Shown: piece by piece, positions 1 to 59,954 of the stretch
Layout: every line of letters starts with the position of its first letter
Numbering within the stretch: the stretch's first letter is position 1
Source of the DNA: Flavobacteriales bacterium
GTDB lineage: Bacteria; Bacteroidota; Bacteroidia; Flavobacteriales_D; Crocinitomicaceae
NCBI GenBank assembly: GCA_947449575.1
Contig: CANFRV010000001.1
Span: 153,121 to 213,074 of the forward strand
Direction of reading: 5' to 3'
Length of the DNA: 59,954 bases
The notes under the pieces: model-generated
What the model saw: only the letters and a program-made list of their open reading frames with translations
Told to the model about the DNA's origin: nothing
The model's database searches: none
Made by a program: the position numbers and the translations under genes

Positions 1-270
1 GCGATTGATGAATTTAATATGTCACAAGAAGTAGATGCGCAACTAAAGAAAAGTGAAAATGAGATTCTATTTTCTAGGTCAGGATTTACAGAAAAAGGAA
101 CCCTTGATAGTCTTTCTTTGGTTTATTTTTTAGTGACAATTGAAGAATATTTGCAGAATATATATGGACAATCATATTCTTTAAAAATACAAGAATTAAT
201 TGAGCGTAAGGAGGAAACTTTGAAAGATATTGCTGCTCTGATCGCCTTTATTGAAAAATCTTTACAGTAA
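1..270 (+). CDS. Acyl carrier protein (5' end outside window)
   Basis: Small acidic helical protein with the phosphopantetheine attachment motif DSL; the serine codon is at 109-111, inside 'GTLDSLSLVYF'. This matches carrier proteins that travel with FkbH-type proteins and hold the activated glyceryl or acyl unit on a 4'-phosphopantetheine arm in the cytoplasm. An ATG exists at 19, but the frame is open back to base 1 and the preceding codons read AIDEFN, which resembles the first helix of such carrier proteins, so the true start probably lies upstream of the window. The stop lies 2 bp before the FkbH start, so the two are almost certainly co-transcribed. What the carrier is loaded with cannot be read from this edge. 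Confidence 0.75.
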   Translation, partial: AIDEFNMSQEVDAQLKKSENEILFSRSGFTEKGTLDSLSLVYFLVTIEEYLQNIYGQSYSLKIQELIERKEETLKDIAALIAFIEKSLQ

Positions 271-272
271 GT

Positions 273-1946
273 ATGAAGGTTATTTTAATTGCTGATTTTA
301 CTATCAATAACTTATCTGGCTATTTGAAAAATGACCTTCTTGATTTGCCTATACAAACCACAATTGCTCCTTTTAATCAAGTGCATCAGGTATTAATTGA
401 TTCTTCGTTAGAATGTTGGAGTGAAAAACAGGAGTTTGCGATTGTATGGACTCAACCAGAACGTGTTTTAAAAAGTTTTGCCTCATTCATCAATAATGAA
501 CCTATAGAATTAGAAGTAATTCTCGCTGAAGTGGAAACATTCGCGCAATTACTGATCAAAGCGAGCGAACGAGTTGAAACATTCTTCGCGGTCAATTGGA
601 CGATTGATTTAACTTTGAATTATAAGGGAATAGTAAATACAAAATCAAACCACGGAATTGTGGATGTTGTTGCCAAAATGAATTCACTTTTAGCATCCAT
701 TTTAAACAATTATCCGTCAATGTATGTTCTTGACTCGACTAAATGGATTGCTGCTGCGGGGAAAATGGCGTACAGTCCTAAATTATGGTATTTAAGTAAA
801 ACTCCTTTTCATGCGACTGTTTTTGCGCAAGCGTCTAAGGATATTTCTTCCTTTATTAAAAATTTAAGAGGTATTGCAAAGAAATTAATTATTACAGATT
901 TAGATAATACGCTGTGGGGCGGAGTTGTTGGAGATATCGGGTCAGAAAATCTTACTTTAGGAGGACATAATCCACTAGGAGAAGCTTTTAGGGACTTTCA
1001 ATTGGCGATAAAATCGATCGTAAATAGGGGCGTTGTAGTAGCAATCGCTAGTAAAAATGAGGAAGCTGTTGCCATGAATGCCATTGAAAATCATCCTGAA
1101 ATGGTTTTGAGAAAAAAAGATTTTGTGGCATGGCGAATAAATTGGGACGATAAAGCAAAAAATATTTTAGAGATTGCTCAGGAGTTAAATGTAGGATTAG
1201 ATGCGATTCTTTTTTTAGATGATAATCCATTTGAAAGAGAAAGAGTGAGACATGCGCTTCCAGACGTTTTAGTTCCGGATTTACCATCGGATCCAATGCT
1301 TTACAAACATTTTTTATTGCAATTAGATTGTTTCAATTCGATTTCGTCTACCAGTGAAGACCTAAAAAGAACCGAATATTATGCCTTGGAAAAGCAGCGA
1401 CAAGAAAGTAAATCTGATTTTTCTAGTGTAGATGATTGGTTGCAATCTATTGATATTAAGGTGAAATGTGAAAAATTGAATGATGCTAATTTACAGCGAA
1501 TTTTACAGTTGTTAAACAAGACTAACCAGATGAATTTGCAGACTCGCAGATATTCGGAAATGGATTTGGTCAATCGAAGTGTAGAAAATAACCAACATTT
1601 TTTCTCTTTTAAGGTAAAAGATAATTTTGGAGATGCTGGATTAACGGGAGTTATTGGGTTGGAGATCAAGAACGAAGTATTGTACGTTACGGATTTTGTA
1701 TTAAGTTGTCGCGTTATTGGAAGGAAAATAGAAGAAACAATGTTGTCTGTAGCCATTGATTACGCTATAGAAAATGGCTGTAAATCTGTACTAGCAACAT
1801 ATAGAGAATCTGAAAAAAATAAACCGTGCTTAGATTTCTTTAAAACTTCTGGATGGAAAATGCATACCAATGATTTTCAGTGGGATGTTTCTCAAGAATT
1901 CATTCGTCCTTATTACGTTGAATTGGAAATGGATGAACGACAATAG
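273..1946 (+). CDS. FkbH-like HAD-superfamily protein with C-terminal acyltransferase fold
   Basis: 557 aa, usual length for long FkbH-like proteins. The HAD nucleophile motif is clear at residues 209-216 (DLDNTLWG, D209 and D211), and 'LFLDDNPFERE' around residue 315-325 is the second acidic HAD motif. The last ~150 residues (after about 400) have the GNAT-like organisation seen in this family, including 'YRESEKNKPCLDFF'. Characterised members (FkbH, OzmB/BryA-type) dephosphorylate 1,3-bisphosphoglycerate and load the glyceryl unit on a carrier protein; the adjacent carrier protein fits that. In Bacteroidota such pairs often sit in surface-polysaccharide clusters, but that part of the locus is outside the window. 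It is convergent with the VOC gene, with a 10-bp gap. Confidence 0.85.
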   Translation: MKVILIADFTINNLSGYLKNDLLDLPIQTTIAPFNQVHQVLIDSSLECWSEKQEFAIVWTQPERVLKSFASFINNEPIELEVILAEVETFAQLLIKASERVETFFAVNWTIDLTLNYKGIVNTKSNHGIVDVVAKMNSLLASILNNYPSMYVLDSTKWIAAAGKMAYSPKLWYLSKTPFHATVFAQASKDISSFIKNLRGIAKKLIITDLDNTLWGGVVGDIGSENLTLGGHNPLGEAFRDFQLAIKSIVNRGVVVAIASKNEEAVAMNAIENHPEMVLRKKDFVAWRINWDDKAKNILEIAQELNVGLDAILFLDDNPFERERVRHALPDVLVPDLPSDPMLYKHFLLQLDCFNSISSTSEDLKRTEYYALEKQRQESKSDFSSVDDWLQSIDIKVKCEKLNDANLQRILQLLNKTNQMNLQTRRYSEMDLVNRSVENNQHFFSFKVKDNFGDAGLTGVIGLEIKNEVLYVTDFVLSCRVIGRKIEETMLSVAIDYAIENGCKSVLATYRESEKNKPCLDFFKTSGWKMHTNDFQWDVSQEFIRPYYVELEMDERQ

Positions 1947-1956
1947 ATCGTTTCGC

Positions 1957-2367
1957 TTATAGATTTTTTATTTCTTCTACCAATTCAATAATTTCAAAGG
2001 TAGGACTTGATAAAAATATAACGCGTCTATTATTAAAAGCGATTGCCGGTTGGGGTTTGCTTAGCGCAATAAACTTATGTGAGAGACATTTCTTTACATC
2101 TTCGTCAAAGTTGTTGGCTACAAAGCACATGTGGTAAAGTCCTCCTTTTTTCTTTTGTAAAATTTGATGTATGGGACTATCTTCATTTAATGGCTCAATC
2201 AATTCTAGTCTTACCCCATTTAAAGTTGTTGCGAAGGCTATTTTACAATTTTGAATAGGATCAATTATAATTTCACTCAAGTCATGCACTCCCAAAATTG
2301 GACTTAACATTGAATCGAAATACTGTTGGATATTTTTTACTGCAATTCCTACGTGATCAAACTCCAT
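1957..2367 (-). CDS. VOC-family protein, methylmalonyl-CoA epimerase-like
   Basis: 136 aa, the length of a single vicinal-oxygen-chelate pair of beta-alpha-beta-beta-beta modules. The start 'MEFDHVGIAV' gives the first metal ligand H5; E55 ('LELIEP'), H79 ('GGLYHMCF') and E128 ('EIIELVEE') complete the ligand pattern of methylmalonyl-CoA epimerase and glyoxalase-type enzymes. The substrate is not certain: close relatives occur beside FkbH/ACP modules in surface-sugar clusters rather than beside methylmalonyl-CoA mutase, and none of the propionate genes is here. It lies tail to tail with the FkbH gene and could share a promoter with tag 31 bp upstream. Confidence 0.75.
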   Translation of the reverse strand: MEFDHVGIAVKNIQQYFDSMLSPILGVHDLSEIIIDPIQNCKIAFATTLNGVRLELIEPLNEDSPIHQILQKKKGGLYHMCFVANNFDEDVKKCLSHKFIALSKPQPAIAFNNRRVIFLSSPTFEIIELVEEIKNL

Positions 2368-2398
2368 ATTTTTTATTTGTAAAAGTAGTTTTTTTTGT

Positions 2399-2968
2399 TC
2401 AAAAAGGAGAGTGATTGACCAACCATCTTGGTTTCATTTTTTCTATACGTTTATAGGTCAAACAAGTTTCAATGTGAGCTCCTTCCAGATATCCAGTGCT
2501 CATCAGAAATTCATTTACAATTTCGCCACCTGTGAATTTAAACGTTTTTTTAAAGATTTTCACCCATTCATCCTTCGTTTTGGGATGGTGGTGATCGATC
2601 CATTTTTTGAAAGATCCAAATTCCTTTTGCAATTCAACGATGACCAAAGCGTTATGTATTGCGGCATTGATTTTTAAACGATTTCGAATAATACCGGCAT
2701 CATTAAGCAATCTTTCTTTATCCTTTTCTGTATAAGATGCTACCTTTTGAATCTCAAAATTATCAAACGCTTTTTGAAAGTTTTTTTGCTTGTTGAGAAT
2801 AGTCGCCCAGCTTAATCCTGCTTGATTTATTTCTAAAACCAAGCATTCAAATAATTGATTATCATCATCGATATTGAAACCGTACTCGGTGTCATGATAC
2901 AATTTATGCAGATTAAAAGGATCTAAACCGCTGGCAAATTCACAATATGATTTTGACTTCTCTATCAT
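2399..2968 (-). CDS. tag: DNA-3-methyladenine glycosylase I
   Basis: 189 aa, normal for Tag (about 187). It removes 3-methyladenine from alkylated DNA as the first step of base-excision repair. The zinc site of Tag is visible: C9, H25 (in 'YHDTEYG'), H165 and C169 near the C-terminus. The family signature 'LEINQAGLSWATIL' contains E46, corresponding to the base-contacting glutamate, and 'IIRNRLKINA' matches the helix-hairpin-helix region. Start chosen at the first Met, seven residues before C9. The frame on the opposite strand is a shadow. Confidence 0.93.
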   Translation of the reverse strand: MIEKSKSYCEFASGLDPFNLHKLYHDTEYGFNIDDDNQLFECLVLEINQAGLSWATILNKQKNFQKAFDNFEIQKVASYTEKDKERLLNDAGIIRNRLKINAAIHNALVIVELQKEFGSFKKWIDHHHPKTKDEWVKIFKKTFKFTGGEIVNEFLMSTGYLEGAHIETCLTYKRIEKMKPRWLVNHSPF

Positions 2969-3032
2969 TTTTACATGAATATTTTTGTTGCATAGTAGAA
3001 ATGAACGTTTTGTTACTCAAGAACAAAATAAT

Positions 3033-3476
3033 TTACATTACTCGCTGACCGAGTGTCCATTCGAGGGCAGATTCTTGTGAATCAAAAATTTTAGTGGGGT
3101 AACTAGGTTTCACCATTTTAAATTTAAGAAAAAAGTTCGCTAAAATTCTCTGGTGCAATGCATGAACGACAATCCCTAAAGAAATTAGATTTTTAAAGGA
3201 GTCTTTTTCAAAAATCTCATAGTCTCTTGCTTCTTTTGTGATACTTCCATAGAGACCAGGAATTAGTATGACAGAAAATAATTCTGATCCATTATTTGTC
3301 AATTTTGCTAGGGCATCAGCAATTTCTATTTGGTTGGCTACTTCTACATCATAATCATCAATTGTGTATTTAATTTCAATGATGCCATCTTTTCGAATCC
3401 CGACCAATGCCAAATTCGTTTCAAAGGACTTTAAATACTGTAAATTTGAATAATTTTTGATCTCCTCCTTGGTCAT
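3033..3476 (-). CDS. STAS/SEC14-like domain protein of unknown function
   Basis: 147 aa, no signal peptide or membrane segment. The pattern of a central alternating beta/alpha region, 'KEARDYEIFEKDSF', and a C-terminal 'PTKIFDSQESALEWT' is typical of a Bacteroidota family annotated as STAS/SEC14-like (DUF7793-type). Those proteins look like anti-sigma-antagonist folds but lack an assigned partner; no anti-sigma factor or kinase is adjacent. Monocistronic on the minus strand, with 65 bp to tag. Function unknown; a cytoplasmic small-ligand or protein-binding role is inferred only from the fold. Confidence 0.6.
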   Translation of the reverse strand: MTKEEIKNYSNLQYLKSFETNLALVGIRKDGIIEIKYTIDDYDVEVANQIEIADALAKLTNNGSELFSVILIPGLYGSITKEARDYEIFEKDSFKNLISLGIVVHALHQRILANFFLKFKMVKPSYPTKIFDSQESALEWTLGQRVM

Positions 3477-3865
3477 TTTTACTATTTTTTATCTCAAAAT
3501 AAATTTTGATTCATATCTATTTTCAGTGAATGAAATAAAAGTAATGGAATTAATTCAGTTTATCAAGTGGTCTGCCTGTTAATTTTCGATAAATATTTTA
3601 AAATTGCTTTCTAAACTATGAATTTAATCGATGAAATTCATGCAAAAATACCGTATTCTTGTGTTACTCCTTCAATATATGTACCTGTTTAAAAATTAAA
3701 TACACAAAATAGTAAGTAGTTAAATTTGATTTAAAAAATTAAAAATCAAATAGTTAATGGTGTATTAAGTGTTTGTTTAAAAGGTATTAGTCTGTGTGCG
3801 ATTATTTTATTTTTGTGCAATTTTTAAAAAAAAAGTTATTTTTGAATACCAAAAGCTAAGCACAA
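3477..3865. other. Intergenic region with promoter-like -7 box
   Basis: 389 bp, very AT-rich, between a divergent pair of genes. The only signal I can support is the Bacteroidota -7 match TATTTTTG at 3808-3815, about 50 bp before the T9SS gene at 3866. No TTG at the usual 19-23 bp distance was found. No coding potential recognised. Confidence 0.5.
3808..3815 (+). promoter_or_regulatory. Putative -7 box (TATTTTTG)
   Basis: Exact match to the Bacteroidota -7 consensus TAnnTTTG; expected start of transcription near 3821, giving a ~45-nt leader for the 3866-7286 gene pair. The -33 TTG is not well placed, so this rests on one box. Confidence 0.45.
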
Positions 3866-4348
3866 ATGAAAAAAACAAAATTAATTATAATGTTCTCGCT
3901 AATCTTTTCGCTGACAGGGGTCAAAGCACAACAAGCCTTTACTGCCGCAGGTGGTGCTGCTTCGGGTAGCGGAGGAACTGCAACTTACAGCGTAGGACAA
4001 ATAGTGTACACTACAAACACAGGGGCAGGAGGTTCGGTGGCACAAGGCGTTCAACAACCCTACGAAATATCTATTGTGTTGGGTGTAGAAGACCTCCAAA
4101 TAAGCCTTAATATGAAGGTTTATCCTAATCCAACGAGTGATTTTTTAATACTCAATGTGGGTAACTTTGACCTTTCAACTTTACACTTTGAACTCTACGA
4201 AATCAATGGAAAATTAATTGAAAGCAAAAAAATAACAAGCATTACAGAAACTATCTCACTGGAGAATTTACCAAGTTCAACCTATTTTCTGAAAGTAACA
4301 AGTAAAAATGAAGAAGTAAAAATATTTAAAATCATTAAAAATCAATAA
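3866..4348 (+). CDS. Small exported protein with T9SS type A sorting domain
   Basis: 160 aa. Signal peptide at residues 1-21 ('[21 protein letters not shown]'-like, cleavage before QQ). A short Gly/Ala/Thr-rich segment with '[13 protein letters not shown]' and '[11 protein letters not shown]' follows; the last ~75 residues form a T9SS C-terminal domain beginning '[10 protein letters not shown]' and ending '[11 protein letters not shown]'. It should be exported by Sec, carried across the outer membrane by the type IX system and anchored at the surface. The mature part is too short for an enzyme. It sits 16 bp before the collagen-like gene, so the two are probably co-expressed and may form one surface structure. 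Confidence 0.8.
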
Positions 4349-4364
4349 AATCAAACGTAAAACC

Positions 4365-7286
4365 ATGAAAAATATTTACTCAGTAATCGCAGCTTTCCTA
4401 TTAACGGCAAGTGTATTCGCTCAAGCCCCGCAAAAAATGAGTTACCAAGCTGTAATTCGTAACAGCAGTAATGCACTAGTAACATCAACACCTATTGGTA
4501 TGCGTATTAGCGTCATTCAAGGTTCTATTGTTGGTGTGTCTGTTTATGTGGAAACCCAAACAGCAATGACCAATGCCAATGGTTTAGTAAGTTTAGAAAT
4601 AGGAAGTGGCGCGCCAGTTACTGGTACCTTTGCAGGTATTGACTGGGCTACTGGTCCTTATTTTATTAAAACTGAAACCGACCCAACTGGCGGCACAGCG
4701 TATACAATAGTTGGCACAAGCGAATTAATGAGCGTGCCTTATGCTTTGTTTAGTGCAAACGGAACACCTGGAGCCACTGGCCCAGCAGGTCCCACAGGAG
4801 CAACAGGCTTAACGGGTCCAGCAGGTCCAACGGGATTAACAGGTGCAACAGGAGCTACTGGAGCAACAGGCTTAACGGGTGCAACAGGAGCAATAGGCTT
4901 AACAGGTCCAGCAGGTCCAGCAGGTCCCACAGGAGCAACAGGATTAACAGGTGCAACAGGAGCAACAGGTTCAACAGGATTAACTGGTCCAGCAGGCCCA
5001 GCAGGAGCAACAGGATTAACGGGTCCAGCAGGTGCAACAGGCTTAACAGGAGCAACAGGCTTAACAGGTCCAGCAGGAGCAACAGGTCCAGCAGGAGCAA
5101 CAGGTTCAACAGGATTAACTGGTCCAGCAGGAGCAACAGGATTAACAGGAGCAACAGGCTTAACAGGTCCAGCAGGAGCAACAGGTCCAACGGGATTAAC
5201 AGGAGCAACAGGCTTAACAGGTCCAGCAGGAGCAACAGGTTCAACGGGATTAACAGGCCCAGCAGGAGCAACAGGATTAACGGGTCCAGCAGGTCCAACG
5301 GGATTAACAGGAGCAACAGGATTAACAGGTGCAACAGGAGCAACAGGTTCAACGGGTCCTGCAGGCCCAGCAGGAGCAACAGGAGCAACAGGCCCAGCAG
5401 GTCCAACGGGATTAACAGGTTCAACAGGATTAACAGGAGCAACAGGTTCAACAGGTTCAACAGGAGCAACAGGAGCAACAGGTCCAACAGGTTTAACGGG
5501 TCCTGCAGGTCCCACAGGAGCAGCAGGAACAAATGGAAATAACGGAGCAACAGGAGCAACAGGATTAACGGGTGCAACAGGTGCAACAGGAGCTACGGGT
5601 CCAGCAGGTGCAACAGGAGCAACGGGAGCTGCCGGTTCTGTAGACGCTTGGTCGCGCATAGGCAATGCAGCCACTGTTGACGGTACCAATTTTATAGGTA
5701 CAACCGATAATATTCCTTTTAATATACGAGTAAATAACCAGAAAGCCGGAAGAATAGATTTGGATGGAAATACGTTCTACGGGTATCACTCAGGTAATTC
5801 TAATTCAAGCAATTCTAATACAGGTATCGGACATCAGGCGCTTTCTTCCAACACCACAGGAAGCAATAACACCGCCTGCGGAAATTATGCACTTTATTCC
5901 AACACCACAGGGTCTTTCAACACCGCCAACGGAGTATCTGCGCTTTTTTCCAACACCACAGGAGACTACAACACCGGCAGCGGAGTATCTGCGCTCAATA
6001 GTAACACCACAGGATACAGCAACACCGCCAGCGGAGTTAGTGCGCTTTCTTCCAATACTACAGGAAACGACAACACCGCCAGCGGAGTTAATACACTTTC
6101 TTCTAATACCACGGGGGACGACAACACCGCGAGCGGAATGAATGCACTTTCTTCCAACACCACAGGCAGCCGCAACACCGCCAGCGGAGTTAGTGCGCTT
6201 TCTTCCAACACCACAGGAAACTACAACACCGCCGCAGGATTTAGTGCGCTTTCTTCCAACACCACAGGAAGCAATAACACCGCCAGCGGAGTGAATGCAC
6301 TTTATTTGAACACCACAGGAGAGCAAAACACCGCCAGCGGAAGGGGTGCGCTTTATTCGAACACCACAGGCAGCTACAACACCGGTAGCGGAGTTAGTGC
6401 GCTTTTTTCCAACACCACGGGGGGCAACAACACCGCTAGCGGATATAGTGCGCTTTATTCGAACACCACAGGATACAGCAACACTGCCAGCGGAAATGAT
6501 GCTCTTGCATATAACACAACAGGATCCTACAACACCGCCAGCGGGCAGAGTGCGCTTTTTTCTAACACGACAGGACAAGTAAACACCGCCAGCGGACTAT
6601 CTGCACTTACTTCTAACACCACGGGGAGCTACAACACCGCCAGCGGTAGGGGAGCGCTTTATTTCAATACCACAGGATACCAAAACACCGCCAGCGGAAT
6701 GTTTGCTCTTTATTTCAACTCCACAGGTTTTGACAACACTGCAATTGGTTGTAACAGTGATGTTTCCTCAGGAAATTTAAACAATGCAACAGTAATTGGT
6801 GCGAGTGCAGTAGTAAATACAAGTAACAAAGTAAGAATAGGAAACACTTCGGTAAGCGTAATTGAAGGTAATTCTAGTTACACAGTATCAGACGGAAGAT
6901 TTAAGAAAAATATACAGGACAATGTGGTAGGGCTAAATTTTATTATGGCTTTAAAACCTGTTACCTATAATTTCGAGTATCAAAAATTCAGTTCTTTTTT
7001 AGGAGAAAAGAATGCTGATGCTGAATGGCTGAAACAAAAAGAATCGAAAACTGAGATTGGTTTTATAGCACAGGATATTGAAGCAACATGCAAAAAGTTA
7101 GGTATTAACGCAAGTAACATTGTTCATACCCCCGTTAATGATAAAGACAATTACTCAATCGCTTATCAGGAACTTGTAGTGCCGCTTGTAAAAGGAATGC
7201 AAGAGCAACAAGCGCTTATAAAAGCAATGAATGAAAAAATGGATGCAATGCAAAAGGAATTAGATAAACTGAAATCACAGAAATAG
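4365..7286 (+). CDS. Collagen-like/repeat fibre protein with C-terminal S74 chaperone domain
   Basis: 973 aa, secreted. Order of parts: signal peptide (1-19, cut before QAPQK); a ~110-residue globular head ('[14 protein letters not shown]'); 97 uninterrupted Gly-X-Y triplets at residues 133-423; a linker; eighteen 17-residue repeats with core NTTG at residues 485-790; a peptidase-S74 / intramolecular chaperone domain beginning at S842-D843 ('SDGRFKKNI'); and a short C-terminal coiled coil. S74 domains trimerise tail-fibre-like proteins and cleave themselves at the SD site. No T9SS tail is present, unlike the gene just upstream. A long surface or secreted trimeric fibre is the simplest reading. 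Phage origin is possible for the S74 module, but no other phage gene is near. Confidence 0.85.
4761..5633 (+). repeat. Collagen-like Gly-X-Y coding repeat (97 triplets)
   Basis: 873 bp of 9-bp units, mostly GCAACAGGA, TTAACAGGT and GGTCCAGCA permutations, coding [15 protein letters not shown]. The phase is unbroken from 4761 to 5633. The third position is very rich in Thr, as in bacterial collagen-like proteins that cannot hydroxylate Pro. The highly similar units suggest expansion and contraction by slippage. Confidence 0.95.
5817..6734 (+). repeat. 18 tandem 51-bp coding repeats (17 aa each)
   Basis: Consensus peptide about [17 protein letters not shown], 18 copies with a partial nineteenth (NTAIG). 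The 17-residue period with NT[AG]SG and SNTTG corners suggests a stacked beta-roll or beta-helix like head domains of trimeric adhesins. The DNA copies are similar but not identical, so the array is older than the collagen tract. Confidence 0.93.
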
Positions 7287-7318
7287 ATTGCCATAAAATG
7301 TATTTATGGTGTAGTAAT

Positions 7319-7355
7319 ATTCCCTGTCTACCTCGGTATTCAGGGAATTTTTTTT
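7319..7355 (+). terminator. Intrinsic terminator of the fibre-protein operon
   Basis: Inverted repeat ATTCCCTG (7319-7326) / CAGGGAAT (7341-7348) followed by a run of T to 7355, 33 bp after the stop at 7286. A second small hairpin, CCATAAA/TTTATGG, lies at 7291-7309. Confidence 0.8.
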
Positions 7356-7548
7356 CGCCTTGGTATTTTATTTCAGAGTGGTCGGAGTAGGCGTTATGGT
7401 GCATTGATCTAATAAATTGGAGAAGATTTTTTTTCAGTTAAGCAAGCCGAAAACTATTTTTTTTCCATTCAATGATATCTTTTTTTCTGACCTATGATTT
7501 ATAACGATGGTGCAACTAATTTTTATTCAAATAAATATATACAAGACA

Positions 7549-8430
7549 TTAATTTAGAACTTTGTATTTCCCTAAAAATGTCAAAGGTGTCATACCAACA
7601 TTCTTTTTGAAAAATCTTACAAAATATGAATTGTCGTAATAACCTAATTCTTCACCAATTTGTGTTACATTTAATTTTGAGTAGAGTAACATTCTTTTTG
7701 CTTCTAGTATAATTCTTTCACTTATTAATTGAGTACTCGTTTTTCCAATGCAACTTTTTGTTACTCTATTTAAGTGTTTTTCTGTAATATTTAATTTGAA
7801 AGCGTATTCTTTGACAAATTTTTCACTTTTAAAATTTTCTTCAATTAAATCTTCAAACGTTCTAAGTTTTGTTAAATAAGTTTGGTTTTTAATCGTTCCT
7901 ACTGAAGTTTTAACTCTTGAAATTTCAATATAGACCAATAAAATTAGTGAATGAATTTTTTGCCATTTAAAAAAATCATTTTTCACATATTCTGTAACTA
8001 ATTCATTCATACTAAATTTGACTTTATTTAATTGATTTTTATTTAGTTTAAAACAAGGTGCTCCTTGAAAAGAATGGTAAAAATGAAAATCTTGAATACT
8101 TAGCGAAAAAAAGCCTTTATCGAAGAATTCTTTAGAATGAAAAAACACAAATCCGTCAACATCATCCGACAATTCCCAATAATGCATTTGACCCGGTTTT
8201 AAAACAAATATATATCCCTCTTCAATGTTAAATGTTTCAAAATCTACTTCGTGTTTCCCCCTTCCTTGTGTAAAAAGAATAACCAGAAAAAAATCATGTT
8301 TGTGAGGAAAATTAGTAAAATGATGGCTTTTAACATGTTTATTTAAATAATTAGAATAAAAATCTCCTTCATTATTTACTATTTCAAATTTATTGATACT
8401 ATATATTGGTAGTTCATTTTTCATAGTCAA
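7549..8430 (-). CDS. AraC-family transcriptional regulator
   Basis: 293 aa. Residues 1-~150 form an AraC-type cupin-like sensing domain ('FPHKHDFFLVILFTQGRGKHEV', 'LKPGQMHYWEL'), and residues ~190-293 hold the two helix-turn-helix motifs: 'FVKEYAFKLNITEKHLNRV' and the AraC signature 'IGEELGYYDNSYFVRFFKK' with 'VGMTPLTFL'. It likely binds a small molecule in the N-domain and activates a neighbouring promoter. The DUF983 gene is divergent, 81 bp away, and is the only obvious local target. Inducer unknown. Residue 1 could also be Met3 (MTMKN). Confidence 0.9.
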   Translation of the reverse strand: MTMKNELPIYSINKFEIVNNEGDFYSNYLNKHVKSHHFTNFPHKHDFFLVILFTQGRGKHEVDFETFNIEEGYIFVLKPGQMHYWELSDDVDGFVFFHSKEFFDKGFFSLSIQDFHFYHSFQGAPCFKLNKNQLNKVKFSMNELVTEYVKNDFFKWQKIHSLILLVYIEISRVKTSVGTIKNQTYLTKLRTFEDLIEENFKSEKFVKEYAFKLNITEKHLNRVTKSCIGKTSTQLISERIILEAKRMLLYSKLNVTQIGEELGYYDNSYFVRFFKKNVGMTPLTFLGKYKVLN

Positions 8431-8499
8431 AAGTACAAAAATGTCTTAATAGTACCATTAGTGGAGTGATATTTATATACGAATTTATAGATCAGCAGT

Positions 8500-8507
8500 T
8501 AATTTTG
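8500..8507 (+). promoter_or_regulatory. Putative -7 box (TAATTTTG) close to the start codon
   Basis: Matches TAnnTTTG and ends 4 nt before the ATG at 8512, so a transcript from it would be nearly leaderless. No TTG is well placed upstream, so support is moderate. Confidence 0.35.
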
Positions 8508-8511
8508 ATGC

Positions 8512-8877
8512 ATGAAATCAAATAACAAAAAAGTAAATTTTATTCTCAGCGTTTTTAACGAAAAATGTCCTAAATGCAGAAAAGGAGATATGTTCAAAAA
8601 AAATGTGCCCATTTTTAATTTCCCAGTCATGCATGATACATGTGAAAAATGCAATTATCATTTCGACAGAGAACCAGGATATTTTATAGGAGCAATGTAC
8701 ATAAGTTATGCGCTTGCTGTGCTACAAGGTATAATTACCTTTTTCATTTTACACTATTCATTTCCATCACTGTCAACATTCTATGAGCTATTAATTATAA
8801 TACTTGTGATGATCGTTTTAGCTCGAAAAAATTACAAATTATCTCGTGTGCTCTATATTCATATTTTTCCATGGTAA
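8512..8877 (+). CDS. DUF983 family membrane protein
   Basis: 121 aa. Two CxxC pairs, 'CPKCRKGDMF' and 'CEKCNYHF', form a zinc-ribbon-like N-terminus, followed by the DUF983 signature 'REPGYFIGAMYISYAL' and two membrane segments (about residues 60-80 and 84-103). Members are widespread in Bacteroidota and Alphaproteobacteria; in the latter they sit near cytochrome oxidase genes, but no role is established. Divergent from the AraC regulator. Length is normal for the family. Confidence 0.8.
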   Translation: MKSNNKKVNFILSVFNEKCPKCRKGDMFKKNVPIFNFPVMHDTCEKCNYHFDREPGYFIGAMYISYALAVLQGIITFFILHYSFPSLSTFYELLIIILVMIVLARKNYKLSRVLYIHIFPW

Positions 8878-9067
8878 GCGGTCAAAAAGTAATTCAAAAC
8901 AGCTTTTCCTACTTCCTATTTATAAAATTACACTTTTAATTATTAATTTTTCTTAAGAAATTTTCTATTTCCAAAGTTTTTCTGCTTGATTCACAAGGGA
9001 TTGATTCAAGAGTAAATAAGTTCAAATAAGTTCATATTAATTCCAAGTTAAAACAACCTAATTGAAC

Positions 9068-9097
9068 TTGTTTTGCTATCTAAATTATGTACATTTG
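9068..9097 (+). promoter_or_regulatory. Bacteroidota-type promoter, TTG-N19-TACATTTG
   Basis: TTG at 9068-9070, 19-bp spacer, TACATTTG at 9090-9097, matching the TTG/TAnnTTTG consensus in sequence and spacing. It should drive the SDR-SRPBCC pair, with transcription starting near 9103. Confidence 0.65.
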
Positions 9098-9122
9098 TTA
9101 CAAACAATTAAAAAGAAAAGTC

Positions 9123-9170
9123 ATGTTAAAAAAAAATACAACTGCAGATAAACGTATGTTTTGCTATTAA
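9123..9170 (+). CDS. Possible 15-residue leader peptide (doubtful)
   Basis: ATG-initiated frame of 15 codons (peptide MLKKNTTADKRMFCY) that starts about 20 nt after the predicted transcription start. Its position fits a leader peptide, but I see no downstream terminator or alternative hairpins, so it may be chance. Confidence 0.2.
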   Translation: MLKKNTTADKRMFCY

Positions 9171-9285
9171 GAAATCAGACATGAATTAAAGTAATTTTAT
9201 GCGTTTACTTTCCGTTATTGGACATTGCCAACCGGCCCTATTACCTAACAAAATTGAAAAAAAAAACAAATAGAAATAATAATTT

Positions 9286-9984
9286 ATGGCAAATTACTTA
9301 ATAATTGGCGCTTCTTCAGGAATAGGAAAAAAATTGGCAGAACAACTTTCCGAATCAGGTCATCAGGTATTTGGAACGTATTGTAAAAATGAAATTCAGT
9401 CAGAGAATGCTTTACTTCAATTTTATCCAATGAATGTTTTGGATGAACACATTGCATTTGATTTTTTACCCGAAACTTTAAATGGAGTTATATATTGTCC
9501 TGGAAGTATCAACTTGCGACCATTTGAAAGAATAAAACCAGCTGATTTTATCAGTGATTATAACTTACAAGTTGTTGGCGCAATAAAAACGATACAAGCA
9601 GTTGCTCCGAAATTAAAGAATAGCGACAATGCTGCCATCCTCTTATTTTCTACCGTTGCTGTTCAAGTGGGGTTGCCATTTCATTCGCAAGTAGCTGCAT
9701 CAAAAGGGGCAATCGAAGGTTTAACAAAAGCGTTGGCCGCTGAATATGCTCCAAAAATCAGAATTAATTGCATTGCTCCTTCGTTAACGGATACTCCGCT
9801 TGCTGCTTCATTATTAAATAATGACCAAAAAAGAGAAGCAAACGCTCAACGACACCCATTAAAACGAGTTGGAACAACGGAAGACATAGCCAACATGGTT
9901 GAATTTTTGCTTTCTGAAAAGGCGAGTTGGATCACTGGACAAATACTGCACGTGGATGGCGGTATGTCAACACTAAAAATATAA
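9286..9984 (+). CDS. SDR-family oxidoreductase lacking the catalytic Tyr
   Basis: 232 aa Rossmann protein. The NAD(P) motif 'IGASSGIG' is at residues 7-14, the 'PG' turn replaces the common NNAG ('VIYCPGSIN'), and 'RINCIAPSLTDTP' matches the SDR C-terminal region. At the YxxxK site the sequence is VAASK: K140 is kept but Tyr is replaced by V136. In classical SDRs that Tyr is the catalytic acid/base, so this branch may use another mechanism or bind nucleotide only. It is followed after 5 bp by an SRPBCC gene; in Flavobacteria such SDR/SRPBCC pairs are often near photolyase/cryptochrome genes, though none is here. Confidence 0.85.
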   Translation: MANYLIIGASSGIGKKLAEQLSESGHQVFGTYCKNEIQSENALLQFYPMNVLDEHIAFDFLPETLNGVIYCPGSINLRPFERIKPADFISDYNLQVVGAIKTIQAVAPKLKNSDNAAILLFSTVAVQVGLPFHSQVAASKGAIEGLTKALAAEYAPKIRINCIAPSLTDTPLAASLLNNDQKREANAQRHPLKRVGTTEDIANMVEFLLSEKASWITGQILHVDGGMSTLKI

Positions 9985-9989
9985 AAAGT

Positions 9990-10460
9990 ATGGCATTTTA
10001 TCAATTAATTAAAACGCAAAAAGTACCAGTTTCTCTAGAAGAGATATGGGATTTTATTTCTTCTCCGATAAATTTAAAAGAAATAACACCCGAGCACATG
10101 GGTTTTACAGTAACGGGGAATACGGGTGCAGAAAAAATGTATCCAGGAATGATTATTACCTACAAAGTAAGTCCAATTTTGGGAATTAAACTCAATTGGA
10201 TGACAGAAATTACGCAAGTACGTGTGTATGAATATTTTGTAGATGAACAAAGAATTGGCCCTTACAAAATGTGGCATCACCAGCATAAAATAGAACAAAT
10301 CGAAGGCGGTGTTTTAATGACAGATATAGTTACGTATCAGCCTCCCATGGGATTTTTGGGTGCTCTTGCTAATTCATTATTTATAAAAAAACAACTGCAA
10401 CAAATTTTTGATTACAGAACAATTGCGTTGGAAAAACGCTTTGGGAAATTTGGGGATTGA
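9990..10460 (+). CDS. SRPBCC-family ligand-binding protein
   Basis: 156 aa from the ATG at 9990. The frame is open from 9927, but that would overlap the SDR by 58 bp, whereas 'MAFYQLIKTQKVPVSLEEIWDF' is the usual family start. It has the helix-grip pattern: 'ISSPINLKEITPE' near the N-terminus, 'GMIITYKV' strand, 'EYFVDEQRIGPYKMWHHQH' and a C-terminal helix 'FDYRTIALEKRFG'. Members of this group (labelled SRPBCC or cell-division inhibitor-like) have an unproven role; a hydrophobic ligand in the cavity is likely. Co-transcribed with the SDR. Confidence 0.82.
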   Translation: MAFYQLIKTQKVPVSLEEIWDFISSPINLKEITPEHMGFTVTGNTGAEKMYPGMIITYKVSPILGIKLNWMTEITQVRVYEYFVDEQRIGPYKMWHHQHKIEQIEGGVLMTDIVTYQPPMGFLGALANSLFIKKQLQQIFDYRTIALEKRFGKFGD

Positions 10461-10614
10461 GGATTTTGCATAGGAGTAATAGGATTTGAAAGCATGCTTT
10501 TTAATTAGATGATTGCTGAAATAAACTTTGTTATTGATTCTCAATCCATCAAAAGACTTTCATCCTAAATTCTTACTTTAGCGTTCAATTATTAATTGTT
10601 TTTTTCCAAAGTAT

Positions 10615-11367
10615 ATGTTTTTGTTGGTAGATGTATTTCAGATGATTAGCACTATTTTAATTGTTGCACTTCTCTTTTTGGGGTTTAAAGTGTTCGAAAC
10701 GTCTTGGTCCTATAAAATAAGTAAACCTGCTAATTGGGAAAAAAGCCTACTAAAAGGGAATATTTCTAAGAAATTAAAAAAGATGGAGCGTACCTATAGA
10801 GATAAAGTTCGCTTGTATAATTTTTGGTTTCAAATTGAGCGTTTAAAAAGATTAAACATCGAAGGCGCCTTTGTTGAAGTAGGAGTGTATCAAGGCGAGA
10901 CTGCAGAAATGATTCATGAAATGGATTCCACTAGAAATCTTCATCTTTTTGATACATTCGAAGGTTTTGATAGAAAAGATTTAGAAAAAGAGAATTTTAA
11001 AGATGAACGATATACAACGGATAATTTCTCAGACACAAAGTTAGAAGAAGTAAAAGAGCTTTTTAAAGACAGTGCCAACGTGTATTTCTACAAGGGCTAT
11101 TTTCCTGAAACTGCTAAAGATCTCCGTGAGGATAGATTTTCTTTCGTTCATTTGGATGCTGATTTATATAAGCCGACCATTGACGCATTGCATTATTTTT
11201 ATCCAAAACTTTCTCCGGGTGGCGTTATTATTATTCATGATTATAACCACACGTGGGAAGGTATTCGTGTAGCAATCGATGAATTTATTGTGACTATTCC
11301 TGAGTCATTAATTGAAATTTCTGATTGGCAAGGCAGCGCAATGATTATTAAGAATTGGAAGGATTGA
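10615..11367 (+). CDS. TylF/MycF-type SAM-dependent methyltransferase, membrane-anchored
   Basis: 250 aa. One N-terminal membrane helix (residues ~8-25), then a class-I methyltransferase of the TylF family: motif I 'GAFVEVGVYQGETAEM', 'LHLFDTFEGFD', the metal/substrate region 'FVHLDADLYKPTIDAL' and 'GGVIIIHDYNHTWEGI'. TylF/MycF/NovP enzymes methylate sugar hydroxyls. The substrate here may be a glycan or polyketide sugar, but the neighbouring genes give no hint. The start at 10615 is preferred because it lies before the membrane helix; Met10 is the alternative. Confidence 0.85.
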   Translation: MFLLVDVFQMISTILIVALLFLGFKVFETSWSYKISKPANWEKSLLKGNISKKLKKMERTYRDKVRLYNFWFQIERLKRLNIEGAFVEVGVYQGETAEMIHEMDSTRNLHLFDTFEGFDRKDLEKENFKDERYTTDNFSDTKLEEVKELFKDSANVYFYKGYFPETAKDLREDRFSFVHLDADLYKPTIDALHYFYPKLSPGGVIIIHDYNHTWEGIRVAIDEFIVTIPESLIEISDWQGSAMIIKNWKD

Positions 11368-11437
11368 ATTGATTGTGAAATAAAGGTGGTATTCCCATTG
11401 AAAAGTGCCAATACACGTGTTTTTTCAAGTAGAAATA

Positions 11438-12556
11438 TTATTTGTAAATAGTTCGAAGTAGCACTTCCCATTTTTCTGAACTGCAGTAATTTTCCAGATG
11501 ATGTTGTTTTCCAATGGCTGAAAAATCAAGAATTTCTAGGGGAGAATTTGTGAATTTCACTAAAAAATCTTCTTTCAAAAGGAACGCTGCGTTTTTATAA
11601 TTACAGCCAAGCGTAGTGTTTCCATATTGGTAAGGTCCAGGACCGAAAAGCAGCAATTTATTATCTTTTTTTCTTAAAGCAAAATCTTTTTCATTGTAAA
11701 TAATCACTAATCGATAGTTATCCTTGCTTTTATAATCACACGATGAATGACGTTGATAATAATGCTGGTCAATCAAATCGGCTGAAATCGCGGGAGCAAT
11801 TAAACAAATGTTAATATTTTGGTTAGACGGTGTTGGAGAATTGTTATTTTCTATATCAAGTAGAGCGTGCAAAGCGACTTTTGCTCCAAGACTATGCGAA
11901 AAAATATGGATGGTATCATAGTGCATCGAAGTAAGGATTTTTTTAAATGATTGTCCAACCAAAGCCGCATTCTCTTGAGCTTTTAGATACAATTGAAACA
12001 GGGGCTGGTTATTTTTAGCACTTGCAGAAAAGCAACAATCATACATTCCATCCCAGTATATTTCAACAAAATTTGTGTTGGAAGGTTGAATTTCAGTGAT
12101 CGATTTTTTTATATTTTGAAAACTCAAAGGAGAAGAAATATCCCCATTCTGCGCATCAAATGATTTTCTAAAGCCATGGATTAAAAAGGTGACAGAAGTA
12201 TACTCGTGCTTTATTCTGTTTATTTCAGTTGAGTAGTATGCCGCTATCGAATCATTTAAAGTAGAACAGTTTTCAGCATTGAACATCGAAAAAGAGCAAT
12301 TATATGCTTTTGAGATTGTCAAAAAGGAACGTTGATGTGCAGAATACCAATTTCTTAGTGAGGAATTACAGCTATCTAAGGACGAATCAGAAATGAAATA
12401 ATTGGGATATAGAAATCCTTCCTTGTCGAAGAATATTGCTGTATTTGTACTTTTCTGCTCGCGTTCTCCATATAAGACATGGCCAGATTGTGCATGAAAT
12501 TTCAGTGTGCTAAATAAGCAAAAGATGAGCCAATAGAAAGTACTATTTTTTTGCAT
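11438..12556 (-). CDS. Exported alpha/beta hydrolase (DUF900-like)
   Basis: 372 aa with an N-terminal signal peptide (about 1-22, 'FHAQ|SG'). The hydrolase nucleophile elbow is 'FSHSLGAKVAL', preceded by the oxyanion strand 'VTFLIHGFRKSFD', the pattern of DUF900/lipase-type hydrolases. Several Cys residues (e.g. 'SLDSCNSSL', 'ENCSTL', 'YDCCF') fit an oxidised periplasmic or secreted protein. No T9SS tail, so periplasm or inner leaflet of the outer membrane is likely. Substrate unknown; an ester is the conservative guess. Confidence 0.75.
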   Translation of the reverse strand: MQKNSTFYWLIFCLFSTLKFHAQSGHVLYGEREQKSTNTAIFFDKEGFLYPNYFISDSSLDSCNSSLRNWYSAHQRSFLTISKAYNCSFSMFNAENCSTLNDSIAAYYSTEINRIKHEYTSVTFLIHGFRKSFDAQNGDISSPLSFQNIKKSITEIQPSNTNFVEIYWDGMYDCCFSASAKNNQPLFQLYLKAQENAALVGQSFKKILTSMHYDTIHIFSHSLGAKVALHALLDIENNNSPTPSNQNINICLIAPAISADLIDQHYYQRHSSCDYKSKDNYRLVIIYNEKDFALRKKDNKLLLFGPGPYQYGNTTLGCNYKNAAFLLKEDFLVKFTNSPLEILDFSAIGKQHHLENYCSSEKWEVLLRTIYK

Positions 12557-12727
12557 GCATTCTAATTTATTGACATAAAGATACTAATTTTCGAATTCTG
12601 AATAGTTTTTCAATCGATTGATGAATGAATAGCTTTTAACGTTAATGAAGTTGGTATCTAATTTTATGTGTGAAATCATTTAATTATAAATTTTAGTTCA
12701 TTTTGGGATGAATTGATAACGTTATAA

Positions 12728-12741
12728 ATGATACTTATCAT
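12728..12741. promoter_or_regulatory. FNR/DNR-like operator upstream of RIC gene
   Basis: ATGAT-ACTT-ATCAT contains the full TGAT-N4-ATCA core of CRP/FNR-family sites. It is centred ~70 bp upstream of the predicted transcription start (near 12805), a distance used by class-I activators. A perfect 10-bp palindrome ATAACGTTAT lies just upstream at 12716-12725. RIC genes are classically induced by nitric oxide through such regulators; the link here is inferred. Confidence 0.5.
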
Positions 12742-12791
12742 GTTTTGGACTAATAAGAGACTTTTTAATCTTTTATTGATGTACTCTTGTG

Positions 12792-12799
12792 TATTTTTG
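12792..12799 (+). promoter_or_regulatory. Putative -7 box (TATTTTTG) of RIC gene
   Basis: Exact TAnnTTTG match 29 bp before the ATG at 12829. A TTG at 12776-12778 gives a spacer of only 13 bp, shorter than usual, which would suit an activator-dependent promoter. Confidence 0.5.
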
Positions 12800-12828
12800 T
12801 TCCAGATATAATACTTAAAATAAATACG

Positions 12829-13776
12829 ATGGAAACTTTAGACGTAACAGCAATAGAACCAAGATTTAAGCACCCAACTATATTTGAAAAATTTGATGAA
12901 TTACTGGAAGGTTCAGCCTTTGTTATTTACAATGATCACGATCCAAAACCACTATATTATCAAATGATTGCCGAAAGAGGTCAAGTTTTTGAATGGGAGT
13001 ATTTGGACGAAGGTCCTTTGACGTGGCAAGTGAAAATCACGAAATTAAATCTTGGAGCAAAACCTAAAACGATAGGGGAGTTGGTGGCAAATGATTATAG
13101 AAAAGCAGAGGTTTTCAGAAAATTTGGTCTCGACTTTTGCTGCGGAGGGAAAAAATCAGTGAAAGAGGCTTGCAATGCAAAAGGAATTGATCCTGAAGAA
13201 GTTGAGGAATCATTGGACGCAATTGAAAATCAAATCATTGATCACATACATGATTTTAAAAGTTGGGAAATTGGCTTTTTAGCGGATTATATTTTAAACA
13301 CGCACCACAAATATGTGGTTGATTCGTTGCCTATGTTGTATCAATTAACAGAAAAAGTAGCTAGACGCCATGGAGATGTGCATCCTGAATTAATCGAAAT
13401 CGAACGTTTATTTAATTTGGTAGCAGATGAGTTAAGCAGTCATATGATGAAGGAAGAAAATGTGCTTTTCCCGTATATCAAAGAATTATCGGTAGCAAAA
13501 ATGAATGGTACAAAAATGGAACAGTCAACTTTTGGCTCGATTCAACATCCAATTCGAATGATGGAAAGTGACCATACCTTGGTGGGAGGTTTTTCTGAGA
13601 AAATGAATGAGTTAAGTGCTGGCTATACTCCTCCAGAAAATGCTTGTGCGTCTTATTCCGTTTTATTTCATAAATTAAATGAATTCGAAAAAGATTTACA
13701 TCAACATATTCATTTAGAAAATAACATTCTTTTTCCGGCAGCCATTGAACTAGAAAAGGAACTTTTAGGACTTTAA
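12829..13776 (+). CDS. ric: DUF2249-RIC fusion: iron-sulfur cluster repair di-iron protein
   Basis: 315 aa from the ATG at 12829; the frame is open to a TTG at 12787, but the promoter box lies inside that extension. Residues 1-75 are a DUF2249 domain ('IYNDHDPKPLYYQM', 'FEWEYLDEGPLTWQV'). Residues ~80-135 are the ScdA_N domain with its 'FGLDFCCGGKKSVKEAC' motif, and the rest is a hemerythrin-like four-helix bundle with His/Glu ligands ('HHKYVVDSLP', 'EENVLFPYI', 'ESDHTLVGG', 'HIHLENNILFP'). RIC/YtfE/ScdA proteins repair Fe-S clusters damaged by NO or peroxide. The FNR-like site upstream fits stress control. Monocistronic. Confidence 0.9.
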   Translation: METLDVTAIEPRFKHPTIFEKFDELLEGSAFVIYNDHDPKPLYYQMIAERGQVFEWEYLDEGPLTWQVKITKLNLGAKPKTIGELVANDYRKAEVFRKFGLDFCCGGKKSVKEACNAKGIDPEEVEESLDAIENQIIDHIHDFKSWEIGFLADYILNTHHKYVVDSLPMLYQLTEKVARRHGDVHPELIEIERLFNLVADELSSHMMKEENVLFPYIKELSVAKMNGTKMEQSTFGSIQHPIRMMESDHTLVGGFSEKMNELSAGYTPPENACASYSVLFHKLNEFEKDLHQHIHLENNILFPAAIELEKELLGL

Positions 13777-13985
13777 AATAGTTAAATATTCCCTTCATTT
13801 TCACTCTAATAAAATGGATTGTAAATGTATAATTAACTATATTACAGTAATTTGAGTTCATATTCTTCGATGAATACTTTCTCTATTGTTTTATAGATGC
13901 TTTATTTCTACTTGCATAGTAAAAAGGGATAGAAAATTTAATTTTTTTCCTCCCAATTATTGAAAGAATATGTAGTTAAAAATAG

Positions 13986-13993
13986 TATTTTTG
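13986..13993 (+). promoter_or_regulatory. Putative -7 box (TATTTTTG) of heme A synthase
   Basis: TAnnTTTG match 19 bp before the ATG; a TTG sits at 13970-13972 with a short (13-bp) spacer. Same arrangement as in front of the RIC gene. Confidence 0.4.
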
Positions 13994-14012
13994 TGACATA
14001 TTTTTTGGTGCT

Positions 14013-15062
14013 ATGAAGGACAAACAGGTTATATTTTGGTTGAGATCTGGTATCGTGATGATTATGATTATGATTACGATCGGAGGAATTACGCGTTTGA
14101 CAGGTTCAGGTCTATCTATCACGGAATGGAAAGTGGTGGGTGGAACAATTCCTCCCATTACGGATGCTGAATGGCAAGTAGCTTTTGAGAAATATCAAAA
14201 AACTCCTGAGTTTATCTTAGAAAATTCAGATATGAAAATCGAAGGTTTTAAAACCATTTTTTTCTGGGAATATATTCATCGTCTATGGGGAAGAATAATG
14301 GGTTTTGTGTTCTTTATTCCTTATTTATATTTTTGGAAAAAAGGCTATTTCAAGGCAAATGGTTTAAATAGAAAAATGTTTTTAGTATTGATTTTAGGTG
14401 GACTGCAAGGTGCTTTGGGTTGGTTTATGGTGGCCAGTGGTTTAGTTGATCAACCAGATGTCAGTCATTATCGATTAACCGCTCATTTATTGATGGCATT
14501 ATTGCTTATCTCCTATTTATTTTGGTTGATTTATGAAGTGAAAATGGTAGCCGGCGCAACAGAAAAGAAAACACACCATCCGTTGAATTTTTTACTAAAA
14601 AATACGCTGGGAATTATTATACTGCAGTTAGTTTACGGTGGATTTATGTCGGGTAAAAAAGCAGCTTATGCTTATCCAACGTATCCAGATATGGCAGGAA
14701 AAATGATTCCTGATGATTTATGGCACGAGGGAGGACTTAGTAATCTTTCAGAGAATGTAACGACCATCCATTTTATTCATCGATTATTGCCATGGATTAT
14801 TGCCGTTTTACTGATATATATTGTTGTGAAGTTGAGAAAAATACCTGCTGATTTTCTACGTTTAAAAGGAAATGTGATTTTAATTTTCTGCTTACTAGCG
14901 CTTCAAATAACCTTAGGAATCAAGACAGTACTTTTAGATGAAGGGAGAATTTCTGCCTTTTGGGGAACATCTCATCAAGTAGTGGGTGTTAGCTTCTTTT
15001 TAGCAATTTGGTGGTTGTATCTTTCCCTAACACGTGTTCCAAAAGGTAAATTAGCGGAATAA
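14013..15062 (+). CDS. ctaA: Heme A synthase, COX15/CtaA family
   Basis: 349 aa integral membrane protein with eight predicted helices. It oxidises the C8 methyl of heme O to heme A, for cytochrome aa3-type oxidase. Conserved parts visible: N-terminal 'GGITRLTGSGLSITEWKVV', the heme-ligand motifs 'FFWEYIHRLWGR' and 'VSHYRLTAHL' in the first half, and 'IHFIHRLLPW' and 'FWGTSHQVVG' in the second half. The length and the 'GTIPP' motif match the COX15 (proteobacterial/mitochondrial) type. No oxidase genes are in the window. Confidence 0.93.
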   Translation: MKDKQVIFWLRSGIVMIMIMITIGGITRLTGSGLSITEWKVVGGTIPPITDAEWQVAFEKYQKTPEFILENSDMKIEGFKTIFFWEYIHRLWGRIMGFVFFIPYLYFWKKGYFKANGLNRKMFLVLILGGLQGALGWFMVASGLVDQPDVSHYRLTAHLLMALLLISYLFWLIYEVKMVAGATEKKTHHPLNFLLKNTLGIIILQLVYGGFMSGKKAAYAYPTYPDMAGKMIPDDLWHEGGLSNLSENVTTIHFIHRLLPWIIAVLLIYIVVKLRKIPADFLRLKGNVILIFCLLALQITLGIKTVLLDEGRISAFWGTSHQVVGVSFFLAIWWLYLSLTRVPKGKLAE

Positions 15063-15090
15063 TAGACACGGCCGTAAATTGCCTCTTATT

Positions 15091-15594
15091 TTAAGAATGG
15101 AATGGTTTTATATATACATGGGTACTTTCTCCATTTTCCCTGTCATTTTCAATGATTTTATCTAAAATAAAACCAGTATTTAAATAGATCTTATTGGATA
15201 TATTCGATTGATTTGTTTCGATAACAATTTCATTACAAGTGATTTTTTGATCACTAATAAATCGCAAAAAGTCTTGTACCAATCGTTCCCCCCATTTTTT
15301 TCCTCTTTCAGATTCTTTAATCAAAAGTTCAGTAATAAGTAATGAATCCTCTCGAATACTGAAACCGATGTAGCCAACTTTCTTACTGTTTATTGTATAA
15401 AGTAGTAAAGTGACTTCGTTGGTCAGATAAACGGTGCGCCAAGCTTCTATGTTTCCTTCGATTTGGTACAGATTTGTGTCGATGTATTCCTTTTTTCTAA
15501 TCCACGATTTTTCCCATTCGATATAGATTTCATGGAACAATAAATCGAATTCAGTTGTAATATCCAACTTTGAAAATGGGCTATGTAAATACAT
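15091..15594 (-). CDS. GNAT-family N-acetyltransferase
   Basis: 167 aa single GNAT domain: 'KVGYIGFSIREDSLLITELLI' (central strands), acetyl-CoA loop 'KESERGKKWGERLVQDFL' in place of the R/QxxGxG/A motif, and 'NISNKIYLNTGFILDKI' at the C-terminus. The substrate cannot be inferred. Ends 29 bp from the convergent heme A synthase gene; separated by 69 bp from the MOSC gene on the same strand. Confidence 0.82.
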   Translation of the reverse strand: MYLHSPFSKLDITTEFDLLFHEIYIEWEKSWIRKKEYIDTNLYQIEGNIEAWRTVYLTNEVTLLLYTINSKKVGYIGFSIREDSLLITELLIKESERGKKWGERLVQDFLRFISDQKITCNEIVIETNQSNISNKIYLNTGFILDKIIENDRENGESTHVYIKPFHS

Positions 15595-15663
15595 CGGTAA
15601 TTATTTCAATTGGAATAACATATCTCAAATATAGAAGATTATCTATCACGTTCGATCTATTTT

Positions 15664-16302
15664 TCAAATAAAACGTTCTATTTGTTTTTTAAAACTTTGT
15701 GCGAGAAACGGATTTTTAATTGCTTTTAGTAAGAGCGGTCTTAATTTTGCATTATTTCCAGAATAATTAAGTTGAAATGCTTCACAAATTGAAATACTAT
15801 CTTCGCAACGCGTCAGAAGTTCCATCTTGTCACCTGGCTTCACGAGTCCTTCTTCCAAAATTTTCACATAAATCCCCGGGAATCCATAGTCTATAAATTG
15901 TTTGATAATTTGTTGGGTTCCGAAACGGATTCCTAATTTGTAGCAGGGTTGACGCGGTTGAGTCACTTGCACAATAGAAGTGCCAATTTGATATATGTCA
16001 CCAATATAAATGGATGATTCATCTATTTCTGAGATGGTTAGGTTTTCTCCAAAGATTCCCCAATTCCACTCAAGTTCTGGGTACAAATTTTCCCAATAAG
16101 AGTAATGTTTTGAAGAAAAAATATAACATGCTTTATCAATTCCACTGTGGTTTTTTAAATCACCAACATAATCAGATACAACGAATTGTTTGGTTAAAAA
16201 GATCCCCTCTGAAGTTGGGATTTTATAAATTCCTGTTTCTTCCTTTTTTTTATTCCAAATAATCGTGGTTGGTTGAGATAAGTTCGTTGAAATAACTTCC
16301 AT
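15664..16302 (-). CDS. MOSC domain-containing protein (YiiM-like)
   Basis: 212 aa. MOSC domain over most of the length: 'NHSGIDKACYIFSSKHYSYWE', 'FGENLTISEID', 'GDIYQIGTSIVQVTQPRQPCYKLGIRF' region with the conserved Cys of 'QPRQPCYKL', and a C-terminal helical extension after ~170 as in YiiM. Related enzymes reduce N-hydroxylated bases using molybdenum cofactor. A molybdenum role would fit the formate dehydrogenase operon that starts ~450 bp away in the opposite direction, but shared regulation is not shown. Confidence 0.85.
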   Translation of the reverse strand: MEVISTNLSQPTTIIWNKKKEETGIYKIPTSEGIFLTKQFVVSDYVGDLKNHSGIDKACYIFSSKHYSYWENLYPELEWNWGIFGENLTISEIDESSIYIGDIYQIGTSIVQVTQPRQPCYKLGIRFGTQQIIKQFIDYGFPGIYVKILEEGLVKPGDKMELLTRCEDSISICEAFQLNYSGNNAKLRPLLLKAIKNPFLAQSFKKQIERFI

Positions 16303-16751
16303 AAAAATATATTTTTCACACTAATTATGCCGTTTTTTTTCATCAATAATTCTTGCCTTAGAAGCAAAATCGTTCTTTTTTTGATTTATTCAAATCAATT
16401 TTTTATCTTTTAAAAGAAAGATCTTTATGCAGCTCCTGATGAATTTCGGTGATCAAAAATAGGTTTTATTTCTCAATTCTTTCCAACTTCTAGTGAATAT
16501 TACAAATGGAAATCTGCATTTTCAAGTTTATCTTATTACAGTGTAAGGTCTTATTTATCAAATTTTTCTTAGAGAATATTCTCGTTAGTACAAGTTATTT
16601 TCTTATATTTAATTTTTTGATTTGATAGTTATAGAGATGCGTCTTCACAATTAAACATCTTTCGCGTAAAATAGAATGACTAAATATCCAAAAAAAAAGG
16701 TATTTTAGGCATTCAATAACAGGCTAATAAAATAGAAAACAACTTTTAACT
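16303..16751. other. Divergent intergenic region with two inverted repeats
   Basis: 449 bp between the MOSC gene and the formate operon. It contains an inverted repeat TTGATTT-ATTC-AAATCAA at 16381-16398, followed on the plus strand by a T run, and a perfect 12-bp palindrome GAGAATATTCTC at 16572-16583. The palindrome could be an operator for fhs; the first could be a stem-loop. No exact TAnnTTTG box was found near fhs. No ORF of interest. Confidence 0.45.
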
Positions 16752-18434
16752 ATGAATACAAAACCATTAACGGATCTCGAAATTGCGACAGCGGCAGAAA
16801 TACTTCATATAAACACAATTGCGGATAAAATAGGAATTGACAGGGATGATTTAGAATACTATGGAAAATACAAATCCAAGTTACCCTTAAGTTTGATTGA
16901 TGAAGAGAAAGTCGCTACTAGTAATTTAATTCTTGTAAGTGCGATTAATCCAACACCTGCAGGAGAAGGGAAGACGACCGTTTCTATTGGGTTAACAGAT
17001 GGGTTAAATAAAATCGGTAAAAAAGCAATGGTGGTTTTAAGAGAACCTTCTCTAGGACCCGTTTTTGGTATGAAAGGTGGAGCTGCTGGAGGTGGTTATT
17101 CTCAAGTAATTCCAATGGTGGATATTAATCTTCATTTTACAGGTGATTTTTCTGCGATCGAAAAAGCAAATAATTTACTTTCTGCATTAATTGACAACAA
17201 CATTCAAAGTAAAACAAGGAATTTAAATATCGATCCTCGCACAATTGTTTGGAAAAGGGTAATGGATATGAATGATCGTTCCTTAAGACAGATGGTCATT
17301 GGTATTGGAGGTACCGCAAATGGAATTCCACGAGAAACAGGTTTTAACATTACTGCCGCTTCTGAAGTGATGGCGATTCTGTGTTTAGCAAAAGATTTTG
17401 CTGATTTAAAACAACGATTAGGAAATATTTTTATAGGATATACTTTTGATAAACGTCCTGTGTATGCTAGAGAACTGAAAGCGGAGGGCGCGATGGCAAT
17501 TCTTCTAAAAGATGCGATTAAGCCAAATTTAGTGCAAACATTAGAAGGAAATCCGGCAATTATTCATGGTGGACCTTTTGCTAATATTGCGCAGGGAACA
17601 AATTCGATTATCGCTACAAAAATGGGAATGTCTTTGAGCGAATATGTAGTTACTGAGGCTGGTTTTGGAGCAGATCTTGGAGCAGAGAAATTCCTAGATA
17701 TTAAATGCCCAGTTGGAGGATTGAAACCAAAAGCATTGGTGATTGTGGCTACTGTGAGAGCACTTCGTCATCATGGAGGAGCCAAACCTGAAGAATACAA
17801 TACTCCAAATATGGAATATATCAAAAAAGGCTTTGAGAATTTAGAAAAACACATTGAGAATTGTAAGAAATTCGGTCTAACAGCAGTGGTTGCAATCAAT
17901 AATTTTTTCACTGATACAGAGGAAGAGATAAATTATATTATCGATAAATGTTCAGATTTAGGAGTGAAGGCTGTAGTTTCGAAAGGTTGGGGTGACGGTG
18001 GAAATGGGACCATGAATTTGGCGCAAGCTGTCGTTGATGTGATTGAAAGCAAGAAAAATAATTATCATCAATTATATGATTGGAATTTATCAATAGAGGA
18101 TAAAATTAAAACGATTGCTACTGAAATATATGGTGCAGATGATGTCACGTATTCTGCCAAAGCAAAATCTCAATTGAAAGAATTTGATAAATTAGGAGTC
18201 AATGGATTTCCCATTTGCATGGCCAAAACACAAAAATCATTTTCTGACGATGAGAAAAAAGTAGGCAGACCCACTAATTTTGAAATAAATATTCGTGAGT
18301 TTGAATTAGTCAATGGTGCTGGTTTCGTAGTTGCGATTGTTGGCGATATGATGAGAATGCCAGGTTTGCCGGCAATACCTGCGTCTGAAGGAATGGATAT
18401 AGATAATGATGGCAATATTACTGGACTTTCTTAA
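16752..18434 (+). CDS. fhs: Formate--tetrahydrofolate ligase
   Basis: 560 aa, normal for Fhs. ATP-dependent formation of 10-formyl-THF from formate and THF in the cytoplasm. P-loop '[15 protein letters not shown]' near residue 65-80, then '[21 protein letters not shown]', 'INLHFTGDF' and '[13 protein letters not shown]' are family signatures. First gene of a four-gene operon; its stop codon overlaps the fdhD start (TAATG). With the formate dehydrogenase downstream it links the folate C1 pool to formate and NADH. Confidence 0.97.
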
Positions 18435-19279
18435 TGAAGATAGAAACTTATAATAGTATTTTTTTTGATGGAAAAACATCCTCCAATGTCGAGGATGCGA
18501 TTTCAGTTGAAGTTGCATTGAGTATTTCTGTAAATCAAATACCTTTTACAGTTACCATGCAAACACCTGGTAATGAAATGGATTTAGCTCTTGGACTCTT
18601 ATTTACAGAAAATATTTTTAGAGATCAGGAATATTCACCTTTGGTAGAAATTACCAATAGAAATACGGAAGGAAATAGTACATCGGTGAATGTTCAGATT
18701 CCTGCTGAGTTAATTTTACATGATTTTGCGGGGACTAGAAATGTTATTTCCGCTTCTTCATGCGGTATATGCGGAAAAACAAGTTTGGATGATTTAGAAT
18801 GCGTTTCGGTGGTTAATTCGGATGTGTTAAATCCAACGTTAATTCCTGAAATGTTTGAATTGGTAAGTCGCGGACAGAAAGATTTTCATCAATCTGGTGG
18901 AACGCATGCTGCCGGAGCTTTTACTATTACTGGAGAACTGCTAGTAATTCAAGAAGATATAGGGCGACATAATGCGGTGGACAAAGTAATAGGTTATTTA
19001 ATTAATCATCAGTTGTTGTCGAAGGCGAAATGTATAACCGTTAGCGGGAGAATTTCCTATGAAATTGTAAACAAGGCCAAATCGGCTGGTATTCCTTTTC
19101 TAGCAGCGGTTTCAGCACCATCTTCTTTAGCAATCGATAACGCACAAGATTCTGGAATTACCCTCATGGCGTTTTGCAGAAATTCGAAATTTACTATTTA
19201 CTCAAATCCTCATCAGGTAGCAGTTGGTAATGATCAATTGGTAACTGGAAAGGTTAAAATTAAAAGCAATGTCAAGTAA
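18434..19279 (+). CDS. fdhD: Formate dehydrogenase accessory sulfurtransferase
   Basis: 281 aa. FdhD passes sulfur from a cysteine desulfurase to the molybdenum centre of formate dehydrogenase. The catalytic loop is '[10 protein letters not shown]' with C110 and C113; '[16 protein letters not shown]' and 'GITLMAFCR' are further family blocks. It overlaps fhs by 1 bp and the next gene by 11 bp, so translation is probably coupled. Its presence supports a real molybdenum- or tungsten-dependent formate dehydrogenase. Confidence 0.95.
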
Positions 19280-20924
19280 TTTAAGTCATCTACTGGGCCG
19301 TAAAACCAGTAACAAGAATTTGTTTGAAGAGTTAGGAATTGCTGCTTCTGAAAATGGAACTCCACAAGCAGCCGATCTTGAGCGCCTTCGGGAAGAGTTT
19401 TTGGTCGGTAAATCAACTGTTTACGGCACCGTTTCTTTCTATGATTTTTTAAAACCAGAAAATCAAGGAAAGAAAGTATATGTGTGCAACGGAAGCGCCT
19501 GCATGATCGCGGGCACGCAAGTTGAACTTCAATCGAAAATAGAAAAGCAATTCGCAGCAAGTGAAATTGGAGAAATGTGCTGTCTAGGTCGCTGTCATGA
19601 AAATAGTGCTTTTCATATGGGGGGAAATAATTATTCAGGAAATGATATTCATTCTTTAGATGAAATAAAAAAAGGCAACTATTCAACTGCCGAAAAATAT
19701 AAAGTTGGAAGCCTTGGAAACCCAATTATAACGGCTGAATATGGTTCAATAACAGAGTATTATAAAATTTTCAATGCGTGTATTCAAAAATCTCCTGTTG
19801 AACTTTTATCAGAATTAAAAGATTCTGGTTTGAGAGGCAGAGGAGGAGCAGGATTTTCGATGGCCTTTAAGTTGGATTCTTGCAGAAATGCAGAGTCAGA
19901 TTCAAAATTTATTGTGTGCAATGCCGACGAAGGCGATCCCGGGGCATATTCCGATCGCTATATCATGGAAAATCGTCCACACGCTTTACTTATGGGTATG
20001 ATGATTGCCGGTTATATCACTGGTGCTGATCATGGAGTAGTTTACATTCGAGGTGAATATCCTGAATCGGTGGGAATTATATCTGATTGTATCGAAGAAT
20101 TGAGAAGAGAAAAATTAATTGGAGAAAATATAAATGGTTCCGGTTTTAATTTTGAATTTAAAGTCATAAAGGCGCAAGGTGCCTATATTTGTGGCGAAGA
20201 AACGGCACTGTTATCGTCCATTGAAGGACAAAGACCAGAAGTCCGAATTCGCCCTCCATATCCTACGCAGCAAGGGTTGTTTAACAAACCTACTGCTGTA
20301 AACAATGTGGAAACGTTAGCAAATTTACCTTTCATTTTTGACAAAGGTGGAAAAGCGTATGCGGCCATTGGAACAGCAAAATCAACAGGTACAAAATTGA
20401 TTTCGCTAGATGGATATTTTAATTTTCCTGGAATTTATGAAGTTGATATGGGCACGCCATTAGCGACTGTAATAAATGATTTAGGAGGTGGGTTTAGAAA
20501 ACCAATCAAAGCGATGCATATTGGCGGTCCTTTAGGTGGTTTGGTGCCTGTGAGTAAAATAAATGAGTTAACGGTTGATTTTGATTCATTTGCAAAAGAA
20601 GGTTTTTTACTAGGCCATGCTTCAATTGTTTGTTTACCAGAAGAATATCCTCTAATTAAGTATATTGAACATCTTTTCAAATTTACTGCACATGAAAGTT
20701 GTGGAAAATGTTTTCCGTGCAGATTAGGGTCAACAAGAGGGGCAGAAATGATTGAAAAAGCAGTGAACGAAAATTATAAAATGGAGAAAAAATTGCTTGA
20801 TGATCTCCTTGAAACAATGGAGATTGGCTCTTTATGCGCTTTGGGTGGCGGACTTCCATTACCGATTAAAAATGCGATGAAATATTTTGAAGACGAATTA
20901 GCTTTTTACTTTAAAAAACATTAA
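19269..20924 (+). CDS. NADH-linked formate dehydrogenase beta subunit (NuoE-NuoF fusion)
   Basis: 551 aa. Residues ~1-125 are NuoE-like, with a thioredoxin-fold [2Fe-2S] site C-x4-C ('[10 protein letters not shown]') and C-x3-C ('CCLGRCHE'). Residues ~150-551 are NuoF-like: FMN/NADH site '[16 protein letters not shown]', '[14 protein letters not shown]', '[17 protein letters not shown]' and the [4Fe-4S] motif '[12 protein letters not shown]' with a final Cys in 'SLCALGGG'. This is the diaphorase half (FdsB-like) of soluble formate dehydrogenases: it passes electrons between NAD+ and the alpha subunit. The gap to the alpha subunit is 2 bp. No separate FdsG is present, so the fusion may carry its cluster. 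Confidence 0.9.
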
Positions 20925-20926
20925 CA

Positions 20927-23647
20927 ATGGGATTGACAGCATATATTAACGACACGGCTTATCCGATCATTGAAGGAGAGACCATACTGAGTTTTACGAG
21001 AAGACATGTAGCTCAGGATTTTATTCCTACGCTCTGCGATGCGCCCAATTTAGATCCATTTGGTGCTTGCCGCGTTTGTAGCGTGGATGTTGCCTTGGTG
21101 GAAGGAGGTGCTGCAAAATCTCAGGCTTCATGTCATACACCTGTCATTCCAAATTCATACATTTATACGCACAGTGACAGAATTCTGAAATTGAGAAAGA
21201 ATATTGTCGAATTGGTGCTGACAGATCACCCATTGGATTGTCTTACATGCGAGGTCAATAACAACTGTGAATTGCAAAGTGTGGCAGCAAAAGTGGGTGT
21301 TAGAGATGTCCGCTATCCAGAAGGTAAAAACCATTTAGATAGAGAAAAAGACTTAAGTCACCCGTATATGACATCTGATTTGTCTAAATGTATTAATTGT
21401 TTTAGATGTGTACGAGCATGTGATGAGGTGCAAGGACAATTTGTTTTAAGTATGGCAGGTAGAGGATTTGACAGTCATATTGTGAAAAGTAATGAAGTGT
21501 CTTTTGCTGAATCTGATTGTGTAAGTTGTGGAGCCTGTGCACAAGCGTGTCCAACTTCAGCTATTTCTGATGTCTTTGAGTCAAAATCTATCGTTTCTGA
21601 TAAAAAAGTTCGAACGATTTGCACGTATTGTGGTGTTGGCTGTAATTTAGAAGTTTCCGTTTTAAATGGAAAAGTGAAATCAATCCAAGCGCCTTATAAT
21701 GCGGAGGTAAATCAAGGTCATACGTGTTTAAAAGGAAGGTATGCTTTTTCATTTTATAATCATCCAGATAGAATTAAAACACCATTAATACGACGTAATG
21801 GAGTTCTTGAACCAGCGAGCTGGGATGAAGCATACGATTTTATTGCCAATAAATTAAATGAAATAAAAGAAAAAAACGGTCCAGATGCTATCGCAGGAAT
21901 TTCTTCGGCAAGATGTACGAATGAGGAGAATTACCTAATGCAGAAATTTATTAGAGCGGTTGTTGGAACGAATAATATTGATTGTTGTGCACGAGTTTGT
22001 CATTCCCCGACCGCATTGGGTATGCAAAATGCATTTGGAACTGGAGCAGCAACGAATTCAATTGAAGATATCAAGTACACAGATTGTATTATGATTATCG
22101 GAGCAAATCCAACGGATGCGCATCCTGTTACAGGGGTGAAATTAAAACAGTTTGCGATTAAAGGTAAAACAACCATTGTCATTGATCCAAGAAAAATAGA
22201 AATGGCGCGGTATGCAACGTATCATTTACAATTGAAGCCAGGCACAAACGTCGCTCTGTTAAATATGATGTTGTATTACATTATAACGGAAGGTGAAGTA
22301 GCGAAAGATTTTATCGAAAATAGAACGGAGGGATATGCTGATTTCAGCAAGCAAATACTCAGTTTAGACATGGATGAAATGGAAAAGGTGACGGGTGTTG
22401 ATCGAACTTTGGTAAGAGAAGCAGCTTTAGCGTATGCTAGTGCTCCAAATGCGATGTCCTTCCATGGATTGGGAGTTACAGAACATACACAAGGTTCATT
22501 TACAGTGATGTTGATTTCAGATTTAGCGATGATAACTGGCAATATCGGTCGAAAAGGAGTAGGAGTGAACCCGTTACGTGGACAAAATAATGTGCAAGGA
22601 GCTGCTGATATGGGGTGTCAGCCACATCAAGGAGCTGGATATTTAGATTTAAGAATCCCAGAAGTTAACAAAAAGTACGAAGATTTTTATAACACAGCTT
22701 TGCCTCATGAAGTTGGTTTGAAAATTCCTCAAATGTTTGATGCAGCGATCGCTGGAGATTTAAAAGCGCTTTGGTTGATGGGGGAAGATGTCGTTCAAAC
22801 GGATCCAAACACAAATAAAGTAATTGCAGCGATGGAGAATTTAGATCTGTTGGTGGTACAAGAGTTATTTTTAACTGAAACATCCAAATATGCAACAGTT
22901 ATTCTTCCAGGCGCTTCTTTTTTAGAGAAAAGCGGTACATTTACGAATGGAGAGCGAAGAATTCAACGTGTTCAAAAAGTGGTTGAACCTTTAGCAGGAA
23001 CAAAAAGTGATGGCCAAATTATGGTGGATATCATGAATAAAATGGGGCATTCACAAGGTCCTTACGATCCTGAAACATTACTGGAAGAAATTCGTGAAAT
23101 AGTACCATTTTTTGCAGGTGTAAATTGGAAAGACTTGGGAGAATTAGGGAAACAATGGCCCGTTAAAAAAGATGGTTCAGATACTGAAATTCTGCATACA
23201 GAAACATTTACAAGAGGAAAAGGGAAATTCCATTATTTTGATTTCAAAGAAAGTAACGAATTAAATAAAAATGGAAAAGAATATCCTTATATCATCACAA
23301 CAAACAGAGAATTAGAGCATTATAATTCTGGAACGATGACGAGAAGAACAGGAAATGTCGATATTTTAACAGAAGATGTTCTTTTGATTAATCCCAAAGA
23401 TGCTGAAAAACATTTTATTATAGATGGAGACATGGTGTGTGTGGAATCACCGCGAGGAAAAGTAGATGTGAAAGCAAGATTAACAGAAGATGTAAAACAA
23501 GGAATTTTAAGTACAACCTTTCATTTCCCTGAAGTATTGTTAAATATTATTACAAGTGATGAACATGATAGCGAGACTTTATGCGCTGAATATAAAATTG
23601 TTGCGGTCAATATTAGAAAAAGTAAAGGAGAATATAAAATAAAATAG
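20927..23647 (+). CDS. NAD-linked formate dehydrogenase alpha subunit (Mo/W-bisPGD)
   Basis: 906 aa, FdsA/FdhF type. Order: plant-type [2Fe-2S] domain (C residues in 'LCDAPNLDPFGACRVCSVDV' and 'SCHTPV'), NuoG-like 'HPLDCLTCEVNNNCEL', a double [4Fe-4S] ferredoxin ('CINCFRCVRACDE', 'CVSCGACAQACP'), then the molybdopterin catalytic domain with its own cluster 'CTYCGVGCNLEV' and the active site 'CCARVCHSPTALG', where Cys358 takes the place of selenocysteine. C-terminal molydopterin dinucleotide domain after ~780. It oxidises formate to CO2 and may run backward. Last gene of the operon; no FdsC/FdsD chaperones follow. Confidence 0.94.
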   Translation: MGLTAYINDTAYPIIEGETILSFTRRHVAQDFIPTLCDAPNLDPFGACRVCSVDVALVEGGAAKSQASCHTPVIPNSYIYTHSDRILKLRKNIVELVLTDHPLDCLTCEVNNNCELQSVAAKVGVRDVRYPEGKNHLDREKDLSHPYMTSDLSKCINCFRCVRACDEVQGQFVLSMAGRGFDSHIVKSNEVSFAESDCVSCGACAQACPTSAISDVFESKSIVSDKKVRTICTYCGVGCNLEVSVLNGKVKSIQAPYNAEVNQGHTCLKGRYAFSFYNHPDRIKTPLIRRNGVLEPASWDEAYDFIANKLNEIKEKNGPDAIAGISSARCTNEENYLMQKFIRAVVGTNNIDCCARVCHSPTALGMQNAFGTGAATNSIEDIKYTDCIMIIGANPTDAHPVTGVKLKQFAIKGKTTIVIDPRKIEMARYATYHLQLKPGTNVALLNMMLYYIITEGEVAKDFIENRTEGYADFSKQILSLDMDEMEKVTGVDRTLVREAALAYASAPNAMSFHGLGVTEHTQGSFTVMLISDLAMITGNIGRKGVGVNPLRGQNNVQGAADMGCQPHQGAGYLDLRIPEVNKKYEDFYNTALPHEVGLKIPQMFDAAIAGDLKALWLMGEDVVQTDPNTNKVIAAMENLDLLVVQELFLTETSKYATVILPGASFLEKSGTFTNGERRIQRVQKVVEPLAGTKSDGQIMVDIMNKMGHSQGPYDPETLLEEIREIVPFFAGVNWKDLGELGKQWPVKKDGSDTEILHTETFTRGKGKFHYFDFKESNELNKNGKEYPYIITTNRELEHYNSGTMTRRTGNVDILTEDVLLINPKDAEKHFIIDGDMVCVESPRGKVDVKARLTEDVKQGILSTTFHFPEVLLNIITSDEHDSETLCAEYKIVAVNIRKSKGEYKIK

Positions 23648-23801
23648 GATCCGAATAATAAATTGAATGTTGGACAAGGAATAGTTATGCATAATGTCAA
23701 GATGGAAGAAAATGTTTATTTCCCAAATGTGCTTCAAAAAGGTCCGTTCAGATTTTTCTATATTTTCACTACCTTAGCAGTCAATTAGTAGATCCGATAA
23801 A

Positions 23802-24602
23802 ATGTATATTCCATATCAGGAAATTGTAAATCAATTAGAATTGAGAGAAGATGATATTCTTTTGATTGCATCTGATATTACTCAATTAGCCTATACATCG
23901 TTAAAGAATAAGGAGAAATTTAACACTAATTTATTCGTCGACAGTTTTAAGTATAAATTGAAAAAAGGAACTGTTTTGTTTCCAGCATTTGTTGATCATT
24001 TTAAAAATGGGGATCTTTTTGATAAATTGAAAACTGCCCCAGAGATGGGTTCACTTTCCAAATTGACATTTGCACGCGTTGATTTTATGCGAAGTTCCGA
24101 TCCTTTGCATTCATTTACGGTCATAGGGAAGTATTCGGATGATATTTCAGAAATAAATAGTGATTCAACCTTTGGTGATAATTCTGTTTTTGCTTTTTTA
24201 AAAGAGAAGAAGGCAAAAATGCTTTTGATTGATGTGGATTTGCAACATAGTTTTACATTTGCTCATTATGTTGAAGAAAATCAAGAAGTGAATTATAGGA
24301 AATATACCAATTTAGATTACAATTTTGTGAATGAACAAGGTCTTGTAGAGGCGAGAAAAATGGCTGTTTTTACAAAAAAGAAGGGAGTTGTCAATACCTT
24401 AAATAATTTTGAGGAGCTTTTCATTGAAGCAGGTGCCATGGGTAAAATTCAAATAAATGGTAGTGTTTTTAGGTTGATTCACCTAGATACCGCATTTGAA
24501 ATTATGAAAAATGATATTCAAAACAATAAAGCGGGAAATATGTATTCTTTTGAATGGCAGCAATTTATTCGAGCGACAATCAAATCATTACTGAGGAGAT
24601 GA
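23802..24602 (+). CDS. AAC(3)-like acetyltransferase
   Basis: 266 aa, same fold family as aminoglycoside 3-N-acetyltransferases and FrbF/YokD-type enzymes. The AAC(3) core pattern is present: 'LFPAFVDHF', 'PEMGSLSKLTFARVDFMRS' (counterpart of the G-x-L...RS block), 'DPLHSFTVIG' and 'TFGDNSVFAFL'. Chromosomal relatives in Bacteroidota often sit in polysaccharide loci and are not resistance genes. Overlaps the next gene by 4 bp (ATGA), so the two likely act together, probably acetylating a sugar-like substrate. Aminoglycoside resistance cannot be claimed. Confidence 0.75.
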   Translation: MYIPYQEIVNQLELREDDILLIASDITQLAYTSLKNKEKFNTNLFVDSFKYKLKKGTVLFPAFVDHFKNGDLFDKLKTAPEMGSLSKLTFARVDFMRSSDPLHSFTVIGKYSDDISEINSDSTFGDNSVFAFLKEKKAKMLLIDVDLQHSFTFAHYVEENQEVNYRKYTNLDYNFVNEQGLVEARKMAVFTKKKGVVNTLNNFEELFIEAGAMGKIQINGSVFRLIHLDTAFEIMKNDIQNNKAGNMYSFEWQQFIRATIKSLLRR

Positions 24603-25519
24603 AATCTGAAATTACATATATTTCTCACAATGAGATAGATACATCTAAATGGGATGAATGTGTAAAAAACGCACAAAATGGTTTTGTTTTTGGGTATTCA
24701 TGGTACTTAGATTCCGTCTGTGATTCATGGGATGCATTAGTGCTAAATGACTATGAGGCGGTCTTTCCAATTACTAAAAAGTCAAAATTTGGATTGAAAT
24801 ATTTTGTAAATCCGATTTTTGCATTGCAGTTGGGCGTATTTTCTAAAAATAAAATTACCTCAGATCTATTGAACTCTTTTTTACAAAATATTCCTTCTAA
24901 AATAAAATTGATTGATATTCAGTTGAATTGCGAAAATAAGTACATTGGTGATGATTTTGAAATTTCAGACAAGACTTGTCAATATATTCATTTGAACGAA
25001 GCATATTCGGTCATTTCGCAAAAATATTCGTCTAATCTGAAAAGAAATCTATCTAAAGCAAGAAAAAATAATTTAGAAATCGTTTTATCTGTTGATACAG
25101 AAAGTGTTGTGAAATTATTTAAAGAGAATAGGGGAGGTTCATTATCGGAAATGAGAGAAGAGCAATATGAACGTTTGAACGCGCTTTTAAAAAAAATGAG
25201 GGAAAATAAAATGGGCAAGATTTACGAATGTTGGATTGGTAAAGAGCTTATCGCGTCTGCTTGTTTTTCGAATTGTAATGGTCGAATTGTCTATATAAAG
25301 GGAGGTACTACTCAAAAAGGACGTGATTTAGGAGCAATGCATTTAATTATGGATGAGGTGATTCACTTAAATTCAGGCCGTGAAATAATTTTCGATTTTG
25401 GCGGTTCATCGATTCCTCAGGTGGCTCGTTTCAATCATGGGTTTGGAGCGATTGACTATGTCTACCAGCGATTATACCGCAATAAATTACCTTTATTGAT
25501 TCGTTTATTGAAAAAATAA
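24599..25519 (+). CDS. GNAT/FemAB-like acyltransferase
   Basis: 306 aa from the ATG at 24599, overlapping the preceding stop as ATGA; the frame is open from 24554 but that would add 15 non-conserved residues. Two-part GNAT_6/FemAB-like pattern: 'WDECVKNAQNGFVFGYSWYLD' near the N-terminus (the family entry motif), 'SSNLKRNLSKARKNN' in the middle, and 'ASACFSNCNGRIVYIKGGTT' plus 'IFDFGGSSIPQVARFNHGFG' at the C-terminal acyl-CoA or aminoacyl binding half. Such proteins occur in surface-glycan and peptidoglycan modification. Substrate unknown. Confidence 0.75.
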   Translation: MKSEITYISHNEIDTSKWDECVKNAQNGFVFGYSWYLDSVCDSWDALVLNDYEAVFPITKKSKFGLKYFVNPIFALQLGVFSKNKITSDLLNSFLQNIPSKIKLIDIQLNCENKYIGDDFEISDKTCQYIHLNEAYSVISQKYSSNLKRNLSKARKNNLEIVLSVDTESVVKLFKENRGGSLSEMREEQYERLNALLKKMRENKMGKIYECWIGKELIASACFSNCNGRIVYIKGGTTQKGRDLGAMHLIMDEVIHLNSGREIIFDFGGSSIPQVARFNHGFGAIDYVYQRLYRNKLPLLIRLLKK

Positions 25520-25612
25520 TTTTACCTCTTTGTTATTTGAAAACGCGACACCTAAAGCATCGAATTTCGGTATTCAAATTAACAGCGCGCAATTCATCCA
25601 TCTAAAATGTTT

Positions 25613-26269
25613 TCAGTGTTGGCGATCTTCTTTCCATTTAAATGGGTTATTTAAAATGTATTTTTGAATATTTTCAAATGAAATTTGATTTCGAATAATA
25701 TGGTCATGAAAACGTGGTTGCCATGCAAATTTTGCATCGAATTGTTTCGCATGTTTTGTAACAACGGATTTATATGATCGGATTATTGTTGATATCGTTC
25801 CGGGTTTTGGTGAAATTGATGACATTTTATCATTTTTTTGCCCGGGATATGGATGACGTGGTGGATTGTAGAGGCGTTGCATTGCAACGCCTCTACAATC
25901 CACCACGTCATCCATCACCACGTCATCCATCACCACGTCATCCACCGCGTCATCCACCCCGTCATCCAATACCCCGTCACCCCGTTTTAAATCATTGCCT
26001 GTAATAATTAAAATCCCATGGGTATGATTTGGCATAACAACAAAATTACCTAATTCGATATGTGGAAAATGATTTGGTATTTCTCGCCAAAATTGTTCTG
26101 CAATAATTCCTACATCGGTCAGGACAATTTTTCCATTTTCGATTTCACCAAAAAAATGGTCTCTGTTTTTTGTGCAAATCGTAATGAAATATGATGCTTG
26201 GGATCCATAGTTCCAATTAGGTAATCGTGCGGATGTAATTCTGTATTTTTGTTGAAATTTAGTGGTCAT
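25613..26269 (-). CDS. REP-associated tyrosine transposase (RAYT), with internal repeat insertion
   Basis: 218 aa, Y1/HUH nuclease family. 'YFITICTKNRDHFFG' and the metal-binding HxH motif 'VVMPNHTHGIL' are in the N-terminal half; the catalytic Tyr is in 'IIRSYKSVVTKHAKQFD'; 'FAWQPRFHDHIIRNQISF' and 'YILNNPFKWKED' close the protein as in Bacteroidota RAYTs. Between the HxH and Tyr blocks is a low-complexity segment of DDVVMDD-type units coded by the palindrome at 25849-25915 and its tandem tail; the frame stays open. RAYTs excise and spread REP palindromes; matching palindromes occur at 27324 and 39697. Domesticated rather than an active IS: no terminal repeats or target duplication were found. 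Confidence 0.88.
   Translation of the reverse strand: MTTKFQQKYRITSARLPNWNYGSQASYFITICTKNRDHFFGEIENGKIVLTDVGIIAEQFWREIPNHFPHIELGNFVVMPNHTHGILIITGNDLKRGDGVLDDGVDDAVDDVVMDDVVMDDVVDCRGVAMQRLYNPPRHPYPGQKNDKMSSISPKPGTISTIIRSYKSVVTKHAKQFDAKFAWQPRFHDHIIRNQISFENIQKYILNNPFKWKEDRQH
25849..25915. repeat. Perfect REP-like palindrome inside the RAYT gene
   Basis: 33-bp arms (25849-25881 and 25883-25915) around a single central T; every pair checked is complementary. The core is GTAGAGGCGTTGCA-T-TGCAACGCCTCTAC. It would form a very stable single-strand hairpin, the substrate type recognised by RAYT nucleases. It lies in the variable linker of the RAYT coding region and is read through in frame. Confidence 0.93.
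25900..25980. repeat. Tandem 12/15-bp repeats next to the REP palindrome
   Basis: Units ending in GTCAT: two copies of CCATCACCACGTCAT, two 12-bp versions (CCACCGCGTCAT, CCACCCCGTCAT) and a degenerate last unit. All lengths are multiples of three, so copy-number change would not break the RAYT frame. Confidence 0.85.
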
Positions 26270-26420
26270 TTTTTATTATTTATCTAATTTCTATTGAATT
26301 TAATAAAAAATAGGATTGTTTTCACAGGATTAACTAAATTATTTTGAATAAAAATTATCCTTCAAAATCACTATTTTTTCACTATTTATTGATTATTTTT
26401 ACGCAACAAAATAAAATAAA

Positions 26421-27242
26421 ATGGCAAAGCATAATTGGACAACAATTAAAGAATATACAGATATAAAATTTGATTTTCTGGATGGTATAGCGCGGATAAT
26501 GATCAATAGACCGAAAGTCTACAATGCTTTCAGGCCAGAGACGAACATGGATATGTTGGATGCCATGAATATTTGCCGCGAGCGAAATGATATCGGAGTA
26601 ATTGTCTTAACAGGAGCTGGAGATAAGGCTTTTTGTTCTGGTGGCGATCAAAATGTGAAGGGTGTTGGAGGATATATTTCAGAAAATGGCGTTCCTCGTT
26701 TAAATGTGTTGGATTTACATAAAGCAATTCGATCAATGCCAAAACCCGTTATTGCAATGGTAAATGGATATGCAATTGGTGGCGGACATGTATTGCATGT
26801 TGTGTGTGATTTAACAATTGCCTCAGACAATGCAATTTTTGGTCAAACAGGTCCAAAAGTGGGAAGTTTTGATGGCGGTTTTGGTTCTTCTTATTTGGCT
26901 CGATGTGTTGGGCAGAAAAAAGCGCGCGAAATATGGTTTTTATGCAATCAGTATAGCGCAGATGAGGCTGAGAAAATGGGAATGGTCAATAAAGTAGTTC
27001 CTTTTGATCAATTAGAGGATACAACGATTGAATGGTGTAAAACAATCATGACAAGAAGTCCATTGGCTATTAGAATGATTAAAAGAGGATTGAATGCTGA
27101 ATTAGATGGTCAACATGGATTAATGGAATTAGCAGGAGATGCCACATTAATGTATTATTTGACAAATGAAGCACAGGAAGGAAAGAATGCTTTTTTAGAA
27201 AAAAGAATGCCCGATTTTCAACAATTCCCAAAATTCCCATAA
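26421..27242 (+). CDS. menB: 1,4-dihydroxy-2-naphthoyl-CoA synthase
   Basis: 273 aa, crotonase fold. It closes the second ring of o-succinylbenzoyl-CoA in menaquinone synthesis. MenB-specific blocks: '[19 protein letters not shown]', '[11 protein letters not shown]', '[19 protein letters not shown]', '[21 protein letters not shown]' and the C-terminal '[14 protein letters not shown]'. Menaquinone is the usual quinone in Flavobacteriia. No other men genes are adjacent. ATG at 26421 gives the standard length. Confidence 0.96.
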
Positions 27243-27323
27243 ATTTTAAATTATACCACGCAACGAAAGAGGATTGGTTGAATTCGAAACAATATAATCA
27301 GATATTGGTCCCTTGCGTACACA

Positions 27324-27357
27324 GGCGTAGGGATTGAGCATGCTCAATCCCTACGCC
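27324..27357. repeat. Perfect 34-bp REP-like palindrome
   Basis: GGCGTAGGGATTGAGCA followed directly by its exact reverse complement. Shares the GCA/TGC centre with the palindrome in the RAYT gene 1.4 kb away and the GTAGGGAT arm with the one at 39697. Confidence 0.93.
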
Positions 27358-27397
27358 GACCATCAAACGCCGACCATCAAACGCCGTCGATCAAACC
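27356..27397. repeat. Three tandem 14-bp units following the palindrome
   Basis: CCGACCATCAAACG twice, then CCGTCGATCAAACC, then shorter AATCAAACC-like remnants. Same palindrome-plus-tandem-tail layout as at 25849-25980. Confidence 0.82.
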
Positions 27398-27532
27398 AAT
27401 CAAACCAATAAATCCATCCAAACAATCCAATCCAATCCAACCAATCCCATCCCAAAATTTCATCAAAAAAAATCGGTTGCCAATAAAATTGACAACCGAA
27501 TATCTAAAAATCTACTATCTAATATCTACTAT

Positions 27533-28441
27533 CTAAACATCTAATGCCTCTTTCTTCTTAAAATTATCAGCAACAATCAATTCTTTCGTGCCATGTCCCC
27601 AAGAATAGAAACCTTCACCTGATTTGACACCTTTTTTTCCAGCAACAACCATATTCACTAATAAAGGACAAGGAGCATATTTTGGATTTCCGAAACCATT
27701 GTGCAGAACTTCAAGAATTGCAAGACAAACATCTAATCCAATAAAATCAGCTAATTGCAAAGGTCCCATAGGATGAGCCATACCTAATTTCATTACAGTG
27801 TCTATTTCTTCAACACCTGCAACACCTTCATATAACGTGTAAATTGCTTCATTGATCATTGGCATCAAGATTCTGTTGGCAACAAAACCTGGATAGTCAT
27901 TCACTTCAACTGGAACTTTGTTCAACTTACGTGAAAGATCCATTATTGTATTCGTCACTTCATCTGTGGTTGAATAACCGCGTATAATCTCCACCAATTT
28001 CATCACTGGAACAGGATTCATGAAATGCATTCCAATAACTTTCTCAGGACGTGTTGTAACCGATGCAATTTTAGTTATTGAAATAGATGAAGTGTTCGAC
28101 GCTAAAATAACGTTAGAATCAGTGAATTTATCTAAGTCAGCAAATATTTTTAACTTCAAATCGATATTCTCTGTGGCAGCTTCAACTACTAAATGAACAC
28201 TTTTCACTCCTTCCTCAATGGAGGTGTAGGAAGTGATGTTTGAAAGTGTTGCAGCCTTTTCAGCTTCACTAATAGCTTCTTTTGCTACTTGACGATCCAA
28301 ATTCTTTATAATGGTTGCTAATCCTTTGTCAAGAGAAGTCTGTGAAAGATCAATTAACGCTACTTTGTATCCAAATTGAGCGAATGTGTGAGCGATTCCA
28401 TTACCCATTGTCCCTGCTCCGATAACTGCTACGTTTTTCAT
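27533..28441 (-). CDS. 3-hydroxyacyl-CoA (3-hydroxybutyryl-CoA) dehydrogenase
   Basis: 302 aa. NAD-binding 'VIGAGTMGNGIAHTFAQFG' at the N-terminus, catalytic His in 'VIGMHFMNPVPVMKLVEII', the 'NDYPGFVANRILMPMINEA' hinge, and C-terminal dimer domain with 'GMAHPMGPLQLADFIGLD'. Length and sequence fit single-domain 3-hydroxybutyryl-CoA dehydrogenases (Hbd/PaaH), which interconvert 3-hydroxyacyl-CoA and 3-oxoacyl-CoA in fatty-acid, phenylacetate or butanoyl-CoA metabolism. Convergent with menB and not in an operon, so the pathway is undetermined. Confidence 0.93.
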   Translation of the reverse strand: MKNVAVIGAGTMGNGIAHTFAQFGYKVALIDLSQTSLDKGLATIIKNLDRQVAKEAISEAEKAATLSNITSYTSIEEGVKSVHLVVEAATENIDLKLKIFADLDKFTDSNVILASNTSSISITKIASVTTRPEKVIGMHFMNPVPVMKLVEIIRGYSTTDEVTNTIMDLSRKLNKVPVEVNDYPGFVANRILMPMINEAIYTLYEGVAGVEEIDTVMKLGMAHPMGPLQLADFIGLDVCLAILEVLHNGFGNPKYAPCPLLVNMVVAGKKGVKSGEGFYSWGHGTKELIVADNFKKKEALDV

Positions 28442-28632
28442 GTATGTATTTTTTTTGAGTTTTTATTTAAAATTATCGACTACTAATTTTAGAAATTAAT
28501 AGTTGTTATTTATTTGTGCAAATATAATAGTAATATTACTCTCAGAACTAAGATGAAGGTGATATAATAGAAACTCTTTTACCGAATTTTAGGACATTTT
28601 TTTATTTTATCGATAATATCTACTTTTAGATA

Positions 28633-29034
28633 ATGGTTCAAGAAACTAAATTATATGTTTTTTACGATGGTGAATGTGGTCTCTGCAATGCTTCTGTTCA
28701 ATTTGTGTTGAGACATGAAAAGACGAAACAACTCTATTTTTCCGCCCTTCAATCTGATTTTTCAAAGAAATTTTTTAGTGAAAATAATTTTCCTGCTCCT
28801 GATTACACAACATTTTATTTTTTTAGGAATGGAAAGTTGTATGAGAGATCGAAGGCAATACTATTGGTGACTAAATATCTTCGGTTTCCCTATTCAATTC
28901 TACAAATATTCGTCGTAGTGCCTTCGTTTTTACGAAATTATGTCTATAGTTATATTTCTGCCAGAAGAAGAAAGTGGTTTCCTGTTTCGTGTGCTATTCC
29001 TTCTGCAGAACATGAAGCGCGTTTTCTCAAATAA
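28633..29034 (+). CDS. Thiol-disulfide oxidoreductase-like DCC family protein (DUF393)
   Basis: 133 aa. The family is named for the DxxCxxC motif, here 'YDGECGLCNASVQFVLRHE' at residues ~12-30; 'LYFSALQSDFSKKFF' and the C-terminal 'ISARRRKWFPVSCAIP' also match DUF393. Thioredoxin-like fold; redox role presumed, substrate unknown. Upstream, TACTTTTA lies 8 bp before the ATG and resembles a weak -7 box, suggesting a very short leader. Confidence 0.85.
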   Translation: MVQETKLYVFYDGECGLCNASVQFVLRHEKTKQLYFSALQSDFSKKFFSENNFPAPDYTTFYFFRNGKLYERSKAILLVTKYLRFPYSILQIFVVVPSFLRNYVYSYISARRRKWFPVSCAIPSAEHEARFLK

Positions 29035-29197
29035 TACTATCTTTTTGACTATTTTTCCATTTTTAAGGATATTTATTTAAAAATATTTTTCGAATTATTT
29101 AATTGATAATTAATGATTTAACATAAATAGTCTATTAAATCTATAGATTTTATATAATATTTTTTAGAAAAAGCTTTTTTTTTATAAAAAGAGGTTG

Positions 29198-29205
29198 TAG
29201 TTTTG
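29198..29205 (+). promoter_or_regulatory. -7 box (TAGTTTTG) of sulfur operon
   Basis: Exact TAnnTTTG match, with predicted start of transcription near 29211, about 25 nt before the leader-peptide ATG. The expected -33 TTG position holds TTT, so a weak or activated promoter is possible. Confidence 0.55.
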
Positions 29206-29235
29206 TCCCGTCGCAATAAAAAAAAAGTAAAAAAA

Positions 29236-29289
29236 ATGAAAAAAATGACAAATAATATGATGCCTTGTTGTTTCCATTTAATGGATTGA
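29236..29289 (+). CDS. Leader peptide with tandem Cys codons (putative attenuator peptide)
   Basis: 17 codons, peptide MKKMTNNMMPCCFHLMD, ending in TGA. The two adjacent TGT codons are at 29266-29271, five codons before the stop. Four of the first nine residues are Met, so methionine could also be sensed. It follows a promoter box by 25 nt and precedes a terminator by 25 nt. Since the operon makes cysteine, a ribosome stalled at these codons when Cys-tRNA is scarce would leave the downstream RNA free to form an antiterminator. This is inferred from layout; comparable poly-Cys leader ORFs upstream of cysteine genes are known in mycobacteria. Confidence 0.6.
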   Translation: MKKMTNNMMPCCFHLMD

Positions 29290-29313
29290 TTTCATTTCGA
29301 ATATAGAATGAAC

Positions 29314-29350
29314 AGTCCTTTGAAATTTATTTTTTAAAGGATTTTTTTTT
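29314..29350 (+). terminator. Intrinsic terminator before sulfite reductase (attenuator terminator)
   Basis: TCCTTT (29316-29321) pairs with AAAGGA (29336-29341), extended inward by GAAA/TTTT and outward by AG/TT, ~12 pairs in all, followed by nine T (29342-29350). It lies upstream of the gene, not after one. TGAAAT at 29321-29326 can instead pair with ATTTCA at 29289-29294, which would open the base of the hairpin. Confidence 0.75.
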
Positions 29351-29371
29351 AAATTAAAATTAAAGGGGGAA

Positions 29372-31504
29372 ATGCAGAGTTTTTTATCAGAATTAGAGAA
29401 TCCAATTGTTCAACAAGATATTATTGAATTAGGACGCAAAATAGAAGCGTTTAATAATGGGTCAATACCAGAAGACAAATTTAAGGCATTAAGATTGGCG
29501 AGAGGTGTTTATGGACAACGGCAGCAAGGGGTTCAAATGATTAGAATCAAATTACCTTTTGGGAAAGTTACAGCAAAACAATTGATTCGAATTGCAGATG
29601 TAAGCGATGAATATAGTACAGGTAATTTACATATTACTACAAGGCAAGATATTCAAATACATTATGTTAGCTTAGATAGAACGCCACAATTATGGGCCGA
29701 ATTAGAGCGTGATGATGTGACTATTCGAGAGGCGTGTGGAAACACTGTGAGAAATGTTACAGCAAGCTCTATCGCTGGAATAGATAAAGACGAACCTTTT
29801 GATGTTGCTCCATACGCAGACTTAGTTTTTCGTTATTTTTTACGTAAACCTTTTGGCCAGGAATTAGGTAGGAAAATAAAGATTTCTTTCAGTTCTAGTG
29901 ATAAGGATGATGCCTTTTCTTTTATACATGATTTTGGTTTTATTCCGAAAATTTCATTTAATCAGGGAGTTCAAATTAGAGGTTTTAAATTATTGGTTGC
30001 TGGAGGTTTAGGAGCTCAACCATTCTTAGCAAAGGTAGCGTATGAATTTATTCCTGAGCAAGAGATTATTCCTTTTATTGAAGCTGCGATTCGGGTGTTT
30101 GATCGACATGGTGAGCGAAATTCTCGACATAAAGCACGACTAAAATATTTAATTGCAAAAATTGGTATTGAAGAATTCATTGCTTTGGTGGAATTGGAGC
30201 GAAAAGCGGTTCAGTACAGTCATGATACTGATTTTATTCTTTTTGATCAGCAATCTGAATTTAATACAGTGATTAATGAAGTGAAAAGTAAACAAGAAAT
30301 ACTTAAATCTTCGAATGACATAAAATACAATGAATGGTTAATAACCAACGTTTTCGAACAAAAACAAAATGGATATTTTGGTGTTTACGTGAAAGTGTTA
30401 TTAGGTAATTTCACGACAAGTCAAGCAAGAGTTTTGAGCGATATCGTTTCTACATATGCTGCCGATGATGTTCGTTTTACAATTGATCAAAGCTTGTTGT
30501 TGAAATTTGTGCGAACAGAAAACCTATTGCCAATTTATGAGGCTTTGAAAGGTATCAATTTAGCTAGTAGCGGCTTCAATAGCGTAGCTGATGTAACTGC
30601 TTGTCCAGGTACAGATACATGTAATTTAGGTATTTCTGACTCTACAAGTGTTACAAAAGTTATTGAAAGTGTTGTTAGAGATGAATACCCTGAATTGATT
30701 TATAATCAAGATATTAAGATTAAAATTAGTGGATGTATGAATTCATGTGGTCAACATGGATTAGCGCATATCGGTTTTCATGGAAGTTCATTGAAAGTAA
30801 ACGGGTTGACGGTTCCAGCTTTACAAGTTTTACTTGGTGGTGGTAAGTTGGGAGATGGTTTGGGTAGAATTGCTGAGAAAGTGATAAAAGTGCCTAGTAA
30901 AAGAGTGAAAAATGTAATTCGTTTCATTTTGGGAGATTATTTGAAAAATAGATCTGAAAATGAGTTGTTTAATGTTTATTATGATAGAAATGGGAACAAA
31001 TATTTTTATGATTTATTGAAACCTTTAACGGATGTGACAACATTAATTCCAGATGACTTTATTGATTGGGGTCATGATGAGCAATTTGTTACTGCAATTG
31101 GAGTAGGTGAATGTGCGGGTGTGATGATAGATTTGGTGGGTACCTTGATTTTTGACGCTGAAGAAAAGTTAGATTCAGCAGACAAAGCGTTGAAAGAAGG
31201 TCGATATGCTGACTCAATTTATTTCTCATATTCTTCTGGTATTCATGTAGCTAAGGCTCTATTACTTGATGAAAAGATTCAGTGTAATACGCAATCTGGA
31301 ATAATAGCAGATTTTGATAAATATCTAACGACTAAACTAGGTTTTTTTGAAATATCAAATTTTGCGGAATTTATTTTACAAATAAATAAAAATGAGCCAA
31401 TAAGAGAATTTTCAGAGGTCTATTATAATCAATTATTTGGTTTTGTCGAGAAAGCAAAGGAGTTACGAATGCAGCGCACTGATCAAAATCAAGTAGGTGA
31501 ATAG
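29372..31504 (+). CDS. Assimilatory siroheme sulfite (nitrite) reductase fused to a HEPN domain
   Basis: 710 aa. Residues 1-~540 are a siroheme/[4Fe-4S] reductase: two ferredoxin-like halves ('GVQMIRIKLPFGKVT', 'YSTGNLHITTRQDIQIHYV', 'REACGNTVRNVTAS') and cluster ligands C411/C417 ('ACPGTDTCNLG') and C455/C459 ('SGCMNSCGQHG'). It takes six electrons to reduce sulfite to sulfide; the sulfur genes downstream favour sulfite over nitrite. Residues ~585-700 resemble a HEPN helical domain ('ALKEGRYADSIYFSYSSG', 'KALLLDEKI') without the RxxxxH nuclease motif. The 'GVGECAGVMIDLVG' linker holds one extra Cys. First structural gene after the attenuator, with an unusually purine-rich leader before ATG. 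Confidence 0.9.
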   Translation: MQSFLSELENPIVQQDIIELGRKIEAFNNGSIPEDKFKALRLARGVYGQRQQGVQMIRIKLPFGKVTAKQLIRIADVSDEYSTGNLHITTRQDIQIHYVSLDRTPQLWAELERDDVTIREACGNTVRNVTASSIAGIDKDEPFDVAPYADLVFRYFLRKPFGQELGRKIKISFSSSDKDDAFSFIHDFGFIPKISFNQGVQIRGFKLLVAGGLGAQPFLAKVAYEFIPEQEIIPFIEAAIRVFDRHGERNSRHKARLKYLIAKIGIEEFIALVELERKAVQYSHDTDFILFDQQSEFNTVINEVKSKQEILKSSNDIKYNEWLITNVFEQKQNGYFGVYVKVLLGNFTTSQARVLSDIVSTYAADDVRFTIDQSLLLKFVRTENLLPIYEALKGINLASSGFNSVADVTACPGTDTCNLGISDSTSVTKVIESVVRDEYPELIYNQDIKIKISGCMNSCGQHGLAHIGFHGSSLKVNGLTVPALQVLLGGGKLGDGLGRIAEKVIKVPSKRVKNVIRFILGDYLKNRSENELFNVYYDRNGNKYFYDLLKPLTDVTTLIPDDFIDWGHDEQFVTAIGVGECAGVMIDLVGTLIFDAEEKLDSADKALKEGRYADSIYFSYSSGIHVAKALLLDEKIQCNTQSGIIADFDKYLTTKLGFFEISNFAEFILQINKNEPIREFSEVYYNQLFGFVEKAKELRMQRTDQNQVGE

Positions 31505-31603
31505 AGGTTAAAAAAAAAGGTTAAAATTAAGCTTTAAAATGTTTGAATTTAGCGAAATAAAAAATGTAAAATATTGATTAACAATTTTAAATAAAATAAT
31601 AAG

Positions 31604-32368
31604 ATGAAAATAATAAATACCATACCGAAAGTAACATTAGTTGGCGCGGGTCCCGGAGATATAGAATTAATTACCTTGAAAGGGTTGAATGCTATCAAGT
31701 CTGCAGATGTAATTTTATATGATGCGCTTGTGAATGAGGATCTTTTAGAACTTGCTCCAAATGCAATTAAGATATTTGTTGGAAAACGTAAAGGGTATAA
31801 ATCATATTCTCAAGAGGAAATTAATCAATTAATTGTTGATCAAGCGTTCCTGCATGGCCATGTAGTTCGCTTAAAAGGAGGGGATTCTTTTGTTTTTGGA
31901 AGAGGTTACGAGGAAATAGAGCACGTAGAAGCTTTTGGAATTCCTGTATCGGTCCTTCCTGGTATATCAAGTTCTATTTCTGTTCCGGCTCTTGCTGGTA
32001 TTCCAGTAACTCATAGAGGGATTAGCAATAGTTTCTTTGTCTTAACAGGAACTTTATCGGATGGGAGTTTAAATCCAGAAATCGAGATTGCTGCCAAGAC
32101 GTCTGGCACAGTGGTCATTTTGATGGGGCTTGGTAAATTAGATGAAATCACTCAAATTTATAAGAAGTGTGGAAAGAGCGAACAATCAGTTGCTATTATT
32201 AGTAATGGCTCGATGTCAAATCAGACGACAGTGGTGGGGACAATCAGTTCAATAGCAGAAAATTCGGGAAAAATTCAAGCTCCAGGATTAATTGTAATCG
32301 GCTCTGTAGTTGAATTATCAACTGTTTGGAAAGATAAAGAGTATTTATTTGAGCTATCAAAATCTTAA
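31604..32368 (+). CDS. cobA: Uroporphyrinogen-III C-methyltransferase
   Basis: 254 aa SUMT. It makes precorrin-2 from uroporphyrinogen III with two SAM. Signatures: 'VTLVGAGPGDIELITLKGL' at the N-terminus, 'VVRLKGGDSFVFGRGYEE' and 'LPGISSSISVPALAGIPVTHRG' in the middle. With the precorrin-2 dehydrogenase half of the gene at 36528 it supplies siroheme for the adjacent sulfite reductase. Sits 99 bp after that gene in the same direction. Confidence 0.95.
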   Translation: MKIINTIPKVTLVGAGPGDIELITLKGLNAIKSADVILYDALVNEDLLELAPNAIKIFVGKRKGYKSYSQEEINQLIVDQAFLHGHVVRLKGGDSFVFGRGYEEIEHVEAFGIPVSVLPGISSSISVPALAGIPVTHRGISNSFFVLTGTLSDGSLNPEIEIAAKTSGTVVILMGLGKLDEITQIYKKCGKSEQSVAIISNGSMSNQTTVVGTISSIAENSGKIQAPGLIVIGSVVELSTVWKDKEYLFELSKS

Positions 32369-32486
32369 AATTTACGAGAATGTTTAATGTTAAAGCAGTC
32401 TATTTTTCATCATTTTTGTGTTGTGATTTATAGTAATAATAGAGTTAAAAAGATAAAAAAAGATAAAAAAATAGAAATAAATTAAA

Positions 32487-35423
32487 ATGAGAACAAGAGT
32501 GCAAATATTAGTAGCCATAATTGTGGTTATTACTTTACAGAGCGTTTACGCGCAAAATGGATTAATTCAGTTAACAGGTAAATTGCATGATAAATACAAT
32601 GGAGAACCATTAGTGGGTGCAATAGTGAAATTAAAAGAATCAGATAATCAAACTGTGACAGATAAAGAAGGGAAGTTTGTTTTGAAAATTGCAAACAAAT
32701 ACCCATTCGTACTATTAGTAAATTACCAAGGGTACGAAAATGCAGAGTTTATAGTTGAAAATGAACAGTCTAAATTGAATTTTCAGCTAGAGCCACAAGT
32801 ACTTATTGTCAATGAGGTAATTGTTTCTGCTTCTCGAATAAGTGAGAATATCTTTAAATCACCCGTTGCTATCGATAAAATAGATATCATAGCAATTAGA
32901 GAAACGCCAGCGCCAAGCTACTATGATGCTTTGGAAAATGTAAAAGGGGTGCAACTAACTACTTCAAGCTTAAATTTCAAAGTACCAAATACCAGAGGTT
33001 TTAATTCGCCTAATAATTTCAGATTCATGCAGTTAGTGGATGGCGTTGATCTTCAGGCACCAACTTTAGGAACTTCAATTGGAAGCGCAATGGGTCCAAA
33101 TGAGTTGGATGTTAGAAGTGTAGAGATTGTGCCAGGTTCATCTTCTGCTATTTATGGAATTAATTCATTAAATGGTTTGGCTAATATACAAACGAAAGAT
33201 CCTTATTTGAACCAGGGTGCTAGTATTTATCAAAGAACTGGAGTGAATCATTTAGATAATAAAGATCATGGTGCAAGCTTCATGGGTGAGTCAGCTTTTA
33301 GAGTTGCGGGGACAATTGATTCAAATCAACGTATTGCCTATAAGGTAAATGGATCATATTTTCAGGGAGTTGACTGGGTATCGTCCAACGAAACAGATCA
33401 AAATCCTTCAGGTTTATCAACATCCAATACGAGTTCATTATTTAATTCCACAGAATCTAATCCTGCCTATGATGCTTGGAATAAATATGGAGATGAAAGT
33501 AATAATAAGGTAACGGTTAATTTACCAACTGGAGTTACATTGAATAATGATGGTAAAACGAAAACAGAATTAGTTAGAAGAACTGGTTATTGGGAAAAAG
33601 ATTTAGTGAATCCAAAGATTTCTACTACTAAATTTGATGCAGGTTTGTTTTATAAATTCAAAAATGACGCAAAAATTAGTTATACGTATAGAGCAGGTGT
33701 CATCGATGGAGTTTTCCAAAGAGGGAATAAAATCCAACTAAACAATGTCGTTTTACAAAGTCATGCTTTAGAATTCAAAGGTGAAAAATTATCAGCCAAG
33801 TTGTATACAAATTCTGAGACTACAGGTAATTCATTTAATTTAAAACCTTTAGCAGATAATTTGGACTTAACGTTTAAAGATAATACAAAATGGAAATCGG
33901 ATTATCAAACAGCGTTAGCGAATGCTTATGCAACAAATGGGAATGATTTAGTTGCTGCAAATGCTGCGGCTAGAGCTGCTGCTGATGCAGGAAGACCTGA
34001 GCCAGGTTCAGATGTTTTTAATAGTACCAAAGAAACAATTTCGGGAATTAATAACTGGGATCATCCTTCCGTTTATTCATATGTGCAAAAACAAGATCCA
34101 TCAAATACTACTGGGGGAGCAAAATTATATCAAAATAGTAGGTTGTTTCATGGTGAGGTTCAGTATAATTTATCTTCTCTTGTAAATGATTTTGCAAAAA
34201 TTCAAGTGGGTGCAGATGCGAGAATTTATGATGTTATTCCAGATGGAAACAATTTTGTTGATTTTTCAAAAAGTATAGCTACAAGAACGCAACCTGGAGG
34301 GAAAGATGTGTATTATTCAAAATTCGGAGGATTTTTGCAAGCAAGTAAAGAATTGTTTAATGAGAAATTAAAGATTGTTGGTTCTATTCGCTACGATAAA
34401 AACTTAGCTTTTGATGGGAAATGGAATCCTCGAGCTGCTCTAGTTTATTCACCTGTAAAAAATCAATCGATCAGGTTTTCAGTCCAAAATGGATATAGAT
34501 TTCCTGCACTATTTGAAGCGTTATCGTATGTTAATAATGGTGGAGTAAGAAGAGTAGGTGGTCTTTCGCAAGTGAATGATAGTTTAAATTTTTTACAAAA
34601 TTCATATACGCAAGCTTCTGTTGATGCTTTTGTTAAAGCGGTTGGTAGTGATAAATCAGACGCAAATATTGAAGCAAAAAGGAATTTGTTAGTGGCTGCT
34701 AATATTCAGAATATGCAGCCAGAAAGAGTTAAATCATTGGATTTAGGTTACAAGGCCATTTTATTTAAGAATCGATTTGTTGTAGATGCGGATTTTTACT
34801 ACAACCAATATACAAATTTCTTAGGTCAAATTGAAGTGGCTGTTCCTACAAAAAGTTCTTCAAGTATAACTGTACAAGATCAAATCGGAACGTTTTCAGC
34901 AGCTAAAGATGTATTAAATACTCCGACAAAATATCGGGTTTATGCGAATTCAACGAATACTTTTAACGGGTATGGTTCTGCTATACGTTTAAGTTATAAC
35001 TTCTTCAAGAAGTACTCTGTTTCTGCTAATTTTAACTACAATGATTTTAAAGCGAAAAATCAAACGGATGTTTTCGGAACCAAAAGCAATACATTCACTG
35101 GGTTTAATACTCCAAAATACTCTGTAAATGTTCAGTTTGGAAACCGTGAATTGTTTAAAAATTTCGGCTTCAATATTGTTTGGAAATGGCAAGATGCATA
35201 CACTTGGAATAGTCCTCTAGCAAACGGAAGAGTTGCTGCGTTAAATAATTTTGATGCACAGATCTCATATAAAGTGGACAAATTGAAAACTCAAATAAAA
35301 GTAGGAGGTACAAATATTTTCAATCAACGTTATATTCAATATGCTGCAGGTCCAACAATTGGAGCGCTGTATTATGTCAGTTTAACTTTTGACGCTCCTT
35401 TTGAGAAAAAAATAAACAAATAA
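32487..35423 (+). CDS. TonB-dependent outer-membrane receptor in the sulfur island
   Basis: 978 aa. Signal peptide 1-22 (cut before QNG), a carboxypeptidase-regulatory-like beta-sandwich (residues ~28-105, 'GKLHDKYNGEPLVGAIVKL'), plug domain ('AIRETPAPSYYDALENVKGV', 'MGPNELDVRSVEIVPGSSSA') and a long beta-barrel ending in an aromatic residue-rich strand ('ALYYVSLTFDAPFEKKI'). The ligand is unknown; there is no SusD partner, so glycan uptake is unlikely. Placement between siroheme and peroxiredoxin genes suggests uptake of a sulfur source or of a metal/tetrapyrrole needed by the pathway. Regulated presumably with the island. Confidence 0.9.
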   Translation: MRTRVQILVAIIVVITLQSVYAQNGLIQLTGKLHDKYNGEPLVGAIVKLKESDNQTVTDKEGKFVLKIANKYPFVLLVNYQGYENAEFIVENEQSKLNFQLEPQVLIVNEVIVSASRISENIFKSPVAIDKIDIIAIRETPAPSYYDALENVKGVQLTTSSLNFKVPNTRGFNSPNNFRFMQLVDGVDLQAPTLGTSIGSAMGPNELDVRSVEIVPGSSSAIYGINSLNGLANIQTKDPYLNQGASIYQRTGVNHLDNKDHGASFMGESAFRVAGTIDSNQRIAYKVNGSYFQGVDWVSSNETDQNPSGLSTSNTSSLFNSTESNPAYDAWNKYGDESNNKVTVNLPTGVTLNNDGKTKTELVRRTGYWEKDLVNPKISTTKFDAGLFYKFKNDAKISYTYRAGVIDGVFQRGNKIQLNNVVLQSHALEFKGEKLSAKLYTNSETTGNSFNLKPLADNLDLTFKDNTKWKSDYQTALANAYATNGNDLVAANAAARAAADAGRPEPGSDVFNSTKETISGINNWDHPSVYSYVQKQDPSNTTGGAKLYQNSRLFHGEVQYNLSSLVNDFAKIQVGADARIYDVIPDGNNFVDFSKSIATRTQPGGKDVYYSKFGGFLQASKELFNEKLKIVGSIRYDKNLAFDGKWNPRAALVYSPVKNQSIRFSVQNGYRFPALFEALSYVNNGGVRRVGGLSQVNDSLNFLQNSYTQASVDAFVKAVGSDKSDANIEAKRNLLVAANIQNMQPERVKSLDLGYKAILFKNRFVVDADFYYNQYTNFLGQIEVAVPTKSSSSITVQDQIGTFSAAKDVLNTPTKYRVYANSTNTFNGYGSAIRLSYNFFKKYSVSANFNYNDFKAKNQTDVFGTKSNTFTGFNTPKYSVNVQFGNRELFKNFGFNIVWKWQDAYTWNSPLANGRVAALNNFDAQISYKVDKLKTQIKVGGTNIFNQRYIQYAAGPTIGALYYVSLTFDAPFEKKINK

Positions 35424-35455
35424 GAATAAGTAATAATTAAAAAAAAGTAGAAATT

Positions 35456-36091
35456 ATGGCAATTCAATTAGGTGATATAGCACCAAATTTCACAGTGGAA
35501 ACAACAAATGGTACAATCGATTTTCACAATTGGTTAGGGGAAAGTTGGGGGATATTATTTTCTCATCCGGCAGATTTTACACCAGTATGCACAACCGAAC
35601 TAGGACGAGTTTCTTTACTGAAAGACGAGTTTGAAAAAAGAAATGTTAAAACAATAGCATTAAGTGTTGATAGTCTTGATTCTCATTTTGAATGGATTAA
35701 AGATATTAATGAAACACAAAACACTACGGTCGATTTTCCAATTATTGCAGATCCTGAATTTAAGGTTGCTAATTTATACGGAATGATTCATCCAAATGCT
35801 TCTGATAAGTTTACTGTAAGATCTGTTTTTATTATTGGTGCTGACAAGAAAGTGAAATTGACACTTACATACCCAGCTTCCACTGGTAGAAATTTTCAAG
35901 AAATTATTAGGGTGATCGACTCTCTTCAATTGACAGCTAACTATTCCATTGCTACACCAGCGGATTGGAAAAATGGTGAAGATGTAGTAATTGCGCCAAG
36001 TGTTTTGGATGAAGAGATAGCTGCTAGATTTCCAAAGGGGTATACGAAAATAAAGTCGTATTTGAGAACAACTCCGCAACCTAATTTATAG
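35456..36091 (+). CDS. 1-Cys (Prx6-type) peroxiredoxin
   Basis: 211 aa. AhpC/TSA fold with peroxidatic C45 in 'HPADFTPVCTTELGR', Arg in 'YPASTGRNFQEIIRVID', and a long C-terminal extension 'ATPADWKNGEDVVIAP' typical of Prx6. There is no resolving Cys in the usual 2-Cys place, so an external thiol is needed. It reduces H2O2 and organic peroxides in the cytoplasm. Being 32 bp behind the TonB receptor within the sulfur island, it may protect the oxygen-sensitive siroheme and APS reductase clusters. Confidence 0.93.
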   Translation: MAIQLGDIAPNFTVETTNGTIDFHNWLGESWGILFSHPADFTPVCTTELGRVSLLKDEFEKRNVKTIALSVDSLDSHFEWIKDINETQNTTVDFPIIADPEFKVANLYGMIHPNASDKFTVRSVFIIGADKKVKLTLTYPASTGRNFQEIIRVIDSLQLTANYSIATPADWKNGEDVVIAPSVLDEEIAARFPKGYTKIKSYLRTTPQPNL

Positions 36092-36527
36092 GTTACATAT
36101 AATAAATTTTTTCACAACGAATGGCATCAAATGTTTCTGTTCATCTTCATAGATGAGCAGAAACATTATCGTTTCACTTCATACGATTAATTGCTATTTA
36201 TAGAGAAGTGGTTGAATTTATAAATTTTGAAGTGGATGATTGAAAAGACAGATTGGAGCCAAAAAAGTAGTATCACAGATCTTGTTTTAATTTATAATAT
36301 CCAAAAAAAATAATGACAAGAAAATTGCAACTATTCAAATCCTAGGATTTTCTTTAGTATAAGAATAAAAAAAGAGAATAAATTAAGATGAAAGATAGAA
36401 TAAGTGGTGACTTTAGTTATGAATACAGCAAAAGAAAGGTTATTTTTGTGAATCGTTTAATTCAAAAAAAAATGAATCAAGTGAAACTAGATACACGAAT
36501 TTTTTCTGATAAAAAAAGAATAATAAC
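36092..36527. other. Intergenic region inside the sulfur island
   Basis: 436 bp. Contains a strong stem-loop at 36131-36166, an exact -7 box TATTTTTG at 36441-36448 that could start a second transcript, and a 47-codon ORF (36388-36531) whose stop overlaps the next start. This is the largest gap in the island, so the sulfur genes are probably at least two transcription units. Confidence 0.5.
36131..36166 (+). terminator. Stem-loop after peroxiredoxin gene
   Basis: 15-pair stem (one G-T) with a 6-nt loop: ATGTTTCTGTTCATC pairs with GATGAGCAGAAACAT. The T run after it is weak, so it may be a terminator, or an RNA-stability element at the end of the first transcript. Confidence 0.5.
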
Positions 36528-36531
36528 ATGA
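36388..36531 (+). CDS. Possible 47-residue basic protein (doubtful)
   Basis: ATG-started frame, Lys/Arg/Ile-rich, no recognisable family. Its TGA overlaps the ATG of the siroheme/TauE gene as ATGA, which suggests coupling, but a promoter-like box lies inside the frame. No homologue recognised. Confidence 0.2.
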   Translation: MKDRISGDFSYEYSKRKVIFVNRLIQKKMNQVKLDTRIFSDKKRIIT

Positions 36532-38021
36532 TTGTTAATAAAACAGAAAAAAATGAATTATTTCCAGTTTTCTTAAAATTGAATGAAATAAAGGTTCTTG
36601 TAGTAGGTGGAGGCAAAGTAGCTTTGGAAAAGTTAACAGCAGTTTTGACGAATTCTCCAAGGACCGATGTGACATTGGTTACTGAAACGATTATAGATGA
36701 ATTGAAGGAATATGTCACTTTATTCCCTAACGTTCAACTTATTATAGATACTTTCAATCCAAGTTATCTAGAAGGTAAGAATGTTGTTCTTACTGCCTTG
36801 AATGACGTGGAAATGTCAGAAAAAATAAAAGTTCTGGCAAATGAGAAAGGATTATTATACAATGCAGCAGATAAACCCGAATTATGTGATTTTTACCTAG
36901 GTTCAATCGTTACGAAAGGTAATTTGAAGATAGCGATATCAACCAATGGGAAATCTCCCACAGTTGCGAAAAGATTAAAAGAAATTTTCAATGAAAATAT
37001 TCCAAATGAGATTGATAATTCACTTATTAATTTAAGTAAAATTAGAGAACATCTAAAAGGTGATTTTCAGCAAAAAGTGATTCAATTAGATCGTATTACT
37101 AGCGAGTTAAAAGAAAGTAACACGAAGGCTTGGTATCTTTTTAGTATTAAAAAGTTAATCGGATATGTAGCTTCTGTGCTAGGAATAATGTTAGCGGGAC
37201 ATTTACTTTTTACAATAATTCCGCTACATACTATTTGGACTTCTACAAGTAATCTAGCGAGTACTTTGGATTTGAATTTTGCTCTTTATATGCTAGGAGG
37301 TTTTATCGCTCAGATGATTGATGGAGCTCTAGGAATGGCCTACGGTGTAAGCGCTTCTACATTTTTAATGTCAATGGGGCTTTCTCCTGCAATTGCTAGT
37401 ATGAGTGTTCATACTTCTGAAATATTTACCAGCGGCGTCTCTGGTTTTATGCATTTACGGTTTGGTAATGTGAACAATAAATTATTCAAAGTTATTGTAA
37501 TTCCAGGAGTAATAGGTGCAATTTTAGGTGCTTATATCTTATCAGAATTTGAGCAATATAACACAATTATCAAACCAATTGTTGGTGTTTATACCCTAAT
37601 TTTAGGAATTATAATCATACGAAAAGTTATTCGCAAAAATAATAGACGAAAAAAAATCAAGAAAGTTGGTTGGCTTGCTGTAACCGGGGGATTTCTAGAT
37701 TCTATTGGTGGCGGTGGCTGGGGACCAGTTGTTTCTTCCACCTTGATAGCAAGTGGTAAAAATCCTAGAATGATTATTGGTTCAGTAAATTTGGCGGAGT
37801 TTTTCATCTCATTGGCGAGCTCGTTTACCTTTTTTACAATTATTGGAAGTACGCACTGGCAGCCAATTTTAGGACTAATATTAGGGGGAGTTTGCGCAGC
37901 TCCAATTGCAGCGCATCTTTCTAAAAGATTAAATGTAAAAGCTATGATGATTATGGTAGGAATCTTAATTATTATTGTTAGCTTACGTATAATAATATTA
38001 ACAGTATTGAAATTAATGTAA
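36528..38021 (+). CDS. Fusion: precorrin-2 dehydrogenase (CysG-N) + TauE/SafE (TSUP) permease
   Basis: 497 aa. Residues ~10-195 are the siroheme-synthase NAD domain ('LFPVFLKLNEIKVLVVGGGK', 'VVLTALNDVEMSEKI', 'AISTNGKSPTVAKRLKEIF'), which oxidises precorrin-2 and inserts iron. Residues ~210-497 are a TSUP membrane permease with about eight helices ('GGFIAQMIDGALGMAYGVSA', 'SVHTSEIFTSGVSGFMHL', 'GGFLDSIGGGGWGPVVSS'). TauE/SafE proteins move sulfite or organosulfonates. The fusion joins cofactor synthesis with sulfur-oxyanion transport in one chain. A single uninterrupted frame; no sign of sequencing frameshift. Confidence 0.9.
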   Translation: MIVNKTEKNELFPVFLKLNEIKVLVVGGGKVALEKLTAVLTNSPRTDVTLVTETIIDELKEYVTLFPNVQLIIDTFNPSYLEGKNVVLTALNDVEMSEKIKVLANEKGLLYNAADKPELCDFYLGSIVTKGNLKIAISTNGKSPTVAKRLKEIFNENIPNEIDNSLINLSKIREHLKGDFQQKVIQLDRITSELKESNTKAWYLFSIKKLIGYVASVLGIMLAGHLLFTIIPLHTIWTSTSNLASTLDLNFALYMLGGFIAQMIDGALGMAYGVSASTFLMSMGLSPAIASMSVHTSEIFTSGVSGFMHLRFGNVNNKLFKVIVIPGVIGAILGAYILSEFEQYNTIIKPIVGVYTLILGIIIIRKVIRKNNRRKKIKKVGWLAVTGGFLDSIGGGGWGPVVSSTLIASGKNPRMIIGSVNLAEFFISLASSFTFFTIIGSTHWQPILGLILGGVCAAPIAAHLSKRLNVKAMMIMVGILIIIVSLRIIILTVLKLM

Positions 38022-38118
38022 AAGGAAATAGCCATTATAAGAAATAATTCTGCTAAGTTAAATAGCAATGAAAATCTAAAACGGCCAAGTAACATCAGTA
38101 TAAAACAAACTATCAGAT

Positions 38119-38997
38119 ATGAAAAAAGTATTTTTAAGCGATTCAGGACCAGTTATTTCAGATTCAATTTATAGTTTCTGGAGATGGAACGAAGCCGATG
38201 ATTTAAAAGTTAAAAACATTGAGGAAATCACAAATTACTGTCTTGAATTAGGTATCAATGCCTTCGATTTGTCGAATTCGTATGGTTTGGGCCAAATGGA
38301 AGAATTATTTGGACATGTAATCGAAAATAAATCAGTAAAACGGGAAGATATTGTTCTATTTTCTAAATGTGGTTACAAATCACAAGAGGAAGGTACAGGA
38401 AAAATTATCTACAATCAATTAACTGAAAAATACATCAATAAAAGTGTTGATGATACGTTGAGAAAGTTAAAAACAGAGTATATAGATGTTTTTTTATTAA
38501 ATGAATTTGATCCATTAATGAGGTCTGAAGAGGTCGTTTCAGCATTGACAACTCTTGTGTATAAAGGAAAAGTGAAACATATTGGATTGTCAGGATTTAA
38601 CGTTTTTCAACACCAGCAATTGGCTAATTTTTCGTTAGATATCGTAACAAATCATTTTGAATTGAATCTTTTCAATACCACAGCGATTCACGATGGAAGA
38701 TTAGATTTTATAAAAGAACAATATGCAAAACCAATGGCTTGGGCGCCGCTAGCAGGTGGTAGAATTTTGACAGGTACTGACGCTGAAGCCATTGCTATTC
38801 GATCGCTTTTGGAAGAACTAGCACTAAAATACAATTCAAATGTGGAACAATTAGCAGTGGCATGGATTCATAAATTGGGTGCCTTACCAATTATTGGAAG
38901 TTTAAGCAAAGATCGAATTAAAAATGCTGCTACAGCAAGTGAAATTCAGTTGTCGCATGAAGATTGGCATAGAATTTATAATATCACACGGAAATAA
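38119..38997 (+). CDS. Aldo/keto reductase family protein, catalytic His replaced
   Basis: 292 aa, YdhF-like AKR barrel. Tetrad positions: D50 and Y55 ('FDLSNSYGLGQ') and K83 ('LFSKCGYK') are present, but at the usual His position ('LLHxPDP') the sequence is 'FLLNEFDP', with N128. Loss of this His occurs in some AKR groups and usually alters the reaction. The C-terminal NADPH-binding region 'LPIIGSLSKDRIKNAA' is normal. Its stop overlaps the cysH start by 1 bp, so it is translated with the APS reductase; the substrate may be linked to sulfur metabolism or simply carried along. Confidence 0.85.
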   Translation: MKKVFLSDSGPVISDSIYSFWRWNEADDLKVKNIEEITNYCLELGINAFDLSNSYGLGQMEELFGHVIENKSVKREDIVLFSKCGYKSQEEGTGKIIYNQLTEKYINKSVDDTLRKLKTEYIDVFLLNEFDPLMRSEEVVSALTTLVYKGKVKHIGLSGFNVFQHQQLANFSLDIVTNHFELNLFNTTAIHDGRLDFIKEQYAKPMAWAPLAGGRILTGTDAEAIAIRSLLEELALKYNSNVEQLAVAWIHKLGALPIIGSLSKDRIKNAATASEIQLSHEDWHRIYNITRK

Positions 38998-39683
38998 TGA
39001 ATACCAAATTAGTAAATATGGAGCACCTGTCGGTTGTAGAGGTTTTACAAAAAATTGCTACTGAATATGGGAATCGCGCTGCTTTTTCAACAAGTTTAAG
39101 TTGGGAAGATCAGGTGATTACGCATCATATTTTTTCAAATGATTTACCAATTCGTGTTTTTACGCTAGATACAGGACGTTTATTTCCAGAAACATATGGA
39201 GTTTTTAATAGAACGCTCGATCGTTATAAAAAGAAAATAGAAGTTTTTTCTCCTAAACATGAAGGGGTAGAAAAAATGGTAACTGAAAAAGGTCCTTTGA
39301 GCTTTTATGTTTCTTTAGAGAATCGGAAAGAGTGCTGTTTCATTCGAAAAGTTGAGCCTTTAAACAGAGCATTGAATAATGTCGATTGTTGGATAACTGG
39401 ATTAAGAGCAGAACATTCGGAAAATCGAAAGGATATGTCGATGACTGAAATCGATGATCAGCGAAATATTGTGAAAGTTCACCCAATTTTTAATTGGTCT
39501 TTCGAGCAAGTGAAAAATGAAATAAAAGAATTTAACATTCCCTATAATTCATTACACGACAAAGGATTTGTTAGCATAGGTTGTCAGCCATGTACCAGAG
39601 CCGTTCAAGAAGGTGAGGATTTCCGTGCAGGAAGATGGTGGTGGGAAAATAGTGATAAAAAAGAATGCGGATTGCATTCGTGA
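38997..39683 (+). CDS. cysH: Adenylylsulfate (APS) reductase
   Basis: 228 aa, PAPS/APS reductase family. Catalytic C224 in the C-terminal 'KKECGLHS'. The paired Cys motifs 'KECCFIRKVEPL' and 'GCQPCTRAV' are the [4Fe-4S] ligands of the APS-using type, consistent with the absence of an APS kinase (cysC) in the island. It reduces APS to sulfite plus AMP with thioredoxin. 'SFSTSLSWEDQ'-like N-terminal nucleotide loop present ('AFSTSLSWEDQVITH'). Overlaps the AKR gene by one base. Confidence 0.95.
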   Translation: MNTKLVNMEHLSVVEVLQKIATEYGNRAAFSTSLSWEDQVITHHIFSNDLPIRVFTLDTGRLFPETYGVFNRTLDRYKKKIEVFSPKHEGVEKMVTEKGPLSFYVSLENRKECCFIRKVEPLNRALNNVDCWITGLRAEHSENRKDMSMTEIDDQRNIVKVHPIFNWSFEQVKNEIKEFNIPYNSLHDKGFVSIGCQPCTRAVQEGEDFRAGRWWWENSDKKECGLHS

Positions 39684-39696
39684 TATAATTCTGGTA

Positions 39697-39718
39697 GGGA
39701 TATGGCATGCCATATCCC
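39697..39718. repeat. Perfect 22-bp REP-like palindrome between cysH and cysD
   Basis: GGGATATGGCA followed by its reverse complement, preceded by GTA so that the left arm reads GTAGGGAT as in the copy at 27324. It is 13 bp after the cysH stop and could also act as an mRNA-stabilising or terminator hairpin within the operon. Confidence 0.9.
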
Positions 39719-39793
39719 CAAAACCAAAATCACAACCGATTGATTTATGATTCATCATATATCAATATTTTGAAAAAATGAAAAAACAAAAAA

Positions 39794-40699
39794 ATGAAAA
39801 AATTAAATTATTTAGACGAATTAGAAGCAGAAGCAATATACATTATGCGAGAAGTTGCTGGTCAATTTGATAAGCCTGCATTGTTGTTTAGCGGCGGAAA
39901 GGATAGTATTTGTCTTGTTCATTTGGCTTTAAAAGCATTTCGTCCGGGTAAATTGCCTTTTCCCTTGGTTCATGTGGATACTGGTCACAATTCTCATGAG
40001 GTGATTGAATTTCGTGATAATTTAGTTGCTGAATTAGGCGAAAAACTGATTGTGAGAAAAGTGGAAGATACAATTAAGGAAAGAAATTTAGTAGATGGAA
40101 AAGGGAAATTTCCAAGTAGAAATGGATTACAAACCTACACTTTGCTAGATGTTATTTCAGAATTTGAATTCGACGCTTGTATCGGAGGAGCCAGAAGAGA
40201 TGAGGAAAAAGCGAGAGCCAAGGAACGAATTTTTTCTGTTCGCGATGAATTTGGACAATGGGATCCTAAAAAACAACGACCTGAATTGTGGAATATTTAT
40301 AATGGTAAAGTCGATAAGGGCGAAAATGTACGTGTTTTTCCAATTAGTAATTGGACAGAATTAGATATTTGGAATTACATTAAGCGCGAAAATATTCAAT
40401 TGCCATCTATTTATTTTACGCATTCCAGAGAGTGTGTTTTGACCGATGCAGGACAATTAATGGCAACGAATGAATTTTTGACGTTAGACGAAACAGATGT
40501 TATCGTCACAAGAAATGTACGATACAGAACCGTTGGTGATATGACCTGTACAGCAGCAGTAGAAAGCGAAGCTTATACAGTAGATGAGATTATTGCGGAA
40601 TTGAAAAATTCAAAAATCAGTGAGAGAGGAGCAACACGAATGGATGATAGAGTAAGTGAAGCAGCAATGGAAGATAGAAAAAAAGGTGGTTATTTTTAA
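39794..40699 (+). CDS. cysD: Sulfate adenylyltransferase subunit 2
   Basis: 301 aa, PP-loop ATP pyrophosphatase. 'LLFSGGKDSICLVHLALKAF' is the SGGxDS PP-motif; 'HVDTGHNSHEVIEFRD', 'ACIGGARRDEEKARAKERIF' and 'FPISNWTELDIWNYI' are CysD signatures. With CysN it makes APS from ATP and sulfate. Start chosen at 39794, MKKLNYLDELEAE, the normal N-terminus. Separated from cysN by ~120 bp. Confidence 0.97.
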   Translation: MKKLNYLDELEAEAIYIMREVAGQFDKPALLFSGGKDSICLVHLALKAFRPGKLPFPLVHVDTGHNSHEVIEFRDNLVAELGEKLIVRKVEDTIKERNLVDGKGKFPSRNGLQTYTLLDVISEFEFDACIGGARRDEEKARAKERIFSVRDEFGQWDPKKQRPELWNIYNGKVDKGENVRVFPISNWTELDIWNYIKRENIQLPSIYFTHSRECVLTDAGQLMATNEFLTLDETDVIVTRNVRYRTVGDMTCTAAVESEAYTVDEIIAELKNSKISERGATRMDDRVSEAAMEDRKKGGYF

Positions 40700-40821
40700 G
40701 TAGTCATTAGTAAATAGCTACTAGGTGAAATACAGACGAAATTAAATATTCAAAATAAAATTTGTTTTTAGGGAATGGTTATACTAATAACTAATACCTA
40801 ACAACTAAAAACTAATAAAGA

Positions 40822-42066
40822 ATGGATTTATTAAGATTTTTTACAGCAGGAAACGTAGACGACGGAAAAAGTACGTTAATCGGTCGACTTTTATTTGATA
40901 GTGATTCAATTTCAACCGACATTATTGAAACGTTAACGAAGCAAAGTAAAACAACTGGCATTGACGCTGATATTGATTTAGCCTTGTTAACCGATGGTCT
41001 AAGAGCTGAAAGAGAGCAAGGTATTACGATTGATGTGGCGTATAAATACTTTAGCACAGAAAAACGTAAATTTATTATTGCTGATACACCCGGACATACG
41101 CAGTACACTAGAAATATGTTTACCGGCGCTTCGAATGCGGATTTGGCAATTATTTTAGTAGATGCTAGAAATGGTATAACGGATCAAACCAAGAGACATA
41201 GTATCATTTCTTCTATTCTTGGTATTCCACATGTATTGGTTTGTATTAATAAAATGGACTTGGTTAATTATGATGAAGCCGTATTTAATCGAATAGAAAG
41301 TGATTACAAAGAGTTTGCAAAGCCTTTGAATTTGAATAAAATTTCATTTCTTCCTGCCAGCGCTTTAGCTGGAGATAATGTGGTGAAATCATCAGATAAA
41401 ATGCCTTGGTTCAAAGGTCCTTCAATGATGGATTTTTTAGAAACCGTAGAAATTATTGAAGACAGTGAGGTGAAAGATTCTCGTTTTCAAGTGCAATATG
41501 TTATTCGACCGCAAACGGAAGAATTACACGATTACAGAGGCTATGCGGGAAGTGTCTTAAGTGGCTCTTTCAAAAAAGGAGATGCAATCCAAATTTTTCC
41601 GTCTGAAATTATTTCGGAGATTGACAGAATGGAACGTAATGGAGTAGACGTAGATGAAGTTAATGCGTCAGAGCCAATTATTTTACATTTGAAAGATAAT
41701 ATTGATGTGAGTAGAGGAAGCACAATCGTTCCTGTTTCGCAAATACCATCGACTGAAAAAGAGTTACATGCTACAATTTGTTGGATGGATAATACTTCAT
41801 TTAAGGAAGGTCAAAAGTTACTTCTGCAGCAGAATAGTTTCAGAACGAAAGCTGTTTTAAAGGAAATTGAGAGTAAAATTGATATTCATTCTTACACAGA
41901 TCTTGAAAGTGATGGAACAATGAATTTAAATGATTTCTGTAACGTGCGAATTAAAACGGCAGAAACAGTAAGTTTTGATTCATACAGAAAAAACAGGAAA
42001 ACGGGCGCTTTTATATTAATTAACGAGAACACAAATAGCACTGTGGCAGCAGGTGTGTTTGCTTGA
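40822..42066 (+). CDS. cysN: Sulfate adenylyltransferase subunit 1 (GTPase)
   Basis: 414 aa, EF-Tu-like GTPase that drives CysD. P-loop 'FFTAGNVDDGKSTLIGRLLF', switch 'REQGITIDVAYKYF', 'DTPGHTQYTRNM' and 'NKMDLVNYD' follow; two beta-barrel domains complete it. It ends after the GTPase module, with no APS-kinase (CysC) fusion, which agrees with the APS-type CysH upstream. Confidence 0.97.
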   Translation: MDLLRFFTAGNVDDGKSTLIGRLLFDSDSISTDIIETLTKQSKTTGIDADIDLALLTDGLRAEREQGITIDVAYKYFSTEKRKFIIADTPGHTQYTRNMFTGASNADLAIILVDARNGITDQTKRHSIISSILGIPHVLVCINKMDLVNYDEAVFNRIESDYKEFAKPLNLNKISFLPASALAGDNVVKSSDKMPWFKGPSMMDFLETVEIIEDSEVKDSRFQVQYVIRPQTEELHDYRGYAGSVLSGSFKKGDAIQIFPSEIISEIDRMERNGVDVDEVNASEPIILHLKDNIDVSRGSTIVPVSQIPSTEKELHATICWMDNTSFKEGQKLLLQQNSFRTKAVLKEIESKIDIHSYTDLESDGTMNLNDFCNVRIKTAETVSFDSYRKNRKTGAFILINENTNSTVAAGVFA

Positions 42067-42111
42067 TTTTTAAATACCTTTGAGCGACCGATAAAAAATA
42101 AAAAAATATAA

Positions 42112-42915
42112 ATGGATTCATTCATAGACGAATTATACGAAAAGCATAAAGTAAGGACTGTTTTACCTTCTCAATTACTGGTCAATACGTTTATTGATTC
42201 TCTACTTTCAATATTATTTCCAACGTACAACAACAAATTATTTGCAGGAATAGAAAAGCTTGAAGAAGAATATGAAAAGAATAAAAATCAATTAAATATT
42301 CTTTTATTACATGTGAAAAATGATCTAAAAGTGGATTCTATAGCTATTCGAAATTCTTTTTATGACTTGTTGCCAGAGATATATAAATTATTGATTTTGG
42401 ATGCAGAGGCAATTGAATCAGGCGATCCAGCAGCAACTAATAGAGATGAAGTGATGAGATCTTATCCTGGTTTTTACGCAATTAGTGTTTATCGTATCGC
42501 CCACATTCTGCATACATTGGAGGTGCCATTTATTCCTCGTATTTTGACGGAAATCGCACATAGTAAAACAGGAATAGATATTCATCCTGCTGCTGAAATC
42601 GGAAACTCTTTTTTTATTGATCACGGCACGGGTATTGTTATTGGAGCTACTGCTAAAATTGGCTCAAATGTAAAAATCTATCAAGGTGTTACGTTGGGTG
42701 CGTTAAGTGTTAAAAAACATATGGCAGAACTAAAGCGTCATCCCACGATTGAAGATAATGTTGTGATTTATTCTGGTGCAACTATACTTGGAGGGACAAC
42801 TGTTATTGGAAGTCATTCAACGATTGGAGGGAATGTGTGGATTACTAAAAGTGTGAAACCAAATTCACTTGTCTATCATAAAGCCGATTTAAAAATTGAA
42901 GAAATAAATAAATAA
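42112..42915 (+). CDS. cysE: Serine O-acetyltransferase
   Basis: 267 aa, EpsC/SAT-type with helical N-domain and left-handed beta-helix: 'SYPGFYAISVYRIAHIL', 'EIAHSKTGIDIHPAAEIG', 'FIDHGTGIVIGATAKIGSNV' and 'GVTLGALSVKK' are the hexapeptide core; His in 'DHGTG' is catalytic. It makes O-acetylserine from serine and acetyl-CoA. The C-terminus is short and lacks the Ile-ending peptide of enterobacterial CysE, so binding to cysteine synthase may differ. Its stop overlaps the cysM start (TAATG). Confidence 0.96.
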   Translation: MDSFIDELYEKHKVRTVLPSQLLVNTFIDSLLSILFPTYNNKLFAGIEKLEEEYEKNKNQLNILLLHVKNDLKVDSIAIRNSFYDLLPEIYKLLILDAEAIESGDPAATNRDEVMRSYPGFYAISVYRIAHILHTLEVPFIPRILTEIAHSKTGIDIHPAAEIGNSFFIDHGTGIVIGATAKIGSNVKIYQGVTLGALSVKKHMAELKRHPTIEDNVVIYSGATILGGTTVIGSHSTIGGNVWITKSVKPNSLVYHKADLKIEEINK

Positions 42916-43796
42916 TGTCCAAATTAATTGATTTTATTGGAAATACTCCATTGGTTGAACTTTCTGTTTTGAATACAAACCCAAATGTGAAACTTTTTGC
43001 TAAGTTGGAAGGTCATAATCCAGGTGGTAGTGTGAAGGATAGAGCAGCGTATGGTTTGATAAAAGGTGGTTTGGACAGTGGAATCATCAAATCGCATTCT
43101 AAATTAATTGAGGCAACGAGCGGAAATACAGGGATTGCCTTAGCGATGATTGCTTGTTTACTAAAAATTCAGATTGAACTCGTTATGCCTGAAAACTCCA
43201 CAAAAGAAAGAGTTTTGACAATGAGGGCGTATGGAGCAAAAGTTACATTAACTCCAGAAGCTGGGGGGATCGAAGCTTCCATCGATTATGCAAGAAAAAA
43301 AGTTGAACAAGATGGTTTCATAATGTTGGATCAATTTTCGAACGAAAATAATCCCAAAATGCATTACCAGTCAACAGGTCCAGAGATTTATAGAGATACA
43401 AATGGAGAAATTACACATTTTGTTTCAGCAATGGGGACCACAGGTACAATAATGGGGGTTTCCAAGTATTTAAAAGAACAAAATCCTTCCATTCAAATCA
43501 TAGGTGTTCAGCCTGGTGACGGTGCTAAAATACCTGGTATTCGCAAATGGCCAGAAGAATATCTACCTAAAATATTTGATCGTTCAAGAATTAATTCAGT
43601 AATTGAAGTGACGGAGGAGGAAGCAAGAAAAATGGCTCAACGCCTAGCGAAAGAAGAAGGCGTCTTTGGAGGAATGAGCAGTGGTGGAGCTGTTACTGCA
43701 GCATTGAAGATGATAGAGAAATTAGATCATGGAGTGGTGGTATGCATAATTTGCGATCGGGGAGATAAATATCTGTCAACAGATTTATTTGAATAA
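42915..43796 (+). CDS. cysM: Cysteine synthase (CysM/CysK-type, PLP)
   Basis: 293 aa. PLP lysine K41 in 'HNPGGSVKDRAAYG', substrate loop 'ATSGNTGIALAMIA', PLP phosphate loop 'SAMGTTGTIMGVSKYL' and C-terminal 'GGMSSGGAVTAAL'. Short length and 'RIPGIRKWPEEYLP'-like region fit the CysM subgroup. It condenses O-acetylserine with sulfide (possibly thiosulfate) to cysteine, the end product of this island and the amino acid read by the putative leader peptide. Confidence 0.94.
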   Translation: MSKLIDFIGNTPLVELSVLNTNPNVKLFAKLEGHNPGGSVKDRAAYGLIKGGLDSGIIKSHSKLIEATSGNTGIALAMIACLLKIQIELVMPENSTKERVLTMRAYGAKVTLTPEAGGIEASIDYARKKVEQDGFIMLDQFSNENNPKMHYQSTGPEIYRDTNGEITHFVSAMGTTGTIMGVSKYLKEQNPSIQIIGVQPGDGAKIPGIRKWPEEYLPKIFDRSRINSVIEVTEEEARKMAQRLAKEEGVFGGMSSGGAVTAALKMIEKLDHGVVVCIICDRGDKYLSTDLFE

Positions 43797-43837
43797 AAAC
43801 GGAAAAAAATATATAAACAAATAGAATACGTAACAAA

Positions 43838-44848
43838 ATGATTAAAACAGACATCATTATTATTGGAGCAGGACCAGTCGGTTTGTTCACGATTTTTGAA
43901 GCAGGATTATTAAAATTATCTTGTCATTTGATAGATTCATTACCTCAAGCTGGAGGTCAATGTTCAGAAATTTACCCTAAAAAACCGATTTATGATATAC
44001 CGGGTTTTCCATCTATTTTAGCAGGTGAATTAGTTGATAATTTAATGGAACAAGCAGCACCATTTAAACCCGGTTTTACTTTGGGAGAAGCAGCGGTAGA
44101 TATCGATAAATTAGAAGATGGTACTTTTATTGTCACAACGGTGAAAGGTACAAAACATCATGCACCAGTAGTTATTATTGCTGGAGGACTAGGCGTTTTT
44201 GAGCCTAGAAAACCACCTATCTCCAATATTGTTGATTTCGAAGATAAAGGAGTTGAATATATTATCAAAGATCCTGAATTTTATAGAGGGAAAAGATGTG
44301 TAATCGCTGGTGGTGGAGATTCTGCTTTGGATTGGTCAATTTTCTTAGTTGAAAATGAAATTGCTTCATCTGTTTCTCTTGTGCATAGAAATAGTTCATT
44401 TAGAGGACATTTGGATTCTGTTCAAAAAGTGATAGATTTGGCAGAAGCGGGTAGAATTAATTTAATTACAGAGTCAGAAGTGGTTGGTTTGTCAGGAGAT
44501 AATCAATTGGACAAAGTAATAATTCAGCATTCTAAAGACGGGGAAATTGTAATTGAAGCGGACCATTTTATTCCTTTGTTTGGTTTAAAACCTAGTTTAG
44601 GTCCGATAGCTAATTGGGGAATGGAAATTGAAAAAAATGCAATCAAAGTCAATACAGTAGATTATTCAACGAATATTCCTGGAATCTACGCAGTGGGTGA
44701 TGTCAATGTCTATGAAGGAAAATTGAAACTGATTTTATGTGGCTTTCATGAGGGAACCATTGCGGTTCAATCTGCTTTTGCAAAAATTCATCCTGATAAA
44801 AAGAATGTATTAAAGTATACCACAGTAAATGGTGTGCAAGGGTTTTAA
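43838..44848 (+). CDS. Ferredoxin--NADP reductase, thioredoxin-reductase-like type
   Basis: 336 aa. FAD Rossmann motif 'IIGAGPVGLFTIFEAGLL', NADPH motif 'CVIAGGGDSALDWSIFL', and FAD-closing 'GIYAVGDVNVYEGKLKLILC'. It lacks the CxxC of thioredoxin reductase, as expected for FNR2/TrxR-like ferredoxin reductases. Position at the end of the cysteine operon suggests it feeds electrons via ferredoxin to the sulfite reductase, which has no flavoprotein partner (no cysJ) here. That role is inferred. Confidence 0.9.
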   Translation: MIKTDIIIIGAGPVGLFTIFEAGLLKLSCHLIDSLPQAGGQCSEIYPKKPIYDIPGFPSILAGELVDNLMEQAAPFKPGFTLGEAAVDIDKLEDGTFIVTTVKGTKHHAPVVIIAGGLGVFEPRKPPISNIVDFEDKGVEYIIKDPEFYRGKRCVIAGGGDSALDWSIFLVENEIASSVSLVHRNSSFRGHLDSVQKVIDLAEAGRINLITESEVVGLSGDNQLDKVIIQHSKDGEIVIEADHFIPLFGLKPSLGPIANWGMEIEKNAIKVNTVDYSTNIPGIYAVGDVNVYEGKLKLILCGFHEGTIAVQSAFAKIHPDKKNVLKYTTVNGVQGF

Positions 44849-45173
44849 TTTCAATTCATTAGTAAACATATTCCTAGAAATACAAATCGAAAAGAGGCGT
44901 GTTTCTGGGTTTTATTAAGAAAAATAAGTCAATTTTTGCCATCGATTTGAAGTAAAATTTTGACAAGATTTTTAGTTCGTTTTTCACTGTTTTTTTTTTC
45001 TGATCAATCATTATTCTTTCGGTTGATTTTAAACCATTTACGGAATTTAATTAAACCAAACACCACATTTCAAGCGATAATGAATAAAAAAAAACCATTC
45101 ACTAATTTTATTTTAATTATCATGGTTAAGTTGTTTAATTTTAACATCTAATTAATAATAACATAATAAAATC
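44849..45173. other. Intergenic region after the sulfur island
   Basis: 325 bp, AT-rich. A 63-codon open frame at 44960-45151 is low complexity, Phe/Leu-rich and without a family, and I do not accept it. No clear terminator for the sulfur operon and no consensus promoter for the next gene were found. Confidence 0.4.
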
Positions 45174-48100
45174 ATGAAAAAAACTTTAGTATTTGGAGCC
45201 TTATTTTTTGCTCATTCGGTTGTTTATTCGCAGCTAGATGAGGTAAATACGGTTAAATTTAAATCAGTGACAAGCAGCCCAACGTCTGCTCACCAAAAAG
45301 CACCCGTTTTAGCTGCATGTGGAAATGACACAGTAAGATATGCGTTGAATAAAGCATATTATTTACAAGCGGGCTTTAATGATCCAACAACTGGAGGTTG
45401 GTCGGTTAATAAATTAACATACTCTACAAATATTGTAACAACAGCATATAAAGTACCAGTAGGTGGGTCTGTAACAGTTACTGGAGCTGAGATTGAAGGT
45501 TTAATGATGTTGACAAGTTATGGCGCAATTACTACTCCAACAGTGTCTACTCATAAAGTATATTTATACACAGTGGATGCTACAAATAAACCTTTACTAA
45601 AAATTGATTCTGCGAATGTTGTTTTTACAGAAGCTTTTGGTTACCGAAGAGGAAATTGGATTCATGGTCCACATACTTTTACTACTGATTTTGCTGTTGG
45701 TGTAAAAGGAGGAGCTACTTCAGATCCTGCTCATTTTTTATATGTTGCATATAATCAAATGCATATTGCATCCGATGCTACGAATCCTTATGGAGAGCAT
45801 CTTTCCTTTAAATATCAACCAGCTGCTGTTCCTCCTGGATTTATAGATATGGCTGCTAATTTTGGAAGTGCAATATATGACTTTGAGTTTTCAATCAATC
45901 CAATCGTTACTTACAATTATACTGTTGACTTTACACCGTCAGTTACTGTAACATGTCCTAGTTCGCCAGTTACATTAACTAATGCTTCTGTTGGTTACCA
46001 AATTTTCAAAAGTCACTCTTTTAGTTTAGGTGCTTTTGCTGCAAGATATAATGTGAATGAAGGAGTAGGAGCGATGGACTTACCTAGAGATTCAATTTTC
46101 GAATGGCGTACAGGTATTAACACGCAAGTTTTACAAAATACTTTTTCATCTACTTCTTTTACAAATCAAGCGTTACCAGGAACATATAATGATACTTTAT
46201 ATGTGGTTGCATTGACTCATGATTATAATTATTGTTTTCAAAAACAAATCATTAGTTACACTGTTAATCCTATTGTTACTCCAACATTCTCAATTGCATC
46301 AACAATTTGCGAAGGATCAACAGCACCTACGTTAGCTACAACGTCCACAAATTCAATAACTGGTACGTGGGCTCCTGCAACAATAAGTAATACTACTTCA
46401 GGTTCATATGTATTTACACCAACTGCTGGTGCTTGTGCTACTCCAACTACGGCTTCTGTAACGGTTACGCCAAATGTAACCACAACTTTTGCTGTTATTA
46501 ATCCTTTCTGTTCTGGAACTGCTGCTCCGGCATTAAATACAACATCTACTAATTCTATCACTGGAACATGGGTGCCATCAACAGTTAGTAATACTGCTTC
46601 TGGAAGTTATTTGTTCACACCAACAGCAGGAGTTTGTGCAACTACTTATTCAGCTTCAGTGACAGTTACACCAAATGTGACTACAACATTTGCAACAATA
46701 GCTCCTTTCTGTACCGGAACGACAGCACCTTTGTTAAATACAACTTCTACGAATTCAATTTCAGGTACTTGGTCTCCTTCAACAATAAGTAATACAACTT
46801 CTGGAACGTATTTATTTACGCCAACGGCAGGTGTTTGTGCTACTACTTATTCTGCTTCTGTTACTGTTAATGCATTGACTAATCCAACATTCTCAATTGC
46901 ATCAACAATTTGTACTGGTACAACAGCACCTTTGTTAAATACAACATCTACAAATTCAATAACAGGTGCTTGGTCTCCTTCTGTTGTTAGTAATACTACT
47001 TCAGGTTCTTATTTGTTTACACCAACAGCAGGTCAATGTGCTGCAACATTGAATCAACCAGTTACGGTTACAACGGTTACGACAACACCTACTTTTGCAA
47101 CAGTTCCAGCATTTTGTTCAGGAACAACTGCTCCAGTATTAGCAACAACTTCTACGAATTCTATAACAGGTACCTGGTCTCCAAGTACGGTTGATAACTT
47201 AAATTCTGCAACGTATACTTTTACACCACTTGCGGGTTCATGTGCTACTTCAACTACAGCTTCTGTAACAGTTACACCAAATGTAACACCTACTTTTGCT
47301 GTGATTAATCCTTTCTGTTCTGGTTCAACTGCTCCGGTATTGAATACAACTTCAACCAATTCTATTACAGGAACATGGGTACCATCAGTTGTTAATAATA
47401 CTACATCTGGAAGTTATTTGTTTACACCAACAGCAGGAGTTTGCGCAACTACTTATTCAGCTTCAGTAACAGTTACTCCAAATGTAACACCTACTTTTGC
47501 TGTTATCAATCCTTTCTGTTCTGGTTCAACTGCTCCGGTATTGAATACAACTTCAACTAATTCTATTACAGGAATATGGGTACCATCAGTTGTTAATAAT
47601 GCTACTTCAGGAAGTTATTTGTTTACACCAACAGCAGGAGTTTGTGCAACAACATACTCAGCTTCTGTAACGGTTACACCAAATGTAACACCTACTTTTG
47701 CTGTTATCAATCCTTTCTGTTCTGGTTCAACTGCTCCGGTATTAAATACAACATCCACCAATTCTATTACAGGAACATGGGTACCATCAGTTGTTAATAA
47801 TACTACTTCAGGAAGTTATTTGTTTACACCAACAGCAGGAGTTTGTGCAACAACATACTCAGCTTCTGTAACGGTTACACCAAATGTTACACCAACATTT
47901 GCAACAATAGCTCCTTTCTGTGCTGGTACATCAGCACCTTTGTTGAATACAACTTCTACGAATGCAATAACTGGTACTTGGAATCCTGCAATAATTGATA
48001 ATACAACTGCAGGAACTACTCCTTTTGCTTTTACGCCCGCAACAGGAGCATGTGCATCGATTGTGTCAATTTCTGTTACTGTGTTAGATTGCGCTGGAAT

Positions 48101-48338
48101 AAATGAGAATGCAGGTTCTACTTTCTCTGTATATCCAAATCCAGCAAATGATAAAATTGTATTGACATTTTTAAATGAAAATAATGGAACAATTTATTTC
48201 TATGCAGCTGATGGTAAATTAGTAGAGCAAAGAGATTGTCAAAATTCATTGATTGAATCTTTTAATGTTAATTCGTTAACATCAGGAGTTTATTTCTTCA
48301 AAATTGGAAATGTGACAGAAAAAGTTATTATTAACTAA
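45174..48338 (+). CDS. Large repeat-containing T9SS-exported surface protein
   Basis: 1054 aa. Signal peptide 1-20 ('FAHSVVYSQ'), a globular N-terminal part to ~365, nine ~67-residue repeats (370-973), and a T9SS type A C-terminal domain ('VYPNPANDKIVLTFLNENN' to 'VYFFKIGNVTEKVIIN'). Each repeat has two Cys, one in 'PFCSGSTAP' and one in 'AGVCATTYSAS', so a disulfide per Ig-like beta-sandwich is likely. Very rich in Thr, Ser and Asn, as in glycosylated surface proteins. Function not recognised; adhesin or extended stalk is plausible. Confidence 0.82.
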   Translation: MKKTLVFGALFFAHSVVYSQLDEVNTVKFKSVTSSPTSAHQKAPVLAACGNDTVRYALNKAYYLQAGFNDPTTGGWSVNKLTYSTNIVTTAYKVPVGGSVTVTGAEIEGLMMLTSYGAITTPTVSTHKVYLYTVDATNKPLLKIDSANVVFTEAFGYRRGNWIHGPHTFTTDFAVGVKGGATSDPAHFLYVAYNQMHIASDATNPYGEHLSFKYQPAAVPPGFIDMAANFGSAIYDFEFSINPIVTYNYTVDFTPSVTVTCPSSPVTLTNASVGYQIFKSHSFSLGAFAARYNVNEGVGAMDLPRDSIFEWRTGINTQVLQNTFSSTSFTNQALPGTYNDTLYVVALTHDYNYCFQKQIISYTVNPIVTPTFSIASTICEGSTAPTLATTSTNSITGTWAPATISNTTSGSYVFTPTAGACATPTTASVTVTPNVTTTFAVINPFCSGTAAPALNTTSTNSITGTWVPSTVSNTASGSYLFTPTAGVCATTYSASVTVTPNVTTTFATIAPFCTGTTAPLLNTTSTNSISGTWSPSTISNTTSGTYLFTPTAGVCATTYSASVTVNALTNPTFSIASTICTGTTAPLLNTTSTNSITGAWSPSVVSNTTSGSYLFTPTAGQCAATLNQPVTVTTVTTTPTFATVPAFCSGTTAPVLATTSTNSITGTWSPSTVDNLNSATYTFTPLAGSCATSTTASVTVTPNVTPTFAVINPFCSGSTAPVLNTTSTNSITGTWVPSVVNNTTSGSYLFTPTAGVCATTYSASVTVTPNVTPTFAVINPFCSGSTAPVLNTTSTNSITGIWVPSVVNNATSGSYLFTPTAGVCATTYSASVTVTPNVTPTFAVINPFCSGSTAPVLNTTSTNSITGTWVPSVVNNTTSGSYLFTPTAGVCATTYSASVTVTPNVTPTFATIAPFCAGTSAPLLNTTSTNAITGTWNPAIIDNTTAGTTPFAFTPATGACASIVSISVTVLDCAGINENAGSTFSVYPNPANDKIVLTFLNENNGTIYFYAADGKLVEQRDCQNSLIESFNVNSLTSGVYFFKIGNVTEKVIIN
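46281..48092 (+). repeat. Nine tandem ~201-bp coding repeats
   Basis: Units of 201 bp (67 aa). Units six to eight (starts 47289, 47490, 47691) are almost identical in DNA, differing by a few substitutions including one Thr-to-Ile; the earlier units are more diverged. Recent duplication by recombination is likely. Confidence 0.92.
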
Positions 48339-48358
48339 TTCATACAGTATCATTTTTT

Positions 48359-48393
48359 AAAAGGTTATCCGATTTGTTCGGATAACCTTTTTT
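48359..48393 (+). terminator. Intrinsic terminator
   Basis: Perfect 14-bp stem AAAAGGTTATCCGA / TCGGATAACCTTTT with a 5-nt loop and T run, 20 bp after the stop of the repeat protein. The A run on the other side makes it usable also for the convergent GNAT gene. Confidence 0.92.
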
Positions 48394-48408
48394 CGTTTTA
48401 TAACCTTT

Positions 48409-48849
48409 CTAGCGAATTCCAGATTCGTCCATTACTTTAATAAAATGAAATCCTTTTGGGCTAAATCCTTGATTGTAGTAAAAACGATGTGCTTTAAAAT
48501 TGGATGTATACGCATCTAATACCTGGATTGTGCAATTGTTAAGTATTGCTTTGTTTTCAAGATATTCAGATAGTATTTTTCCTACGCCTTGCGATCTGTA
48601 TTCATTGATGACAATAACATTATCTAATTCAAGGTATTTACCACACCATAATTTTGTCCCTAGCCAATAACCGCTGATCCCAACACATTTTTCTCCATCA
48701 AAAATCGCCACTTGTCCATAGTTGTTATTCGGAAGCATTTCAGTTAACATCTCATGGTATTGAACTTCAGTTAAAGTAGGATATAATTCCTGCATCACAG
48801 ATATCTGACTTAACATTTCATCTATTCCTTCTAGTTCTCTGACTGTCAT
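48409..48849 (-). CDS. GNAT-family N-acetyltransferase
   Basis: 146 aa. 'AIFDGEKCVGISGYWLGTKL' central strands, 'LDNVIVINEYRSQGVGKILSEYL' with the RSQGVG acetyl-CoA loop (Q/R-x-x-G-x-G), and 'QVLDAYTSNFKAHRFYYNQGF' at the C-terminus. A complete single domain. Substrate not predictable. Convergent with the repeat protein; monocistronic. Confidence 0.9.
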   Translation of the reverse strand: MTVRELEGIDEMLSQISVMQELYPTLTEVQYHEMLTEMLPNNNYGQVAIFDGEKCVGISGYWLGTKLWCGKYLELDNVIVINEYRSQGVGKILSEYLENKAILNNCTIQVLDAYTSNFKAHRFYYNQGFSPKGFHFIKVMDESGIR

Positions 48850-49050
48850 TTTGTTTCACTTTTATTTTTTCAACCAAATACGGCCGTTTAAGAATTTTAT
48901 GTGAAATTATAAAAAAATAAAAACGTATGACTTATAATGATTAAATAAAAAAAGAACTTATATTCCTTATATATGATTTTAAAATAGTTAGCTAAACAAC
49001 TTTTAATTGAACCTTAGTTTCGGTCATTAAAAATAATATTTGTCAGATTG

Positions 49051-49080
49051 TTGTACAAAACGATTATTTCCCTATCTTTG
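49051..49080 (+). promoter_or_regulatory. Strong Bacteroidota promoter of rpsP
   Basis: TTG at 49051-49053, 19-bp spacer, TATCTTTG at 49073-49080: full consensus in sequence and spacing. Transcription is expected from about 49086, giving a ~53-nt leader for rpsP-rimM-trmN. Confidence 0.75.
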
Positions 49081-49138
49081 CACCCTTAAATAATTTATTT
49101 ATTAACTGAGGTTTCGTACTTCAACTTATAAAACAAAA

Positions 49139-49726
49139 ATGGCAACACGTATTAGATTACAAAGACACGGTAAAAAAGGAAACCCTTTTTTCCATTTAGT
49201 AGCTGCAGATTCAAAAGCTAGAAGAGATGGTAAATTCATCGAAAAATTAGGAACTTACAATCCAAACACAAATCCAGCAACTATCGAAATGAATTTCGAT
49301 CGTACTTTACACTGGGTTCAAGTAGGTGCTGAAATGTCAGAAACTGCTCGTGCAATTCTTTCTTACAAAGGTATTCTTTACAAAAATCACTTGGTGAATG
49401 GAGTAAAAAAAGGTGCTTTAACGATGGAAGATGTTGAAACGCGTTTCGCTGCATGGGAAGCTGAAAAAAATGCAAAAATTGAAGCTAAAAAAGACGGTTT
49501 AGGTAAATCTGCGGATTCTACTAAAGCTGCTATCTTGAAAGCTGAAATCGAAAAAAATGCTGCGAAAGCAAAAGCAATTGAAATCAAAAACACTCCTGTT
49601 GTTGAAGAAGTTGCCGTTGAAGAAACTCCAGAAGTAGAAGCATCTACTGAAGTTGTATCTGAAGAAACAGAAGTAGAAGCTACTCCAGAAGTAGAAGGAT
49701 CAACTGAAGAGCCAACAGCAGAATAA
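49139..49726 (+). CDS. rpsP: 30S ribosomal protein S16 with long acidic extension
   Basis: 195 aa. Residues 1-~80 are the S16 fold ('TRIRLQRHGKKGNPFFHLVA', 'RRDGKFIEKLGTYNPN', 'ALSYKGIL'-like segment). Residues ~115-195 are a Lys/Ala-rich helix followed by a Glu/Val/Thr-rich tail ('VEEVAVEETPEVEASTEV'). Bacteroidota S16 proteins typically have such extensions, which are absent from E. coli S16 (82 aa). The tail repeats PEVE units and is probably disordered. First gene of the rpsP-rimM operon. Confidence 0.97.
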   Translation: MATRIRLQRHGKKGNPFFHLVAADSKARRDGKFIEKLGTYNPNTNPATIEMNFDRTLHWVQVGAEMSETARAILSYKGILYKNHLVNGVKKGALTMEDVETRFAAWEAEKNAKIEAKKDGLGKSADSTKAAILKAEIEKNAAKAKAIEIKNTPVVEEVAVEETPEVEASTEVVSEETEVEATPEVEGSTEEPTAE

Positions 49727-49736
49727 AAAATATTGA

Positions 49737-50264
49737 ATGAATAAAGCAGATTGCTTTCATTTAGGACATGTAGCGAAACTTCACGGATTTAAAGGTGAAG
49801 TTTCGTTGTTTTTAGACGTTACTACTCCCAGTGATTATGCTAAAATTGAGAGTTTATATATTGATATTAATGATCAATTAACTCCTTTTTTTGTTGAGTC
49901 ATTTATTATGAAAAACCATCCTTTCGCACTTGTGAAATTTGAAGGCGTAAATAATGAGGCAGATGCAAAAATAATCGACCATAAAGATTTATATCTTCCA
50001 GCATCTTTTTTAAAACAATTATCTGGAACAAATTTCTATGATCACGAGGTGGTTGGATTTACATGTATTGATCAAAATTACGGTGTTGTAGGAACTATTG
50101 AGTCAATTATAGACCTTTCTATCAATCCACTTATTCAGATAATGAATGGAGAAAAAGAAGTTCTTATTCCCTTGATCAAAGGTTTAGTGAAAAAAGTGGA
50201 TAGAGAACAAAAAGAATTGCACATTTGCGCTCCCATAGGTCTAATCGAGATTTATTTAGATTAA
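49737..50264 (+). CDS. rimM: 16S rRNA processing protein RimM
   Basis: 175 aa. N-terminal RimM barrel ('FHLGHVAKLHGFKGEVSLFL', 'FVESFIMKNHPFALVKFEGV') and C-terminal PRC-barrel ('YDHEVVGFTCIDQNYGVVGT', 'VLIPLIKGLVKKVDREQKEL'). It matures the 30S head and binds S19. It follows rpsP by 10 bp in the classical order; the usual third gene trmD is replaced here by trmN. Confidence 0.95.
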   Translation: MNKADCFHLGHVAKLHGFKGEVSLFLDVTTPSDYAKIESLYIDINDQLTPFFVESFIMKNHPFALVKFEGVNNEADAKIIDHKDLYLPASFLKQLSGTNFYDHEVVGFTCIDQNYGVVGTIESIIDLSINPLIQIMNGEKEVLIPLIKGLVKKVDREQKELHICAPIGLIEIYLD

Positions 50265-50279
50265 CCCTCCACTTTTTAT

Positions 50280-50327
50280 CTCGCTCTCGCTCTCACCCTC
50301 ATCCTCATCCTCAATCTCAATCTCAAC
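50280..50327 (+). repeat. Hexanucleotide tandem repeat, 8 x CTCnnn
   Basis: Units CTCGCT x2, CTCACC, CTCATC x2, CTCAAT x2, CTCAAC, ending 2 bp before the trmN ATG. Pyrimidine-rich in a purine-rich genome. Length changes by 6 would shift the spacing between rimM and trmN without altering any frame. Confidence 0.9.
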
Positions 50328-50329
50328 AA

Positions 50330-51031
50330 ATGTCAACTTTTCACTTCAAAGAATTTTCAATTCAACAAGATGTGTCAGCGATGAAGGTAGGCACGGACGC
50401 AATGATTTTGGGGTCTTTAGTCGATGCAAATTTAAAAGTAAATGGGTTAGATATTGGCACAGGGACAGGTGTTCTCTCTTTAATGCTCGCTCAAAAAAAC
50501 AAGAATATTTGTATTCATGCCATTGAAATAGATGTAGAAAGTGCCAAGGAGGCTGAACTTAATTTTCAAAATTCATCTTGGTCCAATCGGCTAAGAATTG
50601 TTCATGCTGATTTTCGCACATTTTTCCCTGAAATTCAATTCGATTTAATTGTTTCGAATCCACCCTATTTTGAAAATGGGATTTTAAATGAATCTATAAG
50701 AAAAGCCAATTCTCGGCACGAGGATAGTTTACCTTTGCAGGAACTCTTCCAAAAAGTGTCGGAAATGTTAGCTCCAAATGGTCATTTTTGGTTGATTTTA
50801 CCTTTCGAAACAGCTGCTAAATGGAAAATGAAAGCAACTGAACTGAAGCTCTTTTGCGAGAAAGAAATTATTATTTTTGGAAAACCTAATTTGCCTAAAC
50901 GTATAGTTCTCTGTTTTTCTAAAGTAGGAGTGGAGCGCGAGAAATCATCTGTGCTTATCCGAACTGAGAATAATGAGTATTCAAATGAGTACAAAGAATT
51001 AACAGTTGATTTTCATGGAGTTAAACTTTGA
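50330..51031 (+). CDS. trmN: tRNA1(Val) (adenine(37)-N6)-methyltransferase-like
   Basis: 233 aa from ATG at 50330. The frame stays open back to 50225 through the hexamer repeat, but 'MSTFHFKEFSIQQDVSAMKV' is the normal N-terminus. Class-I methyltransferase: 'DIGTGTGVLSLMLAQ' SAM motif, and the N6-adenine catalytic NPPY in 'DLIVSNPPYFENG'. 'HEDSLPLQELFQKV' and the C-terminal 'GKPNLPKRIVLCFSK' match the TrmN6/YfiC family. Modifies A37 in a tRNA. Shares the rpsP promoter. Confidence 0.92.
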   Translation: MSTFHFKEFSIQQDVSAMKVGTDAMILGSLVDANLKVNGLDIGTGTGVLSLMLAQKNKNICIHAIEIDVESAKEAELNFQNSSWSNRLRIVHADFRTFFPEIQFDLIVSNPPYFENGILNESIRKANSRHEDSLPLQELFQKVSEMLAPNGHFWLILPFETAAKWKMKATELKLFCEKEIIIFGKPNLPKRIVLCFSKVGVEREKSSVLIRTENNEYSNEYKELTVDFHGVKL

Positions 51032-51181
51032 AATAACTCTGTTTAAAAGTAATTAAACCTGTGTTTTCATCTTAGAAGACGAACCTATTTCAAATTTGAG
51101 TTTTCATTAAAATTTAAAATAAAAAGATTTTTTAACAAAATCAGCTTGTTCGGTATTTAATTATAATGTATTTTTATCGCC

Positions 51182-51487
51182 ATGAAAAGAAACATTTCTA
51201 AGATAGTATCTTTAGTTGTGCTTTTGACACTGATAGGTCAAATCATAGTTTCTTCTCTAAATGTTGTTTATACTGATGAAATCTCGGAAGAATCTTCAGA
51301 AATTGGTTTAGAAGATATGTTTAATAAGGAAGTTGATCTTGAAAACTGCTTTTTTCCTGATTCTTTTTTAATATTTCAGAAATTGGGTAAAATTTCCGTT
51401 GCGAGAAGTGTTTTTCATTATCAATTCAATAAATATCATTTAGTTGATATCTCAATTTCAGTTCCACCTCCTCAAGAAGTAGTTTAA
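51182..51487 (+). CDS. Small exported protein of unknown function
   Basis: 101 aa. A signal peptide or single membrane helix at residues ~8-27 ('IVSLVVLLTLIGQIIVSSL'), then an acidic segment and one Cys ('LENCFFPDSFLIFQKL'), ending 'SVPPPQEVV'. No family recognised. The short mature part and Pro-Pro-Gln ending resemble the small protein at 52669, though the two are otherwise unlike. Upstream, TTG-N20-TATTTTTA is a near-consensus promoter a few bases before the ATG. Confidence 0.55.
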   Translation: MKRNISKIVSLVVLLTLIGQIIVSSLNVVYTDEISEESSEIGLEDMFNKEVDLENCFFPDSFLIFQKLGKISVARSVFHYQFNKYHLVDISISVPPPQEVV

Positions 51488-51636
51488 AATTAGCTGATAA
51501 TAAGTCTATTATCGGTAAAAATTAATCTTTATTTTTTTGTTCATCTAGTATATGTATTCTCGCGTGCATGTTATTACCTATGAACTAATTACGAAGATTC
51601 TTTTTAAGATTTTAACTATTTATTTTTACAATCAGG

Positions 51637-51762
51637 AGAAGTTTTTTTTCAAATTGGAGGGATGATATTCCAGCTAGTTTGGTTGTTTATCTCGTAGCAT
51701 TGCCATTGTGTTTGCGAATTGCTTCTTGCTTCGGCTGGTTCGGAGCATCTATTGTCACTTAA
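51637..51762 (+). pseudogene. Decayed SulP-family anion transporter N-terminus
   Basis: In the 463-bp gap before the carbonic anhydrase, the frame at 51652-51720 reads 'NWRDDIPASLVVYLVALPLC' followed by LRIA, matching the first helix of SulP transporters (typically DIPASxVVFLVALPLCLGIALASG). After codon 51718 the match continues only in the +1 frame (LASAGS), so there is a frameshift, and the original frame stops at 51760-51762. No ATG starts the fragment and nothing further of the ~500-residue transporter remains. SulP/carbonic-anhydrase pairs are common in bacteria (bicarbonate uptake), which fits this position. The rest of the gap has no recognisable content. Confidence 0.7.
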
Positions 51763-51950
51763 TACAAGGCGTTTTACTTTTTCTCAACATTCATAATAAA
51801 TTAAAATGCTTATGCGACAAATGTAAGATGATTGATTATTATGTTTTGGAAGTTATCTAATACTCCAGAATAAATGGTTTTCAAGATAAAAAATATATTA
51901 TTACAGTTAATTGAACTTACATACTTAACAACTATAAATACAATGTAGAT

Positions 51951-52589
51951 ATGAAAAATTTTTATCAAAAATTACTAGAAAACAACAAGAAATGGGTCGC
52001 TGAAAGTCTAGAAAAAGATCCATTATTTTTTGAAAGACTTGCAAATGGGCAGCAACCACCTCTGCTTTGGATTGGTTGCGCGGATAGTCGAGTTCCTGCA
52101 AATGAAATTATTGGCGCGATGCCGGGAGAAGTATTTGTCCACAGAAATATAGCAAATATGGTGATCCATACAGATATGAGTATGTTAAGTGTGCTCGATT
52201 ATGCTGTTAATGTGTTAAAGGTTAAGCATATAATTGTTTGTGGTCACTACGGTTGTGGAGGAGTTAAAGCTGCGTTAGGAAACCAGCCAATAGGTTTAAT
52301 CGATAACTGGATTCGTCATATTAAGGACGTGTATAGATTTCATGCTACTGAATTAAATGCAATCGTGGATGAAGAAGTGAAATTTCGCAGGTTTGTTGAA
52401 GTCAATGTGCAAGAGCAAGTCTTAGATTTAGCAAAAACATCCATTCTTCAAGCTGCTTGGAAGGACGAACAACCACTTGAGATTCATGGGTGGGTCTACG
52501 ATGTGAAAGATGGAATCGTGAAAGATCTGGGTGTAACAATCGAAAATAATACGCATCTACCAGATGTCTATCAATTGGTTATAGATTAA
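51951..52589 (+). CDS. can: Beta-class carbonic anhydrase
   Basis: 212 aa. Zinc ligands C43 ('WIGCADSRVP'), H99 and C102 ('CGHYGCGGVKAAL'), with the D45-R47 dyad that opens the active site. It interconverts CO2 and bicarbonate in the cytoplasm, feeding carboxylases. Related proteins are often next to SulP transporters; here only a remnant of one lies upstream. Followed by a good terminator at 52609. Confidence 0.95.
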   Translation: MKNFYQKLLENNKKWVAESLEKDPLFFERLANGQQPPLLWIGCADSRVPANEIIGAMPGEVFVHRNIANMVIHTDMSMLSVLDYAVNVLKVKHIIVCGHYGCGGVKAALGNQPIGLIDNWIRHIKDVYRFHATELNAIVDEEVKFRRFVEVNVQEQVLDLAKTSILQAAWKDEQPLEIHGWVYDVKDGIVKDLGVTIENNTHLPDVYQLVID

Positions 52590-52608
52590 AAGAGTTCAGG
52601 GTAAGAAT

Positions 52609-52654
52609 ACGGGAGAGTAATTTATTGAAATTACCCTTCCGTTTGCTTTTTTTA
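52609..52654 (+). terminator. Intrinsic terminator after carbonic anhydrase
   Basis: 15-pair stem with one G-T and one mismatch (ACGGGAGAGTAATTT / AAATTACCCTTCCGT, 4-nt loop at 52624-52627), then a T run at 52647-52653. Confidence 0.8.
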
Positions 52655-52656
52655 TC

Positions 52657-52664
52657 TAACTTTG
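52657..52664 (+). promoter_or_regulatory. -7 box (TAACTTTG) directly before a start codon
   Basis: TAnnTTTG ends 4 nt before the ATG at 52669. A transcript from it would start at or next to the ATG (leaderless). No correctly spaced TTG. Confidence 0.4.
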
Positions 52665-52668
52665 TTGC

Positions 52669-53061
52669 ATGAGATTCATTTCCCTCATCGTATTAATAAT
52701 CGTAATTTGCTTTCAGTCATTGCAAGGCTTCTTTACCATTGTTAATTGGAAAGTAAATCAAGTGGAAATCACAGAGAAATATTGTGTGAACAAAGCAAAA
52801 ATGAACATGCATTGTGACGGTAAATGTTATTTGTCAAAACAATTAAAGCTTCAAGAAGACGAAGAACAAGCGGATTTGACAAAAAAAAATCTACCTAAAT
52901 TAAAGAAGTTAAAAGGAATTGAAGTTTTTAGTGAATTTGAATCATTAGCAATTATTTTTAATACCGAATTTGAATTACAAAACAAACCTATTTCTGAAAT
53001 TATACAGAATTATACATACGAAGAGATAAATCTTTGTTTTCAGCCACCTCAATTTTCTTAA
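52669..53061 (+). CDS. Small exported Cys-motif protein upstream of TonB receptor
   Basis: 130 aa. An N-terminal signal/anchor helix (residues 3-22), then 'YCVNKAKMNMHCDGKCYLSK' with three Cys plus His and Met residues, a likely metal-binding knot (CxGKC). A Lys-rich helical part and the ending 'CFQPPQFS' follow. Unnamed proteins of this pattern are frequent in Bacteroidota just upstream of TonB-dependent receptors and PepSY proteins, which is exactly the order here. Copper or iron handling is the likely setting; the biochemical role is not known. Confidence 0.7.
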   Translation: MRFISLIVLIIVICFQSLQGFFTIVNWKVNQVEITEKYCVNKAKMNMHCDGKCYLSKQLKLQEDEEQADLTKKNLPKLKKLKGIEVFSEFESLAIIFNTEFELQNKPISEIIQNYTYEEINLCFQPPQFS

Positions 53062-53112
53062 AAGAGTAAATCTGTTTTACTTTTTTCATTCCCTTTCTGG
53101 CAACACATTTTT

Positions 53113-53158
53113 TTAACCGCAGATTTACGCAGAGTGATTTACGCAGAGTTTCACGAAG
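53113..53158. repeat. Interspersed 'GCAGATTTACGCAGAG' element
   Basis: Contains TTTACGCAGAG twice, 14 bp apart (CGCAGATTTACGCAGAG then TGATTTACGCAGAG), followed by TTTCACGAAG. Sequences of this look (CGCAGATT.ACGCAGA) recur between genes in many Bacteroidota. One copy only in this window. Confidence 0.5.
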
Positions 53159-53369
53159 TTTTTTTCAGTTGGTTTTCCAATAAAGAACTGTCGTAGATTT
53201 TTGCTGTATTCATTTTTTAGTCTGCAAAATAACCGAATCGTTGTTTCCAGTATGTCTAAATGCATTTAACTCTGGTTATTCCTTTTTGAGATCAGGAAAT
53301 ACTGCTTTTGGAGCATTTACATGTGAGCAAACCAAAGAGGGAATAAAATGACATTTTAAGAAAATAATT

Positions 53370-53392
53370 GTCCTTATATAAATATGAAGGAC
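53370..53392. promoter_or_regulatory. Inverted repeat 14 bp upstream of TonB receptor start
   Basis: GTCCTT (53370-53375) and AAGGAC (53387-53392) flank an AT-only spacer. The right arm holds AAGGA near the ATG, so it could act as an operator or as a hairpin hiding the start region. Metal-responsive control is possible but not shown. Confidence 0.4.
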
Positions 53393-53406
53393 CAAATAAT
53401 TAAACA

Positions 53407-55740
53407 ATGAAATATAGTACAATAATAATAGCTTTAATAGCTGTTGTCAACTCAAGTTATTCCCAATCTTTTAAAGGGAAATTAATCGATGAACTAACCA
53501 ATGAACCAATAATTGGTGCAATTGTTCAATTAAAAAATCAAGAAATAAAAACCCTTTCTGATTACAAAGGTTTTTTCAATCTTGAAGGGAGTATTAATGA
53601 AAATGATTCAATTGTTTTTTCAATTTATGGGTATGAAAATTTAATGGTCAAATACGATCATGGATCAAAAGTTTATTCCATGAAATATTCTGTTTTGCAG
53701 TTAGAACCAATTACTGTTACTGGAAATAGGAAAGAATCTTCGCGTGAAAATACACCCGTTGCAATTTCAAAATTAACTCCGAAACAAATTGACGAAACAA
53801 AGGCTACAAGCGTTTTTGAAATCATTAACAAAACTCCAGGTGTAAACATGGTGAACTTAGGGAACGAACAACACATGATGTCGATTCGTCAACCAATGAA
53901 TACCAATAGCTATTTTTTATATTTAGAAGACGGCATTCCTGTGCGTCCTTTGGGCGTTTTTAACCACAATGCACTTTTAGAAATTAATCAATTTACGATT
54001 AATTCAATTGAGGTTGTGAAAGGTCCAGTTTCTTCAGTTTATGGAGCTGAAGCAATTGGTGGAGTTGTGAATTTTATCAGTCAAAAACCAACAGCTATTC
54101 CGTCAGCGAAAGTAGGTTTGCAGTTTGATCAGTTTGGATATAAACGTTTACAGTTTGGAGCAGGTGGTAAAATTAAAAAGTTTGGGATCTATGTTGGAGG
54201 TATCACAAGTCAGCAAACAAATTCCTGGATGACGTTTTCTGATTACCAAAAAACATCTGTTAATGTAAGAATGGATTATCAATTTTCAGAAAAAACAAGA
54301 TTAATCGGTTCTGTTGTGTACAGTGATTATTATTCAGATATGAGTGGAAGTGTTGATTCTATTGCTTTTTATAATCGGACGTATAAAAGCACAACCGATT
54401 TTACCTATAGAAAAAGTAAAGCAATGAGATCTAGATTGACCTTTGAACACGATTGGAAAAATGGATCTAATGCAAGTGTTACTATGTTTCAACGTAAAAA
54501 TGAATTAGGTCAAAATCCAAGTTATGCTATTTCTTGGAAATCTAAAAAAACGGTTGCTAGTGGACAAATTAATTCAAGTGATTTTGAGAGTTATGGAGTT
54601 ATAGCACAGCATGTTCAGAAAATAAAGTTTTTGAAATCTGAATTGATAGTAGGAGCAACCTATGATTATTCTCCAACAGATTATTGGGCGTATAAATTGG
54701 ATTTATTTGCAGATTTAAGGTCAGATAGTTTAAGTGTAGAACAATATAGAATTGACAAGGAGCGTCCTGATATTAAGTTGAGTGAATACAATGCAATTAT
54801 TCAAAATTATGGCGCATACGGTCAGTATACGTTTTCACCTATTAAGAACTTGAAAATTTCATTTGGTGGAAGATTTGATGTAATGTCATTCACTTATAAT
54901 AATTTATTAGCGAATACGTCAGGAGAGAAAGCGTATCAGAAATTTACACCAAAAGTTGGAGCGACCTATAAAATAAAAAGTACAAGTGGTATTTATGCCA
55001 ACTACGCTCAAGGATTTTCGCCTCCAGGATTAACATCAATATTTCGAGCAAAACCAAATACAAATCCAGTTGAGTTCTATTACAATTTAGAATCTGCAAC
55101 GTTTGATAATTATGAAATTGGTGGTTGGATTTCTCTTTTTAAACAAAAGCTTTTATTAGACGTTTCAATCTATCAGATGAATGGAAAAAATGAGCTTTTA
55201 AACATTAAACAACCAGATAATTCAACTGACTATCAATCAGCAGGAAGGACTTTACATCAAGGAATTGAATTTGGTTTATCCTTCAAGCCAACTTCTGAAT
55301 ATACGTTTCGATTTGGAGGAACATACGCCATTCACAAATTTATTGATTTTAAAGTGAGTGATAAAGTGACGGATGCAGTTAGAGATTATAACGGTAAATT
55401 TATGCCAAATGCTCCAAATGCAATCTGGAATACAGAATTTAGTTATTATCCTAAATACGTGAAAAATCTGAGAGCATCTATTGAATGGCAATTTGTTTCT
55501 AGCTATTATCAAAACCAAATTAATACCGTCAAGTATGATGGATATAATTTATTTAATTTTAGAATAGGTTACAAATGGAAAGGGGTTGAAGTATACACGA
55601 ATATAATGAATTTGACGGATGTCTTATATGCAACAAACGTAACAAGAGGTAACTTTTCAACAAGTACATCTACTTTTACTGCATCTGCACCTAGAACATT
55701 TTTGATGGGTATTCAATATAATTTTTCAGGTAAAAAATAA
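53407..55740 (+). CDS. TonB-dependent receptor, probably metal/siderophore
   Basis: 777 aa. Signal peptide 1-19 ('NSSYSQ|SF'), carboxypeptidase-regulatory-like domain (residues ~22-100, 'GKLIDELTNEPIIGAIVQL'), plug ('SVFEIINKTPGVNMVNLGNE', 'INSIEVVKGPVSSVYGAEAI', 'GGVVNFISQKP') and a 22-strand barrel ending 'PRTFLMGIQYNFSGKK'. Length and 'YANYAQGFSPPGL' are usual for siderophore/heme-type receptors rather than SusC. Genes on both sides (CxGKC protein, PepSY protein) point to iron or copper uptake. No SusD-like gene. Confidence 0.92.
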   Translation: MKYSTIIIALIAVVNSSYSQSFKGKLIDELTNEPIIGAIVQLKNQEIKTLSDYKGFFNLEGSINENDSIVFSIYGYENLMVKYDHGSKVYSMKYSVLQLEPITVTGNRKESSRENTPVAISKLTPKQIDETKATSVFEIINKTPGVNMVNLGNEQHMMSIRQPMNTNSYFLYLEDGIPVRPLGVFNHNALLEINQFTINSIEVVKGPVSSVYGAEAIGGVVNFISQKPTAIPSAKVGLQFDQFGYKRLQFGAGGKIKKFGIYVGGITSQQTNSWMTFSDYQKTSVNVRMDYQFSEKTRLIGSVVYSDYYSDMSGSVDSIAFYNRTYKSTTDFTYRKSKAMRSRLTFEHDWKNGSNASVTMFQRKNELGQNPSYAISWKSKKTVASGQINSSDFESYGVIAQHVQKIKFLKSELIVGATYDYSPTDYWAYKLDLFADLRSDSLSVEQYRIDKERPDIKLSEYNAIIQNYGAYGQYTFSPIKNLKISFGGRFDVMSFTYNNLLANTSGEKAYQKFTPKVGATYKIKSTSGIYANYAQGFSPPGLTSIFRAKPNTNPVEFYYNLESATFDNYEIGGWISLFKQKLLLDVSIYQMNGKNELLNIKQPDNSTDYQSAGRTLHQGIEFGLSFKPTSEYTFRFGGTYAIHKFIDFKVSDKVTDAVRDYNGKFMPNAPNAIWNTEFSYYPKYVKNLRASIEWQFVSSYYQNQINTVKYDGYNLFNFRIGYKWKGVEVYTNIMNLTDVLYATNVTRGNFSTSTSTFTASAPRTFLMGIQYNFSGKK

Positions 55741-55770
55741 GAAGATTCAAGACGATAAGATACAAGACTT

Positions 55771-55804
55771 AAGACTGATGAATTGCATTTAGTTCATCAG
55801 TCTT
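55771..55804. terminator. Hairpin between TonB receptor and PepSY gene
   Basis: AAGACTGATGAA / TTCATCAGTCTT, a 12-bp perfect stem with a 10-nt loop. The flanking DNA (55741-55770 and 55805-55835) repeats AAGATxCAAGAC-like words on opposite strands, so a larger imperfect inverted repeat surrounds it. The T run comes only later (55831-55836), so it may be an attenuating hairpin or a repeat element rather than a full terminator. Confidence 0.5.
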
Positions 55805-55851
55805 TAGCAAAGCGATCTTAAATCTTGCAGTCTTTTTTCAAAATCTAGAAT

Positions 55852-57282
55852 ATGAAAAAATACATTCAAAAACACATGTACAAATGGCACCGTAGATTCG
55901 GTATCTTGGTACTAATACCAACTATATTATGGACTGTTTCAGGAATGATGCATCCATTTATGTCAAATTGGTTTAAAACGGAACTTCCGAATACTTTTTA
56001 TCAGGAAGAGAAGATTGAAATGAATGAGAATTCGTTGGAATTAAAGGAGATTCTTCTTAGAAATAAAATTACTGGTTTTAAGAATGTAAGAATTGTAAAT
56101 TATCAATCTAAAAATTACTTTCAAGTTAAAAAGATTGACAATTCAATTCGATATTTTAATACGTTGGATGGTGAAGAATTAGTTGATGGGGAAAGATTAT
56201 ATGCTGAAAGTATTGCTCGTTTTATTACTGGAGATCAAAAGAATAAAATTTCTTCTATTGAATTATTAACAGATTTCACACCTCACTATAAATATGTTAA
56301 TCGATTGCTTCCTGTTTGGAAAGTTTCTTTTGAGAGAGACGATCACATGGATATTTATGTTGAAACTGCGCAAAGTAAGTTTGCGACCTTTAATGATGAT
56401 AAAAGAAAAACGTTTATTTGGATTTTTTCTAATTTTCACAACTGGGAATTTATGAATCTATTTAAAAGTGCATCAACCCAAATTTTCGTTATGCTGTTAT
56501 TTCTAGGAATTATATTTTTCTCGGCTATTTCAGGTATTGTAATTTACTGTTTCCATTGGAAATTTTTCAAGAAACCTGAATCGGGAAATAAGATAGGTTT
56601 CTTAAGAAAATACCATAGGATTCTGGGTGTTTCATTTAGTTTGATTACTTTATTATTTGCTTTTTCAGGCGGTTATCATTTAATTCAAAAATTAAAGCCA
56701 GATGATAGAATGACTTTTTTAAATGAGCCTATTTTTAAATCAAGTGAAATCCCTGAAAAAATAAGAAAGTTAACTAAAAATGAGACGAATCTTGCCTTTG
56801 TCAAACTGGATGACAGAGCCCTTTTACAAACTCAATTCTTTGATTTTAAAACAAAATCTCTTTCGTATGCTTATTATGATTTAAAATCGGGTGATCAATT
56901 AAAGGATGGAAACGAAAAGTATTGCACCTTTTTAGCGAAAAATTGCATAGCCAAGAAAGGGGAGAAGATGGATGTGGATAAAATGGAAATGGTCACTGAT
57001 TTCACAAACGAATACGGTTTTGTGAACAAGCGCTTGCCAGTTATGGCATTCCACTTAAAAAACAAAGATAAGTCTTCCTATTATATCGATCCTTTAACTG
57101 GACATTTGGCAGCTTATGTTCAAAATGGGGCAAGATTAGAAGGACTTAGTTTTGCTTTTTTACACAAATTTCATTTTTTAGATTTTTTAGGTAAAAATGC
57201 GAGAGATGGAATTTTAGTTTTCTTTGCTATGTCACTATTTATTATTTCTATTTTAGGATTAATCTTGTTTTTGAAGAAATAG
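55852..57282 (+). CDS. PepSY domain-containing membrane protein
   Basis: 476 aa. Membrane helices near residues 18-38, 212-236, 255-280 and 453-476, with two periplasmic PepSY-like lobes between ('YFQVKKIDNSIRYFNTLDGE', 'YVNRLLPVWKVSFERDDHMD', then 'YAYYDLKSGDQLKDGNEKYC', 'FVNKRLPVMAFHLKNKD'). His residues at helix ends ('KWHRRFGIL', 'KYHRILGVSF') are typical of the PepSY-associated iron-regulated family, thought to reduce or process metal chelates after TonB import. It follows the receptor by 111 bp. Confidence 0.88.
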   Translation: MKKYIQKHMYKWHRRFGILVLIPTILWTVSGMMHPFMSNWFKTELPNTFYQEEKIEMNENSLELKEILLRNKITGFKNVRIVNYQSKNYFQVKKIDNSIRYFNTLDGEELVDGERLYAESIARFITGDQKNKISSIELLTDFTPHYKYVNRLLPVWKVSFERDDHMDIYVETAQSKFATFNDDKRKTFIWIFSNFHNWEFMNLFKSASTQIFVMLLFLGIIFFSAISGIVIYCFHWKFFKKPESGNKIGFLRKYHRILGVSFSLITLLFAFSGGYHLIQKLKPDDRMTFLNEPIFKSSEIPEKIRKLTKNETNLAFVKLDDRALLQTQFFDFKTKSLSYAYYDLKSGDQLKDGNEKYCTFLAKNCIAKKGEKMDVDKMEMVTDFTNEYGFVNKRLPVMAFHLKNKDKSSYYIDPLTGHLAAYVQNGARLEGLSFAFLHKFHFLDFLGKNARDGILVFFAMSLFIISILGLILFLKK

Positions 57283-57439
57283 ATTTTAGATCATAAGTCG
57301 TTACCGCTTTTAGACTATATGAAAGATTTTTATCAAAAATTAACTGAAATTCAGATGAAGACACATCAATCTTTAGTTGCTTCTTAGTCAATAACTTTAT
57401 AAAAAAATAATATTCCTTCAATGTTCATTTTTGAATAAT

Positions 57440-57475
57440 AAAAAAGGACGTTTCAAAGTCGAAACGTCCTTTTTT
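57440..57475. terminator. Bidirectional intrinsic terminator
   Basis: Perfect stem AAAAAAGGACGTTTC / GAAACGTCCTTTTTT with a 6-nt loop; A run on one side and T run on the other, so it serves both the PepSY gene and the convergent T9SS gene. Confidence 0.93.
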
Positions 57476-57494
57476 GTAAATCTAATAGCTGAAA

Positions 57495-58412
57495 TTAATC
57501 TATAATTAATTTTTTATTAATTTCTTTTCCATTTGATTTCAGATGCACAAAGTATACACCTTTTTCAATGTTACTCAAGTCTAATTTTTTTGAGTATTGT
57601 CCAGATTCAGCTTTTTCATTCACTTGATTGGAAATCAATTTACCATTTAAATCAGTAATATCAATGATAATTCGAGATTCGGTATTCAAGGTGTAATTAA
57701 TGGTAGCTTCTCCTTGAGATGGATTAGGGAAGAGTTTTACTTCATTGTTCAATGTTACAGTTTCTAATCCTGCACTTCCACCTACCGGAGTTAATACCAT
57801 GTTTTTGAATGCTTCTTTATCACCACTTCCATCACTGCCATTTCCATTAACACCTAATCCATTTGAAAATAAATAGACAGTTGTTCCAACGGAAGGAGCT
57901 ACCCACGTAAATGTAGCTACAGAACCTGTAGTTATAGCAGCAGATTGCGAAATATTAGCTGGATATGACCCATATGGAAGTGCTGTATATCGAGAATTAG
58001 TTCCTGCCGATAATGTACCTGCACCCATTGATGTAGTTGTATTTCCGTCGTTCATCTCAAGATCAAATCCAAATTTCGGATATCCTGTCACTGCGTAGGT
58101 CATAGTGTAGGTCGTTCCTGGTACATATGTATTTCCAGCACCAAATGCTGGTGAAGATGTAATTGTTATAACTGGCGTTGCTGATCCAGCAGAATGGCAT
58201 CCAGAGCAAGTTCCAGGAGCAGTTTGGTCATGTGCAGATTGTGTATAAGCAGTTTTTGTTCCGTTAGCACTTTTATTTAGTGAGTTACAAGATGAAGAAC
58301 TGTTATATTTATCAATTCGAACATCAGAACCATTTTTTAGGTTGAAAGCGGTGGTTGTTAGAAGTGTCGTTATGCCTAAACAAATAACACCCAATTTCGT
58401 AGTTTTTTTCAT
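57495..58412 (-). CDS. T9SS-exported protein with choice-of-anchor V-like domain and CxxCH
   Basis: 305 aa. Signal peptide 1-22 ('TTTAFNLKNG'), a 'CSGCHSAGSATP' motif that could bind c-type heme or metal, a beta-sandwich of ~130 residues ('AFGAGNTYVPGTTYTMTYAV', 'TGYPKFGFDLEMNDGNT'), and a T9SS type A C-terminal domain ('LFPNPSQGEATINYTLNTES' to 'KSNGKEINKKLIID'). The layout matches the Bacteroidota choice-of-anchor V/Reeler-like group. Extracellular; function unknown. Transcribed toward the bidirectional terminator. Confidence 0.82.
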   Translation of the reverse strand: MKKTTKLGVICLGITTLLTTTAFNLKNGSDVRIDKYNSSSSCNSLNKSANGTKTAYTQSAHDQTAPGTCSGCHSAGSATPVITITSSPAFGAGNTYVPGTTYTMTYAVTGYPKFGFDLEMNDGNTTTSMGAGTLSAGTNSRYTALPYGSYPANISQSAAITTGSVATFTWVAPSVGTTVYLFSNGLGVNGNGSDGSGDKEAFKNMVLTPVGGSAGLETVTLNNEVKLFPNPSQGEATINYTLNTESRIIIDITDLNGKLISNQVNEKAESGQYSKKLDLSNIEKGVYFVHLKSNGKEINKKLIID

Positions 58413-58505
58413 AGTTTAAATAGTTTAATTCTTGTAGTTTTATTTAACATGGTAAATATACGTAAAATTATTAAAATAGTGCTAAGTGCTAATCTGGTGA
58501 TGTAC

Positions 58506-59762
58506 TTAAAATAAAAAACTAGATCCAATGTAAATCGCTCCTTTTGTATTTGGAATCAATGGAACTCCATAATTTATGCTGATAACATTGTTTCTATTTA
58601 AGATAATATATGCACCAAGTCCAAGGGTTGAATAATGATATTTCAAATTAAAGTCAAAATGTTTTAATTGATCTTGTACCGAAATGGACTCTTTTTTTAT
58701 TTTGTGATCTTGAAGTATTAAGGCATTGTCAGAAAAAAAGGATAAGTCACAATCAATAATAGTTTTCTTAAATTTAGTTTGATATATATTTTTTCTAATT
58801 TCTAAGTTAAGTAATCCAAAACCTTCAGAGACAATTCTATTTCGGCTAAAACCTCTTAAATTAAAAGCCCCTCCCAATCCGTCTTGATTTAGTTTAGTGT
58901 CAAAGTAAGTTGATTTTAAATAGGATGGAATTATTCCAGATGTTCTCAATTGAACACTAGCTCTTGTCATTAAAATGAATTTTGATTTTAAAATCTGGTC
59001 ATACGATCTAAAACTTACAACACATTTTGAAAAAGCTTCTGTACTAAATAATGTGGGTGAAATCACTAAAAAAGATTCAAACCATTTCCCTTTTGAACAA
59101 TAATTTTGGTTATTCCGTTTTTCATAAACCACCCCAATTGATAGATAATTTATAGTTCCACCTTTTATTTCATCGTCTTGTATTAAATCCAAGTTGTTGT
59201 AAAAATCATATAGATTTGTATCGGACTGATTGTGAATAATATTTAATTTATTCAATGTCAAACCGAGTAAAACCCTTAAATTCGGAGATGTTAAATGTCG
59301 CTGATAATCGAATCTAAATCGAGCTAATTCGCGGTGAATAGAATAAAAATTTTTATGTAAAAAACTTTGGTGAAGTGGGTCTTCAAAGCTTGGATTATAA
59401 ATCGATTGATGCCCATTATATCCATAAAAATCATACGTTTTATCATTCAAATATGTCCCTTCAATGAACACTTTTGACTTTTTAAATAAATTGTCAGTTT
59501 CGTAAACAGATTGAATTTGAAAACTCTTAGAAGTTGTATTGAATACTTTTAAATAGATGTTTTCTGAATAGTTTTCCGAAATACTATCGTTGTATTTAAA
59601 GTAATTTACAACCGCTCCATATCTCAAACCTAGATCACTATCATAAGATAAAATAGGAACTCCTCCAAATGAAGTTTTAGATTTTTTAGTATCATTTGAA
59701 TCAACTTGGGCATACAATTTTTCTCCAATTCCTATACTTAGGAATAACAAGATTGTTTTCAA
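58506..59762 (-). CDS. BamA/TamA-type beta-barrel outer-membrane protein
   Basis: 418 aa if started at the TTG at 59762, which gives a normal signal peptide '(M)KTILLFLSIGIGEKLYAQ'. The frame is open to an ATG at 59855, but the added 31 residues are charged and unlike a signal peptide. The rest alternates short strands and turns, with 'GGAFNLRGFSRNRIVSEGFG' (the RGF surface-antigen motif of Omp85 barrels) and a C-terminal strand ending 'GAIYIGSSFLF'. No POTRA repeats are visible ahead of the barrel, so it is a short stand-alone Omp85-like protein of unknown cargo. Confidence 0.72.
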   Translation of the reverse strand: MKTILLFLSIGIGEKLYAQVDSNDTKKSKTSFGGVPILSYDSDLGLRYGAVVNYFKYNDSISENYSENIYLKVFNTTSKSFQIQSVYETDNLFKKSKVFIEGTYLNDKTYDFYGYNGHQSIYNPSFEDPLHQSFLHKNFYSIHRELARFRFDYQRHLTSPNLRVLLGLTLNKLNIIHNQSDTNLYDFYNNLDLIQDDEIKGGTINYLSIGVVYEKRNNQNYCSKGKWFESFLVISPTLFSTEAFSKCVVSFRSYDQILKSKFILMTRASVQLRTSGIIPSYLKSTYFDTKLNQDGLGGAFNLRGFSRNRIVSEGFGLLNLEIRKNIYQTKFKKTIIDCDLSFFSDNALILQDHKIKKESISVQDQLKHFDFNLKYHYSTLGLGAYIILNRNNVISINYGVPLIPNTKGAIYIGSSFLF

Positions 59763-59954
59763 ATAATATTTATAATTCAATAAAATCACTTGTAAAATAT
59801 TTCTAGGATCAAGTCTAAAACTTGTGGGGAAATATAAAAATTCCGATTTTTGCAAATCAAAAAAACAATTAAAAATTGCAAAATTCCTATATAGATTTAG
59901 TTAAACTATTGTTACCTGAGATATTGGTTGATAATTTTGAATTAATATCTTTCA

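Follow-up and report, generated by a model that had tools for sequence, protein, structure and literature searches.

The enterobacterial trp, his, thr and ilv operons are governed by attenuators; in thr and ilv, the leader contains codons for two or more of the amino acids that the operon produces. Cysteine leader peptides of mycobacterial cys operons were reportedly treated by Canestrari et al. in 2020, and to our knowledge few amino-acid regulators have been characterised in Bacteroidota. Among described systems, uORFC-8-2 is a leader ORF with tandem cysteine codons and a terminator-like U run before cysS in Rhodobacterales, for which the excerpt of PMC8632094 devoted to it proposes ribosome-mediated attenuation. 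The cysteine leaders of cys operons in Actinobacteria show no conserved terminator hairpin, and Rho was suggested for them in the corresponding excerpt of PMC1262725; a figure legend in PMC13236596 refers to regulatory Cys codons in leaders of M. tuberculosis. For Flavobacterium psychrophilum, a section of PMC9723704 suggests that amino-acid operons are attenuated through leader peptides and describes the pheA and hisG leaders as structured; it names no cysteine, methionine or sulfur leader. The excerpts from PMC7366714 and PMC2965389 contain, respectively, leader-peptide-like short ORFs in Bacteroides with no cysteine case among them, and no cysteine-attenuator case for Bacteroidota. The initial annotation of the DNA studied here knew of no described cysteine attenuator in Bacteroidota, and none occurs among the literature matches listed, to which supplements and most subscription papers do not belong.

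The window, that is, the whole stretch of 59,954 nucleotides that was analysed, carries a sulfur-assimilation island whose upstream region is very probably a trp/his-type ribosome-mediated transcription attenuator, found in many Bacteroidota, that would read charged tRNA-Cys and probably tRNA-Met. The mechanism is of a known kind; the Cys-plus-Met code and the serial gates are its unusual traits. It has the architecture and logic of the enterobacterial attenuators and differs from them in amino acids, in taxon, in the A+T-rich hairpin of the window and in the serial attenuators of some loci. It shares with uORFC-8-2 a short ORF, tandem Cys codons and then a U run consistent with an intrinsic terminator. 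In contrast, uORFC-8-2, as excerpted (PMC8632094), belongs to another phylum, precedes the Cys-tRNA synthetase gene cysS and is a conserved RNA motif of one order for which no Met component is described, whereas the present unit targets sulfate assimilation and has no evident conservation of RNA sequence between genera. By description, then, a system known only before cysS in Rhodobacterales is set apart from one before a sulfite reductase (SiR) gene in Bacteroidota relatives. The mycobacterial leaders are likewise Cys-rich short ORFs before cysteine or sulfur operons, but the present locus has an intrinsic terminator and a coevolving antiterminator, and so does not belong to their terminator-less type. 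With F. psychrophilum it shares the phylum and the proposed mechanism. For Bacteroidota, the locus offers a specific, testable switch for sulfate assimilation.

Architecture and alternative folds of the leader

All parts of the unit lie on the + strand, and the promoter box, the 17-codon ORF, its tandem Cys codons, the 12-pair hairpin, the nine T and the 21-bp gap were all found where the initial annotation had placed them. The TAnnTTTG box TAGTTTTG, read from the sequence at 29198-29205, is a promoter box of Bacteroidota type. The leader ORF MKKMTNNMMPCCFHLMD runs from ATG to TGA (29236-29289) and is supported by sequence, shuffles and relatives. The tandem Cys codons TGTTGT (29266-29271) are identified as regulatory by sequence and by the enrichment of such doublets at SiR loci. 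Met codons occur at 29236, 29245, 29257, 29260 and 29281, and the tandem pair at 29257-29262 is a probable second set of regulatory codons, given that Met is enriched in SiR leaders and not in hisG leaders. The intrinsic terminator (29314-29350) comprises the hairpin at 29314-29343 and the T-run at 29342-29350, and the sulfite reductase ATG follows at 29372, 21 bp 3' of the T-run. The locus thus has a leader ORF with codons of an amino acid made by the operon, and an intrinsic terminator between this ORF and the first gene.

The first gene (29372-31504) encodes a NirA-type sulfite reductase with a C-terminal HEPN domain, as judged by the Pfam families NIR_SIR, NIR_SIR_ferr and HEPN; its best NCBIfam match is the NirA family at 233.5 bits, under the family cut-off of 523. 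The remaining island (31604-43796, +) was named from family searches and encodes uroporphyrinogen-III methyltransferase, a TonB receptor-like ORF (named by eye), peroxiredoxin, a siroheme-synthase/TauE fusion, aldo-keto reductase, CysH, CysD, CysN, CysE and CysM. The fusion is a single ORF (36528-38021) with the N-terminal part of a siroheme synthase (NAD_binding_7, Sirohm_synth_M) and a TauE/SafE sulfite exporter domain. The upstream neighbour, a DCC1-like gene, ends at 29034, and the attenuator unit is therefore intergenic. Elsewhere in the window, a frame on the minus strand (25613-26269) contains an internal repeated DDVVM stretch and an MPNHTHGI motif, which we take to be typical of REP-associated transposases.

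The chance expectation was examined within the window. The segment 29313-29342 folds at -10.7 kcal/mol (z -4.6), which none of 200 shuffles equalled, and 3 out of 300 shuffled versions of the intergenic region contained an equally strong terminator. A leader with tandem Cys codons (CC) at the right distance appeared in 82 of 20,000 shuffles, and one with both CC and tandem Met codons (MM) in none of 20,000. With 19 terminators on the plus strand and 11 on the minus strand, this is the sole unit of CC leader and terminator on either strand of the window. A scan for consensus terminators, which required a short loop and at least three G-C pairs, returned no site in 28500-30000. Since the chance of a CC leader in a single sequence is not negligible, and because peptides rich in Cys and Met can bind copper, the terminator might be unrelated to a short ORF that is a chance frame or a small metal-binding protein. 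We hold this to be very improbable in view of the narrow terminator spacing and the species-specific pairing with the terminator arm among relatives (see below). In the same genome, a second match to TGYTGYNNNCAYNNNATG was rejected as a second attenuator; it lies inside a peptidase-like coding frame (named by eye).

RNA spanning 29278-29330, which a ribosome stalled at the Cys codons would expose, is predicted to fold as an antiterminator with an MFE of -12.6 kcal/mol (z -2.6; equalled by 6 of 200 shuffles). Its 5' strand (29278-29288) is the end of the leader ORF, a kind of position that is conserved in relatives, and its 3' strand (29313-29323) overlaps the 5' arm of the terminator. Positions 29278-29281 and 29283-29288 pair with 29313-29318 and 29320-29323, leaving 29282 and 29319 unpaired, and enclose an inner hairpin (29291-29312) of 29291-29297 with 29306-29312. 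When the RNA before 29298 was covered, as by a ribosome at the stop codon, the RNA was unstructured up to 29330 and the complete RNA formed the terminator only. From 29278 on, the complete RNA preferred the terminator plus inner hairpin (-15.2), which is stabler than the antiterminator; the switch must therefore be kinetic, with the antiterminator prevailing because it forms earlier. When the untranslated leader was folded in full (29209-29348), the antiterminator and not the terminator was predicted, so that termination would need leader translation, and untranslated leader RNA might, in this model, read through. In a plain duplex test the window's own antiterminator pairing gave p 0.63 and it stands out only with the inner hairpin; the support for it is this hairpin together with the relatives.

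An attenuator read by the ribosome before the sulfur island had already been proposed from the letters of the window. Its Cys codons, terminator and complementarity are borne out in relatives, but its specific antiterminator, ATTTCA with TGAAAT, is not. The two segments are complementary as claimed, yet their pairing alone yields just -1.3 kcal/mol and was rejected, 29278-29288 with 29313-29323 being favoured. The antiterminator logic, free when the ribosome is stalled and covered when it is at the TGA, carries over unchanged to the replacement pairing. An antiterminator that excludes the terminator is accordingly indicated both by the fold in the window and by the pairing in relatives.

The leading edge of a stalled ribosome lies about 15 nt past the start of its P site. 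Transcription would start a few bases after 29205. With Cys or Met scarce, the ribosome would stall at 29257-29271 and leave 29283-29288 and the inner hairpin free; 29278-29323 would then fold as the antiterminator before the 3' arm of the terminator is made, and RNA polymerase would run on into the sulfite reductase gene and, presumably, the island. With both plentiful, the ribosome would reach the TGA at 29287 and cover the RNA to about 29299, blocking the antiterminator, and the terminator would then stop transcription near 29350. From sequence we infer that the ribosome stalls, that it is coupled to the polymerase, that transcription reads through into the downstream genes and that the switch responds to each amino acid. 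If true, ribosome-RNA polymerase coupling in Bacteroidota would be close enough for a stalled ribosome to steer nascent RNA.

Leaders, terminators and pairing at related loci

Of 40 genomes searched, 19 contained the sulfite reductase, the window's own among them, and 80 named loci were added, being the best 80 of at least 590 confirmed stretches. Without two gene fragments (L023 and L025), which were excluded from all counts, there were 99 loci; these are the best matches to the window protein and not a random sample, and 22 were dropped as near duplicates, leaving 77 non-redundant loci. A terminator of -8 kcal/mol or better lay within 220 nt upstream of the SiR gene in 37 of the 77. Leaders were sought as ATG frames of 8-45 codons in the 170 nt before the terminator. 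A CC leader was present in 21 of these 37 loci against 0.92 in shuffles (maximum 4 of 200), and an MM leader in 12 against 0.37 (maximum 3 of 200). NN (9 vs 2.7) and TT (6 vs 1.5) were mildly raised and II was low (0 vs 5.0); the remaining doublets stayed within about two standard deviations of the shuffles, and none came near CC or MM. When leaders were chosen regardless of content (29 leaders out of the 37 regions), the only residues past |z| 3 were C (12.7% vs 3.8%, z 6.7) and M (10.3% vs 2.5%, z 6.8).

Under a strict rule, a CC attenuator occurred on the sense strand of the available flanks in 27 of the 77 loci, and the available flanks of the other 50 contained none. The loci without a strict attenuator held 16 SiR-proximal terminators, which were sorted by eye. 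Nine of them follow Cys codons in another spacing or in a longer or TTG- or GTG-started frame (L010, L039, L046, L049, L060, L067, L094, L097 and L101), and before seven nothing convincing was seen (L040, L061, L066, L081, L082, L091 and L105). CC frames before terminators numbered 56 across the SiR loci, including 6 antisense frames whose gaps were spread over 18-118 nt. Two of the loci, L029 (labelled Candidatus Kuenenia) and L081 (Beijerinckiaceae), are Bacteroidota-type SiR loci in records that are perhaps mislabelled or misbinned.

The leader of the nearest relative, L006, is MKKMTNNMMHCCFHLMD, and outside the genus the leaders have no evident alignable sequence. Between genera the peptides vary, as in MSFKMHMTCCCWVCKTYLLR, MKRMDKMMICCSTCSQ, MNCFNNCCCNCCCCCEIQQLKEGFIRTD (Flexithrix) and MKNVMTIMPKKINTAKCCCKHFHVEAGASGT (Chryseolinea), and seem unrelated except for Cys and Met, as would not be expected of a peptide that acts by folding or binding. 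A search for CC leaders upstream of SiR genes in relatives had been suggested as a check, and the Cys codons and the terminator are indeed retained despite differing letters. SAM riboswitches are found at many bacterial sulfur genes, and a metabolite-binding riboswitch with an incidental ORF would be a further explanation; we consider it the least probable of all, as it is the codon content that is preserved from genus to genus, and Rfam 15 at the gathering score gave no match in the window. In seven loci, namely six SiR loci including the window's own and the hisG locus of its genome, Rfam 15 returned only one tRNA. The lack of evident shared sequence between genera also means that homology-based RNA searches likely miss these leaders, which the codon-plus-terminator test finds.

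In addition, we examined the pairing between leader and terminator in 35 attenuators, after setting aside 13 duplicate loci, a CC frame of L080 that lies inside another gene, and an overlapping terminator of L089 whose gap is 3 nt. For each attenuator, the segment that begins 12 nt past the first tandem Cys codon and extends to the terminator was paired with the terminator's 5' arm. Pairing with the own arm beat shuffles in 23 of the 35 at p<=0.05 and in 14 at p<=0.01 (Fisher 1.4e-25). The segments fitted their own arms at -13.28 kcal/mol against -8.55 for those of other species, a difference matched in none of 20,000 permutations, and the own arm ranked first in 8 of the 35 and among the top three in 17. 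By the same test, the RNA up to and including the Cys codons had no own-arm preference (p 0.92). We read the own-arm preference as compensatory evolution of an antiterminator. Covariation of the hairpins had been named as a check, and the leader end does pair with the terminator's 5' arm, in each species by means of its own sequence. As judged by comparison across loci, leader codons, terminator and alternative pairing are shown to be kept by selection in Bacteroidota.

The spacing bears on how the leader would act. The gap from leader stop to terminator has a median of 27 nt (IQR 23-33.5), and in 31 of the 35 attenuators, a set limited to gaps of 5-60 nt, the terminator lies 22-41 nt past the stop. 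If the leader acted by way of Rho or translation, which is the proposal for the poly-Cys leaders of mycobacteria, and not by way of the intrinsic terminator, this would be in keeping with the Mycobacterium cys operons, whose Cys leaders lack conserved terminators in the excerpt of PMC1262725, and with leaders that start 4-9 nt after the promoter box and may be leaderless. This regular terminator spacing and the coevolution of its 5' arm with the leader end leave such an action only a slight chance.

Cysteine and methionine codons and control genes

The initial annotation had left methionine sensing open; Met proved as enriched as Cys, in the same stalling zone. Codons for Cys and Met cluster in a zone 12-30 nt upstream of the antiterminator strand; a ribosome stalled there would leave that strand free, and Met makes up 24-27% of codons in this zone against 3-5% at 48-90 nt. 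The position of Cys is partly fixed by the definition of the segment, and the leaders were chosen for CC and not for Met. At least two internal Met codons were nevertheless present in 32 of the 35 leaders and MM in 18; 75 of the 103 internal Met codons, however, lie within three codons of a Cys. The same attenuator might sense Cys alone, with Met codons as start-site redundancy or bystanders: nested ATG starts were seen, so some AUG runs could be alternative starts, and, of the two amino acids, Cys is the one that the island makes more directly (CysE, CysM). The Met content of leaders selected for CC, its concentration in the stalling zone and the hisG leaders without Met excess weigh against this reading, which we regard as possible though doubtful. 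We lean, with some reserve, towards a Bacteroidota-wide attenuator in which one leader integrates tRNA-Cys and tRNA-Met to gate sulfate reduction, sometimes through serial gates and once with a tRNA-Cys behind the gates.

As a control, hisG was analysed in relatives of the same order, some of whose genomes also served for the SiR loci, with the window's genome included. A frame with tandem His codons (HH) preceded 22 of 44 terminators in 30 loci (0.9 in shuffles, maximum 4), one per locus, and HH leaders at 22 of 30 loci indicate that histidine attenuation is common here. In the residue test, which covered 26 of the 30 loci (25 leaders from 26 regions), only H passed |z| 3 (20% vs 4.1%, z 10.5), with no Met excess beyond that. 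The codon-plus-terminator test thus returns His for hisG, in agreement with the hisG case of F. psychrophilum as excerpted (PMC9723704). The own-genome hisG (locus L132) has the His leader MILKMKQQLHHHFIRLQAL plus a terminator, and hisG locus L124 additionally shows a CC frame farther upstream. For recA, no CC leader was found at attenuator spacing among 19 terminators in 30 loci; a CC frame occurred somewhere in 2 of the 19 terminator regions (0.3 expected), outside the spacing rule. For cysD, which matched in 86 of 149 genomes, no CC leader stood at the usual spacing in the 30 best loci with a 1.5 kb flank, and the single CC frame lay 62 nt from its terminator. Probably cysD is seldom first in its operon and hence an uninformative anchor with this flank.

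Serial attenuators, promoter and probable loss of the unit

Two attenuators in a row were found at six loci (L020, L022, L038, L048, L074 and L087). The TAnnTTTG box stood before the first and not the second in five of the six, as expected of two gates on one transcript, and before neither in L087. At L020, from a genome of the same order, a tRNA-Cys (GCA) lies at 3470-3543 (-) between the second attenuator and the SiR gene on the same strand; it is the only tRNA-Cys in the 69 loci scanned. A tRNA-Cys probe returned the L020 copy, two short weak matches in genome G034 and none in genome G000; since the probe picked up no tRNA-Cys of G000 at all, its result does not establish a single copy in G034. 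L073 has another leader, MKKNYIHIKYEYCCCCMIMNSLA, with a terminator (7-nt gap) some 2120 nt past the start of its SiR gene and ahead of the uroporphyrinogen methyltransferase gene, making separate candidate gates at two genes of one locus.

The TAnnTTTG box was aligned in 7 of 7 same-genus sequences and occurred within 70 nt of the leader ATG in 13 of 35 leaders, against 1.8 expected. In L043, L045, L058 and L080, all from records named Pedobacter, the leader starts just 4 nt after TATATTTG, a distance at which the leader ORF may be leaderless. In the same-genus sequences L007-L009 the palindrome region and the promoter box are both retained and the entire unit between box and ATG is missing, while the more distant congeners L010 and L011 carry it; the unit is thus a removable, dispensable module. 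From protein identities to the window of 76-77% versus 72-74%, without a tree, we infer its loss in the L007-L009 branch.

Farther upstream, the same-genus alignment revealed the element CTATTAAATCTATAGATTT (29132-29150) with the palindrome AAATCTATAGATTT (29137-29150), which is largely conserved in seven same-genus sequences, including the three without an attenuator. It may be a transcription-factor site that is distinct from the attenuator. In the genome of the window, CTAYTAANNCTATAG matched exactly only at this element and with one mismatch at 9 further places, which carry no weight alone because a reversed control pattern gave 30 matches (vs 10). One such site with a single mismatch, in L199 (about 1510-1524, -), is followed by TAGATTTG before two membrane-protein frames that, by eye, look like YeeE/YedE sulfur transporters.
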